Counted from the first letter of the stretch, positions 1 through 64,000 are shown. The stretch is 64,000 nucleotides of DNA from Crocinitomicaceae bacterium (GCA_024643545.1 JAHEMR010000003.1:1-64000); one strand, 5' to 3'. A program made the numbers and translations. Notes: generated by a model from the letters alone, not told the origin.

Positions 1-329
1 AGCCTGTGTGGGACCACTAGAACCCTGACGATACTGTCAGGGTTTTTTTATGCCCAAAACTTTCAGGCGAGAAGTCTATCCCGATCGAGGTACGAGTATC
101 GGGAAGCCTGTGTGGGACCACTAGAACCCTGACGATACTGTCAGGGTTTTTTTATGCCCAAAACTTTCAGGCGAGAAGTCTATCCCGATCGAGGTACGAG
201 TATCGGGAAGCCTGTGTGGGACCACTAGAACCCTGACGATACTGTCAGGGTTTTTTTATGCCCAAAACTTTCAGGCGAGAAGTCTATCCCGATCGAGGTA
301 CGAGTATCGGGAAGCCTGTGTGGGACCAC
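1..329. repeat. Tandem array of a 104-bp two-hairpin unit
   Basis: Three direct copies with an exact period of 104 bp (1-104, 105-208, 209-312) followed by the first 17 bases of a fourth. I see no differences between copies. Each unit holds a 7-bp perfect hairpin (CCCTGAC, loop GATACT, GTCAGGG) flanked by AA and a T-run, which looks like an intrinsic terminator on the plus strand, and a second stem TCCCGAT/ATCGGGA around a 12-base loop. The open frame in it (MPKTFRREV...) is not a credible gene. The array starts at the window edge, so more copies may lie upstream. There are no spacers, so this is not CRISPR. Confidence 0.9.
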
Positions 330-357
330 AAAAAAAAACCCGTTTGGGGCTTTTTTT
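330..357. terminator. Weak A/T-flanked hairpin
   Basis: A run of A's, CCC, a short GTTT loop, GGGG and then a run of T's. The stem is only about 3 GC pairs plus imperfect A/T pairing. It sits just downstream of the minus-strand kinase/small-ORF pair, so it could end that transcript. Weak support. Confidence 0.35.
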
Positions 358-380
358 GCTTTACGATATTATTTTATTGG

Positions 381-527
381 TTAAGGCTTTATTTCCTGTA
401 TTTTTCCATCCTTACTAATGACTACACTTTGTCCAAGTGCTCTTTTCGAAGCAACTAATTTTTGAGAGGATAATTGAATAGCTTTCTTGATTTTCTGATT
501 TAACAGTTCTTTTTCTTTATCGTTCAT
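381..527 (-). CDS. 48-aa basic protein coupled to the zeta-like kinase (possible antitoxin partner)
   Basis: This ORF is too short for the supplied track. It starts with ATG at 527 and ends with TAA at 381. The product begins MNDKEKELLNQKIKKAI and ends SVVISKDGKIQEIKP, with a charged helical first half and a short strand-like tail. Its start lies inside the last codons of the kinase gene (11-nt overlap), which suggests translational coupling. Small proteins ending in a similar hydrophobic-DGKI-P tail are, from memory, often encoded beside COG4185 zeta-like kinases, though usually upstream rather than downstream. An antitoxin role is inference; no DNA-binding motif is visible. Confidence 0.65.
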   Translation of the reverse strand: MNDKEKELLNQKIKKAIQLSSQKLVASKRALGQSVVISKDGKIQEIKP

Positions 528-1107
528 CAGCAATAAATTTTAATGTGTTAAATTTTTCCAATTGGTAAACATTGAACGCCCTATTTTGCTTCTTTTCTGC
601 GATTAAATCGGATTCTAAAGCGGAATTATCAAAGATTAACATAGAATCTACCTTATCTGCATACAAATTAAAAAGGTTTTTAATTCCTAATTTGTAGCGC
701 CTTTTGATTACTTCTTCTTCAATATGATGCCCCCCTTCAGAAACTCTTTTTTTAACGCGGTCTTTGGCCAGTTCAACAGATTCCAACCAAAAGAAAATCA
801 AAGTTACAAAATAACCGCTTGATTTTGCGCGATCAATTGTATGAATAAATGACCTCGTTGACAATGTTGTTTCAAATGAAAAATCTTGGTTTGATAGAAT
901 TAATTCATCAATTCGAGTAAGCATCAGTCTTCCCGCCTCAATGGAAACTTTTTCCGGTTGAAATGGAGATAATCCTCGAGCAATTTCATCTGCATTCACA
1001 AACTCTTTGCAATTGAGTAATTCAGGTAGGATATTAAACGAAGCAGTTGTTTTCCCAGCCCCATTGCATCCGCCAATGATATATAGTTTTTTAACATCCA
1101 CACTCAA
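517..1107 (-). CDS. Zeta-toxin-like P-loop kinase (COG4185 family)
   Basis: The 196-aa product has a Walker A motif GGCNGAGKTT at residues 12-21, an NADEIARGLSP segment matching the zeta-family substrate/catalytic region, FETTLS, and a C-terminal RRY segment. Zeta toxins phosphorylate UDP-N-acetylglucosamine. Chromosomal COG4185 members are mostly uncharacterised, so the substrate is not known here. The track start is TTG; a GTG two codons later is an alternative and no ATG is available near the N-terminus. The gene overlaps a 48-aa ORF downstream, giving a toxin-antitoxin-like pair in an otherwise non-coding, repeat-bearing stretch. Confidence 0.8.
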   Translation of the reverse strand: MSVDVKKLYIIGGCNGAGKTTASFNILPELLNCKEFVNADEIARGLSPFQPEKVSIEAGRLMLTRIDELILSNQDFSFETTLSTRSFIHTIDRAKSSGYFVTLIFFWLESVELAKDRVKKRVSEGGHHIEEEVIKRRYKLGIKNLFNLYADKVDSMLIFDNSALESDLIAEKKQNRAFNVYQLEKFNTLKFIADER

Positions 1108-1251
1108 AGGTAAGAATCTTTTGAATTGAAATTATAAAGAAGAACTTTCACTCATTTTCTTTTTCGAAATCATGGTATTCTCATCATCAAAACATCTTAT
1201 ATCACTCAAATCCCTACGCAACAAGTTCGATATTTCAGACCTTTCGCCCAC

Positions 1252-1326
1252 GAGAACCCTGACGATACTGTCAGTTTTTTTATGCCCAAAACTTTTCAGG
1301 CGAGAAGTCGATCTATATCGTGGGAA
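1252..1326. repeat. Decayed dispersed copy of the 104-bp unit
   Basis: This stretch matches the array unit from AGAACCCTGACGATACTGTCAG through TTTCAGGCGAGAAGTC, but lacks GGG of the first 3' stem and has lost most of the second hairpin. It lies in the 322-bp gap between the kinase and thioesterase genes. The rest of that gap shows nothing else I can support; ORFs called on both strands there are artefacts. Confidence 0.85.
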
Positions 1327-1429
1327 GAATTGCGGGTTGTTTTCACTTTGCTTTAATCTTGTTTTTTGTGAAAAATCCGGGGGCAATCTTCTTCATTTTG
1401 CCCCGTTCTAGAACGATAAAAATGGTTAT

Positions 1430-1972
1430 TTAACTGATTTTACATCGTTGCAACAAACAACTTGACTTCATTTCTTCCAATGAAATATGGGCGAAATCAG
1501 ACTTCATCATTTTCCGTTTGTGCAATGCGAACTCCTTTAATTTCATTCCTTCGTAGAATCGACGGATGTGTGTTTCATTTTCCAAAATTAATCCTGGAAC
1601 TTGCATTAATTTTCCATCTTCGTTTTTAGAAGCCATGGTGAAATAACAGGAATTTGTATGAGTGACTAGTCCAGTACGTGGATTTAGTGCTTCCACACGC
1701 ATCCCAATAATCATGGATGTATTTCCAACGTAGTTCACGGAAGCCTTCAAGGATACTAAATCCCCTACCTCCACTGGATGTAAGAATTCAACTCCTTCTA
1801 CTGCGACGGTTACCGCATAAGCCCCACAATGCTTAGCCGCTGTCACATACGCTACTTTGTCCATTAAGGAAAGTAAAATTCCACCGTGAACTTTTCCACC
1901 AAAATTAGCAAAGCTTGGTACCATGAGTTCCGTTAATATGGTTTCTGAATGTTGAATTGTTTTATATGACAT
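1430..1972 (-). CDS. Acyl-CoA thioesterase, hotdog fold (YciA/BACH-like)
   Basis: The product has 180 aa. The N-terminal two thirds is a single hotdog domain with the characteristic N-F-GGKVHGGILLSLMDKVAY segment near residues 23-42, where the Asp is the usual catalytic acid. A second conserved block (AVEGVEFLHPVEVGDLV) follows. The family hydrolyses acyl-CoA to free fatty acid and CoA in the cytoplasm. The roughly 50-residue tail after the hotdog is common in the Bacteroidota members. Start ATG at 1972. It is a single-gene unit. The broad class is secure; chain-length preference cannot be read from sequence. Confidence 0.88.
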   Translation of the reverse strand: MSYKTIQHSETILTELMVPSFANFGGKVHGGILLSLMDKVAYVTAAKHCGAYAVTVAVEGVEFLHPVEVGDLVSLKASVNYVGNTSMIIGMRVEALNPRTGLVTHTNSCYFTMASKNEDGKLMQVPGLILENETHIRRFYEGMKLKEFALHKRKMMKSDFAHISLEEMKSSCLLQRCKIS

Positions 1973-2140
1973 GATTTGATTTTTATGAATAATGAATCTA
2001 TGAAACTCATACTGATGCTAAATTAGTTAGTTTTTGGGAGCGTTCTAACTAAAACTGATTAATAATTGATTGACACTATTTTAACATCGAATAATTGATG
2101 ATGAAATAAATAATTACTTATTTTTATCAAAAAAGAAAAC

Positions 2141-2734
2141 ATGAATCCAATTCTACATCAAAACCTTTTCCTCATCAAGGAGCACATCGGAATGTTTAAA
2201 GCCGCAAATAACTTTGACATTTATAATCCTGAAACGGGTGAGCAAATGATGACGTGTCGCGAGGAGAAATTGAGCTTTTTCACTAAAATGTTTCGTTTTA
2301 CAAAGTATAAAATAATGACACCATTCCATGTGGAAATCAAAGACCTTACTGGAGCACCAATTATAAGCATCACACGTAAATCTTCTTTTTTTGGTTTTGC
2401 ATTAGTGAATGTGTTGGATGAAAATGGTAACGTTGTTGGATCCATGAAACGCAAATTCCGACTGGGAGGTGCAAAACTTGAATTGAATGACGCCGCAGGA
2501 GAATTATTGTGCACGTTGAAGGGGAATTTCATTGGGTGGGATTTCAAAATCACAAAAGAAGAGCAAGAATTAGCCACTATTTCTAAAAAATGGGCAGGAA
2601 TTGGAAAGGAATTATTTACTTCCGCAGACAACTATATTTTATCCATCAATGATCAGGTAGCAACAAACGAAAATTCACGCATGCTGATGTTAGCAGCGGT
2701 ACTATGCATTGATTTCTTGTTGAAGGAAAATTAA
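2141..2734 (+). CDS. LURP-one-related / phospholipid-scramblase-like protein
   Basis: A 197-aa product without signal peptide. It shows the repeated beta-strand pattern of the LURP-one/tubby-like fold: LFLIKEHIGMFKAANNFDIYN, an EIKDLTGAPIISITRK strand pair, and DENGNVVGSMKRK. A hydrophobic C-terminal stretch (MLMLAAVLCIDFLL) ends the protein, as in tubby/scramblase-type folds where the last helix is buried in the barrel. Function in bacteria is not established. The gene ends 8 bp before the open frame of the DUF4359-like gene. Confidence 0.7.
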   Translation: MNPILHQNLFLIKEHIGMFKAANNFDIYNPETGEQMMTCREEKLSFFTKMFRFTKYKIMTPFHVEIKDLTGAPIISITRKSSFFGFALVNVLDENGNVVGSMKRKFRLGGAKLELNDAAGELLCTLKGNFIGWDFKITKEEQELATISKKWAGIGKELFTSADNYILSINDQVATNENSRMLMLAAVLCIDFLLKEN

Positions 2735-2807
2735 TCCTTAAGCACTGATTACTCTCGACACAACCTTTCTGTCCCATCAATTATTTTACATTCACTCGAT
2801 TTATCAA

Positions 2808-3143
2808 CTGTTTAAATACTTCGTCATAGCAGCGATCCTATTTGCTGCATTTGTCACTAATCCGAGCGAACAGAACTTTAATTCCAAAGTTGAAAATCAG
2901 TTATTGAAGGAACTCAACGCGAATGAAGGAGGAAATTTTGTAACTGAATTGATCACCTCTAGCTTAGTTGGTTCTTTAATCTGGAACTTGGTGCATGTTG
3001 ATTACCAAGATTTCAAATTGTGTTGCACGTTTGAAATGCGCATTGGCAACAAAGAAATAAAATTCTTGGGCATTTACGGTCAAATCATTCCAATTTCAGG
3101 TAGTGGCTCATTAACGGAACTTTCGGGGGAATTAGCCATGTAA
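2808..3143 (+). CDS. DUF4359-like small membrane protein, start codon uncertain
   Basis: The track begins this ORF at a TTG (2904), but the same frame is open back to 2742 and encodes a typical N-terminal helix, FKYFVIAAILFAAF, followed by TNPSEQNF. A membrane helix followed by TNPS is the hallmark of DUF4359. The conserved C-terminal block (DYQDFKLCCTFEM...FLGIYGQIIP) also fits. No ATG, GTG or TTG occurs in frame before the helix. I place the start at CTG 2808; ATT at 2799 or 2790 are alternatives. It could be a gene with an unusual start or one that has lost its start. Function unknown. Confidence 0.55.
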   Translation: MFKYFVIAAILFAAFVTNPSEQNFNSKVENQLLKELNANEGGNFVTELITSSLVGSLIWNLVHVDYQDFKLCCTFEMRIGNKEIKFLGIYGQIIPISGSGSLTELSGELAM

Positions 3144-3244
3144 AATTACATGCTTTATTTTACAGCCAAAACACCTCGATTCCTTTCCAGACTTAAGTTG
3201 CTAAAAAAAAATCGCCGCTATTAAAGGAGAGAAACAGATATTGC

Positions 3245-4474
3245 TTATCCCCTAACTTTTTTCACTGCACTCATCCCAAGTTCCAGAATCATACTGAATA
3301 CTGAACGGAGTGGTGATCGTTTGCTATTCGGATCTTGACCTTTTCCCAATAAATGAATTTGATCCGTGTACCAAACGATTTCCAAAGGAAACGTTCGGTC
3401 TAAAAATGGAAATCCAGTTGTTAAGGGCTTTACCAAACTTGCCACATCTTTTCCAGAAAGTAATTCATTCGAGAAATCTGGATTTATGGCCAATGATCGC
3501 GCAATTCCAACCATGTCGCACACACCTGAAGCTAATGCTTCATTCATTCCATGGGAGGTTCTGAATCCACCAGTCAGCATCAACGGGGACTTGACGATTT
3601 TTCGCACTTCTTCGCAGTAATCCAAGAAATAAGCTTCTCTTGCCTTGGTGGATTCTTTGACATTTGTTCCCGTCATCACAGGTGTTTCGTAGGTTCCTCC
3701 CGAAATTTCGATGAGATCCATTCCCAGTTCAGATAAGTGTTTCACAACTTTCATCGAGTCCTCCATGGTAAAACCACCTTTTTGAAAATCCGCTGAATTG
3801 AGTTTGATGCTGATTGGGAAATCTGGTCCAACTTCGACGCGAATGGCTGTGTAAATTTCGCTCACAAAACGCATTCGATTTTCAATCGTTCCACCCCATT
3901 TATCCGTGCGCTGGTTATGCGTTGGAGATAGAAACTGACTCACCAGGTATCCATGTGCACCATGAATTTGGACGCCTGTGAATCCACTTTCCTTACAGAC
4001 TTTTGCTGCAAAAGCAAAGCGCTCAATGATTTCGAGAATTTCCGATTCGCTCAATTCTCTTGGCGTATTGAACACACGACTCAATGGTTTTTTCAATGGA
4101 ATTGCCGACGGCGCAACCGGTAACTTACTTAAAAACTTCGGTGACTGCTTTCCCGGATGATTGAGTTGAACCCAAATGTGCGTATCGTTTTTACGTCCCG
4201 CATTCGCCCACAATTTCAAGCATGGATCATTGATGCCTTTTTCAATGACCACATTATGTGCTTCACCAAGCGCGCGTTGGTCCACCATGACATTTCCAGT
4301 GATGAGTAATCCCGTACCGCCATCTGCCCAACGACCATAAAGCGTTTCAAAGGATCTATTTGACACAAATCCTTTTGAGCCCATGTTTTCACTCATGGCA
4401 GATTTGCCGATTCTATTTTTAATTGTTGCCCCACATGGAAGCATCAGGCTATCAGAAATGTTTGTTTTACTCAT
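3245..4474 (-). CDS. NADH:flavin oxidoreductase / Old Yellow Enzyme family
   Basis: A 409-aa single-domain FMN TIM barrel. Family hallmarks are QLNHPGKQS near residue 105, HGAHGYLVSQFLSP near 171 with the two substrate-binding histidines, and RTDKWGGTIENR just after. It belongs to the COG1902 class of NAD(P)H-dependent ene-reductases. It lacks the C-terminal Fe-S/FAD extension of 2,4-dienoyl-CoA reductase, as the protein ends soon after the barrel. The track start is TTG; the ATG one codon in (4474) is preferred. A weak -7-like TACCTTTA (reverse strand, 4502-4509) lies upstream. Physiological substrate unknown. Confidence 0.88.
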   Translation of the reverse strand: MSKTNISDSLMLPCGATIKNRIGKSAMSENMGSKGFVSNRSFETLYGRWADGGTGLLITGNVMVDQRALGEAHNVVIEKGINDPCLKLWANAGRKNDTHIWVQLNHPGKQSPKFLSKLPVAPSAIPLKKPLSRVFNTPRELSESEILEIIERFAFAAKVCKESGFTGVQIHGAHGYLVSQFLSPTHNQRTDKWGGTIENRMRFVSEIYTAIRVEVGPDFPISIKLNSADFQKGGFTMEDSMKVVKHLSELGMDLIEISGGTYETPVMTGTNVKESTKAREAYFLDYCEEVRKIVKSPLMLTGGFRTSHGMNEALASGVCDMVGIARSLAINPDFSNELLSGKDVASLVKPLTTGFPFLDRTFPLEIVWYTDQIHLLGKGQDPNSKRSPLRSVFSMILELGMSAVKKVRG

Positions 4475-4795
4475 CAAATTACTTTTGTGTCTAACTTTTC
4501 CTAAAGGTATTTAATTTCGCGAACCAAGTGCTTCATCCAAAATAAAATACAACAAATCTTCCGATTTCACATCAAAAAAAAAACAGTGAATCAACACCCA
4601 TTTTGACTTGTTTTTCAAGCACCAAATCAGCACACCGGAACTGCTTTTTCCATTGCCCATTCCCTTTTAAAACAAAGCAGAAAACACCAAAAATAATAAG
4701 GGAAAATAGGGGAAATGATAAATAAATAAAATCTTAACAAACTTAAGTTTTTTCTTAGGAACGACTTTCGTAACTTTGAAGTAAATATCAAGCTT
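4475..4795. other. Divergent intergenic region, AT-rich
   Basis: A 321-bp gap between the divergently transcribed oxidoreductase and giant adhesin genes. Apart from the promoter-like sequences for the two genes I see no RNA gene or repeat. The minus-strand ORF at 4627-4866 overlaps the adhesin start and lacks protein-like composition. Confidence 0.6.
4771..4778 (+). promoter_or_regulatory. -7 element TAACTTTG of the adhesin gene
   Basis: A perfect match to the Bacteroidota -7 consensus TAnnTTTG, 17 bases before the TTG start at 4796. The expected -33 TTTG position holds only a T-rich GTTT. It supports the TTG start, since transcription would begin about 10 bases before it. Confidence 0.55.
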
Positions 4796-7700
4796 TTGAA
4801 TACACTCTCTACTCGTTTTAAAATATTTGTTTTACTAGCTTTTTTTGTCTTAGCGAATTCATACACAAACGCACAATGTGTCGGTTCATCTGTTACCTTA
4901 GGCGCTGATCAATACTATTGTGCTGGGACACCCGTTACTCTTACACCTACTGTATCAAATGCACCAACGGGAACAGCAACTTATTCTTGGACGTTTCAAA
5001 GTAATCCGATTTCACCAAATCCAACAGGTACCACTTACACTATTCCGGCAAATCAATCCGGTACTTATGCAGTCACAATTACGTACGGTCCAAATTGTGT
5101 GATCACGGATGAAGTGGTGATTGGATTTTTACCTGTTCCAACCATAGGGTCAAACCAATGTATTTCGACTGGAAACGCCGCAAATTTATCTGTTAATTTT
5201 AGTCCTGCATTACCTTCAGGTGTCAATGCGACATATGCATGGACCGGACCAAATGGATTTACCTCAAGTTCATCAAATCCATCAATAAGTTCGTTTAACA
5301 GTTTGAATTCTGGTAGTTACAATGTAACCGTATCCTTTAATACAAGCTCTAGTTCAACTTGTACATATAACTTAACAACCAATCTTTATTTAACACCATC
5401 AACCCCATCCTTTTCCATTCCTTCGAATGGATGCCCAGGTACAAATTACTCTCCAACTGGATTTACCGTTCAGCCAAACACAAGTTATTCTTGGAGTATT
5501 TCTCAATCGAGTAATAGTACTGGACTAAATAGTTCTGCTCCAGTTTTCAATTTCACGAATTCTGGTATTAATTCAATAACAGTTACCGCTACACAAAACG
5601 GATGTAGCTCTACTTCGAGTAGTCAGGGGATTTCCATATTAAATTTGGGACTTAATGATCCGGACATCGCGCCTACCTCTAGCCCTAATTCATATTTAGC
5701 CTCCCCCGTACCATTTGGCGGAGCGTTAACTTATAAGATTTGTGGTTCAAATAATGTATCGTCTGTTCAAATTTCAAATTTTCCACCTTCGTCGAATAAT
5801 TCGGCAACTCAATATTCCATTACATGGGGAAACAACCCTCCAATAAATTTCGCAAATGGAAGCAGTACGACACAATCCATATTAATTGGAAATAATCCAT
5901 TTACCATAAGCGCCAGTTATGGTGGATGCACAACAAGCATTAACTACAATATTTATGTAGGATCAAATCCATATGTTAGTGTAGGAGTAGGAAACAGTAC
6001 TGGCTTATGTCCAGGTCAAAACGTTATTGCGAATATAACTCCAGTTGGCCAACTTGGTCAACAAAATTCACCTGGAACTACCTATTCCCTTTATTTTTCA
6101 AATAATCCCAATACTATCGTACAAACGTTTACCGATCTGACATCTACAACGGCCGCACAACCTGTAGTTTTTAATCAAAGCTCTTGTGGAAATGCCCCGC
6201 TAAATAATTGTTATCCTAGTCAAGCAAATGTATATTATGCGTATGTAGTAGCTACGAATGCTTGTGACAATTCCTGTGCAAATTCACCTGCTATTACTAT
6301 AAACGACAAACCAGATGCAAATTTCACAGTTTCTAAATCAATTGTTTGTCCAAATTCAAATATAACCATAACAAATACAGGCACAAACGGAAATACGATA
6401 TCAGGCTCCGCAACTAGTGGTTACAGCTGTTCAATAAATACTAAAATAAAATATGTTATTTCCCCTAATTCTGGATTCACAGTTGTTTCCGGTGATTTAG
6501 GAGGGAATAGTGGTAATTTCAATAATTGGACTGGAACAAATACAGTCGTTTTAAATTTCACATCACCAGGCACATATACTATTAAACAATATGCGCAATC
6601 AAACAATTGTGGATCCGATTCAATTATTAAAACCATTTGCGTCATCAATCCACCAATAAGTGTAATTAGCCCATATTCTACCATTCAATGTTCTCCGGCA
6701 ACTCTATCACTTTCAAGTAATTCTATTTTACCAACTTGTGGCACAACTCCGATTCCGGTGGCTTATTTATGGTCCGTAACTAATCCTACAGGTTGTTCGA
6801 GTTGCAGTAACACAATCAGTTCCCCTACCTCTGCAAATTCAAATTTTTCTTTCACAAACAATTCAAATTCAATTCAAACTTATACAGTCAATCTTTCGGT
6901 AACGCCTTTAGATCCGATTACAAACCTCCCGTTAAGCGGTCCAGGTTGCTCTAATACTAGTTCAATTCCCATCCAAGTTTATCCTAGTGTTCAAATAACG
7001 CCTATAACAACGTGTAATGGAACATTAAATTGGAATTTAGCAAATCAAGTGAACGTTCCGAGTACATTTACATGGCAAGCTGCAGACAATGCGTATGTTT
7101 CTGGAGAAACCACCACCTCGCAATCAACTTCAAGTATTACAGATGTTTTAGTGAATAACTCTACAACTGCACAAACTGTAACATATACGGTAAATGCGGT
7201 ATCTGTAACTGGATCATGTACAGCCACAAACACATTTACAGTTAACTTAGTGACACCTCTTAGTGTACAAGCTTTAACGAATCAAACAATTTGTGTCGGA
7301 GGAGGACTTTCTGCTCCTTTGGTTTTGAATTATAGCGGGGGAAGTGGATCAGCAACTTTTTCATGGAGTCTCAATTCATCAACATCACAAATTGCCACCA
7401 CGGCTTCCTATTCACCACCATCATTTAATACTGTTGGAAGTTATTTATACACAGGGACTGTTTTTTCTGGACCATCTGGATGCGTTCAAACCGTAAGTCA
7501 ATCAGCAACGATTACCGTTGTTGCCGATCCAACAATAACAACACAACCAATTAATGCGAGTTATTGTCAAAACGCAAGTCCGGTTACACCATTATCTGTT
7601 ATTGCGACTGGAGGAACGGGTTCTTTTAATTATCAATGGTATTCAAATCTAAACAACACAAATAGTGGCGGACAATCTATTTCCGGTGCAAATCTTAGCA

Positions 7701-10700
7701 CCTTCACACCACCCAATTCTTCCATCGGCAACTATTATTATTACTGTATAATTACACAAACAGGATTAAATTGTAGTGTTGTATCAAATGTCGTTCAAGT
7801 CGTTGTTAATTCCCCTCCAACAATTACTTCCCAACCACAAAACCAAACCATCTGTGTAGGTGGGACACTGACTACTTTGAATGTTGGTTTTTCAGGAGGA
7901 ACGGCGAATCCAACGTATCAATGGTATTCAAATACAACAAATGCTAACACAGGTGGGACATTACTTTCTGGTGAAACAAATGCAAACCTAACATTGCCCG
8001 CTACTTTAAATGGTACGGCTTCCAATTCCTATTATTATTGTGTCATTAACTTCGGCTCTGCTAGTGGGTGTTCAGTAATTACAAGTAATGCTGCAACAAT
8101 AAGCGTTTTAGCTGACCCTACATTTAGCGTTCAACCAATTCAATCTCAAACAATTTGTCAAGGTGGATCGTTAGCAAATCCATTAACAGTTGTAGTAATT
8201 GGCGGATCAGGGAATTCAACTTACCAGTGGTACACTGTAAATGGCACAACATATAACAGCATAGCCAATTCAAATTCAGCGAATTACAATCCATCTATCT
8301 ATTCAACAGTAGGAAACTTTACCTACGCTGTTTCAGTTACCCAAACGGTTAGTGGATGCGCTTCTACTTATTCGACAAATGCAGAAGTAATCGTCGCAGC
8401 CGACCCTACCGTTTCCATAACTTCAGGAGCAAATTATTGTCAAAATGCAAGTACAATAACCCCACTGACCGTTAGTGCAACTAATGGCAATGGATCCGCT
8501 TTTACTTACCAATGGTTTTCAAACTCAACGAATACCAATTCAGGTGGAATCCCTCAAGGGAATAGTAACAGCGCTTCATTTAGCCCACCCGTGAATGCAA
8601 CTGGAACGCTGTATTACTATTGCATTGTTACCAACGCCCCATCAAGCACTGGCTGTTCAACAACGTCCAATACTGCAGCTATAACAGTGAATGCTGGCCC
8701 TTCAATTTCGACACCACCTCAAAGTCAGGCTGTCTGTGCGGGTGGGACACTTTCTGCTTTAAATGTAGCTTACACCGGTGGAACAGGTTCTGTAACTTAC
8801 CAATGGTACAGTAATGCAACGAATACTACATCAGGTGGAACACCTGTTGGAACATCGTCAAGTTCATATGCCCTACCTTCAACACTTAACGCATCAGTTG
8901 GAACCTTCTATTATTATTGTGAACTTTCTTTTGGTGGGTCAGGGGGGTGTTCTCAAATTACCAGCTCAGTAGCAACAATTAATGTTGTGGCTAGTCCAAT
9001 AGTAACTGCTCCAAACTCACAAACCATTTGTACGGGTGGTAATCCTTTAGCTATGTCCGTGAGTGCAAGCGGTGGTATTAATTCTTCCTACAGTTATCAA
9101 TGGTACAATGCTTCAGGGGCAATTTCAACTGCAAATAGTGTTAATTATTCACCGCCATCCAGCGCCGGAACTTACTACTGCGTTGTTTCCATTTTACCGT
9201 CTACAAGCGGATGTAGTACAAACTCTGCCAATGCCACGGTTACGATTGAGCCGGACCCAACGATTTCCGCTCCACAAAGCGCGAATTATTGTCAAAATGC
9301 AGGTACTGTTGCAGCATTATCCGTAACCGCAAATGGTGGGATTAGTTCTGCATATGTTTACCAATGGTATAGTAACACGAATAATAATACTTCTTCAGGT
9401 ACAGCAATTTCTGCTGCAAATGGCGGCACATCTGCTTCATACACTCCACCTGTAAACAACACCGGAACACTTTACTATTTTTGCGTAGCAAGTATCAATC
9501 CTAGTTCAACAACTGGTTGTTCTGTTACTTCTGATATTGCAACCATCACCGTCAATGCTGGTCCAACTATTACCACGCCACCTCAAAGTCAGGCTGTCTG
9601 TGTGGGCGGGACACTTTCTGCTTTAAATGTAGCTTACACCGGAGGAACAGGTTCTGTAACTTACCAATGGTACAGTAATGCAACGAATACTACATCAGGT
9701 GGAACACCTGTTGGAACATCGTCAAGTTCATATGCCCTACCTTCAACACTTAACGCATCAGTTGGAACCTTCTATTATTATTGTGAACTTTCTTTTGGTG
9801 GGTCAGGGGGGTGTTCTCAAATTACCAGCTCAGTAGCAACAATTAATGTTGTGGCTAGTCCAATAGTAACTGCTCCAAACTCACAAACCATTTGTACGGG
9901 TGGTAATCCTTTAGCTATGTCCGTGAGTGCAAGCGGTGGTATTAATTCTTCCTACAGTTATCAATGGTACAATGCTTCAGGGGCAATTTCAACTGCAAAT
10001 AGTGTTAATTATTCACCGCCATCCAGCGCCGGAACTTACTACTGCGTTGTTTCCATTTTACCGTCTACAAGCGGATGTAGTACAAACTCTGCCAATGCCA
10101 CGGTTACGATTGAGCCGGACCCAACGATTTCCGCTCCACAAAGCGCGAATTATTGTCAAAATGCAGGTACTGTTGCAGCATTATCCGTAACCGCAAATGG
10201 TGGGATTAGTTCTGCATATGTTTACCAATGGTATAGTAACACGAATAATAATACTTCTTCAGGTACAGCAATTTCTGCTGCAAATGGCGGCACATCTGCT
10301 TCATACACTCCACCTGTAAACAACACCGGAACACTTTACTATTTTTGCGTAGCAAGTATCAATCCTAGTTCAACAACTGGTTGTTCTGTTACTTCTGATG
10401 TTGCTACGATTACTGTAAACCTATCTCCATCTTTTGCTACACAACCCATTGCCAATCAAACGATTTGTCTAGACGGGAATTTTACCCCATTGAATGTGGT
10501 ATATCAAAATGGTACAGGAACACCAACGTATCAATGGTACAGTAATACGGTAAACAATACGTCGAACAGCACACTTATCCAAAATGAAACAAATGCAAGC
10601 TACACTCCTACTAGTAACGTTATTGGCACAACTTATTATTACTGTGTAGCTACGTTCGCATCTGGAGGTTGTTCGTCGATTATTTCTACAATATCCACTG

Positions 10701-13700
10701 CTATTGTAGTCGCTGATCCAACAATTAGTCTTCAGCCCTCCCCTGCTCAAACGATTTGTGTGGGTGGAACCCTTTCAAATTCTTTAAGCGCTACTTCCGT
10801 AAATGGTACAGGAAATATTTCTTATCAATGGAGTTCTTCCTCAGGAAATATTCCTGGCGCAACGAGTCAAACCTACCTTCCACCATCCTTTAGTACAGTG
10901 GGTTCTTATTCTTATTTTGTGACCATTACCCTCAGTGGAAGCGGATGTAATGCTGCTATTTCTCAAAATGCAGTCATTGATGTAATTGCTGATCCTGTTG
11001 TTAGTGTACAGCCGATTGATGCGGCATATTGTCAAAATGCGAGTCCCATTACGCCATTAAGTGTATCCGCAACTGGAGGTCTGGGAACGTTTTCTTACCA
11101 ATGGTACAGCAATTCTTCCAATACTAATAATGGTGGAATATTAATTCCTGGTGCAACACTTAATTCCTATACTCCATCTGTTTCCAATACGGGTGTTCAA
11201 TATTATTACTGTTTAATTTCTCAAACTGGTCTAAATTGTTCTGTATCATCTGCCACTGCTGCTGTAACTGTCAATCCAGCTCCTACTTTTTCAACGCAGC
11301 CAATTGCTTCGCAAACCATTTGTTTGAATGGAACATTAAATCCATTAAGTGTTGTTTATCAAAATGGAACTGGAGTTCCGACATATCAATGGTTTAGCAA
11401 TTTTGTGAATTCAACATCCGGAGGTACAGCGATTTCAGGTGAAACTACTAGTACTTATTCCCCGCCTTCTAATACTGTTGGCACAACGTACTATTATTGT
11501 GTTGCTACTTTTTCATCTGGAGGATGTACAGCAATTACCTCTACCCTTGGAACAGTTGTCATCCTTGCAGACCCAACCATCAGTACACAACCTATTCCAT
11601 CACAAAGTATCTGCGTCGGAGGAACCATTGCAACCGCTTTATCTGCTTCGTCAACCGGAGGTACAGGAACAATAAGTTACCAATGGAGTAATTCTTCAGG
11701 AGCAATAACAGGTGCAACAAGTCAAACGTTTTTACCCCCATCATTTTCAAATACTGGCCAATTTAACTTCACTGTTACAATTACGCTAAGTGGAAGTGGA
11801 TGTGACGCGCTGACATCCAATCTTGCCTTAATCGATGTTGTTTCTGACCCAACGGTTTCAACACAACCAGTTGGAACTTCCTATTGTCAGAATGGGTCAC
11901 CTGTTTCTCCATTAACCGTTGCAGCGACAGGTGGAATTGGAACCTTTAGCTATCAATGGTACAGTAATTCCGTAAATAGTAATATTGGGGGGACTTTGAT
12001 TCCTTTGGCTTCAAGTACATCTTATACACCTCCTGTTTCAACTGTTGGAACTACCTACTACTATTGTGTGATTTCCCAATCGGGATTAAATTGTGGAGTT
12101 ACAACTAATACAGCCGCAATTATTGTCAATCCCGCACCAACGTTTTCAACTCAACCAATTACATCACAGACCATTTGTCTGGATGGAACATTTAATGCGT
12201 TAACAGTAGTCTACCAGAACGGTACTGGAGTGCCAACTTATCAATGGTTTAGTAATGCAACAAGTAGTACGTCAAACGGGACAATTCTTCCAAATGAGAC
12301 GAATGCAACTTATACTCCACCGAGTAGCACTGTCGGGACAACCTACTATTATTGTGTTGCGACATTCGCTTCAGGGGGGTGTTCTGCTATTACTTCCAAT
12401 TTAGCTACAGCTACTGTTGTGGACGATCCTTCGATAAGCATACAGCCAATTCCAACGCAGAGCATCTGTGTTGGAGGAACAATTGCAAATGCCTTAACAG
12501 CCACTTATGTTAATGGAACCGGTACTGTTACTTATCAATGGAGCAATTCAACCGGAAGTATTTCGGGAGCTACGAGCCAAACCTATTTACCACCAGCTTT
12601 TTCAACAGTTGGAGCTTATACTTATTTCGTTACCATTACTTTGAGTGGGAGCGGTTGTAATGCAACAATTTCTCAAAATGCAGTCATTGATGTTGTGGCA
12701 GATCCAGTGGTGAGTGTACAGCCGATTTCCGCCAGTTATTGTCAGAATGGAACTCCGGTAGCACCACTTACCGTTGGCGCTACAGGTGGAATAGGAAATT
12801 TCTCATATCAATGGTATAGTTCAAATTCAAATAGTGTTAATGGTGGAACTATTATTTCTGGAGCAAATTCATCTACTTATACTCCTTCGGTAACAAACAT
12901 AGGCACCATCTATTATTATTGCGTCATTTCACAATCTGGATTAAATTGTTCGGTGACGTCAAATACGGCTGGAATAATTGTTAATCAGGCTCCAGTTTTC
13001 TTGACTCAACCAGTGAGTCAAACAATCTGTACAGGTGGTGTTTTTGATATGCTCTCGGTTAGTTATCAATTCGGAACCGGGGTACCAACCTATCAATGGT
13101 ATTCGAACACCACAAACAGCTACACTGGGGCCGTTGCGATTGCCGGCGCAAATTCACCTACATATCAAGCACCTTCGAGCAGCACGGGAAGCAACTTTTA
13201 TTTTTGTGATATCAGTTTTAGTTTCGGTGGATGTTCGAACATTTCTTCCTCCATCTCCAATCAAGTGGTGGTGGTAGATCCAACTATCACCACTCAACCA
13301 TTGCCAAATCAAACAATTTGCGTGGGAGGTACAATTTCTAGTCCTTTGAATGTCATTGTTTCGGGAGGAACAGGAATAACCACGTATCAATGGTTTCAAG
13401 GAACCAATCAAATCATTAATGCTACGCAAAGCACCTTTTTACCCGTTAGTTTTGTCAACGCTGGAATGTACACTTATCAAGTTAATATTAATTCAACAGG
13501 TGTTGGATGTGCTGCATTGATTTCACAACAAGTGAATGTGGAAGTTCTTGATGATCCATTAGTCACTTCACCGACATCAGCTATTTATTGTCAAAATTCA
13601 CCCGTAGTAGCACCTCTTCAAGTGATTGTGAGTGGTGGTGCCGGCACAAATAACTACCAATGGTATTATTCCGCTTCAAATTTGAATTCTGGTGGACTTC

Positions 13701-16700
13701 AAATTGCTGGAGCCAGTACCTCATCCTATTTACCATCCGTTAGTGTTGTTGGAACAAGTTATTATTATTGCATTGTGACCCAATCCACTCCCAATTGCTC
13801 GAACGTTAGTAATAATGCAGCAATCCAAATTAATCAACCTCCAACGATAAGTGCGCAACCTATCCAAAGTCAAACAATCTGTGAAGGAGGTACACCTTCT
13901 CAATTACAAGTATCCTACATAAATGGTACAAATTCAGCAACTTATCAATGGTATGTTTCCAATACAAATTCCAACACCGGTGGTGCGCCAATTTTAAATG
14001 AAACCAATTCATTTTATACCCCACCAACGATTTTGATTGGTTCCAACTACTACTATTGTGTAATTACATTTCAATCTGGTGGATGTTCGACCTTGACATC
14101 GGCAACTGCACAAGTTTCAGTGGTCAACGACCCTGTAATAAACACTCAACCTTTAAATGCGCAGGCCATCTGTCAAGGAAACACAATTAACTCACCCTTG
14201 AATTTCACTTATAGTGGTGGAACGGGAAATTCAACTATTGCTTGGTACTTAAACACGACACCTCCAATATTGATCAATGGTGTAACAACCTCTTCTTTTT
14301 TACCTGTTCCATTTAACGTGGCCGACACCTTCTTCTATTATGCTACCCTAACTTTTGATGGCATTGGCTGCAATAGTGTAAGCACACAACAAGCAGAAAT
14401 TATCGTTCATCCAACTCCATTTGCTTTAAATTTGAATGACACCATTGTGGTTTGTAACCATGGAAATTTGGCTATTCCATTAACGGCATCTGTCACTTCA
14501 ACATTTGTATGGCATACCACAAATAATCCAGCAGTTACTGGAGAGAGCTTTTTAAATCAAACAAGTTACTCGATTGATGATTCATTAAGCAACAATTCAA
14601 CAAGTCCTCAGTTCTTAACGTATACGGTGACACCGACTTCCTTCCCATTTGGATGCGTTGGACCTGATTCAACGGTAACAGTTCAAGTTCAGCCGGATGT
14701 GATATTATCCATGAATCCAAGCATGGAAATTTGTAGTGATAGTCCAGTAAATGCGATTTTAACCTCAAACATTCCTTCTACATTTTCGTGGTTTGTATCT
14801 GTTAATAATCCTAACGTAACTGGTGAATCCATCCTGCCAAGTTCGAGTCCTTTGGTCAATGATGTTTTGGTTAATACCTCTTCGGTTAACCAGGTTGTAG
14901 TATATGCTGTGTTTCCGATTTCGATTCAAGGCCAATGTGCGGGAACTGCTCAACCGCTCCTAGTAACAGTTAAACCTCCGATTCAATTATTAAATCCAGA
15001 TACATTAACCATCTGTAGCGGACAAAATACAAACATAAACCTAGTAGCGAACACCAATGTTCAATTCAATTGGTATGCGTCCCCTTCTTTAAATGTAATC
15101 GGCGAAACAACCTCGGTAGTGAGTTCTGCGCTCATCAATGACGTGTTATTAAACCTTACAAATGCCGTTGAGACGGTTACGTACAATGTTATCGGGACTT
15201 CGTCTGCGAACGGTTGTTCAAGTCCGGTTCTTCCACTTTATGTCGTTGTGAATCCAATTCCGGAGGTCTTTGATGCGAATCCTATCACCATTTGTAATGG
15301 CGCCTATTTGTATCCAGTAAGTTTACAAACAACTGTCTCGGGAGGAACAACGAACTGGACTGTATTGAACAACAACATTGGAATTCCTTCCAACTTTGGA
15401 TCAAATACACTCCCTGGTTTTACGGCAATTAATAATTCCATCATTACTCAAACTGGCCAAATCTCTGTCACTCCAATTCATACAAATAATAGTGTGACAT
15501 GTATTGGAAATGACACGACTTTATTGATTCACGTTTTACCTACACCGACAGTCAACTCCATCCAAGATATCGTTGCCTGTAAGTTAGAGCAAGTACCTTT
15601 AACACCCCTCTCTGGACCTGTTCCAAATACCGTTTATCAATGGGTGAATGCGAATACAACTGTTGGATTAAACGTAAGTGGTATTGGTGATATCCCCTCT
15701 TTCGTTGGGCAAAATTCAGGACTTATTCCAATTTCGGGTACTGTCTCCGTGTCTCCAACATACAGTGAGAACAATGTGAGTTGTCAAGGTGCTCCAATCG
15801 ACTTTACGATTACCATTAATCCTAGTCCAACTTTATTAAACAATGACATCGAAATTTGCGACGGAACGAATACAAACATTCTATTGAATGCAAACATATC
15901 CAGCACATTCCTTTGGAACGCCACAATAAATCAAAATGTCTATAATGAAACGAGTACACCGATTCAAACAGGGGCGTTCATCAATGACTTGTTAGTATTA
16001 GCAGGCACAACGATTCAAACAGTTGAATACAACATCACCCCAATTTCAACGCCTTATGGTTGTTATGGAAATGAAACGACAATAAACGTTCTAATCAATC
16101 CGTTACCGATTGTTGACTTTTCCATCATAAATCCCATTCTTTGTAATCAATCAAGCATCAATTTCCAGAATAATTCTGTTGGACCTCTAGCCTATACGTG
16201 GGCGTTTGGTGATGGTGATTCATCTTTCCTTTTCAATCCAGTTCACGAATACATTAATTTCGGTTCTTATCTTGTTACTTTGGGTGGAATTGACCAAATA
16301 ACTGGTTGTGAGAACCAAGATAGTCAAACCCTTATCATTCACGAAACACCTGAACCCGATTTCATTCAATCTGACAGCATTGCCTGTGGAAGCTTAGAGG
16401 TTTTATTTACGGCGCTTGATTTGAATCCAACATGGCAATACCAGTGGGATTTCGGTGATGGTGCATCTTCCAATCAGTTTGGCCTTACAGGGCATCAATT
16501 CGTTACAAGCGGTTGTTTTGATGTTACGCTGGTCGTAACAACACCTGAAGGATGTACATCGGATTCCACACAACTTTCTGCCGTTTGTATTTATCCAGAA
16601 CCTGTTGCATCTTTCTCCATTGACGATGCCGTTCTCAGTTCATTAGCACCTGAAGTGACGTTCTTCAATACCTCCGTTCACGCTGATACGTATCTATGGG

Positions 16701-17173
16701 ATTTTGGAGACAATACGACGAGCATCACCCAAGATCCAACACATCTTTATCCTTCCGACCCTGCGACTTACGTAATTGTTTTAACCGCAAGTAATTTCAT
16801 CGGTTGTCAAGATACAGCAGCCTTAACCGTTACTGTATTCCAAGATTTGGCGATTTATGTACCGAACACCTTTACTCCAGATGGGGATGAATATAATCAA
16901 TCTTTCTTACCAATTCTAACAGAAGGATTCAAGAAAGAAACATACCACCTGACTATTTTTGATAGATGGGGAGCAGTCGTTTTTGAGTCCAAAGATTATC
17001 GATTCGGATGGGAAGGAACGTACAAATTCAGCGAACATGGTCCGGTTAAAAACGGATTATTTTTCAAGGACATTACCTGTCCAGATGGAACATACATTTG
17101 GAAAATCTCGATTGAAGTCCTTCAAACAGGAGAAGTAAAAGAGTTTTTAGGCCATGTGAATTTGTTGAGGTAG
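4796..17173 (+). CDS. Giant multi-Ig-domain surface protein with T9SS type B sorting domain
   Basis: The product has 4125 aa. A signal peptide (FVLLAFFVLANSYTNAQ) covers residues 1-27. Residues about 30-820 hold diverse Ig/PKD-like domains; about 821-3205 hold an array of roughly 25 Ig-like domains of 90-100 aa; about 3206-3770 hold PKD-like domains of another type (VTGES-x-VNDVLVN pattern); about 3774-4015 hold three PKD domains (AFGDGDSS, DFGDGASS, DFGDNTTS). Residues 4019-4125 form the gliding motility-associated C-terminal (type B) domain, with VPNTFTPDGDEYN and FDRWG. It is therefore exported by T9SS and displayed on the surface, probably as an adhesin. No PorP/SprF gene is adjacent. The start is TTG, as no ATG is in frame near the signal peptide. 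Confidence 0.9.
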   Translation: MNTLSTRFKIFVLLAFFVLANSYTNAQCVGSSVTLGADQYYCAGTPVTLTPTVSNAPTGTATYSWTFQSNPISPNPTGTTYTIPANQSGTYAVTITYGPNCVITDEVVIGFLPVPTIGSNQCISTGNAANLSVNFSPALPSGVNATYAWTGPNGFTSSSSNPSISSFNSLNSGSYNVTVSFNTSSSSTCTYNLTTNLYLTPSTPSFSIPSNGCPGTNYSPTGFTVQPNTSYSWSISQSSNSTGLNSSAPVFNFTNSGINSITVTATQNGCSSTSSSQGISILNLGLNDPDIAPTSSPNSYLASPVPFGGALTYKICGSNNVSSVQISNFPPSSNNSATQYSITWGNNPPINFANGSSTTQSILIGNNPFTISASYGGCTTSINYNIYVGSNPYVSVGVGNSTGLCPGQNVIANITPVGQLGQQNSPGTTYSLYFSNNPNTIVQTFTDLTSTTAAQPVVFNQSSCGNAPLNNCYPSQANVYYAYVVATNACDNSCANSPAITINDKPDANFTVSKSIVCPNSNITITNTGTNGNTISGSATSGYSCSINTKIKYVISPNSGFTVVSGDLGGNSGNFNNWTGTNTVVLNFTSPGTYTIKQYAQSNNCGSDSIIKTICVINPPISVISPYSTIQCSPATLSLSSNSILPTCGTTPIPVAYLWSVTNPTGCSSCSNTISSPTSANSNFSFTNNSNSIQTYTVNLSVTPLDPITNLPLSGPGCSNTSSIPIQVYPSVQITPITTCNGTLNWNLANQVNVPSTFTWQAADNAYVSGETTTSQSTSSITDVLVNNSTTAQTVTYTVNAVSVTGSCTATNTFTVNLVTPLSVQALTNQTICVGGGLSAPLVLNYSGGSGSATFSWSLNSSTSQIATTASYSPPSFNTVGSYLYTGTVFSGPSGCVQTVSQSATITVVADPTITTQPINASYCQNASPVTPLSVIATGGTGSFNYQWYSNLNNTNSGGQSISGANLSTFTPPNSSIGNYYYYCIITQTGLNCSVVSNVVQVVVNSPPTITSQPQNQTICVGGTLTTLNVGFSGGTANPTYQWYSNTTNANTGGTLLSGETNANLTLPATLNGTASNSYYYCVINFGSASGCSVITSNAATISVLADPTFSVQPIQSQTICQGGSLANPLTVVVIGGSGNSTYQWYTVNGTTYNSIANSNSANYNPSIYSTVGNFTYAVSVTQTVSGCASTYSTNAEVIVAADPTVSITSGANYCQNASTITPLTVSATNGNGSAFTYQWFSNSTNTNSGGIPQGNSNSASFSPPVNATGTLYYYCIVTNAPSSTGCSTTSNTAAITVNAGPSISTPPQSQAVCAGGTLSALNVAYTGGTGSVTYQWYSNATNTTSGGTPVGTSSSSYALPSTLNASVGTFYYYCELSFGGSGGCSQITSSVATINVVASPIVTAPNSQTICTGGNPLAMSVSASGGINSSYSYQWYNASGAISTANSVNYSPPSSAGTYYCVVSILPSTSGCSTNSANATVTIEPDPTISAPQSANYCQNAGTVAALSVTANGGISSAYVYQWYSNTNNNTSSGTAISAANGGTSASYTPPVNNTGTLYYFCVASINPSSTTGCSVTSDIATITVNAGPTITTPPQSQAVCVGGTLSALNVAYTGGTGSVTYQWYSNATNTTSGGTPVGTSSSSYALPSTLNASVGTFYYYCELSFGGSGGCSQITSSVATINVVASPIVTAPNSQTICTGGNPLAMSVSASGGINSSYSYQWYNASGAISTANSVNYSPPSSAGTYYCVVSILPSTSGCSTNSANATVTIEPDPTISAPQSANYCQNAGTVAALSVTANGGISSAYVYQWYSNTNNNTSSGTAISAANGGTSASYTPPVNNTGTLYYFCVASINPSSTTGCSVTSDVATITVNLSPSFATQPIANQTICLDGNFTPLNVVYQNGTGTPTYQWYSNTVNNTSNSTLIQNETNASYTPTSNVIGTTYYYCVATFASGGCSSIISTISTAIVVADPTISLQPSPAQTICVGGTLSNSLSATSVNGTGNISYQWSSSSGNIPGATSQTYLPPSFSTVGSYSYFVTITLSGSGCNAAISQNAVIDVIADPVVSVQPIDAAYCQNASPITPLSVSATGGLGTFSYQWYSNSSNTNNGGILIPGATLNSYTPSVSNTGVQYYYCLISQTGLNCSVSSATAAVTVNPAPTFSTQPIASQTICLNGTLNPLSVVYQNGTGVPTYQWFSNFVNSTSGGTAISGETTSTYSPPSNTVGTTYYYCVATFSSGGCTAITSTLGTVVILADPTISTQPIPSQSICVGGTIATALSASSTGGTGTISYQWSNSSGAITGATSQTFLPPSFSNTGQFNFTVTITLSGSGCDALTSNLALIDVVSDPTVSTQPVGTSYCQNGSPVSPLTVAATGGIGTFSYQWYSNSVNSNIGGTLIPLASSTSYTPPVSTVGTTYYYCVISQSGLNCGVTTNTAAIIVNPAPTFSTQPITSQTICLDGTFNALTVVYQNGTGVPTYQWFSNATSSTSNGTILPNETNATYTPPSSTVGTTYYYCVATFASGGCSAITSNLATATVVDDPSISIQPIPTQSICVGGTIANALTATYVNGTGTVTYQWSNSTGSISGATSQTYLPPAFSTVGAYTYFVTITLSGSGCNATISQNAVIDVVADPVVSVQPISASYCQNGTPVAPLTVGATGGIGNFSYQWYSSNSNSVNGGTIISGANSSTYTPSVTNIGTIYYYCVISQSGLNCSVTSNTAGIIVNQAPVFLTQPVSQTICTGGVFDMLSVSYQFGTGVPTYQWYSNTTNSYTGAVAIAGANSPTYQAPSSSTGSNFYFCDISFSFGGCSNISSSISNQVVVVDPTITTQPLPNQTICVGGTISSPLNVIVSGGTGITTYQWFQGTNQIINATQSTFLPVSFVNAGMYTYQVNINSTGVGCAALISQQVNVEVLDDPLVTSPTSAIYCQNSPVVAPLQVIVSGGAGTNNYQWYYSASNLNSGGLQIAGASTSSYLPSVSVVGTSYYYCIVTQSTPNCSNVSNNAAIQINQPPTISAQPIQSQTICEGGTPSQLQVSYINGTNSATYQWYVSNTNSNTGGAPILNETNSFYTPPTILIGSNYYYCVITFQSGGCSTLTSATAQVSVVNDPVINTQPLNAQAICQGNTINSPLNFTYSGGTGNSTIAWYLNTTPPILINGVTTSSFLPVPFNVADTFFYYATLTFDGIGCNSVSTQQAEIIVHPTPFALNLNDTIVVCNHGNLAIPLTASVTSTFVWHTTNNPAVTGESFLNQTSYSIDDSLSNNSTSPQFLTYTVTPTSFPFGCVGPDSTVTVQVQPDVILSMNPSMEICSDSPVNAILTSNIPSTFSWFVSVNNPNVTGESILPSSSPLVNDVLVNTSSVNQVVVYAVFPISIQGQCAGTAQPLLVTVKPPIQLLNPDTLTICSGQNTNINLVANTNVQFNWYASPSLNVIGETTSVVSSALINDVLLNLTNAVETVTYNVIGTSSANGCSSPVLPLYVVVNPIPEVFDANPITICNGAYLYPVSLQTTVSGGTTNWTVLNNNIGIPSNFGSNTLPGFTAINNSIITQTGQISVTPIHTNNSVTCIGNDTTLLIHVLPTPTVNSIQDIVACKLEQVPLTPLSGPVPNTVYQWVNANTTVGLNVSGIGDIPSFVGQNSGLIPISGTVSVSPTYSENNVSCQGAPIDFTITINPSPTLLNNDIEICDGTNTNILLNANISSTFLWNATINQNVYNETSTPIQTGAFINDLLVLAGTTIQTVEYNITPISTPYGCYGNETTINVLINPLPIVDFSIINPILCNQSSINFQNNSVGPLAYTWAFGDGDSSFLFNPVHEYINFGSYLVTLGGIDQITGCENQDSQTLIIHETPEPDFIQSDSIACGSLEVLFTALDLNPTWQYQWDFGDGASSNQFGLTGHQFVTSGCFDVTLVVTTPEGCTSDSTQLSAVCIYPEPVASFSIDDAVLSSLAPEVTFFNTSVHADTYLWDFGDNTTSITQDPTHLYPSDPATYVIVLTASNFIGCQDTAALTVTVFQDLAIYVPNTFTPDGDEYNQSFLPILTEGFKKETYHLTIFDRWGAVVFESKDYRFGWEGTYKFSEHGPVKNGLFFKDITCPDGTYIWKISIEVLQTGEVKEFLGHVNLLR
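7258..14413 (+). repeat. Three-domain super-repeat in the giant protein
   Basis: Ig-like domains recur in the strict order A-B-C. A domains carry (Q/A)xxC-x-GG...YYYC...GGCS. B domains begin DPT...QxICVGG, lack YYYC and usually end SGSGC. C domains begin with YCQN and usually contain YYYC...LNCS. I read one leading B-C, seven full A-B-C triplets and a trailing A-B, about 25 domains in total. The period is about 290 residues, so growth was by copying triplets rather than single domains. Confidence 0.85.
8714..10441 (+). repeat. Near-exact 864-bp tandem duplication (one A-B-C triplet)
   Basis: Positions 8714-9577 and 9578-10441 are two copies of one triplet in direct tandem. Reading them side by side, 8780-9535 and 9644-10399 (756 bp) look identical, with three substitutions in the 66 bp before and divergence after. 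This is far more similar than any other pair of triplets and indicates a recent duplication or gene conversion. Confidence 0.9.
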
Positions 17174-17228
17174 AACAATAAGAACTTTCTAAAAACCAAA
17201 AATCCTCATGAAAACACGCTTATTGTTC
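17173..17228. other. 10-bp perfect inverted repeat between convergent genes
   Basis: GAACAATAAG at 17173-17182 and CTTATTGTTC at 17219-17228 are perfect reverse complements separated by 36 bases. It lies between the convergent adhesin and GldM-like genes and may form a weak bidirectional terminator, although no T-run follows. Confidence 0.4.
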
Positions 17229-17255
17229 GAATAATTCAATAATTCATTCCTATTT

Positions 17256-17594
17256 CTATTTAGGAGCATTCGGCATAACTTTGAAAATAAAATTTCCATA
17301 AACTTTCCCTTGTCCTAAAAGAGTGATTGTAAGATAAGTGCAACTTGGAACATCACTGATTTTAAAACAATCATAAGTTTTACCAGAAACAGTATATACA
17401 GTCTTTTCAATCTTACATGGTCGATCAGCCTTGATTGTATATTTATTTTTAGCGATACCCGGGATATACCAGAGATTATCATAATTTCTGTATAACGTTT
17501 GTTCATTTAATTGAGGGTTAACCATCCACATATCCTGTGACATGACATTCATACTGATCAAAAAGAAAGCAATTGATAAAAGGTGATTTTTCAT
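17256..17594 (-). CDS. Small secreted protein resembling a GldM C-terminal domain
   Basis: A 112-aa product with a signal peptide ending MNVMSQ. The mature part (PQLNEQTLYRNYDNLWYIPG, then a strand-rich stretch ending FIFKVMPNAPK) resembles by eye the Ig-like C-terminal domain of GldM, which has an LYxGxxN start and FxVKxxPxP end. GldM is the periplasmic T9SS motor subunit; this protein lacks the rest of it. It is the last gene of a minus-strand group of small secreted proteins. The similarity is an impression to be tested by a profile search. Confidence 0.6.
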   Translation of the reverse strand: MKNHLLSIAFFLISMNVMSQDMWMVNPQLNEQTLYRNYDNLWYIPGIAKNKYTIKADRPCKIEKTVYTVSGKTYDCFKISDVPSCTYLTITLLGQGKVYGNFIFKVMPNAPK

Positions 17595-17615
17595 TTTGTA
17601 AGGTTTAAAGGGTTA

Positions 17616-17996
17616 TTAATCCGGTATTCGTTTACATATAAATTCCCGGTAATCAAATCCACCAACCTCATTTTCCGTTGGTGTTTGAATCGTCACATGT
17701 ATATAATCCTCTAAAAAGCTTAGCTCAATAGCAAACTCATTCCCATCCTTATCTAAGGACGGAAACATGAACGTGCTGTCATCTATTTCGAATTCTTCGT
17801 AAATATCGAACTGCTCCGTTTTAAAACCATAGAGTGTCACCTTATAATTGGTCACATCGAATATAATTAATCGCTTAGATTCAGATTGTTGCTTTTCACC
17901 ATTTATTTCGACCTCCTCATAATGCGCACGCAATCGAAAGTTCTGAGCTTGACCGAAATTTGAAATCATCAGGAAAATGAAGACTAATTTATACAT
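17616..17996 (-). CDS. Small secreted protein of unknown function
   Basis: A 126-aa product with an N-terminal signal peptide (MYKLVFIFLMISNFGQAQ). The rest is acidic and predicted mostly beta, with a single cysteine near the C-terminus. I recognise no family. It is 21 bp upstream of the GldM-like gene and 34 bp downstream of the DUF1566-type gene in the same orientation, so it is probably co-transcribed with both. Confidence 0.65.
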   Translation of the reverse strand: MYKLVFIFLMISNFGQAQNFRLRAHYEEVEINGEKQQSESKRLIIFDVTNYKVTLYGFKTEQFDIYEEFEIDDSTFMFPSLDKDGNEFAIELSFLEDYIHVTIQTPTENEVGGFDYREFICKRIPD

Positions 17997-18030
17997 AGTA
18001 GACTCAATTATTTATACCTGTGGGTCTTAA

Positions 18031-18747
18031 TTATTCTTTTCTATTCTTTTTGTAGGTTCTCACAGCACGAACATAATTGGTAGCTGTGGTGCTCTTATAA
18101 AAACTTGTGGTCTTTGAAAAATTGTACACTTCAGCTTCCGTTCCAATTTCATTTATATCACAACTCCAATATGTTGCATTATCCATATCAAAATTACTTC
18201 TATACCTGGACATAAGTATCAATTCTTCGTATGTTGGCAATCTCCATCCTTTTCCTAATTTGGCACATTCGTTACTTGCATCAGTCCAATTCATACCATC
18301 AGCAAAGTCAAATTGAGAAACTTCTATATCTCCAATTCTCACTGGATTACCCAAGATTTCTTCATACGAAGGTTTTTCAATCTTTTCACCGATTACTATG
18401 GACATAAAATCCTCTTCAAATTCCGTATATTCATCTTTTATGAACTTCAGCCGAACAACATATCCTGATTCAGTCTTCGCAAGGTATACAACGTATACCA
18501 TATCAGGTTGCTCGGGCTTTTGCAAATGATTATTGATAAGCGGATCATGGTTTTTATCTATATCTACCGTTTCTAAATCAACATCATTAATTTTCAAGAC
18601 CTCCTTGCACTTTTCAATGGCAGCATTTTGATCCGAAGTGTAGTAACTAAAGTTGCCTAAACTATCATCAGGCTGAAACCCCAAAATTGGTGTCCACTGT
18701 GCTTTGGCACTCCCAGCCAACAACAACATAATAAATAACTTTCTCAT
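18031..18747 (-). CDS. Secreted protein, island-specific N-domain fused to DUF1566-like C-domain
   Basis: A 238-aa product with signal peptide MRKLFIMLLLAGSAKA. Residues about 17-120 are clearly paralogous to the product of the gene at 18901-19371 (QWTPI-GF start, KEVLKxNDV, DPLIN-HL, RLKFIKDEYxExEEDF). Residues about 140-238 match the DUF1566/Lcl C-terminal fold, with MNWTDASNECAKLGKGWRLPTYEEL, a motif of formylglycine-enzyme-like/C-type-lectin-like domains that bind sugars or proteins. Its ATG overlaps the stop of the hidden 46-aa membrane ORF upstream (ATGA), so the two are translationally coupled. Function unknown. Confidence 0.75.
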   Translation of the reverse strand: MRKLFIMLLLAGSAKAQWTPILGFQPDDSLGNFSYYTSDQNAAIEKCKEVLKINDVDLETVDIDKNHDPLINNHLQKPEQPDMVYVVYLAKTESGYVVRLKFIKDEYTEFEEDFMSIVIGEKIEKPSYEEILGNPVRIGDIEVSQFDFADGMNWTDASNECAKLGKGWRLPTYEELILMSRYRSNFDMDNATYWSCDINEIGTEAEVYNFSKTTSFYKSTTATNYVRAVRTYKKNRKE

Positions 18748-18884
18748 CTTAAAAGATATTGGTTAGTAAATACAACTGAATAGAACATCATACCGACAAA
18801 GCCGGTTGATACGCCTGCAACTCTAATAAAAGCAAAGCGAGAATGTGCCGTGATTATCATCACAGCGAAATATAGAATGGCCAT
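18744..18884 (-). CDS. 46-aa two-helix membrane protein (hidden small ORF)
   Basis: The ORF is below the track's length cut-off. It starts at ATG 18884 and stops at TGA 18744-18746, sharing ATGA with the next gene. The product, starting MAILYFAVMIITAHSRFAFI, has two hydrophobic segments split by a His-Ser-Arg turn. It fills exactly the gap between two paralogous secreted-protein genes, and the same two-helix layout is present, fused, at the N-terminus of the upstream paralogue. That placement and the stop/start overlap argue that it is real. Confidence 0.65.
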   Translation of the reverse strand: MAILYFAVMIITAHSRFAFIRVAGVSTGFVGMMFYSVVFTNQYLLR

Positions 18885-18900
18885 TTTAGTTAAGATTAAA

Positions 18901-19371
18901 TTACTTTTCTCCTTCATAATAAATTGTCACAAAATCCTCTTCAATTTCTATGTACTCATCTTTTATGAACTTCAATCGAACAGCATATCCAGTAGTTGTC
19001 TTAACCACATATACCCAATAGATCATTTCAGGTTGTTCCTCTTTTGATAAATGTATGTTAATCAGGGGGTCCTGATGTTTACTCACAACCACTGTAGACA
19101 TATTCACATCATTTACTTTGAGGACTTCCTTACACATATCAATGGCTTTTTGTTTGTCATTGGTGTAAAAATTAAAATTGCCTGCAAGATTTTCTTGAAA
19201 TCCCTCAATGGGTGTCCACTGGGCTGAGACAATTTGCGCGAATGCTAGCATGATGCCGATAAACATACCGGCCGATAGCGTATACCCTACGATTGCCCGG
19301 ATGATGTAGTTGTTGATGCGTGCCGCCTGAACCAATAGGATAGCCGACACAATTGGGATTAAGATGTACAT
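18901..19371 (-). CDS. Membrane-anchored or secreted paralogue of the DUF1566-type protein's N-domain
   Basis: The product has 156 aa. Two hydrophobic segments (MYILIPIVSAILLVQAA and AIVGYTLSAGMFIGIMLAF) precede AQIVSAQW, so it is either a two-pass anchor or carries a long signal with cleavage before QW. Residues 51-156 align along their length with the N-domain of the 238-aa protein downstream and then stop, lacking the DUF1566 part. No known family recognised. It is 16 bp upstream of the 46-aa ORF and 36 bp downstream of the SH3-domain gene. Confidence 0.7.
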   Translation of the reverse strand: MYILIPIVSAILLVQAARINNYIIRAIVGYTLSAGMFIGIMLAFAQIVSAQWTPIEGFQENLAGNFNFYTNDKQKAIDMCKEVLKVNDVNMSTVVVSKHQDPLINIHLSKEEQPEMIYWVYVVKTTTGYAVRLKFIKDEYIEIEEDFVTIYYEGEK

Positions 19372-19407
19372 AGTTAGTTAAGATTAAGTCGTTCGGTGGA
19401 TTTGTTT

Positions 19408-20187
19408 CTAATTATTAAACGTTTTTTCATCAATTTTTTTCGTATTCAAATTATTGAGGTCCGCTTTGCTATTTGATTTAACACCTAATTTTATTTCATA
19501 GGTGGAAAAATTGATGTAATTACCCATATCCTGTTGGTTAAACTCTAAAACATCACTGCTTTTTTCATAAAGGGCGTTCTTTGTAAACCGAACAATGCAC
19601 TTTTCGTTACTAAATCCCTGCCTAAAATCTTTGCCATAAGCCAATTTCAGATAATAAGAACCAAAGGGAATATTCTTCATCGTGAATTGATCCCCTCCCC
19701 GCACATAAGCGATTCTAATGCATTCAGATGATCCGTAACTATTCCTCATTAACTTCACGACACAATCGTAATCATACATCATTTTTATTGTTAATTTGCA
19801 AAGCGAATTTTGGTCATATTTAGATTGAATGTTCTCGCATTCTGGCTCCTCCCCCGTTGAGTAATCTACTTTTTTCCATAGTTCATATGGATCAGCAGAT
19901 TTAGTCAAATATTTTGATGAAACATAACCTATACTTTCCATAGAGTTAACCTGTGTCCAATTCTCATCCCAATCATACACAGCGATTACATCGGTATTGG
20001 CTGGTATAACTTTAATTATTTCAGAATTTGCATTCGGACTTGAACGAAGATTGACAGAAGTCGTCGTTCTTTTGGTCATTTGAGCAAATAATACTTTTGA
20101 GAATAATGTTAAAGCTAACACAAGAAAAAAATTAGAATTCAATTTCGCCAGTATTAGGCCTTTTATAAAGCGTGTCATTTGTTTCAT
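19408..20187 (-). CDS. Secreted SH3-domain protein
   Basis: I choose ATG 20187 (259 aa) over the track's TTG at 20235 because a signal peptide (FFLVLALTLFSKVLFAQ) then follows at a normal distance. Mature residues start with a bacterial SH3 domain (TTSVNLRSSPNANSEIIKVI...GYVSSKYL). After it comes a Cys-containing region with DCVVKLM and GGDQFTMKNIPFGSYYLKLA, a strand pattern I do not recognise as a named family. SH3b domains usually bind peptidoglycan or protein ligands in the periplasm or at the surface. It appears to be first in the minus-strand group ending at 17256, with a palindrome 119 bp upstream. Confidence 0.72.
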   Translation of the reverse strand: MKQMTRFIKGLILAKLNSNFFLVLALTLFSKVLFAQMTKRTTTSVNLRSSPNANSEIIKVIPANTDVIAVYDWDENWTQVNSMESIGYVSSKYLTKSADPYELWKKVDYSTGEEPECENIQSKYDQNSLCKLTIKMMYDYDCVVKLMRNSYGSSECIRIAYVRGGDQFTMKNIPFGSYYLKLAYGKDFRQGFSNEKCIVRFTKNALYEKSSDVLEFNQQDMGNYINFSTYEIKLGVKSNSKADLNNLNTKKIDEKTFNN

Positions 20188-20305
20188 TTTTTGGTAATTT
20201 AATTCTAGGTGCTTTCGAGTGGTAGTTACCCTCAAAATGATAGATGTAAATAAGCGAGCCTAAAAATATTACAGCTAAAGTTGGACCCAATAAATTTTTA
20301 CTTAT

Positions 20306-20319
20306 CGGCATATATGCCG
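20306..20319. promoter_or_regulatory. Palindrome CGGCATATATGCCG (putative operator 1)
   Basis: A perfect 14-bp palindrome in the 232-bp gap between the SH3-protein start and the XRE gene stop. The same 16-base context (T...T on the plus strand) recurs with one mismatch at 20678-20691 on the other side of the regulator gene. Confidence 0.65.
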
Positions 20320-20419
20320 TCTAAATTAACGAGAAATATCAAAACGACACATAAATAACCTCTAAATATCTTTCGATGAGCTATTAAAAATTAATAAGTG
20401 ACCTAAAAAATGTAACGAT

Positions 20420-20644
20420 TTACATTAATTCCGCTTCCTGAATGATACTTGAAATGGATGTGTTTAATGCCTTGGAAATTTTGGATAAAACTTCTATACT
20501 TACGTTCTGATGCCCCTGTAACACTCGTCTAATCGTGCGTTCATCAATGTCAGCTGCTATAGAAAACTCCAATTTACTCTTATATAGTAGCACATATTTT
20601 TGTTGAATAACAATACCTATATTTTTCAATAACTCCTGTGACAT
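20420..20644 (-). CDS. XRE-family helix-turn-helix regulator
   Basis: The 74-aa product starting at ATG 20644 (MSQELLKNIG) is a lone HTH domain: KSKLEFSIAADIDERTIRRVLQGHQNVSIEVLSKISKALN is the classic Cro/C1 helix pair with its following helix. The longer track version begins inside the divergent promoter. There is no sensor domain, so it is probably a small autoregulated repressor. Two matching palindromes flank the gene: one overlaps the divergent promoter, the other lies before the SH3-protein gene. That arrangement suggests it controls the secreted-protein genes on both sides (inference). Confidence 0.85.
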   Translation of the reverse strand: MSQELLKNIGIVIQQKYVLLYKSKLEFSIAADIDERTIRRVLQGHQNVSIEVLSKISKALNTSISSIIQEAELM

Positions 20645-20677
20645 AAACAAATGTCGCCTTGTTTCACACAGACAGTT

Positions 20678-20691
20678 CGGCATATTTGCCG
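20678..20691. promoter_or_regulatory. Palindrome CGGCATATTTGCCG (putative operator 2)
   Basis: It differs from operator 1 by one base, which breaks the central pair. It lies 34 bp upstream of the regulator's ATG and contains the -33 TTTG of the divergent promoter, so a bound protein would block that promoter. Confidence 0.65.
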
Positions 20692-20716
20692 TTTCGGATA
20701 TTTATCGATAATTTTG
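20685..20716 (+). promoter_or_regulatory. Promoter TTTG-N20-TAATTTTG for the rightward secreted genes
   Basis: TTTG at 20685-20688, a 20-base spacer, then TAATTTTG at 20709-20716; both elements match the Bacteroidota consensus. Transcription would begin just before ATG 20732. Confidence 0.65.
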
Positions 20717-20731
20717 ACAAAAATATTCTGT

Positions 20732-21175
20732 ATGAATTTTAACTTTTTATTTGCCTTTTTAAGTCTGACTGTTCTGAATGTAAATGCCCAATACGGAAGA
20801 CAGATTGGATTAGAAGATTTAGGAAAAACGTATTATTCGGATGTTAAAAATTCACAATCAATAAAACCATGTGAGGAATCACCAGGAAAAGCCATAACCT
20901 ATTGTGTCGAAGATGGTAGTAAAATCACATACACTTTTGATAATTACAAACTTACAGGAATTGTCAATCTTACAGCATTCCCTTTAAAATCTCAAGCAGA
21001 GGCTGAATACATTAAAGTAATTAATGAACAATCCAAGAAGACGGGAATTCAACCTTTCTATTCTAATGGAATGGCCCTATTTAATAAAAGTAATTCGAAT
21101 ATCTCATTAGCGTTTCAAGTTATAGAAATTGGTGGGACATATTACCTCGCGAACTATTTTACAATTCCTTTCTAA
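20732..21175 (+). CDS. Small secreted protein of unknown function
   Basis: The product has 147 aa from ATG 20732; the track's start at 20651 would run through the operator and promoter. A signal peptide (MNFNFLFAFLSLTVLNVNAQ) is present. The mature protein has an early Cys pair (PCEESPGKAITYC) and no family I recognise. It is first of three rightward genes (gaps of 11 bp and 1 bp) likely forming one operon under operator 2. Confidence 0.7.
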   Translation: MNFNFLFAFLSLTVLNVNAQYGRQIGLEDLGKTYYSDVKNSQSIKPCEESPGKAITYCVEDGSKITYTFDNYKLTGIVNLTAFPLKSQAEAEYIKVINEQSKKTGIQPFYSNGMALFNKSNSNISLAFQVIEIGGTYYLANYFTIPF

Positions 21176-21186
21176 ACAAAAAGCAT

Positions 21187-21702
21187 ATGAAATTTGTGCT
21201 CTCCGTCTGTTTCTGGTTCACCATTTTGAACGTTAATTCCCAAGTGTCAAATTTTTACGGAATAGACATGAATAAAGATTGGTATTCGTTAACAGATCTT
21301 AGCAAAATATCATATGAGATTTATTCTCATGAATTCCCCGATGCACCATATGTTTCTGCCCCTCCCTGTAAAGCGATTTCCTTGGCTCAATTCAATAAAC
21401 TTGGTTTAGGTGATGTACAATTACATTTTGAACGAAACGTTAATTCGGACTTTCATTTTTTCAAACCAAAGATGTGCTCTGCCAGTAAAGTTTACAATGA
21501 CGATGCAACTTTCAATACTGTTGGACAAAAAGAATACTCCAATGTGAAGTCAGATTTAATACAAAAGTATGGTCAACCAACTCAAAATGTAAATGGAACA
21601 GTGGCCAAAACAAGCTATTGGAATTCGACTAATTATGAAGTAATATTAACCTTGGATTTAAACACTTTAGAACTCCTATTATTGTACCAAACCAAAGATT
21701 GA
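21187..21702 (+). CDS. Small secreted protein of unknown function
   Basis: The product has 171 aa with signal peptide ending LNVNSQ. Mature residues contain two cysteines (PPCKAI and KMCSAS) and a C-terminal QKYGQPTQNVNGT...YWNSTNYEVILTL block that looks like a strand-turn-strand lipoprotein-type module. No family recognised. It is the middle gene of the three-gene rightward unit; its TGA is one base from the next ATG. Confidence 0.7.
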   Translation: MKFVLSVCFWFTILNVNSQVSNFYGIDMNKDWYSLTDLSKISYEIYSHEFPDAPYVSAPPCKAISLAQFNKLGLGDVQLHFERNVNSDFHFFKPKMCSASKVYNDDATFNTVGQKEYSNVKSDLIQKYGQPTQNVNGTVAKTSYWNSTNYEVILTLDLNTLELLLLYQTKD

Positions 21703-21703
21703 A

Positions 21704-22768
21704 ATGAACCAAACTACCATGAAAGCAATAAAACCCTCCTCATTTTTCCTTTTAATCCTTCTATCCATTTCATTTCTTGCGCAAAGTCAAGGTGAGCTCT
21801 CCCCTCTCGAACCGGAGGTGAAATTTGAAAAGCTAAAATTACCAAATGGAGAAACGTATATCGGACAAACGGAATTTCATCAGCCCAGTGGCATCGGTTC
21901 AAAAATTGACGCGAGTGGCAAAGTTAAAACTGGTTATTTCCAAGAAAACAAATACTTAGGGGATTTCATCATGACTCCTCCATGGCATATTGTAGATGTC
22001 GAATTTTATTTGGACACTGATTATGTCTTCAACAGCTATTCTGTTGACTTAAACATTCTCACACCTATTCCTAATGACACGTATTTGTACATCGCGCCAT
22101 TCGGCTCTGGTTACATAAATGACATTCTATATTATGGCGGTATCCAAACTCACACAGGTGGGTATAAAAACCCAAACCATAATAATGAGAAGACTGCATT
22201 TACGGAAATTGGAAGAGCAATGATTTTCTCAAGATGGGACGAACGAAGTCCTGAAGCTATTTTCATGGATTCTAGTGGGGTTTGCGAAAGTAGTGGCTAT
22301 GAAGGAGATTTTGTTTCCGTTCGAAATGCGCTCAATTGGACAACCGGAAAATATACGTTCAAAATTGAGAAGTTAAATAACTACACAAATATCAATTCTG
22401 TAAAACATTCGATTGTTCAAATGACCGTTTACGAACATAAAACAAAGAAAACCTTCAACTGTGGAGCATTGGCATTCCCGGGAGATCAACTAACACTTAG
22501 TTCCTCACAGTTTTTATTCTTTGAGCTATACGGTAAGAGAATTAACGTAAACCAAATGCCATACGCAAAATTTGAATGTAGCAATTTTCAAATTGACGGC
22601 AAACCAGTTGCTATTTCAAGTGCTGGTGCACTTTACCCAAAAGACTTTCCTAAATATGGAGCTGCAACTTATTCTAACGGAAAGTTCACAATTGAAATCG
22701 GCAAACCCAGTTTTACTGAATTAGGAGAAAATGAAGAATCCTATTTTGAGGTATTGAAAAGTAATTGA
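21704..22768 (+). CDS. Secreted protein with an N-terminal MORN-like repeat
   Basis: The product has 354 aa. Signal peptide residues 1-29 (ILLSISFLAQSQ); ATG 21719 is a possible internal start. A single MORN-like motif (KLPNGETYIGQTEFHQPSGIG) near residues 44-64 is followed by KTGYFQENKYLGDF. The following 280 residues are strand-rich with Trp- and Gly-rich loops (IAPFGSGYINDILYYGGIQTH), reminiscent of a lectin/jelly-roll domain, but I cannot assign a family. Last gene of the rightward unit, convergent with the OmpA-family gene. Confidence 0.7.
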   Translation: MNQTTMKAIKPSSFFLLILLSISFLAQSQGELSPLEPEVKFEKLKLPNGETYIGQTEFHQPSGIGSKIDASGKVKTGYFQENKYLGDFIMTPPWHIVDVEFYLDTDYVFNSYSVDLNILTPIPNDTYLYIAPFGSGYINDILYYGGIQTHTGGYKNPNHNNEKTAFTEIGRAMIFSRWDERSPEAIFMDSSGVCESSGYEGDFVSVRNALNWTTGKYTFKIEKLNNYTNINSVKHSIVQMTVYEHKTKKTFNCGALAFPGDQLTLSSSQFLFFELYGKRINVNQMPYAKFECSNFQIDGKPVAISSAGALYPKDFPKYGAATYSNGKFTIEIGKPSFTELGENEESYFEVLKSN

Positions 22769-22842
22769 AAAGCACTAATCTATTGCATTTCTAACTTTCC
22801 AGGATACAAGACTCTTTTGAGACCTTTTTATCTCCATTAATA

Positions 22843-24966
22843 TCACTCACTAATAATCCGCAACTCCGTTCTTCTATTTTGCTGGTGCTCTGCGTCTGTA
22901 CATTCTACGCCATTTGCACAACGGTTTTTCAAACGGTATTCACCGTAGCCTTTGGCGATGATGCGCGTTGGACTAATTCCTTTGCTGATGATGTAGTTCA
23001 CACATGAGTTTGAACGTTGCTGTGAAAGCCATTCGTTGTAGACATCCTCACCACGTGAATCGGTGTGCGATGACAACTCAACTTTCAGGTCGTTGGACTT
23101 CATGTACTTCACTAATTTATCTAGCTCGACGATGCTTTCTGAACGTAAATCCCACTTGTTATAGTCGTAAAGTACTTGGTCAAGATTGATGAACGCATTT
23201 CCAGTGTTTAATTTCATGGAGCACTCTAAGGAAATAAGCGTATCACACTTTTTGTCCTCCGGCATTTTCATTAAGAACTCTTTGTAATTAATTGCTGTGA
23301 TGGAGAAGGAATCAACTGTTTGACCATCAAAAAGGACCTTTCCATCTTTTTTAGTGATCTGTTTCTTGATTTCCTTTCCATTCTGGTAGAGACGAACCAA
23401 GGCGCCATCCAACGGGATATTTGATGAATTAAATACCGTAAGTGTACTTTTTTGATTTTTTGGACGGGCAAATAAGCGTATGGTTTGAGAGGCATCTAAC
23501 TCATTGGTAAATGTGACACTATCCATTAATCGTGTAATAGGATCTTTAAAACTTAAGTGGTACTGCTCTCCAATTACGCCGATGTAACTCATGCGACCAT
23601 AATCATCTGAAACAAGTGTTTTAAAATAAGTTCCATCCTTTTTATACAAAGTTACTTTCTGCTGTGCAAAAGGTTTATTCTGACAATCTTTTAATTCGAT
23701 GTCTACATAGCGTTTTTGCATTTTCGCATTCACAACAAAAACCTCATCTTTCCAATTCGTTCGGTTCGAGGACACAAACCCTTTTCCAGCAATTTCATTG
23801 ACGTTAAAGGAGAAATCATCGGCATTCGAATTAACTGGAGATCCCATGTTCTCTGGAGTATTGGAAACGAAATCCCATGTAAATACATCGAGTCCTCCGT
23901 AGCCTAACCAACCATTTGAAGCAAAGTATAGTGTTCCATCCAAGGAAACATAAGGAAACAATTCATTTCCACTTGAATTCACACTAGAACCTAAGTTTTT
24001 CGGCGCCTCGTATCCGCTTCCATTCCATTTACACACGTAAATATCTGTTCCTCCAAATCCTCCAGGCATGTCTGAAACGAAATACAAATTTAAGGTATCA
24101 TCAACCGTTCCGTGTCCAGTTGAATAGGTATTGCTGTTCCATGTAAAGAAATCTCTTTTGATCCATTCGTCGCGCTCTTTCTCAAACACTTCTAACTCAA
24201 GTCGGTTGTACTTAATGCGGTTTTTCTCATCCAACACATCTTGATTTGTGGTTAAAAAAGCATAGCGGTTATTCGAAGAAAATGAAATCGGACCATCATG
24301 CGGATTCGTTCGTTTGATGTCGTTCCAAATAACCTCCTTCGTTTGCTTCCCACCTGCTACTTTTACATACACCAAATCGGTAAAAAACTGACCTGTTTTT
24401 CCATAAACACGGTTCACAAATCCAGAGTTTTGTCCAGTTGTAACCAATAATACTCCTTCCTCAAAAGGAACAGCAGAGAATTCTTCACCGATGTCTACAC
24501 TACGAAAAAGCGTGACATCATATTGGGATTTTCGCTCAAGAATGGCAGGTAACTGATCGACATTAGATTTCCATTTTTGTAGTTCAACACTCGCAGGAAA
24601 TAACGGTGCAAATACATTCAATTGTTGTTTAATCGCATCGTATTTCTTATTCAACAATAAGATTTGAAGGTGCAATAAGACATCTGCCTCTACTATTTCT
24701 TTTGTTTTCGCAAGGAGCATGTCTGACCATTTCAAGGCATCAACATATTGTTCTGAACCATATGCGGCCGCAATACAAGTACGAAGACTCGCAACGTCAA
24801 GTTTATTCAGTTCAATGGACTCATTGACAAGCTCTACCCAAACAGGATATGCTTCAACATAGTTAAATTGATTGGAAAGTTTTTGCGCGTATTCTTGCTT
24901 ATAACTTTGGGAAAATGAAATCTGTGTAATGCACGACAAAACAGCCGCTATAATAATTCGTTTCAT
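22843..24966 (-). CDS. OmpA-family protein with PD40 beta-propeller repeats
   Basis: The product has 707 aa from ATG 24966 (MKRIIIAAVLSCITQISFSQ signal peptide); the track start at 24999 overlaps the upstream gene. Residues about 25-140 are helical/TPR-like. About 190-400 hold PD40/WD40-like repeats (SSNNRYAFLTTN, DIYVCKW, LFPYVSLDGTLYFASNG). About 420-480 hold a carboxypeptidase-regulatory-like fold. About 590-707 hold the OmpA peptidoglycan-binding domain (SSHTDSRGEDVYNEWLSQQR). This is the PorE-like layout that anchors T9SS surface machinery to peptidoglycan. It is last in the adhesin-PorP-OmpA operon. Confidence 0.85.
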   Translation of the reverse strand: MKRIIIAAVLSCITQISFSQSYKQEYAQKLSNQFNYVEAYPVWVELVNESIELNKLDVASLRTCIAAAYGSEQYVDALKWSDMLLAKTKEIVEADVLLHLQILLLNKKYDAIKQQLNVFAPLFPASVELQKWKSNVDQLPAILERKSQYDVTLFRSVDIGEEFSAVPFEEGVLLVTTGQNSGFVNRVYGKTGQFFTDLVYVKVAGGKQTKEVIWNDIKRTNPHDGPISFSSNNRYAFLTTNQDVLDEKNRIKYNRLELEVFEKERDEWIKRDFFTWNSNTYSTGHGTVDDTLNLYFVSDMPGGFGGTDIYVCKWNGSGYEAPKNLGSSVNSSGNELFPYVSLDGTLYFASNGWLGYGGLDVFTWDFVSNTPENMGSPVNSNADDFSFNVNEIAGKGFVSSNRTNWKDEVFVVNAKMQKRYVDIELKDCQNKPFAQQKVTLYKKDGTYFKTLVSDDYGRMSYIGVIGEQYHLSFKDPITRLMDSVTFTNELDASQTIRLFARPKNQKSTLTVFNSSNIPLDGALVRLYQNGKEIKKQITKKDGKVLFDGQTVDSFSITAINYKEFLMKMPEDKKCDTLISLECSMKLNTGNAFINLDQVLYDYNKWDLRSESIVELDKLVKYMKSNDLKVELSSHTDSRGEDVYNEWLSQQRSNSCVNYIISKGISPTRIIAKGYGEYRLKNRCANGVECTDAEHQQNRRTELRIISE

Positions 24967-24976
24967 GTGGTGTACC

Positions 24977-25888
24977 TTAAAAATATCGTGGACTGACAAA
25001 TGCTGCTTGTTTAGATCGTAGATCGAATGCTACGTAAAGTTCGTGGCTCCCCCAATTGTTGAAGCGTAAATGATTGATTGGAAAATCATAGGCATAACCG
25101 AAAGTCCAAGAATCTGTTGGTGAATAAGAAAAATTCATTCCTAAAGATTCACGGTAACGGTACATGATTCCTGCCCAAAACTGCTTGTACATGTGTGCAG
25201 ATAAATTGAAATCGACTGTTACCGGTGCGTTTGCTGTGAATTTAATTAACATGGATGGCTTGATGTCCAATACCGAATTGTAATGGTGCACATATCCCGC
25301 CGCTAAAAAGTAATGCCTCTGTAAAGTTGAGTTGGATAACGTATCAAGCGAACGTCGCAGCAACCTAGGAATCGAAAATCCAATATAAGCATTCTTAGAG
25401 TACGCGTACATCCCTGTTCCGAAATTAGGCGCTTTTACCTGATTGGATGTCGTATAATTATAGTCTGTCGGATCAATCACAGTGAGACCATTAAAATCAT
25501 ACTGGCTCGACTGAATTCCTCCTGAAAGTCCCATGGACATTTTCCAATCCGTATGTTTAAATTGCAAATGATAAGCAACATTGGCCATCAGTGTAAAATT
25601 CGTTCGGACACCGACACGGTCAAAACTCAAGTTGCCCCCAACGCCTAAATGCTTTTTCATTATTGGCGCATGAATGGATAAAAACTGTGTGCGGGGTGCT
25701 CCTTCCCATCCAACCCACTGCGCACGATTAATGGCTGTGAAGTTCAAGGAACCTCTACTTCCTGCATACGCTGGATTGTAATTTAATGGATTGAAAAAAT
25801 ACAAGGAAGACTGCGCGTCCTGCTGTGCATTCACCCGTATTTGTCCAATACAAATGAACAATAGGGAATATATAATTAACTTTCTCAT
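24977..25888 (-). CDS. PorP/SprF-family T9SS outer-membrane protein
   Basis: The product has 303 aa with a signal peptide (LLFICIGQIRVNAQ). Hallmarks are the N-terminal QQDAQSSLYFFNPLNYNPAYAGSRGSL motif, the following RAQWVGWEGAPRTQF, and an alternating-strand barrel to the C-terminus. PorP/SprF proteins are outer-membrane partners that help present type B cargo on the surface. Its ATG overlaps the stop of the upstream adhesin gene by 4 nt, and the OmpA-family gene starts 10 bp after its stop, so the three form one operon and probably one surface complex. Confidence 0.92.
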   Translation of the reverse strand: MRKLIIYSLLFICIGQIRVNAQQDAQSSLYFFNPLNYNPAYAGSRGSLNFTAINRAQWVGWEGAPRTQFLSIHAPIMKKHLGVGGNLSFDRVGVRTNFTLMANVAYHLQFKHTDWKMSMGLSGGIQSSQYDFNGLTVIDPTDYNYTTSNQVKAPNFGTGMYAYSKNAYIGFSIPRLLRRSLDTLSNSTLQRHYFLAAGYVHHYNSVLDIKPSMLIKFTANAPVTVDFNLSAHMYKQFWAGIMYRYRESLGMNFSYSPTDSWTFGYAYDFPINHLRFNNWGSHELYVAFDLRSKQAAFVSPRYF

Positions 25889-28800
25889 GGTTGAATTTCT
25901 AAATATCCTTTAATTAAATCCTGTGATTTTTTCTTGGTGTCAATCACATAAAAATACGTCGCCGCTGGAAGTGGACCATCCACTTGTCTACCTTCCGTAT
26001 ACCAGCCGTTCCAATCATTTTGATAAACTTCGGATTGATATACAATGTTGCCCCATCGGTTATACACCCAAACTTGAATTTCTGGGTATTGTGATGTGTT
26101 ACCGAAAATCCACTGGTCGTTTTTACCATCACTATTCGGTGATAAGAACTGTGGAACTACAATAGGAATCAATGGCGTACAATCTACTGAGAAGGTGTCG
26201 ATAAGCTCACAATTGTTAGCGTCTGTAACCGTTAGGATGTAATTTCCTTTGTCGACAGCTAATAAGTCTTGGGTGTTTTGACCGTTACTCCAGCTGTATG
26301 AATAACTTCCTGTTCCTCCAGTAACCGAAAGATCAAGTTGTCCATTTGCTTCGCCACATTGAGAAATCAAAGAAGAAAGCAAATTAATTTCGATGGGTTG
26401 CGGTTCACTTATAACCAAGGTAGTATCTGCCGTACATTGATCATCATTTGTGATCAGAACGGAATAGGTTCCCGCGGATAAATTCGAAAGGACATTCGTT
26501 GCACCAACATTTGGTGTCCAAGCATAGGTCAATGGACCCTGCTGATTTGTCGTAAGGTTAATTCCTCCATCTGTGCCTCCAAAACAACGGACATTTGTCA
26601 GTACCACATCCGTTATATCAACGATGTTTGGTGCATCCATAATCACCGTGTCTAAGTTTACACATCCTGTAGTGGGATTGGTAACCGTTACAATGTAGGA
26701 ACCTGGTGCATTTACTGTAATCGTTGTCGTTTGTGCGCCAGAAACAATTCCGGGACCTACCCAAGAAACCGTACAATTGTTGGGTTGAATAACCCCGCTA
26801 ATTTGTGCCGTTGGTGATATACAACTTAATCCTCCAGCAGGATTTGTGGTAAATTGAAATCCTGGAGTTGGATTGATGCTTACCACAAAATCATCTTGAA
26901 CGCCCGTACATCCGTTTAACTGAGCCGTAGCAGTAATGGTACCACTGAGGGATGAACCTGTATTGTTTGCACCTGCAATCCAAGTAGGAATTTGTCCATT
27001 CCCAGAAGCCGCTAAGCCAATATTTACGTTGGAATTTGTCCATGATATCACTCCTCCCGCAGGACTCGTTACATAATCTGCAGGGTTGATGCTCGTTCCA
27101 GCACACACCGTAATATCTGACACTTGATTCATCGTGATTTGTGGTTGAACGGCAACCGATAAAAACATAGTATCCGACAAACATGAAATTCCTGTTGGAA
27201 CAAAATAATAAATGACTGTATCAATCGTATTTCCAGTATTCACAAGCACATCCGTTACTGTTCCATTATTTGCAGAACCATTGCTCGCACCTGTTATGGT
27301 AGAAGGGGAAACATGATTCCACACAACCGACATATTGGATAAATTACTTGAGTAGGAAACGTCAACAGTTTCACCGCTACAGATTAAGGTATCTTCCGTA
27401 GATAAATCGACTGTTCCAACTGGATTAATCGTTACCGTAAATTGATCTTGTACACTTGGACAAATTGAATTCAGTACCGCAGTCATGGTGATGGTTGCAC
27501 TGATATTCGTGGTACCGGTATTAGAACCCGCAGCAAACGTTGGAATTTGCCCAGATCCTGAAGTTGGAATTCCAATAGAACCATTGGTATTGGTCCATGT
27601 TAAGGTTGCCCCTACCGGACTCGTAATATAATCTGTTGGATTAATGATTGTTCCAGGACAAACGGTGTAATCTTGAACTGCGTTAATACCGAGATTTGGT
27701 TGAACGACAACTGGAACTACAATAGAGTCACCCGGACATTGAACTCCTCCAATAAAAATTGTATAGAACACAGTATCCAAAGTATTCCCACTATTTGAAA
27801 GCGTTTGACTGATTGTACTTCCCGAACCGTTCGATTCTCCCGTGATGGTTACTGGAGCCAGTGCCTGCCAAGTGAAGGTTGCGTTTTGTAAGTTACTTGA
27901 AAGTTGAATCGTAGCATTGTTTCCACTACACACATACGCTTGACTTGGATTCGCCTGAATATTTCCAACTGGATTCACGTTGATGGTTACCACTGTTGGA
28001 GCAGAGTTAGTACATCCAACCCCTGCAGATAAATGAACGACACCAACCGTGTTGGAAGAGTTATTCAGCATCATCGGAGTAACCGTTGTATTCGTGACAC
28101 CGCTTCCTGTCGCAACATTAAAACCTGTCACATTGGTTGAATCCTGTAAATTCCAAGTAACGGTGTATCCAGGAACTGTTGACGAGAAGACAATCGGATT
28201 GAAAAAGTCACCGGAACAAATGGTTTGAACCATTGGCGTTGCAAGTACTGTTCCCGTTGGATTAATAGTCACTATTTGCATGATGGAATCCATTCCACAC
28301 GTATTTCCAGTGTACATCCAAACATGATAAGTACCCGGAAAATTAAAATTAACGACTAAACTGTCCGTTCCATTTGTCCAAGTTGTGTAATCGTAATTAC
28401 CATTAATGTTTCCGTTGTTCGAACCAAGTGATCCATATGGAATGGTATACCCCGTTGTTTCTTGTATGGACCAATAATGTCCATAAGCATTTGAACATCC
28501 ATTATTACTCACAGACTCACCTGAAGAACTTGTGTTCGAAAAACTCACATCCTGATTCACACAAATAGGTGATGCCGGTGTATAGGTAAATTGCGCATCC
28601 GATCCTGTGGAAATGGTAATCGGACCTACCGTTGCAAAGGTTGTTCCACAAGCATTTTGAGCAACAATGGTCGAAGAGAATGCATTATTGATGGTTATTG
28701 GACCTACTGGATAAGACTGACCACACGAAGAGGTGTTAAAAATGTGTGCAATCGTTGTATCATTTATGGTAGAGAAAATACTAGAAGGAGTACCATCCGT

Positions 28801-29577
28801 AAAGGAAACTGTGTATTGTGTTCCCGGTATATTGTTTGAAAGAATGTCGATTTCGTAAGGAGAAGGCAAACAGGTTGTCTGACCAGAACCCGCCACATTG
28901 ATGATCGGTGCGTCACCATTAAAGATAAGGTATTGTCTTACTTTCTGACAGCCAGCTGCATTCGTTAACGTGTGTGTCAAGGTAAATGCACCGAGTCCAT
29001 ACGTATGGGAAATCTGACCTGCAACAATGTTTGCTTGTGTTCCATTAGGACTTGCATCCCCCCAATTGAAGGTCTGTGTTGTTCCTGGAATTGCGGCAAC
29101 ATTCCACAGAAAAGTAGTATTCGTAGTATTCTGACTAACGCAGCGTTTAAACAGGGTAATCCCATTCACAGTAGTCGTTCCAAAACTGATTCCAGTATTC
29201 GCCAGTACAAGGTTGGAAACAGGAGAAGCATTGACCACAATTGTGCGACTTGACGTGTTTGATTGCCCATTGGGATTTGTTACCGTTAATGAAACAGTCG
29301 TTGCTGGCGTTGCCACATTGTACTGAACCGTGTGCGGTCCAACTTGATTCGAAGAAACAGGTGTTGCCCCCGTTCCAAAGGTCCAACTATACGTTGCACC
29401 TGGCAACACATTTGCAGAAGAATTTGTAAAAGTGATGGATTGACCCTGACAAATCGTAATGACACCGGCATTTAAAGATGGATTCGATTGAAAGGAGGAA
29501 ATTGGTACCTGAGCCCGTATCATTTGTGCGGTTAAAGACACAAAAAAGAGGAGGAAATAGCTGAATCTGAAGTTCAT
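25885..29577 (-). CDS. Large PKD/Ig-domain surface protein with T9SS type B sorting domain
   Basis: The product has 1230 aa with a signal peptide (FLLFFVSLTAQMIRAQ). Successive PKD/Ig-like domains fill most of the length (YSWTFGTGATPV near the N-terminus, then repeats of QDYTVCPGTIINPTDYIT type). A SprB-like repeat (VRCFGGTDGGINLTTNQQG...LSNLSAGTYSVLIT) and its partner (QCGEANGQLDLSVTGGTGSY) lie near residues 1000-1130. The last ~95 residues form the type B domain (VPQFLSPNSDGKNDQW, VYNRWGNIVYQS). The translational overlap with a PorP/SprF gene indicates that this is the cargo for that partner. Confidence 0.9.
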   Translation of the reverse strand: MNFRFSYFLLFFVSLTAQMIRAQVPISSFQSNPSLNAGVITICQGQSITFTNSSANVLPGATYSWTFGTGATPVSSNQVGPHTVQYNVATPATTVSLTVTNPNGQSNTSSRTIVVNASPVSNLVLANTGISFGTTTVNGITLFKRCVSQNTTNTTFLWNVAAIPGTTQTFNWGDASPNGTQANIVAGQISHTYGLGAFTLTHTLTNAAGCQKVRQYLIFNGDAPIINVAGSGQTTCLPSPYEIDILSNNIPGTQYTVSFTDGTPSSIFSTINDTTIAHIFNTSSCGQSYPVGPITINNAFSSTIVAQNACGTTFATVGPITISTGSDAQFTYTPASPICVNQDVSFSNTSSSGESVSNNGCSNAYGHYWSIQETTGYTIPYGSLGSNNGNINGNYDYTTWTNGTDSLVVNFNFPGTYHVWMYTGNTCGMDSIMQIVTINPTGTVLATPMVQTICSGDFFNPIVFSSTVPGYTVTWNLQDSTNVTGFNVATGSGVTNTTVTPMMLNNSSNTVGVVHLSAGVGCTNSAPTVVTINVNPVGNIQANPSQAYVCSGNNATIQLSSNLQNATFTWQALAPVTITGESNGSGSTISQTLSNSGNTLDTVFYTIFIGGVQCPGDSIVVPVVVQPNLGINAVQDYTVCPGTIINPTDYITSPVGATLTWTNTNGSIGIPTSGSGQIPTFAAGSNTGTTNISATITMTAVLNSICPSVQDQFTVTINPVGTVDLSTEDTLICSGETVDVSYSSNLSNMSVVWNHVSPSTITGASNGSANNGTVTDVLVNTGNTIDTVIYYFVPTGISCLSDTMFLSVAVQPQITMNQVSDITVCAGTSINPADYVTSPAGGVISWTNSNVNIGLAASGNGQIPTWIAGANNTGSSLSGTITATAQLNGCTGVQDDFVVSINPTPGFQFTTNPAGGLSCISPTAQISGVIQPNNCTVSWVGPGIVSGAQTTTITVNAPGSYIVTVTNPTTGCVNLDTVIMDAPNIVDITDVVLTNVRCFGGTDGGINLTTNQQGPLTYAWTPNVGATNVLSNLSAGTYSVLITNDDQCTADTTLVISEPQPIEINLLSSLISQCGEANGQLDLSVTGGTGSYSYSWSNGQNTQDLLAVDKGNYILTVTDANNCELIDTFSVDCTPLIPIVVPQFLSPNSDGKNDQWIFGNTSQYPEIQVWVYNRWGNIVYQSEVYQNDWNGWYTEGRQVDGPLPAATYFYVIDTKKKSQDLIKGYLEIQP

Positions 29578-29593
29578 TCGTGATAGTTTTGTG

Positions 29594-29601
29594 CAAAAGT
29601 A
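29594..29601 (-). promoter_or_regulatory. -7 element TACTTTTG of the adhesin-PorP-OmpA operon
   Basis: On the minus strand TACTTTTG matches TAnnTTTG, 17 bases before ATG 29577, and 20 bases upstream lies TTTT where the -33 TTTG is expected. Confidence 0.55.
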
Positions 29602-29688
29602 AGCCTTTTAAAAAATCTACGAAAATAGAAAGTCAACTTAACACGCTCAATGAGTGATTAAACTTATTCTTTAATCTGAAAAGTGAAA

Positions 29689-31038
29689 CTAGAAACAGTG
29701 TCCGATTTGAAAGAAAAACTGTTTGTCTTCCTTGGAAATGGCATAATCAAATCTTAAAATGGTATTGACATTCCATGCGATGCGTAAGCCTAGTCCACCA
29801 TTTGAACGGAGGTTTTTTACATTCTGATTCCACATAGATGCACCTGAATCCCAAACAGCTCCAAAATCGTAAAAAGGAACTGCGCTAAACGCTAAATGCT
29901 GTTTGAATGCATCAAGTTCACCAAAACGGTATCGAAATTCTATGTTATTAAAGAACATCACCCTTGATAAAAAACGGCTCTGTTTGAAACCACGAAGTGT
30001 TTGCCCGCCTCCTAATCCTTCGATGCTGCCCTCTGATGTCCATTGGTCTTGGTATTCGTAGAATGGAGCATCCATTGCCGTATAACCCAAGGAAAAACGG
30101 GCAGCGAAAATTAACTTTTTAAATGTATCTGGGAGCAAACGTTGGTAAAAATTAACATGCGCAAAAGTCTTATTGAAGTTAAATTGAGATCCCAGTGCTT
30201 TCAAGGAAAGTTCATTGGTTAATTCGGCAAAAATTCCACTGGACGGATCTCCCTCCAAATCACGCGTATCGTAAATAAAACCAGCCTGTACGAATGAAAC
30301 TAAATTTTGACCAACTCCACGTATCAATCCATGCTGAAAATCCGTTGTTAAAAGGGAATTCCCGGAAAATGCAGTTAAATTCAATTTTGCCAATTCATAT
30401 CCTGCCAAAAGTCGAATCCGTCCTTCATTAAAGGAACGTTCCATACTCAAATTTAATATGGCTTCTTTTTTTGTGTACTGATGAAAAAAGGCATTTTGTC
30501 CCGTCAAAGAAGCATCATAGTCGCTAAAAGAGGCATGATGAATTACGTTTTGTGTAGAATCACCATTCGGATAATAACTTAAGCCCGGATTCGTTTCGGC
30601 TTCATTGATTCCGAAATACAATAAATTCGGATTAATTTCATAAGCCAATTCACCGCGAAGCCTCCATTTTGTATTCAAAATATACGGAACATCAACTGTT
30701 ACCATGATTTCTTTTTGCTGTCTGGAGGTGAGAAACATGGTGACATCAATTTCAGCACGGTATGGAGTGTATTTAAAGAATGGATCGGATTTTTTTCCAT
30801 TGAAAAAAAAACTACCTTCAGCTCCGATTCCTAAACCATTAACGGGATCAGAACTGATATCTGGAACACCTGTCACATAAAACCCTTCGCGTTTTGCGGC
30901 CAGATCCTCCTCGGATAATTGCTTTTCCTTTGCGATGGCAAATGGGAGCTTGAGTGTATCCTCTTTCAAATTAGTTTGGGAACCTGCGAAAAACGAAAAA
31001 AAGCCAATATAAGTGAGTAAAATGGAGTTTTTTTTCAT
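29689..31038 (-). CDS. Omp85/BamA-TamA-like outer-membrane barrel without POTRA domains
   Basis: The product has 449 aa with a signal peptide (FFSFFAGSQ). The C-terminal part carries the surface-antigen (D15) barrel features: DTRDLEGDPSSGIFAEL, and GGGQTLRGFKQSRF corresponding to the conserved lid-lock loop (R-G-F/Y). The N-terminal 70 residues contain no recognisable POTRA, so this is a short barrel-only member. Such proteins are seen in Bacteroidota but their substrates are unknown. Single gene, co-directional with the operon downstream, and separated from it by 111 bp. Confidence 0.8.
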   Translation of the reverse strand: MKKNSILLTYIGFFSFFAGSQTNLKEDTLKLPFAIAKEKQLSEEDLAAKREGFYVTGVPDISSDPVNGLGIGAEGSFFFNGKKSDPFFKYTPYRAEIDVTMFLTSRQQKEIMVTVDVPYILNTKWRLRGELAYEINPNLLYFGINEAETNPGLSYYPNGDSTQNVIHHASFSDYDASLTGQNAFFHQYTKKEAILNLSMERSFNEGRIRLLAGYELAKLNLTAFSGNSLLTTDFQHGLIRGVGQNLVSFVQAGFIYDTRDLEGDPSSGIFAELTNELSLKALGSQFNFNKTFAHVNFYQRLLPDTFKKLIFAARFSLGYTAMDAPFYEYQDQWTSEGSIEGLGGGQTLRGFKQSRFLSRVMFFNNIEFRYRFGELDAFKQHLAFSAVPFYDFGAVWDSGASMWNQNVKNLRSNGGLGLRIAWNVNTILRFDYAISKEDKQFFFQIGHCF

Positions 31039-31126
31039 CGGGAGATCAAGTTTGTATTGAGTAACACAAGATTAATCAATTTTGATCAATAAAGAGATTT
31101 AATTGAAAAAATCAAGGTAATCCAAC

Positions 31127-31156
31127 CTTGCAAATAGATGTTGCGTTTTACTTTTG
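31127..31156 (+). promoter_or_regulatory. Putative promoter CTTG-N18-TACTTTTG of the arylsulfotransferase-like gene
   Basis: TACTTTTG at 31149-31156 matches the -7 consensus; CTTG 18 bases upstream is a partial -33. It would give a leader of about 55 nt before ATG 31219. Confidence 0.4.
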
Positions 31157-31218
31157 TTCATCATAAATTCACATTTTTTTAAAATTTGTGTAATATTGAT
31201 ACCTTAATCTATTCCTCA

Positions 31219-32886
31219 ATGAAAAAAACTAAAACCCTCTTATTTTCTCTCCTCGTTTTTTCCTTTCATAGTTTCGCACAAAAGTGGGGGAATTATACGC
31301 TTTATAGTATTCAAAATTCAAGCACTACATACTTAATCGATACCAATAATGTAGTTTACCACACATGGACACATGCTACTTCCGATAAAACAGGATATTC
31401 AAGCTATTTAATGCCCGACAAAATACTTTGGAGAACCGTAAAAACCTCTACGTCATTAAATGGTGGAGGCATTACTGGTAAAGTGCAAAAAGTCGATTGG
31501 AATGGAACAGTTCTTTGGAATTTTACTTATTCGAGCTCTACATATTGCATGCATCACGATATTTGTCCACTTCCAAATGGAAATGTACTGTTGATTTCTT
31601 ATGATGTGCGAACCGCAGCTGAATCGTCTGCAGCCGGACGAACAGCCTCAGGATCTGTTTGGTCAGAAAAAATCATTGAAGTGAAGCCAACCGGTGCAAC
31701 CACTGGGGACATAGTTTGGGAATGGAAATTATGGGACCACCTGGTTCAGAATGTGGATCCTGCGAAAAGTAATTATCAAACATCTATTTCTGAACATCCT
31801 GAATTATTGAACATTAACTATAATTCCACCGCGCAAGATTGGGTTCATATGAATGGAATCGATTATAATCCGGTACTTGACCAAATTACTTTTAGTTCGC
31901 ACATGTTGAATCAGTGGTTTGTGATTGATCATAGCACTTCCATTGCCGAGGCAGCTTCCCATGCTGGTGGATTCGCAGGAAAAGGCGGAGATTTTCTATA
32001 CCGATATGGAAATCCAACATCTTACGGAATGACCGGCAGTACCGTGTTAAATGTGACACACGATGCTCACTGGATTCCGGAGGGCAGTCCAGATGCAGGA
32101 CGCTTAGTTGGGTTTAACAACGCGGGGATTTCGAATCAACAATCAGCCGTGGATCAAGTGAATGTTCCCTTGAATGGATACAATTATAATTTAACACCTG
32201 GTCAAGCTTTTGCACCATTGATTTACGACGAGCGTTTAGCATGCAACGGTTCGACATCTAACATGGGGAATTCACAACAACTTCCAAACGGAAACGCGCT
32301 TGTTTGCATGGCCATGCAAGGACTCATTTACGAAGTGAATCCAAACGGAACAACCATTTGGTCGAAATCGACAACCGGAACAGTACCTCAAGCTTTTAGA
32401 TACAGTGATTGTTATGTGAATGGAACAAATATTCCAATTCCAACCATCACGGAGGCGAATAACTTATTGACATCCACTACAGCAGATACGTATCAATGGT
32501 ATTTCAATGGTCAAGCCATTCCAGGCGCTACTAGTCAATCCTACACGCCAACAGCGAATGGAATTTACCTGGTAAAAACCATGGACAATACCGCCTGTTT
32601 CAAACAATACTCAACAAGTTATTCTTACGTAAACTCAGCTGACGTTACAGAAATAAATGGAACAAGTTTGAGTATTTATCCGAATCCTTCGATGAACGGA
32701 CACTTTGTAATCCAAAGTACGATGCTTGAGTCATATGATGTGGTTAACATGCTGGGACAATTCATGACACAAAGTACAAACTCATCCGAAATCGATTTGT
32801 CAAATCAATTAAACGGAATCTATTTGATTCATATTCATTTAACAAATGGACAGACATTGACTAAACGATTAATAGTTTCAAAATAA
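31219..32886 (+). CDS. Arylsulfotransferase-family protein with T9SS type A sorting domain
   Basis: The product has 555 aa from ATG 31219; the signal peptide (KTLLFSLLVFSFHSFAQ) follows directly. Residues about 20-400 form the ASST-like beta-propeller: VVYHTWTH, KVQKVDWNGTVLWNF, the HHDICPLPNGNVLLIS block and a late THDAHWIPEG. ASST enzymes move sulfate between phenolic compounds through a catalytic His; which His would act here is not certain. A short Ig-like unit (YQWYFNGQAIPGATSQSYTP) precedes the type A C-terminal domain (LSIYPNPSMNG...). First of four consecutive exported proteins. Confidence 0.8.
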   Translation: MKKTKTLLFSLLVFSFHSFAQKWGNYTLYSIQNSSTTYLIDTNNVVYHTWTHATSDKTGYSSYLMPDKILWRTVKTSTSLNGGGITGKVQKVDWNGTVLWNFTYSSSTYCMHHDICPLPNGNVLLISYDVRTAAESSAAGRTASGSVWSEKIIEVKPTGATTGDIVWEWKLWDHLVQNVDPAKSNYQTSISEHPELLNINYNSTAQDWVHMNGIDYNPVLDQITFSSHMLNQWFVIDHSTSIAEAASHAGGFAGKGGDFLYRYGNPTSYGMTGSTVLNVTHDAHWIPEGSPDAGRLVGFNNAGISNQQSAVDQVNVPLNGYNYNLTPGQAFAPLIYDERLACNGSTSNMGNSQQLPNGNALVCMAMQGLIYEVNPNGTTIWSKSTTGTVPQAFRYSDCYVNGTNIPIPTITEANNLLTSTTADTYQWYFNGQAIPGATSQSYTPTANGIYLVKTMDNTACFKQYSTSYSYVNSADVTEINGTSLSIYPNPSMNGHFVIQSTMLESYDVVNMLGQFMTQSTNSSEIDLSNQLNGIYLIHIHLTNGQTLTKRLIVSK

Positions 32887-32892
32887 ACGACT

Positions 32893-33879
32893 ATGAAAAC
32901 ACTTTCTATTTTTATCCTTTTTATGGGGTTTACAAGTATTTCCTTTGCAAAAAAAGTGAAATTCGCAGTTGACATGTCACAGCAAATTGTGAATGTAACA
33001 GGTGTTCACATTGTTGGAGATTTTCAAACAATAGCTGGATTTCCTGGCGGTGATTGGGTTTCCAATTCAACTCCCATGACACAAGAGGGAACATCAAATA
33101 TTTACAGCATCGTAGTCGATATTCCAGCCTTTCAAAAATACGAATACAAGTTTGTCAATGGAATTCAGTTTTACGAAGCGGAATTTGTACCGTATGAATC
33201 AAGAGTTGGGTATGACTTTAACGACAACCGTTGGTTGTATGTAGACTCTTTATCGAATGATACAACATTTGTTGGAGCTATCCTTTTTGCAGACAACGCG
33301 CCTTTGGGTAAGCAATTGATTCGTTTCTACGCCAATATGTACCAAGAAACTGTATCCTCCAATGGTGTTCATGTCCTTACCAATACATCTAACTTTAATC
33401 CAACAGCCAACTGGATGTATACGTTCGGTTCTGACTTATATGAAATCATTCTGTACGCTGATTCTTCCAGTAATGTACAATACGCTTTTCTAAATGGCAA
33501 CTCACTTGTAGACATGGAGAATATTCCGTCCATGTGCAACGTGCAAGGATACCGATCTATTGATGCCACGATGGATACGTTACTGACCAAAGTTTGCTTT
33601 GCCAGTTGCGAATTTTGTTCAGGAGTTGGCATCAATGAATCAACGATGGAACAACTTCATCTTTCTCCAAATCCAGCGACAAATTCCTTTACTATTTCAT
33701 CCGATTCACCCCTGATGCACGTATCCATTAAAGATATCAATGGTCGAGAAATCACCATCCCAACCGAAGGGAAAAATGAGCTAATGATTACAAGTTCACA
33801 ATGGTCAAGCGGCATCTATTGGATTCACGCAACCATGGAAAATGGAAAATGGTTGAGCGAAAAAATCGTCATCCAATAA
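32893..33879 (+). CDS. Secreted protein with two E-set/starch-binding-like domains and type A sorting domain
   Basis: The product has 328 aa with a signal peptide ending SISFA. Two similar modules, KFAVDMSQQIVNVTGVHIVGDFQ... and FYANMYQETVSSNGVHVLTNTSNF, match the early-set beta-sandwich often found beside Bacteroidota glycan-active exported proteins. The C-terminus (LHLSPNPATNSFTIS...) is a T9SS type A sorting domain. No catalytic domain is visible. It follows the arylsulfotransferase gene by 6 bp and precedes CotH by 9 bp, so it is in the same operon. Confidence 0.78.
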   Translation: MKTLSIFILFMGFTSISFAKKVKFAVDMSQQIVNVTGVHIVGDFQTIAGFPGGDWVSNSTPMTQEGTSNIYSIVVDIPAFQKYEYKFVNGIQFYEAEFVPYESRVGYDFNDNRWLYVDSLSNDTTFVGAILFADNAPLGKQLIRFYANMYQETVSSNGVHVLTNTSNFNPTANWMYTFGSDLYEIILYADSSSNVQYAFLNGNSLVDMENIPSMCNVQGYRSIDATMDTLLTKVCFASCEFCSGVGINESTMEQLHLSPNPATNSFTISSDSPLMHVSIKDINGREITIPTEGKNELMITSSQWSSGIYWIHATMENGKWLSEKIVIQ

Positions 33880-33888
33880 GAAAAACCA

Positions 33889-36153
33889 ATGAAAATATTT
33901 AGCTCCCTCTTATTGCTTTTTATCGGCGTGTCACATGCTCAATCACAAAGTGATTTTTACGATAATAGTCAAATTCAAGAAATCCGTATTTATTTCAGTC
34001 AAACAAATTGGGATTATCAGATGGATACCGCGAAAGCTGGTACTGAATCCTTTATTATTGCGGATTCCGTAGTGATTAATGGCGTTAAATTTCTTTCTGT
34101 TGGAGTAAAATACAAAGGAAATAGTTCATATAATGCTGGTGAAGTTAAAAATCCGTTACACATCAGTCTGAATGAAACATTTTCGCAAAATTATCAAGGA
34201 TACCAAGATGTGAAATTGAGTAATGCTTATGGAGATCCCTCTGTCATCCGCGAAGTGTTGGCTTACGATATATTGAAGGATTACATGGTTTGTCCCAAAG
34301 CTAATTTCGCCAATGTATTCATCAACGACGTTCTCATGGGCTTATACACGAATGTTGAAAGCATTTCAAAAGCTTTTGTTCAAGAACACTTTTATTCGAA
34401 CAACCAGTCTTTCTTCAAATGTAATCCTGTAGGTACGGTAAGCCCGACGACGAAAAGTAACTTGCGTTATATTTCTGCGGACAGTACACAGTACTTTAAT
34501 TATTATCAACTTTTGTCCAATAACGGCTGGAGTGATTTAATTGCCTTATGTAATGCCGCAACAAACAACTTGGCAGCATTAGAAAATTTAATTGATGTGG
34601 ATCGCTCCTTATGGATGTTAGCCTTTAACAATGTGTTTATCAATCTAGATAGTTATTCCGGTGTGTTTGCCCAAAACTACTATTTATACCAAGATAACAA
34701 CGGCTATTTCAATCCGATTATGTGGGACCTCAACATGAGTTTTGGCTCCTTTCCTTTTCTTGGAAGTGGGAACACAAGTATGGGAAGTTTAACGAATTTA
34801 AACATGGAACAATTACCTGTTTCCATGCATAGTACAGATTCCTATTGGCCGTTGATTAAGTCTTTGAATGCCAATCCACTTTTTAAGAAAATGTATTTTG
34901 GACACATCAAAACGTTGATGGATGAAAAGTTAAGTAGTGGAACCTACCTTCAGCGTGCTCAATTTTTCCAAAACTTAATTCAGGCATCTGTAATTGCGGA
35001 TACGAATGACCATTTTACGGATGCACAGTTCTCGTCTTCCTTGACCACTGCCATTCCATTTAGTTCTTACACAGTTCCAGGAATCCAAAATTTAATGTCC
35101 AACCGGTTAGCATATTTATCTGGTACGAGCGAAATCAACCAAACTCAAGCACAAATATCCGCGATTAATGCGAGTCCAACGAGTCCAACTATTGGTCAAA
35201 CGGTGACTATTTCTGCACATGTCAGCAATGCTACTACTGTTTACTTCGGTTATCGCGCCAGTGTATTTGATCATTTTACACGAGTAGAGATGTTAGATGA
35301 CGGTCAACACAACGACGGTGCAGCTGGTGATCAAGTGTATGGATATCAATACGCTATGGATCATATCTTGACACAATATTACATTTATGCAGAAAATGCA
35401 TTAATAGGAAAATTCTCCCCAGAAAGAGCTGAATACGAATATTATACACTCTATGCAAATATGAGTTCACCTCAAGGAAATGAGCTTGTTTTAAATGAAA
35501 TATTAGCGAACAACTTTAGCGGGGTCATTAACGAATATGGATTCCGAAAAGATTGGCTGGAATTGTATAACAACAGTTCATCTACAAAAAATCTACTCGG
35601 GCTTTTCTTAAGTGACGACAAGGACAAATTGAATAAATATGCTTTCCCAATCAATGGAACTATCAACAGCAACAGTACCAATGTGGTTTGGATGGACAAC
35701 ACCTTAAATTCTTCGAACTATATGCATGCCAATTTCAGTCTTTCGAATGGGGGCGAAACGGTATACTTAACTAATTCTCAAGGGCTTATTTTAGATAGTG
35801 TTTCATATCCGTTACTCATCGAAGATGTTTCTTTTGGAAGATGTCCGGACGGAACTGGAACGTGGGGCTTAATGAATAACCCAAGTTTTAATGCCCAAAA
35901 TTGCATCGTAGGACTGACAGAAATTGCAATTGAACTGTACAATATTTCACCAAATCCATTTGAAAACAGTTTATGTATTACGAGTTCAGAAAACATGTTT
36001 GGTGAAATTCAATTATTAAACCTAAATGGACAGACCGTACAACGAATAAATTGCGCATCCAAGAAAATAGAAATTCCCACAGACTATTTAAAACAAGGGG
36101 TTTATTTACTTCAATTCAACGGACAAAACATTGGAAAAGTAGTAAAATTTTAA
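33889..36153 (+). CDS. CotH-family secreted protein with lamin-tail and type A sorting domain
   Basis: The product has 754 aa with a signal peptide (LLLLFIGVSHAQS). Residues about 25-410 are the CotH domain: VKYKGNSSYN, a YQDVKLSNAYGDPSVIREVLAYD segment, GLYTNVE, and IMWDLNMSFGSF, which corresponds to the metal-binding WD-x-x-x-x-FG part of CotH kinases. Residues about 530-640 form a lamin-tail domain (LVLNEILANNFS...DWLELYNNSS). The last ~75 residues are a type A domain (ISPNPFENSL). CotH of Bacillus phosphorylates a spore-coat protein; the target here is unknown. Confidence 0.85.
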   Translation: MKIFSSLLLLFIGVSHAQSQSDFYDNSQIQEIRIYFSQTNWDYQMDTAKAGTESFIIADSVVINGVKFLSVGVKYKGNSSYNAGEVKNPLHISLNETFSQNYQGYQDVKLSNAYGDPSVIREVLAYDILKDYMVCPKANFANVFINDVLMGLYTNVESISKAFVQEHFYSNNQSFFKCNPVGTVSPTTKSNLRYISADSTQYFNYYQLLSNNGWSDLIALCNAATNNLAALENLIDVDRSLWMLAFNNVFINLDSYSGVFAQNYYLYQDNNGYFNPIMWDLNMSFGSFPFLGSGNTSMGSLTNLNMEQLPVSMHSTDSYWPLIKSLNANPLFKKMYFGHIKTLMDEKLSSGTYLQRAQFFQNLIQASVIADTNDHFTDAQFSSSLTTAIPFSSYTVPGIQNLMSNRLAYLSGTSEINQTQAQISAINASPTSPTIGQTVTISAHVSNATTVYFGYRASVFDHFTRVEMLDDGQHNDGAAGDQVYGYQYAMDHILTQYYIYAENALIGKFSPERAEYEYYTLYANMSSPQGNELVLNEILANNFSGVINEYGFRKDWLELYNNSSSTKNLLGLFLSDDKDKLNKYAFPINGTINSNSTNVVWMDNTLNSSNYMHANFSLSNGGETVYLTNSQGLILDSVSYPLLIEDVSFGRCPDGTGTWGLMNNPSFNAQNCIVGLTEIAIELYNISPNPFENSLCITSSENMFGEIQLLNLNGQTVQRINCASKKIEIPTDYLKQGVYLLQFNGQNIGKVVKF

Positions 36154-36264
36154 TGCTATCCCAACCATTATTTGCTTTTCCCGTTTTAGTTTCGTGATGC
36201 CATTTGGATAAACTTTTAAAATATAACTCCAAACAAAGTAAACTAGATCTCCAAACATAAAACC

Positions 36265-38910
36265 ATGAAAAAAACCCTTTACTCCGCACTTCTGTTTTTT
36301 AGTGCTTGCCTATTATTTCAAAACAATTTGAATGCCCAAATACTACATACAGAAAGTTTTGATGCAACTCAATTTTTACCCACTGGTTGGGCTACTGTAG
36401 GTACGGCGCCAGATTGGGCACGTTCAACCACTTTTACGGCTCCACTTGTTGGTACTCCTCACTCAGGTGCTGGAATGGCGCGTATGAGAAATCCTTCAAC
36501 TTCCGCGGCGGCCCTTACGGAGGCAATCTCTACACCTGTTTTCGACTTAACAGGACGCGGAACAAACATCGTTCCTGTAAGTTTCTGGATTTACCGAGAC
36601 TCATTGGTTCCTGCTAACATCGATAGCTTAGGAGTTTTCGTGAATACGACAGCAACACTTACAGGCGCTACAAAAATTGGAACGGTTGCGAGAAATCGAA
36701 ATGTCAACGTTCCTGATACAAAAGCATCGAATGGCTGGTATCAATACACCTTTAATATTCCTTCTGCATTTGCAGGGGCTTCGAATTATGTGATTTTCCA
36801 AGGAACCGTTTATGGTCCAACGGCAACAGCAAGAAGAATTTACCTAGACGATGTCGCTTGGTCAGAATTCCCACCCGTTTGTGCTGGAACACCAACAGGT
36901 GGAACAATTTCATCTTCTTCCACTTTAATTTGCGGAGGCAGTGGATCGGCAACATTAACTTTAAATGGTGCAAGTAGCGGTACCGGAATCAGTTACCAAT
37001 GGTATACATCTTCTACACCGAATGGTCCATACGCGTTAATTGGATCTAACTCAACGACTGCATTGACAGGTAATCTGAATGCCAATCAGTACTATTACAA
37101 TATGGTTACGTGTGCTGGTTCAGGACAAAGTTCTTCCAGTGATACCCTGATGATTACCGTGAATCAAAATCCTGCTCCAGTTGTGTCCATCTCCATGGCA
37201 AACGATACGATTTGTCGTTTCGACACCTTGAATTTAACGGCATCTGGTGCAAGTTCTTACCAATGGAGTACAAACGCAAATCCAAATTTAAGTTCTTTAG
37301 CAACCGCAACGGATGTTCCTTTAAATACAACAACGTATACTGTAATTGGTACTGACGCATTGGGTTGTCCATCACAACCCACAACGCAAACAATTGTTGT
37401 TGGACGTCGTCCAAACATCAATGCATTCAACAACTCAAATGTAACCGTATGCGTTGGAGGTTCCTCGATTTTAACTGTCAACGCGACAAGTGGAGTCGGC
37501 GGCGGTGGTGGAGGTGTCACGCTAGCTTACCAATGGAATCCAAATGTTGGCACAACCAATTCGGTGACTGTATCACCAACAGTAACAACGCTTTATACGG
37601 TAACAGTGGTTGGACAATATGGATGCACATCGACGGATACTACAACAGTGAATGTCAATCCAAATGCAATTAGTCCAATCATTTCTGTCACTCCTGATTC
37701 TGTTAGCTTCTGTCAAGGAACAACAGGAAACACCGTAGATTTAACAGCAACATCCAATGTTTCTGGCGCGACTTATGCATGGTCTGCTAGTGCTGGACCT
37801 CCAATTACAGCAACAACAGGTACATTGACGGCTAATGTTGGAAATAATACGGTTACCTATACTGTTACAGGTACTGACCCAGCGAATGGATGTTATTCCT
37901 CCGCTAGTGCAACCATTTATGTGCGACCAGTTCCAAATGTGAACCTTGTTTCTCAAAATACAACTGTTTGTTTGAACGGAAGTGCGGTACTCTTAACCCA
38001 AGTAACGAATACACAAGGTACACCTGTAAATACTTATACATTTGACTGGAATCCAGCAGCAACAAACACCCAAATGATTACCTATGCACCAAGTGCAACG
38101 GGTTATGTATACGTGACGGTAACGAGTCCTTACGGTTGTACAAACAATGACTCACTATTAGTGACCATAGATAATACTTTAACAAGTCCAAGTTTAACAC
38201 TTGCGGCATCAGTAAATTTAATGTGCAGTGATAATATGAGTCCAGTTTTATTAACGGCTACGACAGATGCAGTTGGTGCTTCATACGCCTGGACACCAAA
38301 CTTTATCAATCAAAACATCGATACGATTACGGTTAATCCACAAAACTCAACAAACTACAGCGTTTCAGTAACGGATCAAAACGGATGTACAACGGCTGCA
38401 TCAACTTCTGTAATTATTAGTCCGGCGCCAGTTGCTGGATTTACGTCGGCAAATCTTCCAACGTTGGAGGTAGGCTTTACGAACACTTCAACGAATGCAA
38501 CGACGTACGCTTGGGACTTTGGAGATGGATTCACGAGTAACCTAGCCAATCCAACACATGGATACTTCACAAGCGGTTCCTTCACAGTGACCTTGATCGC
38601 TACGAATGCAGATGGTTGTGATGACACAACGAGTACAACCATTCAAGCGCAAACAACTGGTTTAGAGGAAATCGTTGGTGCTTTTGTACTTTATCCGAAT
38701 CCAACAAATGGAATGTTAACAGTTCAAAACATCAATCACTCCAACGGTACCATGATCATCTACTCAACAACAGGAACGATCGTGTTGCGTTCAGAACTTT
38801 CAAATTCAGATGCCCAACTTGATTTAAGTCAGTTAAATAGAGGTGTCTACTTCATTCAAATTACAAATAACCTCGGTCAATCATCTACGCACCGTGTAGT
38901 AAAACAATAA
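36265..38910 (+). CDS. Secreted adhesin: choice-of-anchor-J-like, Ig and PKD domains, type A sorting domain
   Basis: The product has 881 aa with a signal peptide (SACLLFQNNLNAQ). Residues 25-200 resemble the cleaved-adhesin/choice-of-anchor J jelly roll (HTESFDATQFLPTGWATVG...ARRIYLDDVAWSE). Several Ig-like modules (SYQWYTSSTPNGPY, YAWTPNFINQNIDT) follow, then one PKD domain (YAWDFGDGFTSNLANPTH), then a type A domain (FVLYPNPTNGML...). It may be transcribed alone: 111 bp separates it from CotH and a strong terminator follows. Likely surface adhesin or matrix-binding protein. Confidence 0.82.
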   Translation: MKKTLYSALLFFSACLLFQNNLNAQILHTESFDATQFLPTGWATVGTAPDWARSTTFTAPLVGTPHSGAGMARMRNPSTSAAALTEAISTPVFDLTGRGTNIVPVSFWIYRDSLVPANIDSLGVFVNTTATLTGATKIGTVARNRNVNVPDTKASNGWYQYTFNIPSAFAGASNYVIFQGTVYGPTATARRIYLDDVAWSEFPPVCAGTPTGGTISSSSTLICGGSGSATLTLNGASSGTGISYQWYTSSTPNGPYALIGSNSTTALTGNLNANQYYYNMVTCAGSGQSSSSDTLMITVNQNPAPVVSISMANDTICRFDTLNLTASGASSYQWSTNANPNLSSLATATDVPLNTTTYTVIGTDALGCPSQPTTQTIVVGRRPNINAFNNSNVTVCVGGSSILTVNATSGVGGGGGGVTLAYQWNPNVGTTNSVTVSPTVTTLYTVTVVGQYGCTSTDTTTVNVNPNAISPIISVTPDSVSFCQGTTGNTVDLTATSNVSGATYAWSASAGPPITATTGTLTANVGNNTVTYTVTGTDPANGCYSSASATIYVRPVPNVNLVSQNTTVCLNGSAVLLTQVTNTQGTPVNTYTFDWNPAATNTQMITYAPSATGYVYVTVTSPYGCTNNDSLLVTIDNTLTSPSLTLAASVNLMCSDNMSPVLLTATTDAVGASYAWTPNFINQNIDTITVNPQNSTNYSVSVTDQNGCTTAASTSVIISPAPVAGFTSANLPTLEVGFTNTSTNATTYAWDFGDGFTSNLANPTHGYFTSGSFTVTLIATNADGCDDTTSTTIQAQTTGLEEIVGAFVLYPNPTNGMLTVQNINHSNGTMIIYSTTGTIVLRSELSNSDAQLDLSQLNRGVYFIQITNNLGQSSTHRVVKQ

Positions 38911-38932
38911 GAATTTAGATTAAACAAAGATG

Positions 38933-38969
38933 AGTCCTTCTTCAGCAATGGAGAAGGGCTTTTTTTTTC
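38933..38969 (+). terminator. Intrinsic terminator after the adhesin gene
   Basis: AGTCCTTCT and AGAAGGGCT form a 9-bp stem with one G-T pair and a 10-base loop, followed by nine T's. It lies 22 bp after the adhesin stop codon. Between it and rluF (39136) I see only AT-rich sequence. Confidence 0.88.
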
Positions 38970-39135
38970 CTTACCTTCCGATTTGAAATCCTGAAGGATT
39001 CTTCTAACACAAAAATAGATCCAGCATTTCTGCTTGTACTTTTTAATTTGACTAAATTTATCGCTCAAAGCAAAATTAGGGGCCAATCAACAGAATTCAC
39101 ACCATTAATTCAGCAAAAATTAAGTTATTTACGAA

Positions 39136-40026
39136 ATGCGTCTAAATAAATTCATCAGTGAAAGTGGGCTATGCTCACGTCGTGAAGCAGATAAATTCAT
39201 CGAACGCGGTTTGGTTTTTATCAATAAACGTAAGGCTACGATTGGTGATCAAGTCAATGTGGGGGATAAAGTGCGTGTCAACGGCACAGAATTGGAACCA
39301 CGTGAAGGAGAAGACATCGTTTTTATTGCACTGAATAAACCAGTGGGCGTGACATCCACCACAGAAGAAAATGTGCACGATAACATTGTGCATTTCGTGA
39401 ATCACAGCAAACGTATTTTTCCAGTTGGACGCCTCGACAAAGATTCACAAGGACTCATCTTCTTGACGAACAACGGTGACATTATCAATAAAATCTTACG
39501 TGCTGGAAACAACCATGAAAAGGAATATTTGGTCACAGTAAACAAACCATTGACGCCAGAAATGATTTCCGGCATGGCAAAAGGTGTTCCCATTTTAGGT
39601 GTGAACACTAAAAAATGTAAAGTCGTACAGGAAGCAACTCACGTATTTAGAATTACGCTCATACAAGGACTAAACCGTCAAATTCGACGCATGTGCGAGC
39701 ACTTTGGTTACGAAGTGACAAAGTTAGAGCGTGTGCGCATCATGAACATCAGCTTAAAAGGATTGCCAGTTGGAGAATGGAGGGATTTATCCGAAAGTGA
39801 AATGGATACCATTTACCAACTTTTAGAGGATTCCACCAACGATGACGTGCGAAAATCATCGAAACCAGCAGCAACAAAAAAACCGAAAACAGCCAGTTCT
39901 TCGAATCCACCAAAATCCAAAAAACCTTATTTGAGTAGTCCAAACTTTGGAAATCCAACCAAGAAAAAGGAACAGCGTGGCGGTACAGCCAAAAAATCCA
40001 ATTCACGTCGACCGAAAGGACGCTAA
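39136..40026 (+). CDS. rluF: 23S rRNA pseudouridine synthase, RluF type
   Basis: The product has 296 aa. Residues 1-47 form an S4 RNA-binding domain ([22 protein letters not shown]). The RsuA-type catalytic domain follows, with [18 protein letters not shown] holding the catalytic Asp near residue 100 and [17 protein letters not shown] as the second motif. RluF makes pseudouridine in helix 74 of 23S rRNA in E. coli. The last ~50 residues are a Lys/Ser/Pro-rich tail ([18 protein letters not shown]...), an extension typical of Bacteroidota members that probably adds RNA affinity. The closeness to RluF rather than RluB is by the S4 segment and is fairly sure. Confidence 0.88.
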
Positions 40027-40028
40027 GT

Positions 40029-41375
40029 CTATTTCAAAATCACCGCCATTCCCATTTGCAAGCCAATGGATTGATAAGTGTTTATCGAATATCCTGAGAA
40101 AATAACTGACGACAAGGACCTGCGGTATGTAGGTGCAATAGAAAATCGATAATTATCTTTCGTATAACAGAGCTCCAACTGAAGATATCCAGTGGTAGTC
40201 CAATTACTTGCCTGCTCCGCGGCAATCGACGTTAAATTCTCCTGAAGGTAATAACCATCGCGTTTTAACCCACCTCCAATGGAACTTCCAATACTGGCTG
40301 ATAAATCCACCTTGTTCCATGAATGGCGGTATCCAAGGTACAACGGAATGGAAACATATGAATAACGATTCACGCCATCATAAACGATGTTATAGTCATA
40401 TTGCAGTTGTTCACCCCATTCAAAATAATCGACACCTGTTTGGATCAAGAAATGGTTTTTCATCCAACTTGTGCGAAGCGATAAATCGATACTGGATGTG
40501 CTTCGTTCTTGCGCATTTCGAATTTCAGCATATTTTTTAAGGTCCTGCAAAGGAAACGCATTAAAACCTGTAATCTCCTTAACCTCAACTGAAGAACCAA
40601 TTCCACTCATCCCTAAGAAAAACCCAAAAGTTCGCACCCATTTCTCTTTTTCTATAGGTTGAAGAACAGGTGCTGGAAATGCTGGATCGCTACTCGTAGA
40701 ATTTGTTTTAACCGGAAGTTCATTGATGATCGGAGCGATTTCTGGAATCGTTGTTGGCGCAACAACAGCTTGGACTAAACTTTCATCCGTTCTTATTGGT
40801 GCTGATTTAGTAGAAACACTCGCTGATGAAACTTCACTTTTCTCATCTGAAATGAATGAATTTAAATCCTTCGGAGTTTCAGTCAATTCAAAATTTGGAG
40901 TGTACACATTCTCATCAAAAGACTTTGCCGTTTGCATTACCTCTGATTGATTTTTTCTAACGAATCGCGTAATGTTCGCCTTTTCTGGTGAAAGGGAAGG
41001 CATCGTTTTTGTAGCACCTGATTGCGCATTGAAAGAAGCTGATTTGACTTTAGATGCCTCAGTCGTACAATTTTCTTTCGAAGGAACCAACTGTTTACTC
41101 ACCATCGGTTTACTAGTTGGATTGAACGTGTTATGTCCCGTAATTTTAGCCGAAGTTTTTAAAGGTTCGTTTTCGTGCAGAAGTCCAAAAGTGAATCCAC
41201 TGGCTAAAACGATTCCTATAAAGAACCACATGAATACACGTCGTTTTTTCTTTTTCTCTAATAGATCAAGTCGTTGCTCGATGTCCACCAAAAAATCGAG
41301 TGGAATTTCTTCGGTGTTGACCTCTTGAAGGACTCGCTTCACCTTGCGATCGAAATCTTCTTGATTAGCTAACAT
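40029..41375 (-). CDS. Envelope-spanning anti-sigma-like protein with outer-membrane barrel
   Basis: The product has 448 aa. Residues 1-44 are a charged cytoplasmic head (RKVKRVLQEVNTEEIPLDFL) ending in a KKKKRR stop-transfer cluster. One helix (VFMWFFIGIVLASGFTFGLL) follows at about 47-66. A long, low-complexity Ser/Thr/Pro linker runs to about 235, and the C-terminal ~210 residues are strand-rich like an outer-membrane barrel (FGFFLGMSGIGSSVE..., YVSIPLYLGYRHSW, ending LQMGMAVILK). There is no zinc anti-sigma motif. The layout matches the dual membrane-spanning anti-sigma factors reported in Bacteroides. Its ATG overlaps the sigma gene by 11 nt, so the pair is translationally coupled. Role is inference. 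Confidence 0.75.
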   Translation of the reverse strand: MLANQEDFDRKVKRVLQEVNTEEIPLDFLVDIEQRLDLLEKKKKRRVFMWFFIGIVLASGFTFGLLHENEPLKTSAKITGHNTFNPTSKPMVSKQLVPSKENCTTEASKVKSASFNAQSGATKTMPSLSPEKANITRFVRKNQSEVMQTAKSFDENVYTPNFELTETPKDLNSFISDEKSEVSSASVSTKSAPIRTDESLVQAVVAPTTIPEIAPIINELPVKTNSTSSDPAFPAPVLQPIEKEKWVRTFGFFLGMSGIGSSVEVKEITGFNAFPLQDLKKYAEIRNAQERSTSSIDLSLRTSWMKNHFLIQTGVDYFEWGEQLQYDYNIVYDGVNRYSYVSIPLYLGYRHSWNKVDLSASIGSSIGGGLKRDGYYLQENLTSIAAEQASNWTTTGYLQLELCYTKDNYRFSIAPTYRRSLSSVIFSGYSINTYQSIGLQMGMAVILK

Positions 41376-41907
41376 GGTTTTCTAAATTTAATAATTCTTT
41401 TAATTTTTTACGGGCAACTTTTGTATGCCACTTGGAGGTCTGTTCAGAGATTCCAAGTAGCTCACCAATTTCACGATGCGAGTATCCATCTACCACAAAA
41501 AGGTTAAAAACAACTCGAGTGGATTCAGATAATTGAAGCAGCATCTCATTCAAATGTGCTTGATTTAATTCATATTCTACTTCGGGATGAACACCATCAT
41601 TTCCTTCGATGTTGGCGTCGTGTTGGTAAAACGTGTGGTAATTCTTTGAGCGACGAAAATCGTCGATTATTTCATTCGTGATGATGCGCTTAATCCAACT
41701 AAAAAAACGAATGTCCTGATATTTATCTAAATTTTGGATGATTTTCATAAAGGCGTTGTTCACCAATGTTTTGTGTTCTTCCTCGTTTTTTCGGTACCGC
41801 CGAGCAGTTCCAATCAAAACAGGATAGCAAAGTTGATACAATTCCAATTGTGCCCTACGGTCGTAAGCTTGAACTTTTTTCAATAATTCCGCACTTGGAT
41901 CCTGCAT
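41365..41907 (-). CDS. ECF-type RNA polymerase sigma factor (pair 1)
   Basis: The product has 180 aa. Region 2 is visible as NNAFMKIIQNLDKYQ...FFSWIKRIITNEIIDDFRR, and region 4 as SESTRVVFNLFVVDGYSHREIGELLGISEQTSKWHTKVARKKLKELL. The region-4 recognition helix has SEQTSKWHTKVAR rather than the usual EGTVKSRL, and the same kind of variant occurs in pair 2. Overlaps the envelope-spanning partner downstream. The gene is divergent from a PorP/SprF gene across a 102-bp region with a 14-bp palindrome, so that gene is a likely target. Confidence 0.92.
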   Translation of the reverse strand: MQDPSAELLKKVQAYDRRAQLELYQLCYPVLIGTARRYRKNEEEHKTLVNNAFMKIIQNLDKYQDIRFFSWIKRIITNEIIDDFRRSKNYHTFYQHDANIEGNDGVHPEVEYELNQAHLNEMLLQLSESTRVVFNLFVVDGYSHREIGELLGISEQTSKWHTKVARKKLKELLNLENHVS

Positions 41908-41983
41908 ATCTCTTCTTCCTCAGTTAAGTTAACGCAATTAATTCGCTTAAGGGGTGCAGTCTTGTAACTTTTTGTCAGCTTAA

Positions 41984-41997
41984 CTTGTTTAAACAAG
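41984..41997. promoter_or_regulatory. Palindrome CTTGTTTAAACAAG between sigma 1 and PorP/SprF
   Basis: A perfect 14-bp palindrome 12 bp before ATG 42010 in the divergent intergenic region. It could be an operator or an mRNA leader hairpin; there is no copy elsewhere that I noticed. Confidence 0.45.
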
Positions 41998-42009
41998 AAA
42001 CCTTTGTTT

Positions 42010-42900
42010 ATGCGTTCCTTCATTTTATACTCTTTCCTTCTTATTTCGTCTCGATTCTTTGCGCAAGTCACCTATTCCATGGATGATTATTTCAATGTGA
42101 GTAATCCATCTGCTTTTGCAGAAAAGAAAATATACACTAGTAACACGAGTATGTATTCCAAAATAGGAACAAGCGACAACATCAATAATTTCTTTTCATT
42201 AAAACAACAAGTGGGATCTTTCTCCTTAGGATTGAACAATGAGTATAGTCAACATTCCGAATGGAAAGTGATCTCGAGTACCTTGAACGCCGCGTATAGC
42301 GCAAAAATCAATCGAAACCTCTCCTTGAACTCCGGACTTGGACTGAGTATGCGCCGAGACAACATGTACTTTGGCGACTGCTTGACACCGCCAGTTTCTT
42401 ACTTTACTTTATGGAATCCGGCTTCCTTCTCTGTAAACCTTGGAGTGTCCTTAGTTAGTAAAAAATGGACCTTGGGTCTTGCCGCGAACAATTTAAATCG
42501 TTCGGAAATAACCAACTATCCATACATCTATAGATCTTCTTTTTCCATTGCAACAAATGCCAGCTATCGTTTTGACTTGGACTCAGCTAAACACTTTTCA
42601 CTGACTCCTTCCCTCTATTACCGTTGGGATGTGGAAAATAATTTCAATGAAATGTTCTTTAACCTCATGTTCAAAGCATTTCAGCACCGAACTGGATTGT
42701 TTTCCAATCATAAAAACATCGGGATTTTCTACCAATACAATTTCAAAAATAACCTTTCGATAGGAGCATCCATCAATAATAATTATTCTTTTCTTTCCTC
42801 GAACATATTCAATTCAAATTACCTGTCCGGCATGCTGCGAATTAGTTATGCGCTTTCACCTAAAACGAGTTACAAGATATCTGGAACTCCTTCATTTTAA
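42010..42900 (+). CDS. PorP/SprF-family T9SS outer-membrane protein, second copy
   Basis: The product has 296 aa from ATG 42010; the track's TTG two codons earlier is less likely. Signal peptide ends SRFFAQ. The mature part begins YSMDDYFNVSNPSAFAEKKIY, a degenerate version of the family's NP-A-G start, and continues as a repeating amphipathic-strand barrel to SYKISGTPSF. It is shorter and more divergent than the copy at 24977. It is 33 bp upstream of a Kelch cargo gene in the same direction, which suggests a dedicated cargo-anchor pair. Placement in the family is by overall pattern. Confidence 0.7.
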   Translation: MRSFILYSFLLISSRFFAQVTYSMDDYFNVSNPSAFAEKKIYTSNTSMYSKIGTSDNINNFFSLKQQVGSFSLGLNNEYSQHSEWKVISSTLNAAYSAKINRNLSLNSGLGLSMRRDNMYFGDCLTPPVSYFTLWNPASFSVNLGVSLVSKKWTLGLAANNLNRSEITNYPYIYRSSFSIATNASYRFDLDSAKHFSLTPSLYYRWDVENNFNEMFFNLMFKAFQHRTGLFSNHKNIGIFYQYNFKNNLSIGASINNNYSFLSSNIFNSNYLSGMLRISYALSPKTSYKISGTPSF

Positions 42901-42933
42901 TTTCCATAAAATAAAAACGAAGGTTAAGACGTT

Positions 42934-44121
42934 ATGAAATTCATGCGCCTACTACTCGTATTCATTCTTTGCCATTGTGTTTCGAACCTTCACGCACAAT
43001 TTTGGCAACAACTACCTGATTTTCCGGGAAATCCACGTGACGATGCCGCCGGATTCAGCATTCAAGACAAGCATTTTTGCGGAACCGGGCGCGACGATGG
43101 ATTCAATTGTACGCGAAATTTCTATCGCTTCAATGCCACACTTCAAGAATGGGAAAATTCCACCCCACTTCCAGACGGCGAAAACCGGCAATATGCCACC
43201 GGATTCGCACACAATGGTATCGGCTACATACTTTGCGGCGACAATTGCAGCGGGAATTTCTTAAATTCCTTTTGGCGTTTTGATCTATCAAACGAACAGT
43301 GGTCCACCCTACCCGCCTTGCCAACATCCGGACGTGCAGGCTGTGTCCATTTCATCATCGGAGATTCCTTATACCTCATCGGTGGACAAAACTCCTCCGG
43401 AATACTAAACGAGGTTTGGCGTTATTCCATCAATTCCCAAGAATGGCAACAAAAAAACAATTTACCCATTCCAGGAATTTGGCGTGGACTCGCTTTTTCA
43501 CATGACAATTTCGGTTATATCTCGGCAGGAAAATCAAGTGCCTCCAGCTGGAATTCGGAAACATGGAAATACGATCCGGTATTGGATCAATGGTCAAATT
43601 TTCCAGCTATTGCATTTGGTGAGCGAACATATGTTGGCACCGTTCAAAAAGACTCCTGCCTATATGTATTTGGTGGCATCGATCCAAATGACCAAACATT
43701 AACTTCTTTTGATAAGATCAATTTGAATTTTTTCAATACCCAGACTCTTCCCGATTTTACCGGTAATCCACGTAAAGGAGGTGTTTGCTTCTCACACGAT
43801 GGAGATTTCTATATTGCTACAGGAATTGCCGGGAACACGCGTTTAAAGGAAACCTGGAAAATTGAAAATGTCATGATTTCAAAGTTGATTGATGAACAAC
43901 AACTGCGCATGTACCCCATCCCAACAATCGATGCGCTGTATCTTCAAGTAGATCCAATCTGCATTGGCGAATTCATTTATGTAATGAATGGAAATGGGTC
44001 CATCGTGCTGATTCACCGCATTCAATCAACTAAGGATAAACTTTCATTGGCACACCTGTCATCTGGACATTACCGTGTAGTTTACAGAAATCATTCAAGT
44101 CCAATCGTTATTGGAAATTAG
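42934..44121 (+). CDS. Secreted Kelch-repeat protein with T9SS type A-like C-terminus
   Basis: The product has 395 aa with a signal peptide (LLLVFILCHCVSNLHAQ). About six Kelch repeats form a propeller (GYILCGDN, SLYLIGGQNSSGILNEVWRY, CLYVFGGIDPNDQ). The last ~70 residues (LRMYPIPTIDALYLQV...LSSGHYRVVY) look like a divergent type A sorting domain with YPIPT in place of YPNP. It follows the second PorP/SprF gene. The stop codon overlaps that of the convergent gene by 4 nt (TTAG). Confidence 0.82.
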   Translation: MKFMRLLLVFILCHCVSNLHAQFWQQLPDFPGNPRDDAAGFSIQDKHFCGTGRDDGFNCTRNFYRFNATLQEWENSTPLPDGENRQYATGFAHNGIGYILCGDNCSGNFLNSFWRFDLSNEQWSTLPALPTSGRAGCVHFIIGDSLYLIGGQNSSGILNEVWRYSINSQEWQQKNNLPIPGIWRGLAFSHDNFGYISAGKSSASSWNSETWKYDPVLDQWSNFPAIAFGERTYVGTVQKDSCLYVFGGIDPNDQTLTSFDKINLNFFNTQTLPDFTGNPRKGGVCFSHDGDFYIATGIAGNTRLKETWKIENVMISKLIDEQQLRMYPIPTIDALYLQVDPICIGEFIYVMNGNGSIVLIHRIQSTKDKLSLAHLSSGHYRVVYRNHSSPIVIGN

Positions 44122-45467
44122 TTCAAGCGCTTTTGGTAGGATTTTCCTTTGTACGAATATGACAATATCCCATCCTTAATAGCCCAATTTGGTTCATTCC
44201 AAATTGTTTCTGTTTTAAAGATGTAGCGCGTCTTTCCGGACAATTGATCCACCTCGTACCACATGAAAGCAAAATTCGTTTCCACAATTAAAAACAAGCG
44301 TTGGGATGCTTCGTCGTAAAATGGGTACTTTGCTTTTTGACTAAAAAAGCGCGGATAGTCAATTGATATGGAGTGACTCGCCTCTATAATTCCGTTTTGA
44401 GCAACAATGGAAACACGTTCGGCATCACAACTCACCACCAGTACTTTTTGTCCCTGCGATTTAATCAGAAAATTATCACCTATCAACAACCCAATTTTTG
44501 CCATATTATTTACCCGGACATTTTGTCTCAAATAAAAGGGGCGTCCAGGCTTAACGGATGGAAATTGCTTTTTGGTATCGCTTTGTCCACTCATGCGCCG
44601 GATGTTTTGATCTTGGTAACGCTGTGCATTGCTTATTGGTACAGGAACTTCTTGGTGCATTTGCGTGTTCAAAGGATTATTCCAACCTGGCGCTGTGGTT
44701 CTCATGAAATAGGCAATTCTTGGCAAGATATTAATGGCAACGACTTGACGGTAAATGGCTTCGTTAAACAGCAATTGTCGGACATCGTAGAAAGCATATT
44801 CCACACATTGATTTCCCGCCATTCCAATTGGACGAAATCCACCTTGCATGCTCAATGTATCCGGGGAAACGGGAAAAAATAGTGAACTTTCCACTGCATG
44901 CGCCACGACCAATTCATGTCCAGATGTGACTCCAACAAATGCTTCGCCATCATTGCTGGTCGATGATTGCAAGTAAAAAATGCCCAAATTTTTCATCACT
45001 GTATCCAAATCAACGCGATTCAAAAGCGTTTTTGGATTTGGATCTCTGCTAAAATAAATGGGAGGCTCTATTGGAAATTCAAGATTCACTGAATGTTCAA
45101 TTGGCGTATACCCTGAGAACAACAAATGTTCATTCCAATAGAATTTCGGTGGGATAATAGTTCCCAATTTTTTCTTGGAAATTGATTTTAATGGTATTTC
45201 ATCCGTTCGAATCGGTAACGAAAAAACCTTCTTTTGTAGACTTTTTTTCTTTTCTGGTTTCGATGAATACCTGAAAAACCCAAGATAAAGTAAAACGAAA
45301 CTGAGACATAGTGTAAGTCCAGCAATCCAAAGTTTTTTCGTTTTTCGGATACGAAGTTTTTTTGAAAGTATACTTCGATCATGAGAATTTGGAACAAAAG
45401 ATTCCTCCTTCCATTGATCTAACAACCATTGGTCAAAGTCCTGCTTGATATCTTCTTGCTCTTTCAT
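44118..45467 (-). CDS. Membrane-anchored partner of sigma factor 2, unknown fold
   Basis: The product has 449 aa. Residues 1-42 are cytoplasmic (DFDQWLLDQWKEESFVPNSHD, then a basic RIRKTKK cluster). One helix (LWIAGLTLCLSFVLLYLGFF) lies near 46-65, and about 380 residues follow outside. The outer part has no barrel signature; scattered strands end in FAFMWYEVDQLSGKTRYIFK. Its ATG shares 4 nt (ATGA) with the sigma gene's stop, so coupled translation and an anti-sigma role are likely, but no known anti-sigma domain is visible. Confidence 0.65.
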   Translation of the reverse strand: MKEQEDIKQDFDQWLLDQWKEESFVPNSHDRSILSKKLRIRKTKKLWIAGLTLCLSFVLLYLGFFRYSSKPEKKKSLQKKVFSLPIRTDEIPLKSISKKKLGTIIPPKFYWNEHLLFSGYTPIEHSVNLEFPIEPPIYFSRDPNPKTLLNRVDLDTVMKNLGIFYLQSSTSNDGEAFVGVTSGHELVVAHAVESSLFFPVSPDTLSMQGGFRPIGMAGNQCVEYAFYDVRQLLFNEAIYRQVVAINILPRIAYFMRTTAPGWNNPLNTQMHQEVPVPISNAQRYQDQNIRRMSGQSDTKKQFPSVKPGRPFYLRQNVRVNNMAKIGLLIGDNFLIKSQGQKVLVVSCDAERVSIVAQNGIIEASHSISIDYPRFFSQKAKYPFYDEASQRLFLIVETNFAFMWYEVDQLSGKTRYIFKTETIWNEPNWAIKDGILSYSYKGKSYQKRLN

Positions 45468-46024
45468 GACTTTTCGATTTGTTGACGGATGAGTTTTCTA
45501 GCCGTTTTAATATGCCAGCGAACAGTTTCAATGGAAATTGTTAATTCCTCTGCAATCTCACTTGGACGCAAATCCTCCCAAAGAAAAAGATTAAAAACCG
45601 TCCTCGTTGCTGGAGGCAACTTGGATAACACCTCCGTTACTTTTATTTTTTCAACCTTGACATCATAGTTTTCATCAAAGTGTGTGTCCTCAGACATTTC
45701 TTTTTGCTCACTGAGCTGAATGGATGAATAATAACGTTTATTTCTTCGGAAATCATCCGTGATTTCGTTTTTTAAAATGACTTTTATCCAAGAAACAAAG
45801 GAGGTGCCTAATTGAAAGTGATCTATGTGATTAACCGCTTTTAGAAACGCATTATTAATCAAGGAAACCTGGTCCTCACGGTTATTTTTATAACGAATCA
45901 CCACATTCATCAATGGAGAAAAACACGCATCGTACAAAGCTAGAACAGCTCCCTCCTCCCCCTTTTGAATACGTTTCAAAAAGGAAGAATCCATTTTCAA
46001 ATTCCCGATGACTGTCTGACTCAT
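45464..46024 (-). CDS. ECF-type RNA polymerase sigma factor (pair 2)
   Basis: The product has 186 aa. Region 2: NNAFLKAVNHIDHFQ...FVSWIKVILKNEITDDFRR. Region 4: LPPATRTVFNLFLWEDLRPSEIAEELTISIETVRWHIKTARKLI. It resembles sigma 1 closely in layout and in the W-H-x-K-x-A-R recognition helix, so the two are paralogues. The following membrane protein overlaps by 4 nt. A -7-like TACCTTTC lies upstream in the 84-bp gap to ctaA. Confidence 0.9.
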   Translation of the reverse strand: MSQTVIGNLKMDSSFLKRIQKGEEGAVLALYDACFSPLMNVVIRYKNNREDQVSLINNAFLKAVNHIDHFQLGTSFVSWIKVILKNEITDDFRRNKRYYSSIQLSEQKEMSEDTHFDENYDVKVEKIKVTEVLSKLPPATRTVFNLFLWEDLRPSEIAEELTISIETVRWHIKTARKLIRQQIEKS

Positions 46025-46108
46025 TCTTTCAATTCAACCATGATTAATGGCACACTGAAAGGTAACGCAAATACGTCAAATTTTTGGGTGGTATTTTTGC
46101 AATTATCG

Positions 46109-47128
46109 TTAAATCTCAGGGGAGGTTGCTTTTTTACTTTCAAAACTGGCAAAGAGAAGCAGTCCGAATAAAACACTGGCAAAAATCAAATGACTGGTTT
46201 GAACCAATCCTGGCATATCAGCATAGGCCAACAATACACCCGTGATTAACTCCAGTGCGAGTAAACCAAAAGCCCAGCGAATTTTCGCGTATTTGATTCC
46301 CTTTTCATTTTTCCAAAACATCCATCCCAATAAAATCAACACAAGCCAGGAAAAACTGCGGTGAATAAGGAAATCGATGCCAATGCGGTCGATCCATTGT
46401 TCGCGTGTAAATCCTTGCTTCACAAGCGCATCAATTGCTTCACGCACCTGCGTTCCAAGAAACATTTGATAAAAGGTAATCGCTAAGATCACGAGCAAAC
46501 TCCAACGGATTGGTTTGGCTAATGCTATTTTTTCCTTTTTACTTGGATCAATTGAATACAGCAAATATAACTGCAAACCTATAATCACTAGGGCCAAAAA
46601 CAAGTGAACCGTGATCGTCCATGGAACCAAATTCGTTGCGACGACAATAGACCCAAACCAACCTTCGAGGCCCATCAGGACAAGGTTCAACAACATCAAT
46701 AAAATAAACTTACGTTTACGGTAAACAACCAGCATCCACACAAACGCAATCAACATCGCATTTCCAGCTGCAAATCCAACCAAACGATTGAGGTATTCTG
46801 TCCACGTTTTGCGTGCATTAAATGCCTCTTCCACATAAATGGTGGGATCAGACTGAATCCGCTGTGCTGTTTCCTGCATTCCAATGGCATTCAAAAAACG
46901 GCAAAACTTCTCCACTTTTTTCTCGCGTTTCAGGAGGTAGGCTTCTCGGTAATCTGGAGGAAGTTCGGTTAATTCTGTTGGTGGAATCCATGCTCCAAAG
47001 CACTTTGGCCAATCCGGACAACCCATTCCACTACCTGTAATTCGAACCAAACTTCCCGCCATAACGATCAAGTAGATGAGAATGATAACGATCCAATTAA
47101 ATCGAATAAACCTTTTTGAAAATTCCAT
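46109..47128 (-). CDS. ctaA: Heme A synthase (COX15/CtaA)
   Basis: The product has 339 aa with eight predicted membrane helices. It converts heme O to heme A for cytochrome oxidase in the inner membrane. The hallmark first segment is GSLVRITGSGMGCPDWPKCF with the paired cysteine region, followed by a long Lys/Glu-rich first loop that is characteristic of Bacteroidota COX15. Conserved His-bearing helices include TITVHLFLALVIIGLQLYLL and LIHRSFSWLVLILLGW. A -7-like TATTTTTG (minus strand 47133-47140) sits so close to ATG 47128 that the message may be leaderless. No ctaB or cox genes are nearby. Confidence 0.93.
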   Translation of the reverse strand: MEFSKRFIRFNWIVIILIYLIVMAGSLVRITGSGMGCPDWPKCFGAWIPPTELTELPPDYREAYLLKREKKVEKFCRFLNAIGMQETAQRIQSDPTIYVEEAFNARKTWTEYLNRLVGFAAGNAMLIAFVWMLVVYRKRKFILLMLLNLVLMGLEGWFGSIVVATNLVPWTITVHLFLALVIIGLQLYLLYSIDPSKKEKIALAKPIRWSLLVILAITFYQMFLGTQVREAIDALVKQGFTREQWIDRIGIDFLIHRSFSWLVLILLGWMFWKNEKGIKYAKIRWAFGLLALELITGVLLAYADMPGLVQTSHLIFASVLFGLLLFASFESKKATSPEI

Positions 47129-47132
47129 GGAA

Positions 47133-47140
47133 CAAAAATA
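47133..47140 (-). promoter_or_regulatory. -7 element TATTTTTG upstream of ctaA
   Basis: On the minus strand a perfect TAnnTTTG lies five bases before the ATG. No -33 TTTG at the standard distance. If used, transcription starts at or next to the start codon. Confidence 0.4.
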
Positions 47141-47204
47141 CCAAGGATTTTAATCCCGATGTCGATTTAAAGCCACTTTTAATTGATAATTCTGGCGCTG
47201 TCAA

Positions 47205-47236
47205 TTTGAGTAGTTTTCTACAATGTCGTATCTTTG
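47205..47236 (+). promoter_or_regulatory. Promoter TTTG-N20-TATCTTTG of purB
   Basis: TTTG at 47205-47208 and TATCTTTG at 47229-47236 match both consensus elements with a 20-base spacer. The track's purB start (TTG 47234) falls inside the -7 element, which supports the ATG at 47255. Confidence 0.75.
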
Positions 47237-47254
47237 TCCCTTATTCAAAAAAAC

Positions 47255-48613
47255 ATGGAATTAAACGCACTTTCAGCCATTTCTCCAATCGACGGAAGAT
47301 ACCATTCAAAAACCAGTCAACTTGGTCCATACTTTTCAGAGTTTGGACTCATCCGCTACCGTGTTTTGGTGGAAGTTGAGTACTTTATTTCATTAGTTGA
47401 AAGTGGCATTGAACCGCTTGCTGACTTTCCAAGAGAAACGTTTCCAGCTTTGTTATCCATCTACAAAAATTTCACAGAGGCGGATGCATTGTGGATCAAA
47501 GAAACGGAAAAAACGACCAATCACGATGTCAAGGCAGTAGAGTACTTCTTGAAAAGCAAAATGGAAGAACTCAATTTACACAAATATTTAGAATTCATTC
47601 ACTTTGGATTAACCTCTCAAGACATCAACAACACAGCCATTCCACTTTCCTTGAAACAAGGAATTGAAGATGTGTATTTACCGATGTTGGATGAATTGAT
47701 TGCGCAATTAACGACCTACCAAAACGAATGGAAAGATGTCCCGATGCTTGCACGCACACACGGACAACCAGCTTCTCCAACACGATTAGGGAAAGAAATA
47801 CAGGTATTTACTGAACGATTAACCATTCAACGAAATCAATTAGTAAAACAAGATTACCCAGCGAAATTTGGTGGAGCAACAGGTAATTTCAACGCACACC
47901 ATGTGGCTTTTCCAACACATGATTGGGTGGCTTTTGCTAATGAATTTGTGAATGGAAAATTGGAATTGAACCGTTCTCAAACAACGACACAAATTGAACA
48001 TTACGATCAATTGGCGGCGTTATTCGATGTATTGAAACGCATAAACACCATCATTTTAGACTTGAACCGCGATATGTGGACCTACATCTCGATGGAATAT
48101 TTCAAACAAAAAATCAAAGCTGGTGAAATCGGTTCTTCCGCAATGCCACATAAAGTAAATCCGATTGATTTTGAAAATTCAGAAGGAAACATCGGAATTG
48201 CAAATGCCCTATTTGAACATTTATCGGCAAAACTTCCGGTTTCTCGCTTGCAACGCGACTTAACGGATTCAACCGTGCTCCGCGTAGTTGGTGTGCCAAT
48301 TGCGCACAGTTTAATTTCCTTGCAGTCCAGTTTAAAAGGACTCGGTAAATTATTATTGAACGAAGCAAAATTGCATGAGGACCTAGACCAAAACTGGGCA
48401 GTGGTTGCAGAAGCGATTCAAACGGTATTGCGTCGCGAAGGATTTGAAAAACCTTACGAAGCATTGAAAGGTTTGACTCGTAAGAATGAGCAAGTTACGA
48501 AAGAAAGTGTGCATGCTTTTATTGATGAATTAAAACTTTCACCTACCTTAACAGAAGAATTAAAAAACATTTCACCTAAATCCTATCTTGGAATTCAACT
48601 TGTGAAACCCTAA
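47255..48613 (+). CDS. purB: Adenylosuccinate lyase
   Basis: The product has 452 aa. It removes fumarate from SAICAR and adenylosuccinate in purine synthesis. The protein starts MELNALSAISPIDGRYHSKT, the typical N-terminus of the E. coli-like PurB group. The fumarase/lyase signature SSAMPHKVNPIDFENSEGN lies near residue 292, and the catalytic loop LARTHGQPASPTRLGKE precedes it. Start at ATG 47255 is preferred over the track's TTG because the promoter covers the latter. It is three bases before the next gene's start, so it may be co-transcribed with it. Confidence 0.95.
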   Translation: MELNALSAISPIDGRYHSKTSQLGPYFSEFGLIRYRVLVEVEYFISLVESGIEPLADFPRETFPALLSIYKNFTEADALWIKETEKTTNHDVKAVEYFLKSKMEELNLHKYLEFIHFGLTSQDINNTAIPLSLKQGIEDVYLPMLDELIAQLTTYQNEWKDVPMLARTHGQPASPTRLGKEIQVFTERLTIQRNQLVKQDYPAKFGGATGNFNAHHVAFPTHDWVAFANEFVNGKLELNRSQTTTQIEHYDQLAALFDVLKRINTIILDLNRDMWTYISMEYFKQKIKAGEIGSSAMPHKVNPIDFENSEGNIGIANALFEHLSAKLPVSRLQRDLTDSTVLRVVGVPIAHSLISLQSSLKGLGKLLLNEAKLHEDLDQNWAVVAEAIQTVLRREGFEKPYEALKGLTRKNEQVTKESVHAFIDELKLSPTLTEELKNISPKSYLGIQLVKP

Positions 48614-48615
48614 CG

Positions 48616-50208
48616 ATGCCTAAAATCCTCCTTGTATTATTGTTCTGTTGCAACTTGGCTGTTGCCCAAAACTTTCCAATTACTTGGGGACCGCTCGAAA
48701 GAAGCAATGGTTTATTATTAGACATTCTACCCAAAAAACAATTAGACTTCAACGTGCTCCGCTGGACTGGTGGTGCAAGTTTCGGAACGTATAAACTCGT
48801 TTCTTATGAAAACCTAAGTGTGTTTCATCAAGAAAAATTAAAACTGGTGACCGAAACCGGTCTCTGTAATTTTGTCGACGCATTCAGTTTTGGAAATGGA
48901 ACTGCAGTTTTTTTATCCGACCGAATCAAAAGTAACATGATGCTTTACCTTCAATATTATGACGAAGAATTATCTGTTACAGAAACGAAATTTCTAGCGG
49001 AATACGAGAATCCGAAATTCGATGCAAAACCTGCATTTACCATTATTTCCTCTCAAAATAGAAAATACATTGGTATTATTTGGGAAAAAGAAGGAAAAGG
49101 GATTAACAATGATTTTTATGGATTTAAAATCCTAAATGATTCATTACAAGTGGTGCGTGAAGGTGAATACACCGTCCCATTCGATGGGAATATGTCCACA
49201 ATAAATGCTCACCACATTTCAAATACTGGTGATTACTTTATCTGCTTAACCGAACACAATAAAGCCAACGACCGAATGTTCACGCGAAGTTTTGAAAACT
49301 TCAAAGCCTTGCATGTATACAAAGCAAGCGAGCACGAACTCAAGGAATTTTCGATTGATTTAAAAGGGAAACGTATTGATGATTTGGTGATGTCATCGAA
49401 TGATCTCGGTGCTTTTGCACTTACCGGAATTTATGGATCAGGAAACAAAAATGGCATTGAAGGGATTTTTAGTATACAGATTGACCCGACCAATCATGCT
49501 CAAAATTCGGAAGCATTTATTCCTTTCGGAAAGGAAATCGTGAAAGAAATGTGGAGCACTCGGCAACAAGATCGCTACATGAATTCAATGAATAACCTTG
49601 GAAACACGACTGATTTAAACACAAGGGATTTTGGAGCGGCTCAAATGTACGATTACCGGATGCGCGATTTCTTTACCTTAACAGATGGTTCCATTGTTGG
49701 ATCCATGGAGCAATATTATGTGTACCAACGAACTACCTACGACAACCGATCTAGTTTCAGTACCACTATGAATTACTATTATTATGATGACATCATTGCC
49801 TTTCGCATTTCTCCGAATGGTGAATTAATGTGGCAAAAACGCATCCCGAAATCCCAAGTTTCTATAAATGATTACGGTGAATTTAGCTCCTACTGCAGTT
49901 TTCAATCAGATAGCTCACTAAATTTCATTTTTAATGACAACCAACGAAACTATGATGAAGTTGGAGAATATAACAGAACTGCAGACAACTACTACGCCTT
50001 TAATCTATCCAAAAAAAACAATGCAGTTGCGTTAGTAAAAATTGACTTGATTTCCGGTGAAATTAAACGAGAAGTCATGGAAAGCCGAAAAGAACTGAAT
50101 TCAATCGTACAACCAAAACAATTTAGATTGGATTCGTTTAACAAAGAAATTTTACTGTATTCCATATCCGGTTCGTTCGAACGATTCGGAATTTTATCCT
50201 TTAACTAA
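48616..50208 (+). CDS. Secreted protein of unknown function
   Basis: The product has 530 aa with a signal peptide (KILLVLLFCCNLAVAQ). The mature part reads like a beta-propeller-type repeat protein (strands such as YKLVSYENLSVFHQ, YIGIIWEKEGKGINNDFYGFKI, IIAFRISPNGELMWQKRIPK) but without a named signature I recognise. No sorting domain or lipobox, so the protein is probably periplasmic or surface-bound. It sits 3 bp after purB and 5 bp before the aminopeptidase gene in one orientation, so the three may be one transcript. Confidence 0.75.
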   Translation: MPKILLVLLFCCNLAVAQNFPITWGPLERSNGLLLDILPKKQLDFNVLRWTGGASFGTYKLVSYENLSVFHQEKLKLVTETGLCNFVDAFSFGNGTAVFLSDRIKSNMMLYLQYYDEELSVTETKFLAEYENPKFDAKPAFTIISSQNRKYIGIIWEKEGKGINNDFYGFKILNDSLQVVREGEYTVPFDGNMSTINAHHISNTGDYFICLTEHNKANDRMFTRSFENFKALHVYKASEHELKEFSIDLKGKRIDDLVMSSNDLGAFALTGIYGSGNKNGIEGIFSIQIDPTNHAQNSEAFIPFGKEIVKEMWSTRQQDRYMNSMNNLGNTTDLNTRDFGAAQMYDYRMRDFFTLTDGSIVGSMEQYYVYQRTTYDNRSSFSTTMNYYYYDDIIAFRISPNGELMWQKRIPKSQVSINDYGEFSSYCSFQSDSSLNFIFNDNQRNYDEVGEYNRTADNYYAFNLSKKNNAVALVKIDLISGEIKREVMESRKELNSIVQPKQFRLDSFNKEILLYSISGSFERFGILSFN

Positions 50209-50213
50209 TAATC

Positions 50214-52166
50214 ATGAAGAACATACTTTGTATTGTCTCCGTCATCCTTTTGTTGCTCTCATGTGACACCTTGCATTCAACAAAAAAAACAACAGCTTCA
50301 ACCGTTTCGACAACTGGTGATGTTCACAGTTATTCGAATTTGGCAGAAATCGCCACAAAACACCTGCATTTAGAATTGGATGTGAATTTTGACAACCGAA
50401 CAATTTATGGTGTTGCGCGTCATGAAATGATCAATAAAGGCGCCGACACGGCAATTTTCGATATAAACGGACTCATGATTCAAAAGGTAACCATCGGTGA
50501 AAAAGGTGCCGAAGAAGAGGCGGACATGTTTATCGACAAAATGGACAAGGATTCAATTCTCGGTCAAGCATTAATGGTGCCGATTAAAAAGGATACAAAA
50601 TTTGTGAATATTTACTATCAAACCACCGAACGATCAGATGCCTTGGATTGGTTGGATACGAACCTAACAAGTTCTAAGACAAAACCATTTTTATATACCC
50701 AAGGACAAGCCATTCTCACCCGAACATGGATTCCGCTTCAGGATTCTCCTAGCAATCGAATAACGTATAGCGCAGATGTGAAAGTCCCTGCTGACTTACT
50801 CGCAGTCATGAGTGCAAAGAATCCGACTCAAAAAAACAAAGAGGGCAAATACCACTTTGAAATGAATAAGCCAATCCCTGCTTACCTTATCGCGTTAGCA
50901 GTTGGGGATTTGAGCTACCATGCGTTTAGTGAAAACAGTGGTGTATACGCTGAACCTGAACTTCTCCCCGCTTGTGAATACGAGTTTGACGCCATTCCGA
51001 AAATGATTTCTGCGGCAGAAAAACTATATGGTCCATACCAATGGGAGCAATACGATATTTTGGTGCTACCCTATTCTTTCCCATTTGGCGGAATGGAAAA
51101 CCCAATGTTGACCTTTGCGAACCCAACATTATTAGCAGGAGACAAAAGTTTGGTTTCGGTTATCGCTCATGAACTAGCTCACTCATGGTCGGGAAATTTG
51201 GTGACCAACCGTACATGGAATGACTTTTGGCTAAATGAAGGATTTACCGTCTATTTCGAGCAACGCATCATGGAATCTATCTATGGAAAAGAAGTTGCTG
51301 ATATCCTTGCACTCATTGAATTCGATGAATTAAAAGATGAATTGATCCGAATAAAGAAATCGAAAAATCCAGAAGACAGCAAGCTGCATTTAGCCTTAGA
51401 AGGACGAAATCCGGATGATGGAATGACCGACATTGCCTATGTGAAGGGCGCTTTCTTCCTGAAAACCTTGGAGGAACACGTTGGCCGTGCAAAATTTGAT
51501 GCCTTTCTTAAAAAGTACTTTGAAACATTTCAATTCAAAACTGTTGACACAAAACAATTCATCAGCTTTCTAAACGAAGAACTTCTTAAGAAGGAACACA
51601 CCACTTTCGACTATAAATCATGGATTTATTCAGAAGGACTTCCTGAGAATTGCCTGAAGCTACACTCCATTCGATTAGAGAAAATGGAACAATTGGCAGA
51701 TAATTTCACGAATGGGAAGGTGAGTTTTGCTCCAAAAATCACCTATACATGGAAAAAAGTTGGGAAACGTCGCAAAAAAATCAAACACACCGAACAAATT
51801 AAGTTCCAAGACCACATCGTTCAAGAATGGCAAACTTTCATCCGCAGATTGCCTAGAAACCTATCACAAGCGAAAATGCATGAAATTGACCGATACCTAC
51901 ATTTTTCACACAGTGGAAATAGCGAATTATTGACGGAATGGTTTATCTTGAGTGCAAACTGCGGGTACGTCCCAAGCAATAAGAATGAAATTTCTGCATT
52001 TTTAAGTAAGGTTGGTCGAAGAAAATACTTAATGCCAATTTACGAAGCACTTTTAATGAACAAATCAACGCGTCAATTTGCGTTGCGGACTTTTAATCAG
52101 ACCAAGGCTAATTACCACGCAGTATCCAGAAAATCCATCGAAGAATTAATCAAGGAAACACGCTGA
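50214..52166 (+). CDS. M1-family metallo-aminopeptidase lipoprotein
   Basis: The product has 650 aa. The signal peptide ends LLLLSC, a lipobox, so the protein is probably lipidated. The zinc site HELAHSW at residues 319-323 with Glu342 in NDFWLNEGF, and the substrate GGMENP motif some 30 residues before it, place it in the M1 family, in the leukotriene A4 hydrolase-like group by its domain order and C-terminal helical domain. It cleaves N-terminal residues from peptides. A Lys/Arg-rich patch (KKVGKRRKKIKHTEQIKF) interrupts the C-terminal domain. Confidence 0.92.
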   Translation: MKNILCIVSVILLLLSCDTLHSTKKTTASTVSTTGDVHSYSNLAEIATKHLHLELDVNFDNRTIYGVARHEMINKGADTAIFDINGLMIQKVTIGEKGAEEEADMFIDKMDKDSILGQALMVPIKKDTKFVNIYYQTTERSDALDWLDTNLTSSKTKPFLYTQGQAILTRTWIPLQDSPSNRITYSADVKVPADLLAVMSAKNPTQKNKEGKYHFEMNKPIPAYLIALAVGDLSYHAFSENSGVYAEPELLPACEYEFDAIPKMISAAEKLYGPYQWEQYDILVLPYSFPFGGMENPMLTFANPTLLAGDKSLVSVIAHELAHSWSGNLVTNRTWNDFWLNEGFTVYFEQRIMESIYGKEVADILALIEFDELKDELIRIKKSKNPEDSKLHLALEGRNPDDGMTDIAYVKGAFFLKTLEEHVGRAKFDAFLKKYFETFQFKTVDTKQFISFLNEELLKKEHTTFDYKSWIYSEGLPENCLKLHSIRLEKMEQLADNFTNGKVSFAPKITYTWKKVGKRRKKIKHTEQIKFQDHIVQEWQTFIRRLPRNLSQAKMHEIDRYLHFSHSGNSELLTEWFILSANCGYVPSNKNEISAFLSKVGRRKYLMPIYEALLMNKSTRQFALRTFNQTKANYHAVSRKSIEELIKETR

Positions 52167-52210
52167 TTTCAAGAAAATAAAATGCGAGAAAATGAAAAGA
52201 GTGACGCAAT

Positions 52211-54415
52211 CTAGTTGGCAACTTCACTCATGAATTTAATGCGCATGAGTCGCAATTCTTCTTCTGAATATAATCCATCAAATTCATGGTAAGCCGTGAC
52301 TAAATCGTCCGTTTCTGCTTCGGAGAAATAATCAAATATTTCTTCTTGATTTTCACTATCTAGGATAGTATTGATGTAGTAATTAATATTCACTCTGGTT
52401 CCAGCGTTTATGATGGATTCCATTTCATCTAAAATATCATCGAAGGTTTTTCCTTGCGCTTTAGCAATATCTTCCAATGGAAGTTTTCGGTCAATATTTT
52501 GAATAAGCTGAACTTTTAAAACAGATTTGTTCACAAGGGTCTTCACTACCATGTCTTGTGGACGTTCGATGTCATTGCTTTCGACATAATTCGCAATTAA
52601 ATCCACAAATGGACCACCATAGCGCTGTGCCTTACCGGTTCCAACTCCTTGAATGTTGGTTAATTCTTCCATCGTTATGGGGTACTGTAAACACATATCG
52701 CGCAACGAAGGCTCCTGGAAAATCACAAATGGAGGAACGCTTTTTTGCTTTGAAATGGTTTTACGTAAATCAATGAGCAAATCATATAATACCTCATCGA
52801 ATGCACCTCCTTTACCTGCAACTTGAATGATGGAATCATCATCGTCCGTTCCAGTAAAGTCGTGTTGTTTGATCAACATGAACGATTTTGGATTTTTTAG
52901 GAATTCCCTACCGGCATCTGTCAATTTTAACGTGCCAAAAGTCTCTACGTCTTTGTATACGAGTCCACCGACGCCTGTTTGACGAATAACGGCATTCCAG
53001 AAATGTTCATCTTTCTCTTTACCAATTCCAAATGTTGGAAACTGATCTTGTTTGTAGGCTTTTATATCCGCCGTAACGTGACCAGATAAATAAGCGCAAT
53101 AATGTTTTGCTTTTTGGGTTTCGTCCATCAAAACAATCGCATTCAACAACATCTCTACGTATTTCATTCCCTCCGTTCGTTCCCTTGGGTTACGACAGTT
53201 GTCACATTGTTCGTTGCATTTTTTCTCTTCGAACGACTCTCCAAAATAATGCAAAATGAATTTGCGGCGACACACGGATGTTTCTGCGTACGAAACGATT
53301 TCATGTAATAATTGACGACCAATTTCTTGCTCGGTAATGGCTTTACCTTGTAAGAATTTTTCTAATTTCTCAATGTCCTTGTAACTGTAAAACGCCACAC
53401 ATTCACCGATTCCACCATCTCTTCCAGCTCTTCCCGTTTCTTGGTAGTAACTTTCCAATGATTTTGGAATGTCATGGTGTATGACATAACGAACATCTGG
53501 CTTGTCGATTCCCATTCCAAAAGCGATTGTGGCAACGATCACATCTACATCTTCCATCAAGAACATGTCTTGGTGCCTAGCGCGTGAGGCAGCATCTAAT
53601 CCTGCATGGTACGGCAAAGCGTTGATGCCATTTACTTGAAGTAATTCGGCGATTTCCTCGACCTTTTTACGACTAAGGCAATAGATAATACCACTTTCAC
53701 CTTTGTGGTTTTTAATGTATCGGATAATTTCCTTTTCAACGTCGCGTTTTGGACGAATCTCGTAATACAAGTTGTCGCGGTTAAATGAAGCCTTAAATAC
53801 GTCCGCATCTAACATATTCAAGTTCTTCTGAATGTCGTATTGCACCTTTGGCGTTGCTGTTGCCGTCAAGGCAATAACAGGAACATTTGAAATCTTTTGG
53901 AATATCTCGCGAAGACGTCGGTATTCTGGACGGAAATCATGTCCCCATTCAGAAATACAATGCGCTTCATCTATAGCAAAAAACGAAATCTCTACCGTTG
54001 TTAAGAAATCGATGTTTTCCTTTTTTGTTAAGGACTCCGGAGCGACAAAGAGCATTTTGGTGTTTCCGGATTGAATGTCCTTGCGCACTTGCTGAATTTC
54101 ACCTTTGGATAAAGATGAATTCAAGAAATGAGCTACGTTTTCTTTCTCACTAAATCCACGGATGGCATCTACCTGATTTTTCATCAGCGCAATTAAAGGA
54201 GAAACAATGATTGCTGTTCCATTCATCAAAAGTGAAGGCAATTGATAACACATTGATTTTCCACCACCCGTTGGCATAATGACAAAAGTATTTTTGCCAT
54301 TTAAAACGTTTCGAATAATCGCTTCTTGCTCACCTTTAAATTGATCAAAACCAAAATACTGGCGCAATGCACTGTTGAGGTCAATTTTATTTTCAATATG
54401 TAATTCGGACTCCAT
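52211..54415 (-). CDS. recQ: ATP-dependent DNA helicase RecQ
   Basis: The product has 734 aa, longer than E. coli RecQ (about 610). Walker A PTGGGKSMCYQ at residues 48-58, DEAH at 149-152 (AIDEAHCISEWGHDFRP), motif VI QETGRAGRDG, a four-Cys zinc region (C-RRKFILHYFGESF-x-KKCNEQCDNC), the RQC domain, then HRDC (NIQGVGTGKAQRYG near residue 580). A ~100-residue acidic tail (DILDEMESIINAG...) follows HRDC, as in other Bacteroidota RecQ. 3'-5' helicase for recombination and fork repair. Confidence 0.96.
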   Translation of the reverse strand: MESELHIENKIDLNSALRQYFGFDQFKGEQEAIIRNVLNGKNTFVIMPTGGGKSMCYQLPSLLMNGTAIIVSPLIALMKNQVDAIRGFSEKENVAHFLNSSLSKGEIQQVRKDIQSGNTKMLFVAPESLTKKENIDFLTTVEISFFAIDEAHCISEWGHDFRPEYRRLREIFQKISNVPVIALTATATPKVQYDIQKNLNMLDADVFKASFNRDNLYYEIRPKRDVEKEIIRYIKNHKGESGIIYCLSRKKVEEIAELLQVNGINALPYHAGLDAASRARHQDMFLMEDVDVIVATIAFGMGIDKPDVRYVIHHDIPKSLESYYQETGRAGRDGGIGECVAFYSYKDIEKLEKFLQGKAITEQEIGRQLLHEIVSYAETSVCRRKFILHYFGESFEEKKCNEQCDNCRNPRERTEGMKYVEMLLNAIVLMDETQKAKHYCAYLSGHVTADIKAYKQDQFPTFGIGKEKDEHFWNAVIRQTGVGGLVYKDVETFGTLKLTDAGREFLKNPKSFMLIKQHDFTGTDDDDSIIQVAGKGGAFDEVLYDLLIDLRKTISKQKSVPPFVIFQEPSLRDMCLQYPITMEELTNIQGVGTGKAQRYGGPFVDLIANYVESNDIERPQDMVVKTLVNKSVLKVQLIQNIDRKLPLEDIAKAQGKTFDDILDEMESIINAGTRVNINYYINTILDSENQEEIFDYFSEAETDDLVTAYHEFDGLYSEEELRLMRIKFMSEVAN

Positions 54416-54517
54416 GTTGGATTTTGTCTATGGGAAACAACAAGTTCTTTGACTTGTTCATTTAAATATAGGAATAATTATTCAATTAGACTGAAATATG
54501 CGTCTTATCCCTTGAAT

Positions 54518-55120
54518 TTAACCATTTAATGCTACAACTTCTTTCACTTCCGGTAAATGTTGTTTCAATAAATTCTCAATTCCACCTTTTAATGTTGCAG
54601 TGGATGACGGGCAACCAGCACAAGAACCTTTCATCACAACCGTCACAATTCCATCTTCGAAACCAACAAAATCAATAGCCCCCCCATCATTTTCAACTGC
54701 TGGACGAACATATTCGTCTAACAACGCTCGAATGGGATCATCGAAGTCACTTGGATCAAAGTTTTTTACTGGTTTATTCGCATTGGTCTCCTCTTCCATT
54801 TGAGCCAATTTTGATGGCATTTGAATCAATACTTCCTTTCCAAAAAACAACCATTCTCGAACGAATTCACGCAATTCCATGTTAATAAAATCCCATGGAA
54901 CGTTATCGGTCTTAGTGATTGTTACGAAGTTTGCGGCAATAAAGACCTTTTGAACAAAAGGGAAATCAAACAAAGCCTCAGCCAATGGAGAAAATCCTTT
55001 AGCGTCAGCTTTTGAAGTAAATTCTACAGCATCTCCTGTAGCTAATAAATATTTATTCGCAACGTATTTCATCGTTGTCGGATTGGGAGTCATTTCAGCG
55101 TAAACCGTAACAGGAACCAT
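54518..55120 (-). CDS. NifU-like Fe-S scaffold protein (Nfu)
   Basis: The product has 200 aa. Residues 1-95 are the Nfu N-terminal domain (TPNPTTMKYVANKYL, FDFPFVQKVFI) and residues 128-198 the NifU C-terminal domain, with the cluster-binding Cys167 and Cys170 in GSCAGCPSS. It carries and delivers 4Fe-4S clusters to apoproteins in the cytoplasm. A perfect -7 TATTTTTG lies 17 bases upstream on the minus strand. Single gene; no suf genes nearby. Confidence 0.92.
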   Translation of the reverse strand: MVPVTVYAEMTPNPTTMKYVANKYLLATGDAVEFTSKADAKGFSPLAEALFDFPFVQKVFIAANFVTITKTDNVPWDFINMELREFVREWLFFGKEVLIQMPSKLAQMEEETNANKPVKNFDPSDFDDPIRALLDEYVRPAVENDGGAIDFVGFEDGIVTVVMKGSCAGCPSSTATLKGGIENLLKQHLPEVKEVVALNG

Positions 55121-55136
55121 CTTTGTTTTTTTTATA

Positions 55137-55144
55137 CAAAAATA
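55137..55144 (-). promoter_or_regulatory. -7 element TATTTTTG of the NifU-like gene
   Basis: On the minus strand TATTTTTG matches TAnnTTTG, 17 bases before ATG 55120. No good -33 element at the standard distance. Confidence 0.45.
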
Positions 55145-55184
55145 GCCAATTTAAACCGTTGAGCGCCGTTAAAAATGAGATTTT

Positions 55185-56585
55185 TTATAGGGATTGGTGA
55201 GCAGGCTGAAGTAAATCCAACACTGTTTTTACTGGTGTAAATACTTCGTTGGGGATTTCAACAAAAACGGTGTTCCAATGCGCCATTCCTCCATTCCATA
55301 AACCAGGTTGTTCTATAAATTGAATGGTTTTTCCTAAATGATTTTTTTCTACGATAAAAAAGGAATCTTTTTCCGCGAATTGTGCTAAATCGAAAGAATT
55401 TCCTTGAAAATCTTTGAAGTCTAATGCCATCATCACAGGATTGAAATGTGTGCTCTGCATCAATAAAGCATTTACTTTATCGGTTTTTGCCAATTGTGCC
55501 TTTTCGACAATTTGCTTTCTCGTCGCGCCATTTTTTTGAACGAAAAATGGTCCCCCACCAGGCTGACCTTCGTTTTTAACCATGCCACATACGCGTAATG
55601 GACGGTGTAAAAACGCACGTAATTCCACCTCATCTTTCAATTCATTCGATGGTGAAAATTGAAACCGTTCATTTAATTTTTCAAAAGCTAAAAGCGACGG
55701 TTGCACCATTAATTTCGAAAATTCATCCTTCAGGTAATCCAATAATCCCACCAGTATTTTCCATTGGTCAGTACTGGCTTCTGATTGACTAAAATGCTGT
55801 AAATTATCTATGTTTTTAACCAAAACATAATCGCTTTCTATTTGAGCTAAATTGGCCAACAAGGTTCCATGTCCAGCCGGACGACGAATCGGTTCTCCAT
55901 CCACTCCTAATGCCAAAGATCCATCTGGATAAAATGCAAAAGCATCAGTGCTTGCATCCTGCTCCGAATACGTCACGAGGTATTCATCCCCGGTCATCTC
56001 ACTTAAACTACTTATTGCAGACTCAAAATGCTGTTGAAAATCCGATTGAATCGTAAAATGAAAGTCCACCGGTTGATTCATTAACTTACTTCCTTGAATC
56101 AATTGTTCCTGAAATGGATTTAAAATGAAGGGACCCAAAGAATGAAAAGGAATAAGTCCTTTGGGATATAAACCATAATTTAATCCTCCCTCGCTCAAAA
56201 TAAAGGAAATTAAGTCCTCAATGGACCAAGTAAAATTTTCAATTTTTTCTTTGACTTCAACTGGAAAACACTTGTAAAAAGAAAAAGATGAAATCCGACG
56301 AATGAACTGTTCCGTTTGAGCTTGATTCAATTCCGTAGTTTGATTCAAATAATCATATAAAAATTGAAACATCCTCGATCCGGATCCAGAGGCTGGAATA
56401 AAAAAGGAAAGGTGTTTGGTTAGCAAGTCAAAACGCTGGACAAAAGCAAGCTCCTCATCGTTCTCAAGTTGAATGATGCCATCTCCCAACCTACACGGAC
56501 GAATAACATCGAGAGACGGAACACCGTTCAAAATGGCTTTTTTTTGCTCCAACAGAGTAATTTCTTCCGCTTCTTTTTGTCCCAT
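55185..56585 (-). CDS. DUF4301 family protein
   Basis: The product has 466 aa, cytoplasmic (no signal). The nucleotidyltransferase-like N-terminal motif FFIPASGSGSRMF near residue 60 and the GHGTLLANL / GQPGGGPFFV / LWNGGMAHWNTVFVEIP blocks are characteristic of DUF4301. The motif layout resembles UDP-sugar pyrophosphorylases, so a nucleotidyl transfer role has been suggested, but no function is established. It is divergent from and about 27 bp away from the preferred start of the neighbouring methyltransferase-like gene. Confidence 0.85.
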   Translation of the reverse strand: MGQKEAEEITLLEQKKAILNGVPSLDVIRPCRLGDGIIQLENDEELAFVQRFDLLTKHLSFFIPASGSGSRMFQFLYDYLNQTTELNQAQTEQFIRRISSFSFYKCFPVEVKEKIENFTWSIEDLISFILSEGGLNYGLYPKGLIPFHSLGPFILNPFQEQLIQGSKLMNQPVDFHFTIQSDFQQHFESAISSLSEMTGDEYLVTYSEQDASTDAFAFYPDGSLALGVDGEPIRRPAGHGTLLANLAQIESDYVLVKNIDNLQHFSQSEASTDQWKILVGLLDYLKDEFSKLMVQPSLLAFEKLNERFQFSPSNELKDEVELRAFLHRPLRVCGMVKNEGQPGGGPFFVQKNGATRKQIVEKAQLAKTDKVNALLMQSTHFNPVMMALDFKDFQGNSFDLAQFAEKDSFFIVEKNHLGKTIQFIEQPGLWNGGMAHWNTVFVEIPNEVFTPVKTVLDLLQPAHQSL

Positions 56586-56612
56586 GTCTATCGAAAATCG
56601 TTATTTTGTATC

Positions 56613-57188
56613 GTGAATCGATTCTTCGAAATTATAAAATATACTTGGAAAGCCAAAGGAAGACACGGTATTCATTCTCCTTTCGTCTATGATTTGGTGG
56701 ATACCGGTTTTAAACTAGGTGTCTCAAAAAAAAAGTTAGCTCCAATTGCGACCGAACTAGGCATCTCCATCAGTTCTTTAAAACTCCTATATCAATTAAG
56801 TCAACACCTTAATTTCCAGCACATCTGGACAAACCTAGAGAAAAAAGACCTTCTTCAATCTTTTCTACTACAACAGGACATTCACTCGGAAATTCATTCG
56901 CTAAAACAACTGGAAGAAACGAAAAACGAATTACATGCTGGATTAATCTTTTTGGACTGTTCTAAACTAAGCAACTGGAATTGGGATACCATTATTGAAC
57001 GCATTCCAATGTTGAACGAGCAAACACTCATCGTTTTATTGGGAATCCGAAGGGATAAACAAGCGTTTTTAAAATGGAATGACTTGGTTTCAGACGCCGC
57101 TTTTCATTTTACAGCAGATTTATACCAATTCGGACTTTTATCAAAACGATCATTTCAAGAAAAGGAGCATTTCGTTCTTCGCTACTAA
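56613..57188 (+). CDS. Decayed class I methyltransferase-like protein lacking the SAM motif
   Basis: The track start (56469) runs deep into DUF4301 antisense. The credible start is GTG 56613 (191 aa). KYTWKAKGRHGIHSPFVYDLV is the N-terminal hallmark of a Bacteroidota SAM-methyltransferase family, and the C-terminus (FTADLYQFGLLSKRSFQEKEHFVLRY) also matches. Between them the usual LELGTSLGITT SAM-binding segment is replaced by FQHIWTNLEKKDLLQSFLLQQ, so motif I is absent. The frame is open throughout. It may be a non-catalytic member or an early pseudogene. Its stop overlaps that of the convergent partner 3 gene by 4 nt. Confidence 0.7.
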   Translation: MNRFFEIIKYTWKAKGRHGIHSPFVYDLVDTGFKLGVSKKKLAPIATELGISISSLKLLYQLSQHLNFQHIWTNLEKKDLLQSFLLQQDIHSEIHSLKQLEETKNELHAGLIFLDCSKLSNWNWDTIIERIPMLNEQTLIVLLGIRRDKQAFLKWNDLVSDAAFHFTADLYQFGLLSKRSFQEKEHFVLRY

Positions 57189-58000
57189 TAAGCCGAAACG
57201 ATCACATCTAACATTTCAGGCATTGACTTTACACTGAATGAGGTAAATGCATCTGCTTGTTTTTTCCGTGAACTTATTTTTCCTTTGGATACTATTTTTG
57301 AAGAGATGATTCCAACTTCACTTAAATTATCAGAAGTCCATGAATACGTTGTTGAAGCTGATCCTAAAGGACTTGCAGAGAGCGTTAATGCATTGCCATT
57401 AGCAAGACTATTGGACCAAGCAACTGTAGGGGCGGCCATGGTTTCAACATCTGCTGCACGTTCACTCAATTCAGGCAATGTCACTTCTGTCGACGCAATT
57501 TCCTGCGATATTTTTTCGTTCGACGATTCCACTTCAATTGGAGCCGGAGTGCTTAGATCACCGTTTAACTTTGTATCCTCTTGTATTTCCGGTTGAATTT
57601 TCTTTTCCTGGGTCGGTTTTTTGACATCATTTTTCGCCAGTGAAACTTCTTTGTTCGGTTGATACATGAACCACGTCAGCACCAACGTAGCCGCCACAGC
57701 AGAAATAGAAGTCCATGTAGCGATGCGACTAAATCGATTTTTAGTGAAACGAATTTCTCTTCCACCGGAATGTGGTTGTTTCCCTGCATATTGAATGGCG
57801 AAAAGATGATCCAAACGCATTTTGGTATTCGTTTCATCGGTATTTTGATCCGACCATACATCTACCTGTTGGAATAATTGTTTCAAGGATTGAAATTCCT
57901 CTTCATCCGCACACCATTCCACTAATTGCGTCCGTTCGAAGTCTGTCAACTCGGCAAAAGCCGCATGTTTTTTCAGGATGTCTTTTAATTTATCTTCCAT
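57185..58000 (-). CDS. Membrane-anchored partner of sigma factor 3
   Basis: The product has 271 aa. A cytoplasmic head of about 95 residues (AFAELTDFERTQLVEWCADEEEF) precedes one helix (IATWTSISAVAATLVLTWFM). A Glu/Pro/Lys-rich stretch (KKPTQEKKIQPEIQED) and a poorly structured ~130-residue outer region follow. No HCCL zinc motif or FecR domain is present. It starts 2 bp after the sigma gene's stop, the standard position of an anti-sigma factor. Assignment as anti-sigma is by context and topology. Confidence 0.68.
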   Translation of the reverse strand: MEDKLKDILKKHAAFAELTDFERTQLVEWCADEEEFQSLKQLFQQVDVWSDQNTDETNTKMRLDHLFAIQYAGKQPHSGGREIRFTKNRFSRIATWTSISAVAATLVLTWFMYQPNKEVSLAKNDVKKPTQEKKIQPEIQEDTKLNGDLSTPAPIEVESSNEKISQEIASTEVTLPELSERAADVETMAAPTVAWSNSLANGNALTLSASPLGSASTTYSWTSDNLSEVGIISSKIVSKGKISSRKKQADAFTSFSVKSMPEMLDVIVSAY

Positions 58001-58002
58001 CT

Positions 58003-58581
58003 TTATTGTGTCAATTGATAAACACTCAGTTGATTTGCTAAAAATTTGGTTGCATAAAACAAGCGCGATTTTACTGTCCCTTCATTGATGTCCAATATTT
58101 CTGCTATTTCTTTTAAAGCAAGTCCGTCAAGGTGACGCAGTGTAAACACGGATCGATGCTTTTCATCTAATTCTTGTAATTTCTCCTCAAATTCAGCTAA
58201 AAACTGTGCGTCTTGAACTTGATTCAATACATTTTCAGTGGATGCTGCATAAGAGGTATCGACACCATGAACCGTATTTTTTCTTACTTCCATTCGTTTG
58301 TATTCATTTTTACACATGTTACTTGCCACGGAGAAAATCCAGGTTTTAAAAGAACGGGATGTGTCAAACAATTCAGGATGCTGAATAATTTTCGCAAATA
58401 AATCATGGACAAAGTCCTCCGATTTTTCATCATCGCGCCAAAGCATGTTTCGAAAATAACCTCTTAATTTGCCCGCATAACGCTCGTACAATTCAGTAAA
58501 CGCAGACTGATCCCCTTGTCCCAATGCCTGCATTAAGGACTCATCACTCCAGTCTGATATCGATTTACGAAAGAACTTCAT
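58003..58581 (-). CDS. ECF-type RNA polymerase sigma factor (pair 3)
   Basis: The product has 192 aa. Region 2: LYERYAGKLRGYFRNML...DFVHDLFAKIIQ...FKTWIFSVASNMCKNEYKR. Region 4: LDEKHRSVFTLRHLDGLALKEIAEILDINEGTVKSRLFYATKFL, the common recognition helix, unlike sigma 1 and 2. The upstream 402-aa secreted-protein gene ends exactly before its ATG (TAG-ATG), and the partner gene starts 2 bp after it. Three genes therefore form one compact operon. Confidence 0.93.
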   Translation of the reverse strand: MKFFRKSISDWSDESLMQALGQGDQSAFTELYERYAGKLRGYFRNMLWRDDEKSEDFVHDLFAKIIQHPELFDTSRSFKTWIFSVASNMCKNEYKRMEVRKNTVHGVDTSYAASTENVLNQVQDAQFLAEFEEKLQELDEKHRSVFTLRHLDGLALKEIAEILDINEGTVKSRLFYATKFLANQLSVYQLTQ

Positions 58582-59790
58582 CTAATAACCTGACTTTTTG
58601 GTGGCTTTTTTTCCTAAAATTTGATCCATGCTTTCTCGGATTTGAAGCAATAAAACCTCGTTTTCCTCTCGAATGTATTTCTGTTCCAAATACATTAACA
58701 TGGGCATGTAGTTCATGGCAAATTTACTGCGCACCTCCCCTTCTGTTAACCCGTATTTATTGAGCTGCTCAAACCATAAGGTTTCTTGTCGAATAGGTAA
58801 ATCCCCGGCTGGATTTTCGGCATATTGAAAGGTGAGTCCGACTGGAAAGAGTTTTTTAGCTAATGGTTCTAAGTAATTTCTAGGGATCGTAACGGAAAGA
58901 AAGATTTCTTTATCCGTATTTAAGGCACAGAATTGACCTAAGTAAGCCACGTCTATTTTCGTTGATTTCGGTAAAGTATAGCCAAGTTCCGTTAATTTTT
59001 CTCGGTATTGAGGACTTTGCAAGAAATCCAATGAAATGACCTTCACATCCATTCGCTGTTGGTGACTAAATTGATTAAGCATTGCACCATATGTATCTTC
59101 AAATCCATGTGTAATGAGAGTAGAATTTAACGTGCATGACGTCAAAACATCACTCGTGTAGGATTCAACTTCCAAACTGATCACCTCGTTGACGGACATC
59201 ATGGAAAGTGTATTTTGAGCACTCAAGGTATCTCCATTCATGTATTTGAGGGAAACGTATTGTTTTTGAACTTCCACATTTTCTTGATTCATCTCATAGG
59301 CTTTTTCAAGGGCTGCAGATCGTTCCAAATTATAATTACCCGCTGAATAATAGGCCAATTGATATTCCCAAGAATTCGGAGAGATGAGCTCAAGTTGCTT
59401 CACCTTCGAATCCATTTCAGCTTGTTCAGCTGCCAAAGGTGTTCGTTGAAATTTATTTGATTTGGAGTTTTGTCGAACCAGTGAAAAAGCGGAGAAAACC
59501 TGTAATGATTTGTCATACTCTCGCAAATCTTTCGTGTCATCTTGAGCACCGAAATTTTCTCGCTCCTCGAGTTTTTGATCCAATTTGAAATAGCTTGAAT
59601 CCATGTTGATCAAGGTATTTGACTCGATGTTTGTGTTCAAATTTAATTGTCCATTCGAAAGGTTTGTTGCATTTTCACCGACACCTAAATGGTTCGTTGA
59701 TTGCGGTTTATTCAGGTATCCATTTGGCGGTTGACCAAAAGAAATAAAGGAAAAAAGGAACAAAAAACTAAAGAAAATAGTTTGTTTCAT
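58582..59790 (-). CDS. Secreted protein upstream of sigma factor 3, TPR-like
   Basis: The product has 402 aa with a signal peptide (FFSFLFLFSFISFGQ). Residues 30-90 are Asn/Ser/Thr-rich, and about 130-190 look like TPR-type helical pairs (SWEYQLAYYSAGNYNLERSAALEKAYEMNQENVEVQ). The C-terminal half is mixed alpha/beta with no family I recognise. Its stop codon abuts the sigma gene's ATG. Being first in a sigma/anti-sigma operon, it may be a periplasmic sensor or cargo; this is inference. Confidence 0.7.
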   Translation of the reverse strand: MKQTIFFSFLFLFSFISFGQPPNGYLNKPQSTNHLGVGENATNLSNGQLNLNTNIESNTLINMDSSYFKLDQKLEERENFGAQDDTKDLREYDKSLQVFSAFSLVRQNSKSNKFQRTPLAAEQAEMDSKVKQLELISPNSWEYQLAYYSAGNYNLERSAALEKAYEMNQENVEVQKQYVSLKYMNGDTLSAQNTLSMMSVNEVISLEVESYTSDVLTSCTLNSTLITHGFEDTYGAMLNQFSHQQRMDVKVISLDFLQSPQYREKLTELGYTLPKSTKIDVAYLGQFCALNTDKEIFLSVTIPRNYLEPLAKKLFPVGLTFQYAENPAGDLPIRQETLWFEQLNKYGLTEGEVRSKFAMNYMPMLMYLEQKYIREENEVLLLQIRESMDQILGKKATKKSGY

Positions 59791-59871
59791 TGGGATGATT
59801 TTTAGCTATTTACAACCAAGTTCTTCAAAGGTTCAAAAAAAGTCTCAATATTCCGTAGATTTGTTCGTTAT

Positions 59872-61263
59872 ATGCACATGAGATTATTCTTTTCTACCCT
59901 TTTCGGATGCTTACTCGTTCTGTTTACCTTGAGCACTAGCTCTTGTGGAAAGCATGTCATTCTATCAAAAAACAATTTAAGTTTCTCTAAGGATACCGTT
60001 GTATTTGATACGGTTTTCACGACTATTGGATCAACGACCCAACAATTTAAAATTTACAACAAGGACTCCAAAACAATTAAAATCGATGAAATCGAATTAA
60101 TGGGAGGAACGAGTTCCAAATTTTCCATCAATGTAGATGGACTACAAGGAACAAAAATGCAAGATTTATACATTGAAGGCGGGGATAGCTTATTCGTTTT
60201 TGTGGAAGTTACCTTGGATCCAAACGGTAGCAATTTACCGCTGGTAATTGAAGATTCCATCCGATTTAAGTCCAATGAAAAAAATCAATTTGTCAAACTA
60301 GCAGCTTGGGGACAAGATGCTTATTTTCACTACAAAGATTTAAACGAAGGAATTTGGCCAAACGACAAACCGCATGTTATTTACGGCTATGCCGCCATTG
60401 ATTCAGCAAAAACTTTGAATATTCAAGCGGGAACACATATTTACATGCACAAAAACGCCATTTTGTACGTGTACAAATCGACCTTGAACATTCAAGGAAC
60501 ACTTGGAAATGAAGTCATTATCGAAGGAGATCGTTTGGAACAAGATTATCAAAATGTAAGTGGTCAATTTTATGGCATTTACTTTCAACAAGCGCGTCCA
60601 TGTACCATCGATTACGCGATTATCAAAAACGGAACATCCGGGGTACACCTGTACGATGAGGATCCCACGAACAGTGACTACACCCTTACAATGACCAACA
60701 CGATTATTAAAAACCAAGCACGGTATGGTGTTTTTATCTTTGCTGGAGCCAAAGTGAAAGCGGAAAACTGCATCATCGCTAAAAACGGCACACATGCACT
60801 GTTTGTCCTACAAGGAGGCGACTTCAATTTTAATCATTGCGACCTACTCGGTTATGGCAGCTCGACAAATCCTGCGGTGGGAATTAGTAATTATTACACC
60901 GACTATACGGCAGGACAAACAAATGTTTCCTCCATCGAAGAAGGGAAATTATACAACTGCGTGGTTACAGGAAATCTAACGACCGAATTCGCAATGGATA
61001 CGATTCAAATGTCAGGTGTCGTACTCAATTTCGATTTTAAAAATACTGTCCTACGTTCTGAAGAAATCTACACGGATTCTTTTTACGACGCGAGTGTCAT
61101 CTGGAATGGATCAGCACTTTTTACGAATCCAGCGGAATATGATTTCACTTTTGGTGTTAGTTCGGATTTACAGGGCAATGGAATTAACACTAGCGTGGTA
61201 ACTGATATTCTTGGGAATCCAAGAAACAATCCACCAGATATTGGCGCGATAGAAATGAATTAA
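59872..61263 (+). CDS. Beta-helix lipoprotein, choice-of-anchor-Q type
   Basis: The product has 463 aa. Start ATG 59872 (or 59878). A signal sequence ends LSTSSC, a lipobox with Cys at residue 25. Residues 30-140 are an Ig-like strand domain (KNNLSFSKDTVVFDTVFTTIG). Residues about 150-440 are a right-handed parallel beta-helix (AGTHIYMHKNAILYVYKSTLNIQG, IDYAIIKNGTSGVHLYDEDP). The end, DILGNPRNNPPDIGAIEMN, is the choice-of-anchor-Q signature. A TAGATTTG -7 element lies at 59856-59863. Surface polysaccharide binding is plausible; no catalytic motif seen. Confidence 0.82.
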   Translation: MHMRLFFSTLFGCLLVLFTLSTSSCGKHVILSKNNLSFSKDTVVFDTVFTTIGSTTQQFKIYNKDSKTIKIDEIELMGGTSSKFSINVDGLQGTKMQDLYIEGGDSLFVFVEVTLDPNGSNLPLVIEDSIRFKSNEKNQFVKLAAWGQDAYFHYKDLNEGIWPNDKPHVIYGYAAIDSAKTLNIQAGTHIYMHKNAILYVYKSTLNIQGTLGNEVIIEGDRLEQDYQNVSGQFYGIYFQQARPCTIDYAIIKNGTSGVHLYDEDPTNSDYTLTMTNTIIKNQARYGVFIFAGAKVKAENCIIAKNGTHALFVLQGGDFNFNHCDLLGYGSSTNPAVGISNYYTDYTAGQTNVSSIEEGKLYNCVVTGNLTTEFAMDTIQMSGVVLNFDFKNTVLRSEEIYTDSFYDASVIWNGSALFTNPAEYDFTFGVSSDLQGNGINTSVVTDILGNPRNNPPDIGAIEMN

Positions 61264-61277
61264 TCAATGCTTTAAAC

Positions 61278-61312
61278 AAAAAAATGCGGATCAATACTGA
61301 CCCGCATTTTTT
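61278..61312. terminator. Bidirectional intrinsic terminator
   Basis: AAAAAAATGCGG and CCGCATTTTTT form a long stem with a 12-base loop (about 4 GC pairs plus A/T arms), between the convergent beta-helix and mdh genes. The A and T arms allow termination in both directions. Confidence 0.85.
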
Positions 61313-61329
61313 ATTTCGTTGAATTGGAC

Positions 61330-62268
61330 TTATGCGTTAGCAATCATGTTGTCCAAAACTTCCATCACACTTTTAACAGCTTCAGCTGACTCTACTAAAA
61401 GAGCGCGTTCTGCGTCATTCAATTGTAACTCGATGATTTTTTCGATTCCATTTTTACCCAAAACTACAGGTACACCTAAGTAGATATCGTTCATTCCATA
61501 TTCACCTTGTAACCAAGCACAAACTGGGAAGATACGTTTTTGGTCACGAACGATTGCTTCTACCATTTGAGCAGCAGCAGCTCCCGGAGCGTACCAAGCT
61601 GAGGTTCCTAATAATTTAACGATTTCACCACCACCAAATTTCGTGCGTTCGATGATTTCATTCAATTTAGACTCTTCGATTAATTCAGTAACTGGAATAC
61701 CTCCAACAGTCGTGTAACGAGGAAGTGGAACCATTGTGTCACCATGTCCACCCATCAATACTGCTTGGATATCCTTCGGCGAAACATTTAATTCTGTTGC
61801 CAAAAATGCACGGTAACGAGCTGTGTCAAGTACACCTGCCATTCCGAATACTTTGCTTGGATCTGTATTTGCGTTCAAATACGCACAGTATGTCATTACA
61901 TCTAAAGGATTAGAAACAACAACGATGATTGCGTTCGGCGAATACTTCACGATGTTCTCTGTCACGGTCTTAACAATACCAGCATTGGTAGCGATAAGGT
62001 CGTCACGAGACATTCCTGGTTTTCTTGGTAAACCTGATGTAATCACAACTACATCAGAATCCGCTGTTTTCGCGTAATCATTTGTTGATCCAATCGTACG
62101 TGAATCGTACAAATTAATAGGAGATGTCTGCCAAATATCAAGTGCTTTACCTTCGGCAAACCCTTCTTTAATATCTAGTAAAACAATTTCGTTAGCGATT
62201 TCTCTTTGTGCCAACACATCTGCACAGGTTGCACCTACATTCCCTGCACCTACTACGGTTACTTTCAT
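61330..62268 (-). CDS. mdh: Malate dehydrogenase
   Basis: The product has 312 aa, a typical length. It interconverts malate and oxaloacetate with NAD. The Rossmann motif GAGNVG is at residues 7-12, and the acidic residue after the second strand (LLDIKEG) indicates NAD use. Catalytic His175 is in LMGGHGDTMVP, paired with Asp148; Arg82 and Arg88 (LPRKPGMSRDD) and Arg151 bind substrate, and Arg at position 82 marks malate over lactate. It is of the LDH-like group of MDHs. Single gene. Confidence 0.97.
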   Translation of the reverse strand: MKVTVVGAGNVGATCADVLAQREIANEIVLLDIKEGFAEGKALDIWQTSPINLYDSRTIGSTNDYAKTADSDVVVITSGLPRKPGMSRDDLIATNAGIVKTVTENIVKYSPNAIIVVVSNPLDVMTYCAYLNANTDPSKVFGMAGVLDTARYRAFLATELNVSPKDIQAVLMGGHGDTMVPLPRYTTVGGIPVTELIEESKLNEIIERTKFGGGEIVKLLGTSAWYAPGAAAAQMVEAIVRDQKRIFPVCAWLQGEYGMNDIYLGVPVVLGKNGIEKIIELQLNDAERALLVESAEAVKSVMEVLDNMIANA

Positions 62269-62417
62269 TTGATCTGTGTATTAGTTTGTAATTGCTAAAT
62301 AGCGACACGAATTTAGTGAATTTGAGGAAAATTTTGTTTTTTTGAGCGTATTTTTCGTTTTTATTTATTTCAAGAGGCAACCGACGTACCTTAGCGACGT
62401 TTTAAAATTGTTGAAAA

Positions 62418-62990
62418 TTGGAGAACCAGGATCATTTAAGAGGAATTGTGGAGGGATGCATCCGTGGCGAACGTCGTTCGCAGGAAGCGTTATTTAAGCA
62501 ATTTTACGGAAAAATGATGGTGGTTTGTTTGCGATACATGACGGATCGCGACACCGCACAGGAGGTTCTTCAAGAGGCATTTTTAAAGGTCTTTGACAAA
62601 TTGGAGGTTTTTGATTTCAAAGGTTCATTGGAAGGATGGATTCGTCGCATTGTAGCAAATACAGCGATCGACGCCCTTCGAAAAGCCAAACGAAATCCAT
62701 TTCTGAGTGATCAAGATACCGACTTCAAACAAGCGGCGCGTGATGAGTTAGTGGAGCGAGAAGAATTAGATGTAATTGATTTAAAAGCTGAAATAGCGAT
62801 GAATGCAATTGCAAAACTCTCTCCTGCTTACCGCACGGTGTTTAACCTATTTGTTTTGGAGGATTGTACACACAAAGAAATTGCTGAGCTACTAGGAATC
62901 AGCGAAGGAACCTCAAAATCCAATTTGGCGAAGGCGAAAATGAACCTTCAACGCATATTAACTGAAAAATTTGTAAACATCGACAAATGA
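62418..62990 (+). CDS. ECF-type RNA polymerase sigma factor (pair 4)
   Basis: The product has 190 aa, starting at TTG 62418 (no ATG in frame nearby). Region 2: LFKQFYGKMMVVCLRYMTDRDTAQEVLQEAFLKVFDKL...LEGWIRRIVANTAIDALRK. Region 4: LSPAYRTVFNLFVLEDCTHKEIAELLGISEGTSKSNLAKAKMNLQ. A TACCTTAG -7-like element lies about 25 bases upstream. It overlaps the downstream membrane protein gene by ATGA. Typical of Bacteroidota sigma factors paired with large surface-type partners. Confidence 0.93.
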   Translation: MENQDHLRGIVEGCIRGERRSQEALFKQFYGKMMVVCLRYMTDRDTAQEVLQEAFLKVFDKLEVFDFKGSLEGWIRRIVANTAIDALRKAKRNPFLSDQDTDFKQAARDELVEREELDVIDLKAEIAMNAIAKLSPAYRTVFNLFVLEDCTHKEIAELLGISEGTSKSNLAKAKMNLQRILTEKFVNIDK

Positions 62991-64000
62991 AAGATGGTTT
63001 AGAAAATAGCTTTAAAGAGGCCTTGAATAATTTCGAGCTTCCCTACGATGCGCAAGCATGGGAGTCCTTGAATAAAAAATTGAGCGCTAAAAAATGGTAT
63101 CAGGCAACACAGATCAAATGGTCTGCTGCTTTTATTATTGCTATTGGTATTGCTACCTATTTTATCCTGCCAACTTCGAATACGCACGCCCTAAAAGAAA
63201 CTGAGAATAAACCTTCCACAAAGGAAACGAATTCCCATATTTCTGTTAAAAACGATCAAACAATAAATTCCCCTTCTACGAAACAACATTTCGTTGATCA
63301 AACCACGAATTCAAAAGGGATTGATCCAGTAATAAGTACAGGATATACACCGCCAGTAGTTGTAACAGAACTTGTCCCTCATTCAATTCCCCTCAGTCTT
63401 GATCAAATGGAAGTACTTGGTTTGACAGACAAAGGAATTGATGAAAGCCTTCCTACACCACCTTACAACCGAAGTTTAGTCGAAATTGATTTCAAAAACA
63501 GATGTCAAGGAGAAACGTTACAGTTGGAAGAGAATAAAAACTATGAACGTCTGATTAACTATGCTGGAAAAGAATTTCATTACACTTACAACGAACCTAT
63601 TTCATTGAAATTATCAGAACCTGGTAAAGTCGTGTTATTGGCGAATTCTGGTCCCTATGGTCAATTTGAAGAATTTGGAAGTTTTGACATAAATCCATCA
63701 CCTGTATTGAGTATGAATACGGATAGAACAATTACCTACGAAGATGGACTTCCGAAAATTACATGTCAAGCGGAATCAAATGAATCCCAAATTTCTTGGC
63801 ATTCAACGTATGTGCTGAATAGTACTTCAGGGAAAAATGTAGAAGTATTTGCTTTTGATAAAGGTTATGCCATCGTTGAAGCCCAAGTAAAAGCAAGCAA
63901 CGGTTGCATCGCGAAAGAAAAAGAAATGATTCAAATTCCATCTGATTACAACTTATTGGCAGTGAATGCCTTTAATCCTCAGTCACAAGACAGCCGAAAC
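62987..64000 (+). CDS. Membrane-anchored partner of sigma factor 4, cut by window end
   Basis: The ORF is absent from the track because it has no stop in the window. I read 338 codons from ATG 62987, open to the last base. A cytoplasmic head (residues 1-41, MKDGLENSFKEALNNF) precedes one helix (WSAAFIIAIGIATYFIL), then a Thr/Ser/Lys-rich linker and a strand-rich region. The final residues YNLLAVNAFNPQSQDSRN strongly resemble the start of a gliding motility-associated type B C-terminal domain (NLxxPNAFSPNGDGxND). It is translationally coupled to sigma 4 (ATGA). An anti-sigma role is likely from position and topology. Confidence 0.8.
   Translation, partial: MKDGLENSFKEALNNFELPYDAQAWESLNKKLSAKKWYQATQIKWSAAFIIAIGIATYFILPTSNTHALKETENKPSTKETNSHISVKNDQTINSPSTKQHFVDQTTNSKGIDPVISTGYTPPVVVTELVPHSIPLSLDQMEVLGLTDKGIDESLPTPPYNRSLVEIDFKNRCQGETLQLEENKNYERLINYAGKEFHYTYNEPISLKLSEPGKVVLLANSGPYGQFEEFGSFDINPSPVLSMNTDRTITYEDGLPKITCQAESNESQISWHSTYVLNSTSGKNVEVFAFDKGYAIVEAQVKASNGCIAKEKEMIQIPSDYNLLAVNAFNPQSQDSRN

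Follow-up and report, generated by a model that had tools for sequence, protein, structure and literature searches.

Lambda-type cI repressors act at an operator common to two divergent promoters, which lie at asymmetric distances from it, and their own mRNA is leaderless. To our knowledge, few transcription factors of Bacteroidota have known sites. CylR2, a small single-domain HTH_3 protein of the Enterococcus faecalis cytolysin operon, is a repressor that acts at an operator, with the regulator genes divergent from those of the exported product (PMC5454873); it acts in concert with a membrane protein, CylR1, and with a peptide signal. The C proteins of restriction-modification (R-M) systems (C.BclI, C.AhdI, C.Esp1396I, C.Csp231I) have a site upstream of their own gene and act as both activators and repressors of that gene, whose transcript is leaderless (PMC4824078).

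The locus described here lies in a 64,000-nucleotide stretch (the window) that is part of contig C33 of a 2.75-Mb Crocinitomicaceae genome, and is organized around a lone gene for a small helix-turn-helix (HTH) regulator. Size, fold and gene layout, as known here from sequence and model, fit CylR2, whereas no CylR1-like gene was recognised at the locus and the cargo genes are unrelated. Size and fold are also those of the C proteins, and the operator and its spacing from the regulator gene fit them in sequence. The window has a single site at the regulator promoter, however, and the C-boxes quoted in PMC4824078 differ in sequence from the window operator. Since Pfam and PADLOC searches with the ten proteins of the locus revealed neither a restriction enzyme nor a methylase, we do not file the regulator as a C protein. 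With lambda-type cI it has in common an operator shared by two promoters, the asymmetric distances and a predicted leaderless mRNA, but it has no C-terminal dimerisation/cleavage domain, and no prophage genes were recognised beside it. By analogy, the most likely type of mechanism is an autoregulated single-domain switch of the CylR2 or R-M C-protein kind that would repress strain-variable exported cargo.

The regulator and the flanking palindromes

The features of the locus are collected in Table 1. The regulator scores 28.1 bits against Pfam HTH_3 (cut-off 23), and its AF2 model (mean pLDDT 93) contains five helices; domain and fold together assign it to the XRE / HTH_3 (Cro/C1-type) proteins. 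By sequence, its PDB relatives are CylR2 and C.BclI, CylR2 (1utx) being the closest solved relative by sequence profile (E 3.5e-5). By fold, they are C.BclI, C.AhdI, C.Esp1396I, ClgR and SinR, and the matches to C proteins have Z of 11-13 and rmsd of 1.2-2.1 Å. A longer ORF of 87 aa begins within operator B. Judged from relatives, which begin at the MSQ/MSK position, this is probably not the real start. Among defence and phage families, only generic HTH matches were retrieved for the regulator. A search for relatives on viral contigs returned one weak relative, which was judged a chance match.

As the original prediction held, matching palindromes stand on both sides of the HTH gene, TCGGCATATATGCCGT on the left (20305-20320) and TCGGCATATTTGCCGT on the right (20677-20692). 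They are not common genome-wide: the pattern CGGCATATNTGCCG is found twice in the 2.75 Mb searched, both times beside the HTH gene and nowhere else, and the reversed control pattern gave no match. When up to three mismatches were allowed, the pattern matched 24 and 26 places on the two strands, compared to 9 and 17 for the control, an excess that comes partly from palindromes being counted twice. A terminator or a chance repeat was ruled out, as there is no loop and no T-run and only two copies exist in the genome. The position of operator B relative to the HTH start is the one seen in relatives. Neither GGCATATATGCC nor any autoregulated XRE palindrome of Bacteroidetes was found in a literature search that covered subscription journals thinly.

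Table 1. Features of the locus (window coordinates)
Feature	Position	Strand	Remarks
18.4-kb segment (giant CHU_C-type gene and island)	4475..22841	.	absent from G002 and G015, which have a common junction
112-aa secreted protein	17256..17594	-	signal peptide by eye; no Pfam family
126-aa secreted protein	17616..17996	-	signal peptide by eye; no Pfam family
238-aa secreted protein	18031..18747	-	N-terminal domain shared with the 18901..19371 protein; Lcl_C-like C-terminal domain
156-aa membrane/exported protein	18901..19371	-	paralogue of the 18031..18747 protein
Secreted SH3_3-domain protein	19408..20187	-	heads the leftward genes; SH3_3 37.7 bits, cut-off 27
59-aa ORF, doubtful gene	20132..20311	-	membrane segment; ATG within operator A; end overlaps the SH3 gene; no Pfam family
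Operator A (putative)	20306..20319	.	CGGCATATATGCCG; separates the 3' end of the HTH gene from the SH3-led leftward set
74-aa single-domain XRE (HTH_3) regulator	20420..20644	-	Pfam, AF2, PDB relatives
Predicted HTH -7 element	20648..20655	-	GACATTTG; spacing of 22 nt to operator B and of 3 nt to the following ATG
Operator B (putative)	20678..20691	.	CGGCATATTTGCCG; separates the HTH gene from the divergent secreted genes
Predicted divergent promoter	20685..20716	+	TTTG within operator B, N20, TAATTTTG (20709-20716)
147-aa secreted protein	20732..21175	+	first divergent gene; signal peptide by eye; no Pfam family
171-aa secreted protein	21187..21702	+	no Pfam family
354-aa secreted protein	21704..22768	+	MORN-like stretch near the N-terminus, by eye; no Pfam match

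Palindrome and recognition helix across the family

Homologues of the regulator were found in 22 of 299 genomes of the order and, by profile search, in 47 of 395 genomes of the class. Among 21 close relatives across the class, the window's own included, 19 have a G/C-ended palindrome no more than 110 bp upstream, while 4.6% of random 110-bp stretches from the same loci do; a stricter palindrome rule gave 16 of 21 and 2.3%, respectively. The palindromes of close members include CGGCATATATGCCG, CGGCATAAATGCCG, CGCCATATATGGCG, CGTCATATATGACG, CGGAATATATTCCG and GGACATTTATGTCC, among others. In 22 of 24 members (four two-palindrome members were excluded), bases 3-4 of the operator correspond to the residues of the recognition helix: TIRR goes with GC, CC or TC, TIRL with GA and TIQR with AC. 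None of 200,000 permutations reached the observed match, a figure that overstates independence, as the family members share ancestry. Since, in addition, operator classes, helix classes and the 22-nt offset discussed below were all set after looking at the data, the palindrome and covariation counts are not independent tests. Within these limits, the family offers a testable code that connects a short recognition helix with a 14-bp operator.

Members with a helix of the TRTIRRI or TRTLRRI type (TR or RT preceded by D, G or S) carry another palindrome, in exact or degenerate form, that covers the -7 region of their own HTH gene, and in this resemble the two-site C proteins; the subgroup is seen at loci L038, L040, L043, L015, L127 and L128.

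The palindrome alone is not diagnostic, since most matches retrieved by a palindrome-only search of 399 genomes of the order (CGGCATTTTTGCCG and others) have no HTH gene nearby; such matches are probably chance or unrelated. One genome (G142, locus L082) contains eleven copies of the pattern CGGCATTTATGCCG and no HTH match, and these copies are possibly the regulon of another regulator or a repeat.

The window's genome encodes a second family member (G000:C34:11561-11776, L013), with the palindrome CGGAATATATTCCG upstream and a membrane-anchored protein as the product of the divergent gene. This paralogue is apparently differently specific from the window regulator, and the two could therefore be orthogonal switches.

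Promoter geometry and the proposed switch

The promoter consensus of Bacteroides consists of a -7 element, TAnnTTTG, and a TTTG near -33; the -33 motif is reported as not identifiable in Flavobacterium johnsoniae (PMC7366714), and the -7 consensus of F. psychrophilum is TAnnTTTG (PMC9723704). A scan for σ70-type promoters was uninformative, this being the wrong promoter type here. In operator B, the sole non-palindromic base creates the TTTG (20685-20688) of TTTG-N20-TAATTTTG, which faces the secreted genes, and the expectation that one palindrome covers the -33 of the divergent promoter was thus borne out. A TTTG that lies in the operator and faces the divergent gene at promoter spacing is present in G042, G640 and G712 as well. 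The HTH-side promoter at operator B has no TTTG -33 box.

We compared this geometry in the 29 family members with a site. On the HTH side, a -7-like xAnnTT[T/C] starts exactly 22 nt from the operator in 16 of them, and a further four have it at 23 nt. Shuffled flanks yielded the 22-nt element in 0.65 cases on average and in five at most, which, given the common ancestry of the members, again overstates independence. In 24 of the 29, the distance between the operator and an in-frame HTH start codon is 33-36 nt. Since the start codons are only a few nucleotides past the -7 element, a leaderless HTH mRNA is predicted; against this stands the rarity of such mRNAs in the phylum (PMC7366714, PMC9723704), where they made up only 5.5% of an mRNA set in F. 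psychrophilum (PMC9723704). On the divergent side, TAnnTT[T/C] is found 16-19 nt from the operator in 17 members and 7-9 nt from it in six.

The explanation that fits best, and that we consider probable, is an autoregulated XRE switch in which operator B represses the divergent secreted genes and operator A reaches the SH3-led genes. A dimer of the 74-aa protein would bind both operators: B, which separates the HTH gene from the divergent secreted genes, and A, which precedes the leftward set headed by the SH3 gene. Occupation of operator B would cover the -33 region of TTTG-N20-TAATTTTG and repress the secreted genes; we favour repression because of this occupied -33 and of the likeness to CylR2 and the C proteins. 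On the HTH side, operator B lies near -40 and a TTTG -33 box is missing, from which we infer that the bound protein would activate, or at most weakly limit, its own leaderless promoter, in the manner of cI and C proteins. The same two features, with an operator centre at about -40, could be taken to mean that the protein is an activator at both promoters, acting from near -40 at one and near -33 at the other. On the cargo side, however, the operator is placed directly over the -33 region, with a TTTG there in four members, and activation at both promoters appears very unlikely.

Alternatively, the regulator may control only itself; operator B would then serve the HTH promoter, and the secreted genes would be bystanders in a common intergenic region. 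Of all features, the distance of 22 nt to the HTH -7 element is indeed the most constant, and the divergent partners across the family are unrelated in sequence. Yet a divergent -7 element stands at one of the two preferred distances from the site in 23 of 29 members, four operators themselves contain a TTTG directed at the cargo, and one of the two sites in the window is not at the HTH promoter. The divergent gene is also exported more often than its neighbours: a signal peptide was predicted for 15 of 24 divergent genes and for 90 of the 298 remaining genes at these loci (Fisher p=0.0024), by a simple hydrophobicity rule that missed the window's own gene, with locus L041 entered twice and one probably spurious ORF included. 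We therefore regard pure autoregulation as unlikely.

In the repressing switch that we prefer, the action of operator A is the weakest step. The -7-like CAACTTTA starts 22 nt downstream of operator A on the - strand, an offset that is the same as in the HTH promoters, and with this sequence and spacing operator A probably brings the SH3-led genes under the control of the same HTH protein. This role is made doubtful by an alternative promoter reading, ATTG-N18-AATATTTT, and by the 59-aa ORF that starts inside the site. A second site 3' of the HTH gene was not seen in close relatives.

Exported cargo and the variable segment

Three secreted genes run rightward from operator B, and the SH3-led leftward set comprises at least five genes within 17256-20187. 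By eye, all products other than the regulator have a signal peptide or a membrane segment, and for most no Pfam or NCBIfam family was found; in these respects the original description of the island is accurate. Out of nine cargo ORFs searched against Pfam (59-aa ORF included), the SH3 protein alone exceeded the cut-off, and the Lcl_C match fell just under it (33 vs 34.9 bits). The paralogues 18031-18747 and 18901-19371 are 61% identical over 112 aa. Single-sequence folding of the 147-aa protein gave an unusable model (pLDDT 45). The cargo matched no defence family in PADLOC, i.e., no sign of anti-phage defence was found there, and its matches to phage families were weak or at the level of domains only.

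The 147-aa protein has matches in five of the 299 order genomes (its own and four others) and the SH3 protein in nine (its own and eight others), most of them weak. Among the genomes with matches to these two secreted genes, only the window's own has an HTH match. In the eight loci read, none of the cargo homologues is next to an HTH gene of this type, and none has the palindrome. Homologues of the 147-aa protein were found in G099 and G117, the latter with a protein resembling the 171-aa one (by eye) beside it.

These data bear on the proposal that the island is a coherent, undescribed exported system with a dedicated repressor of its own. The exported appearance of all products other than the regulator and the recurrence of the pair in G117 are what this proposal would lead one to expect. 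However, the G117 pair adjoins a different XRE type, orthologues of the regulator occur without these genes, and homologues of the cargo occur without this HTH protein and its palindrome, which makes a dedicated system highly improbable. The part of the original prediction in which a single XRE protein, probably a repressor, acts through the two matching palindromes is well supported by comparison. The part that made the locus a single exported system fails, because in the genomes compared the neighbours are not conserved together with the HTH gene and the same exported genes do not accompany it elsewhere; the regulator-operator unit itself stands.

The closest orthologues of the regulator (G002 and G061, 51-53% identity) are located between PorP/CHU_C genes and a PqqD-HprK-NTase operon, in which HprK-like and nucleotidyltransferase-like genes follow the PqqD-like gene (all three named by eye). 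A PqqD-like gene is divergent from the HTH gene and operator in three genomes, G002, G061 and G490, the last from another family. In the window's genome, the PqqD operon is elsewhere, with neither the HTH gene nor a comparable palindrome before it. In G026, the orthologue lies among genes for small secreted proteins whose sequences differ from those of the window. The unit that recurs is a cassette of regulator, operator and divergent promoter.

Loci of the PqqD type are L011, L035, L124 and L070. In L070 (genome G331), the operator is kept before the PqqD-like gene, and the HTH gene, beside a FISUMP-like gene, is truncated after a few codons, which speaks against the proposed switch.

Tentatively, and as a real possibility, such cassettes may be portable throughout the class. 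A lone XRE switch resembling a C protein, its promoter geometry fixed and its helix-to-operator code readable, would be joined repeatedly, at variable loci, to unrelated cargo that is mostly exported; surface and secreted proteins would thereby come under strain-specific control, each insulated from the others. The cassette suggests a route by which unrelated secreted-protein genes in variable islands could be repressed individually.

The variable segment itself proved larger than originally described, 18.4 kb being absent in relatives. In G002 and G015, only about 70-85 bp separate the counterpart of window positions 3246-4474 from that of positions 22842 onwards (nucleotide identity about 78-82%), from which the absence of the segment follows. 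Apart from the island, the segment encodes a 4125-aa giant secreted protein of the CHU_C type (4796-17173), whose gene has internal repeats with a period of about 860 bp and contains the long repeats that were found. The exported proteins of the island may, at a guess, be surface or adhesion-related factors beside this giant protein. GC content is 34-36% over the secreted genes compared to about 38-42% in much of the flank, and no direct repeats were noticed by eye at the segment boundaries in the junction sequences. The simpler explanation is an insertion in the lineage of the window; loss in the relatives is possible. Where G002 and G015 have this empty junction, another genome, G208 (L149), carries different CHU_C-type genes, and comparison of the three suggests that the junction is a hot spot for large secreted proteins.
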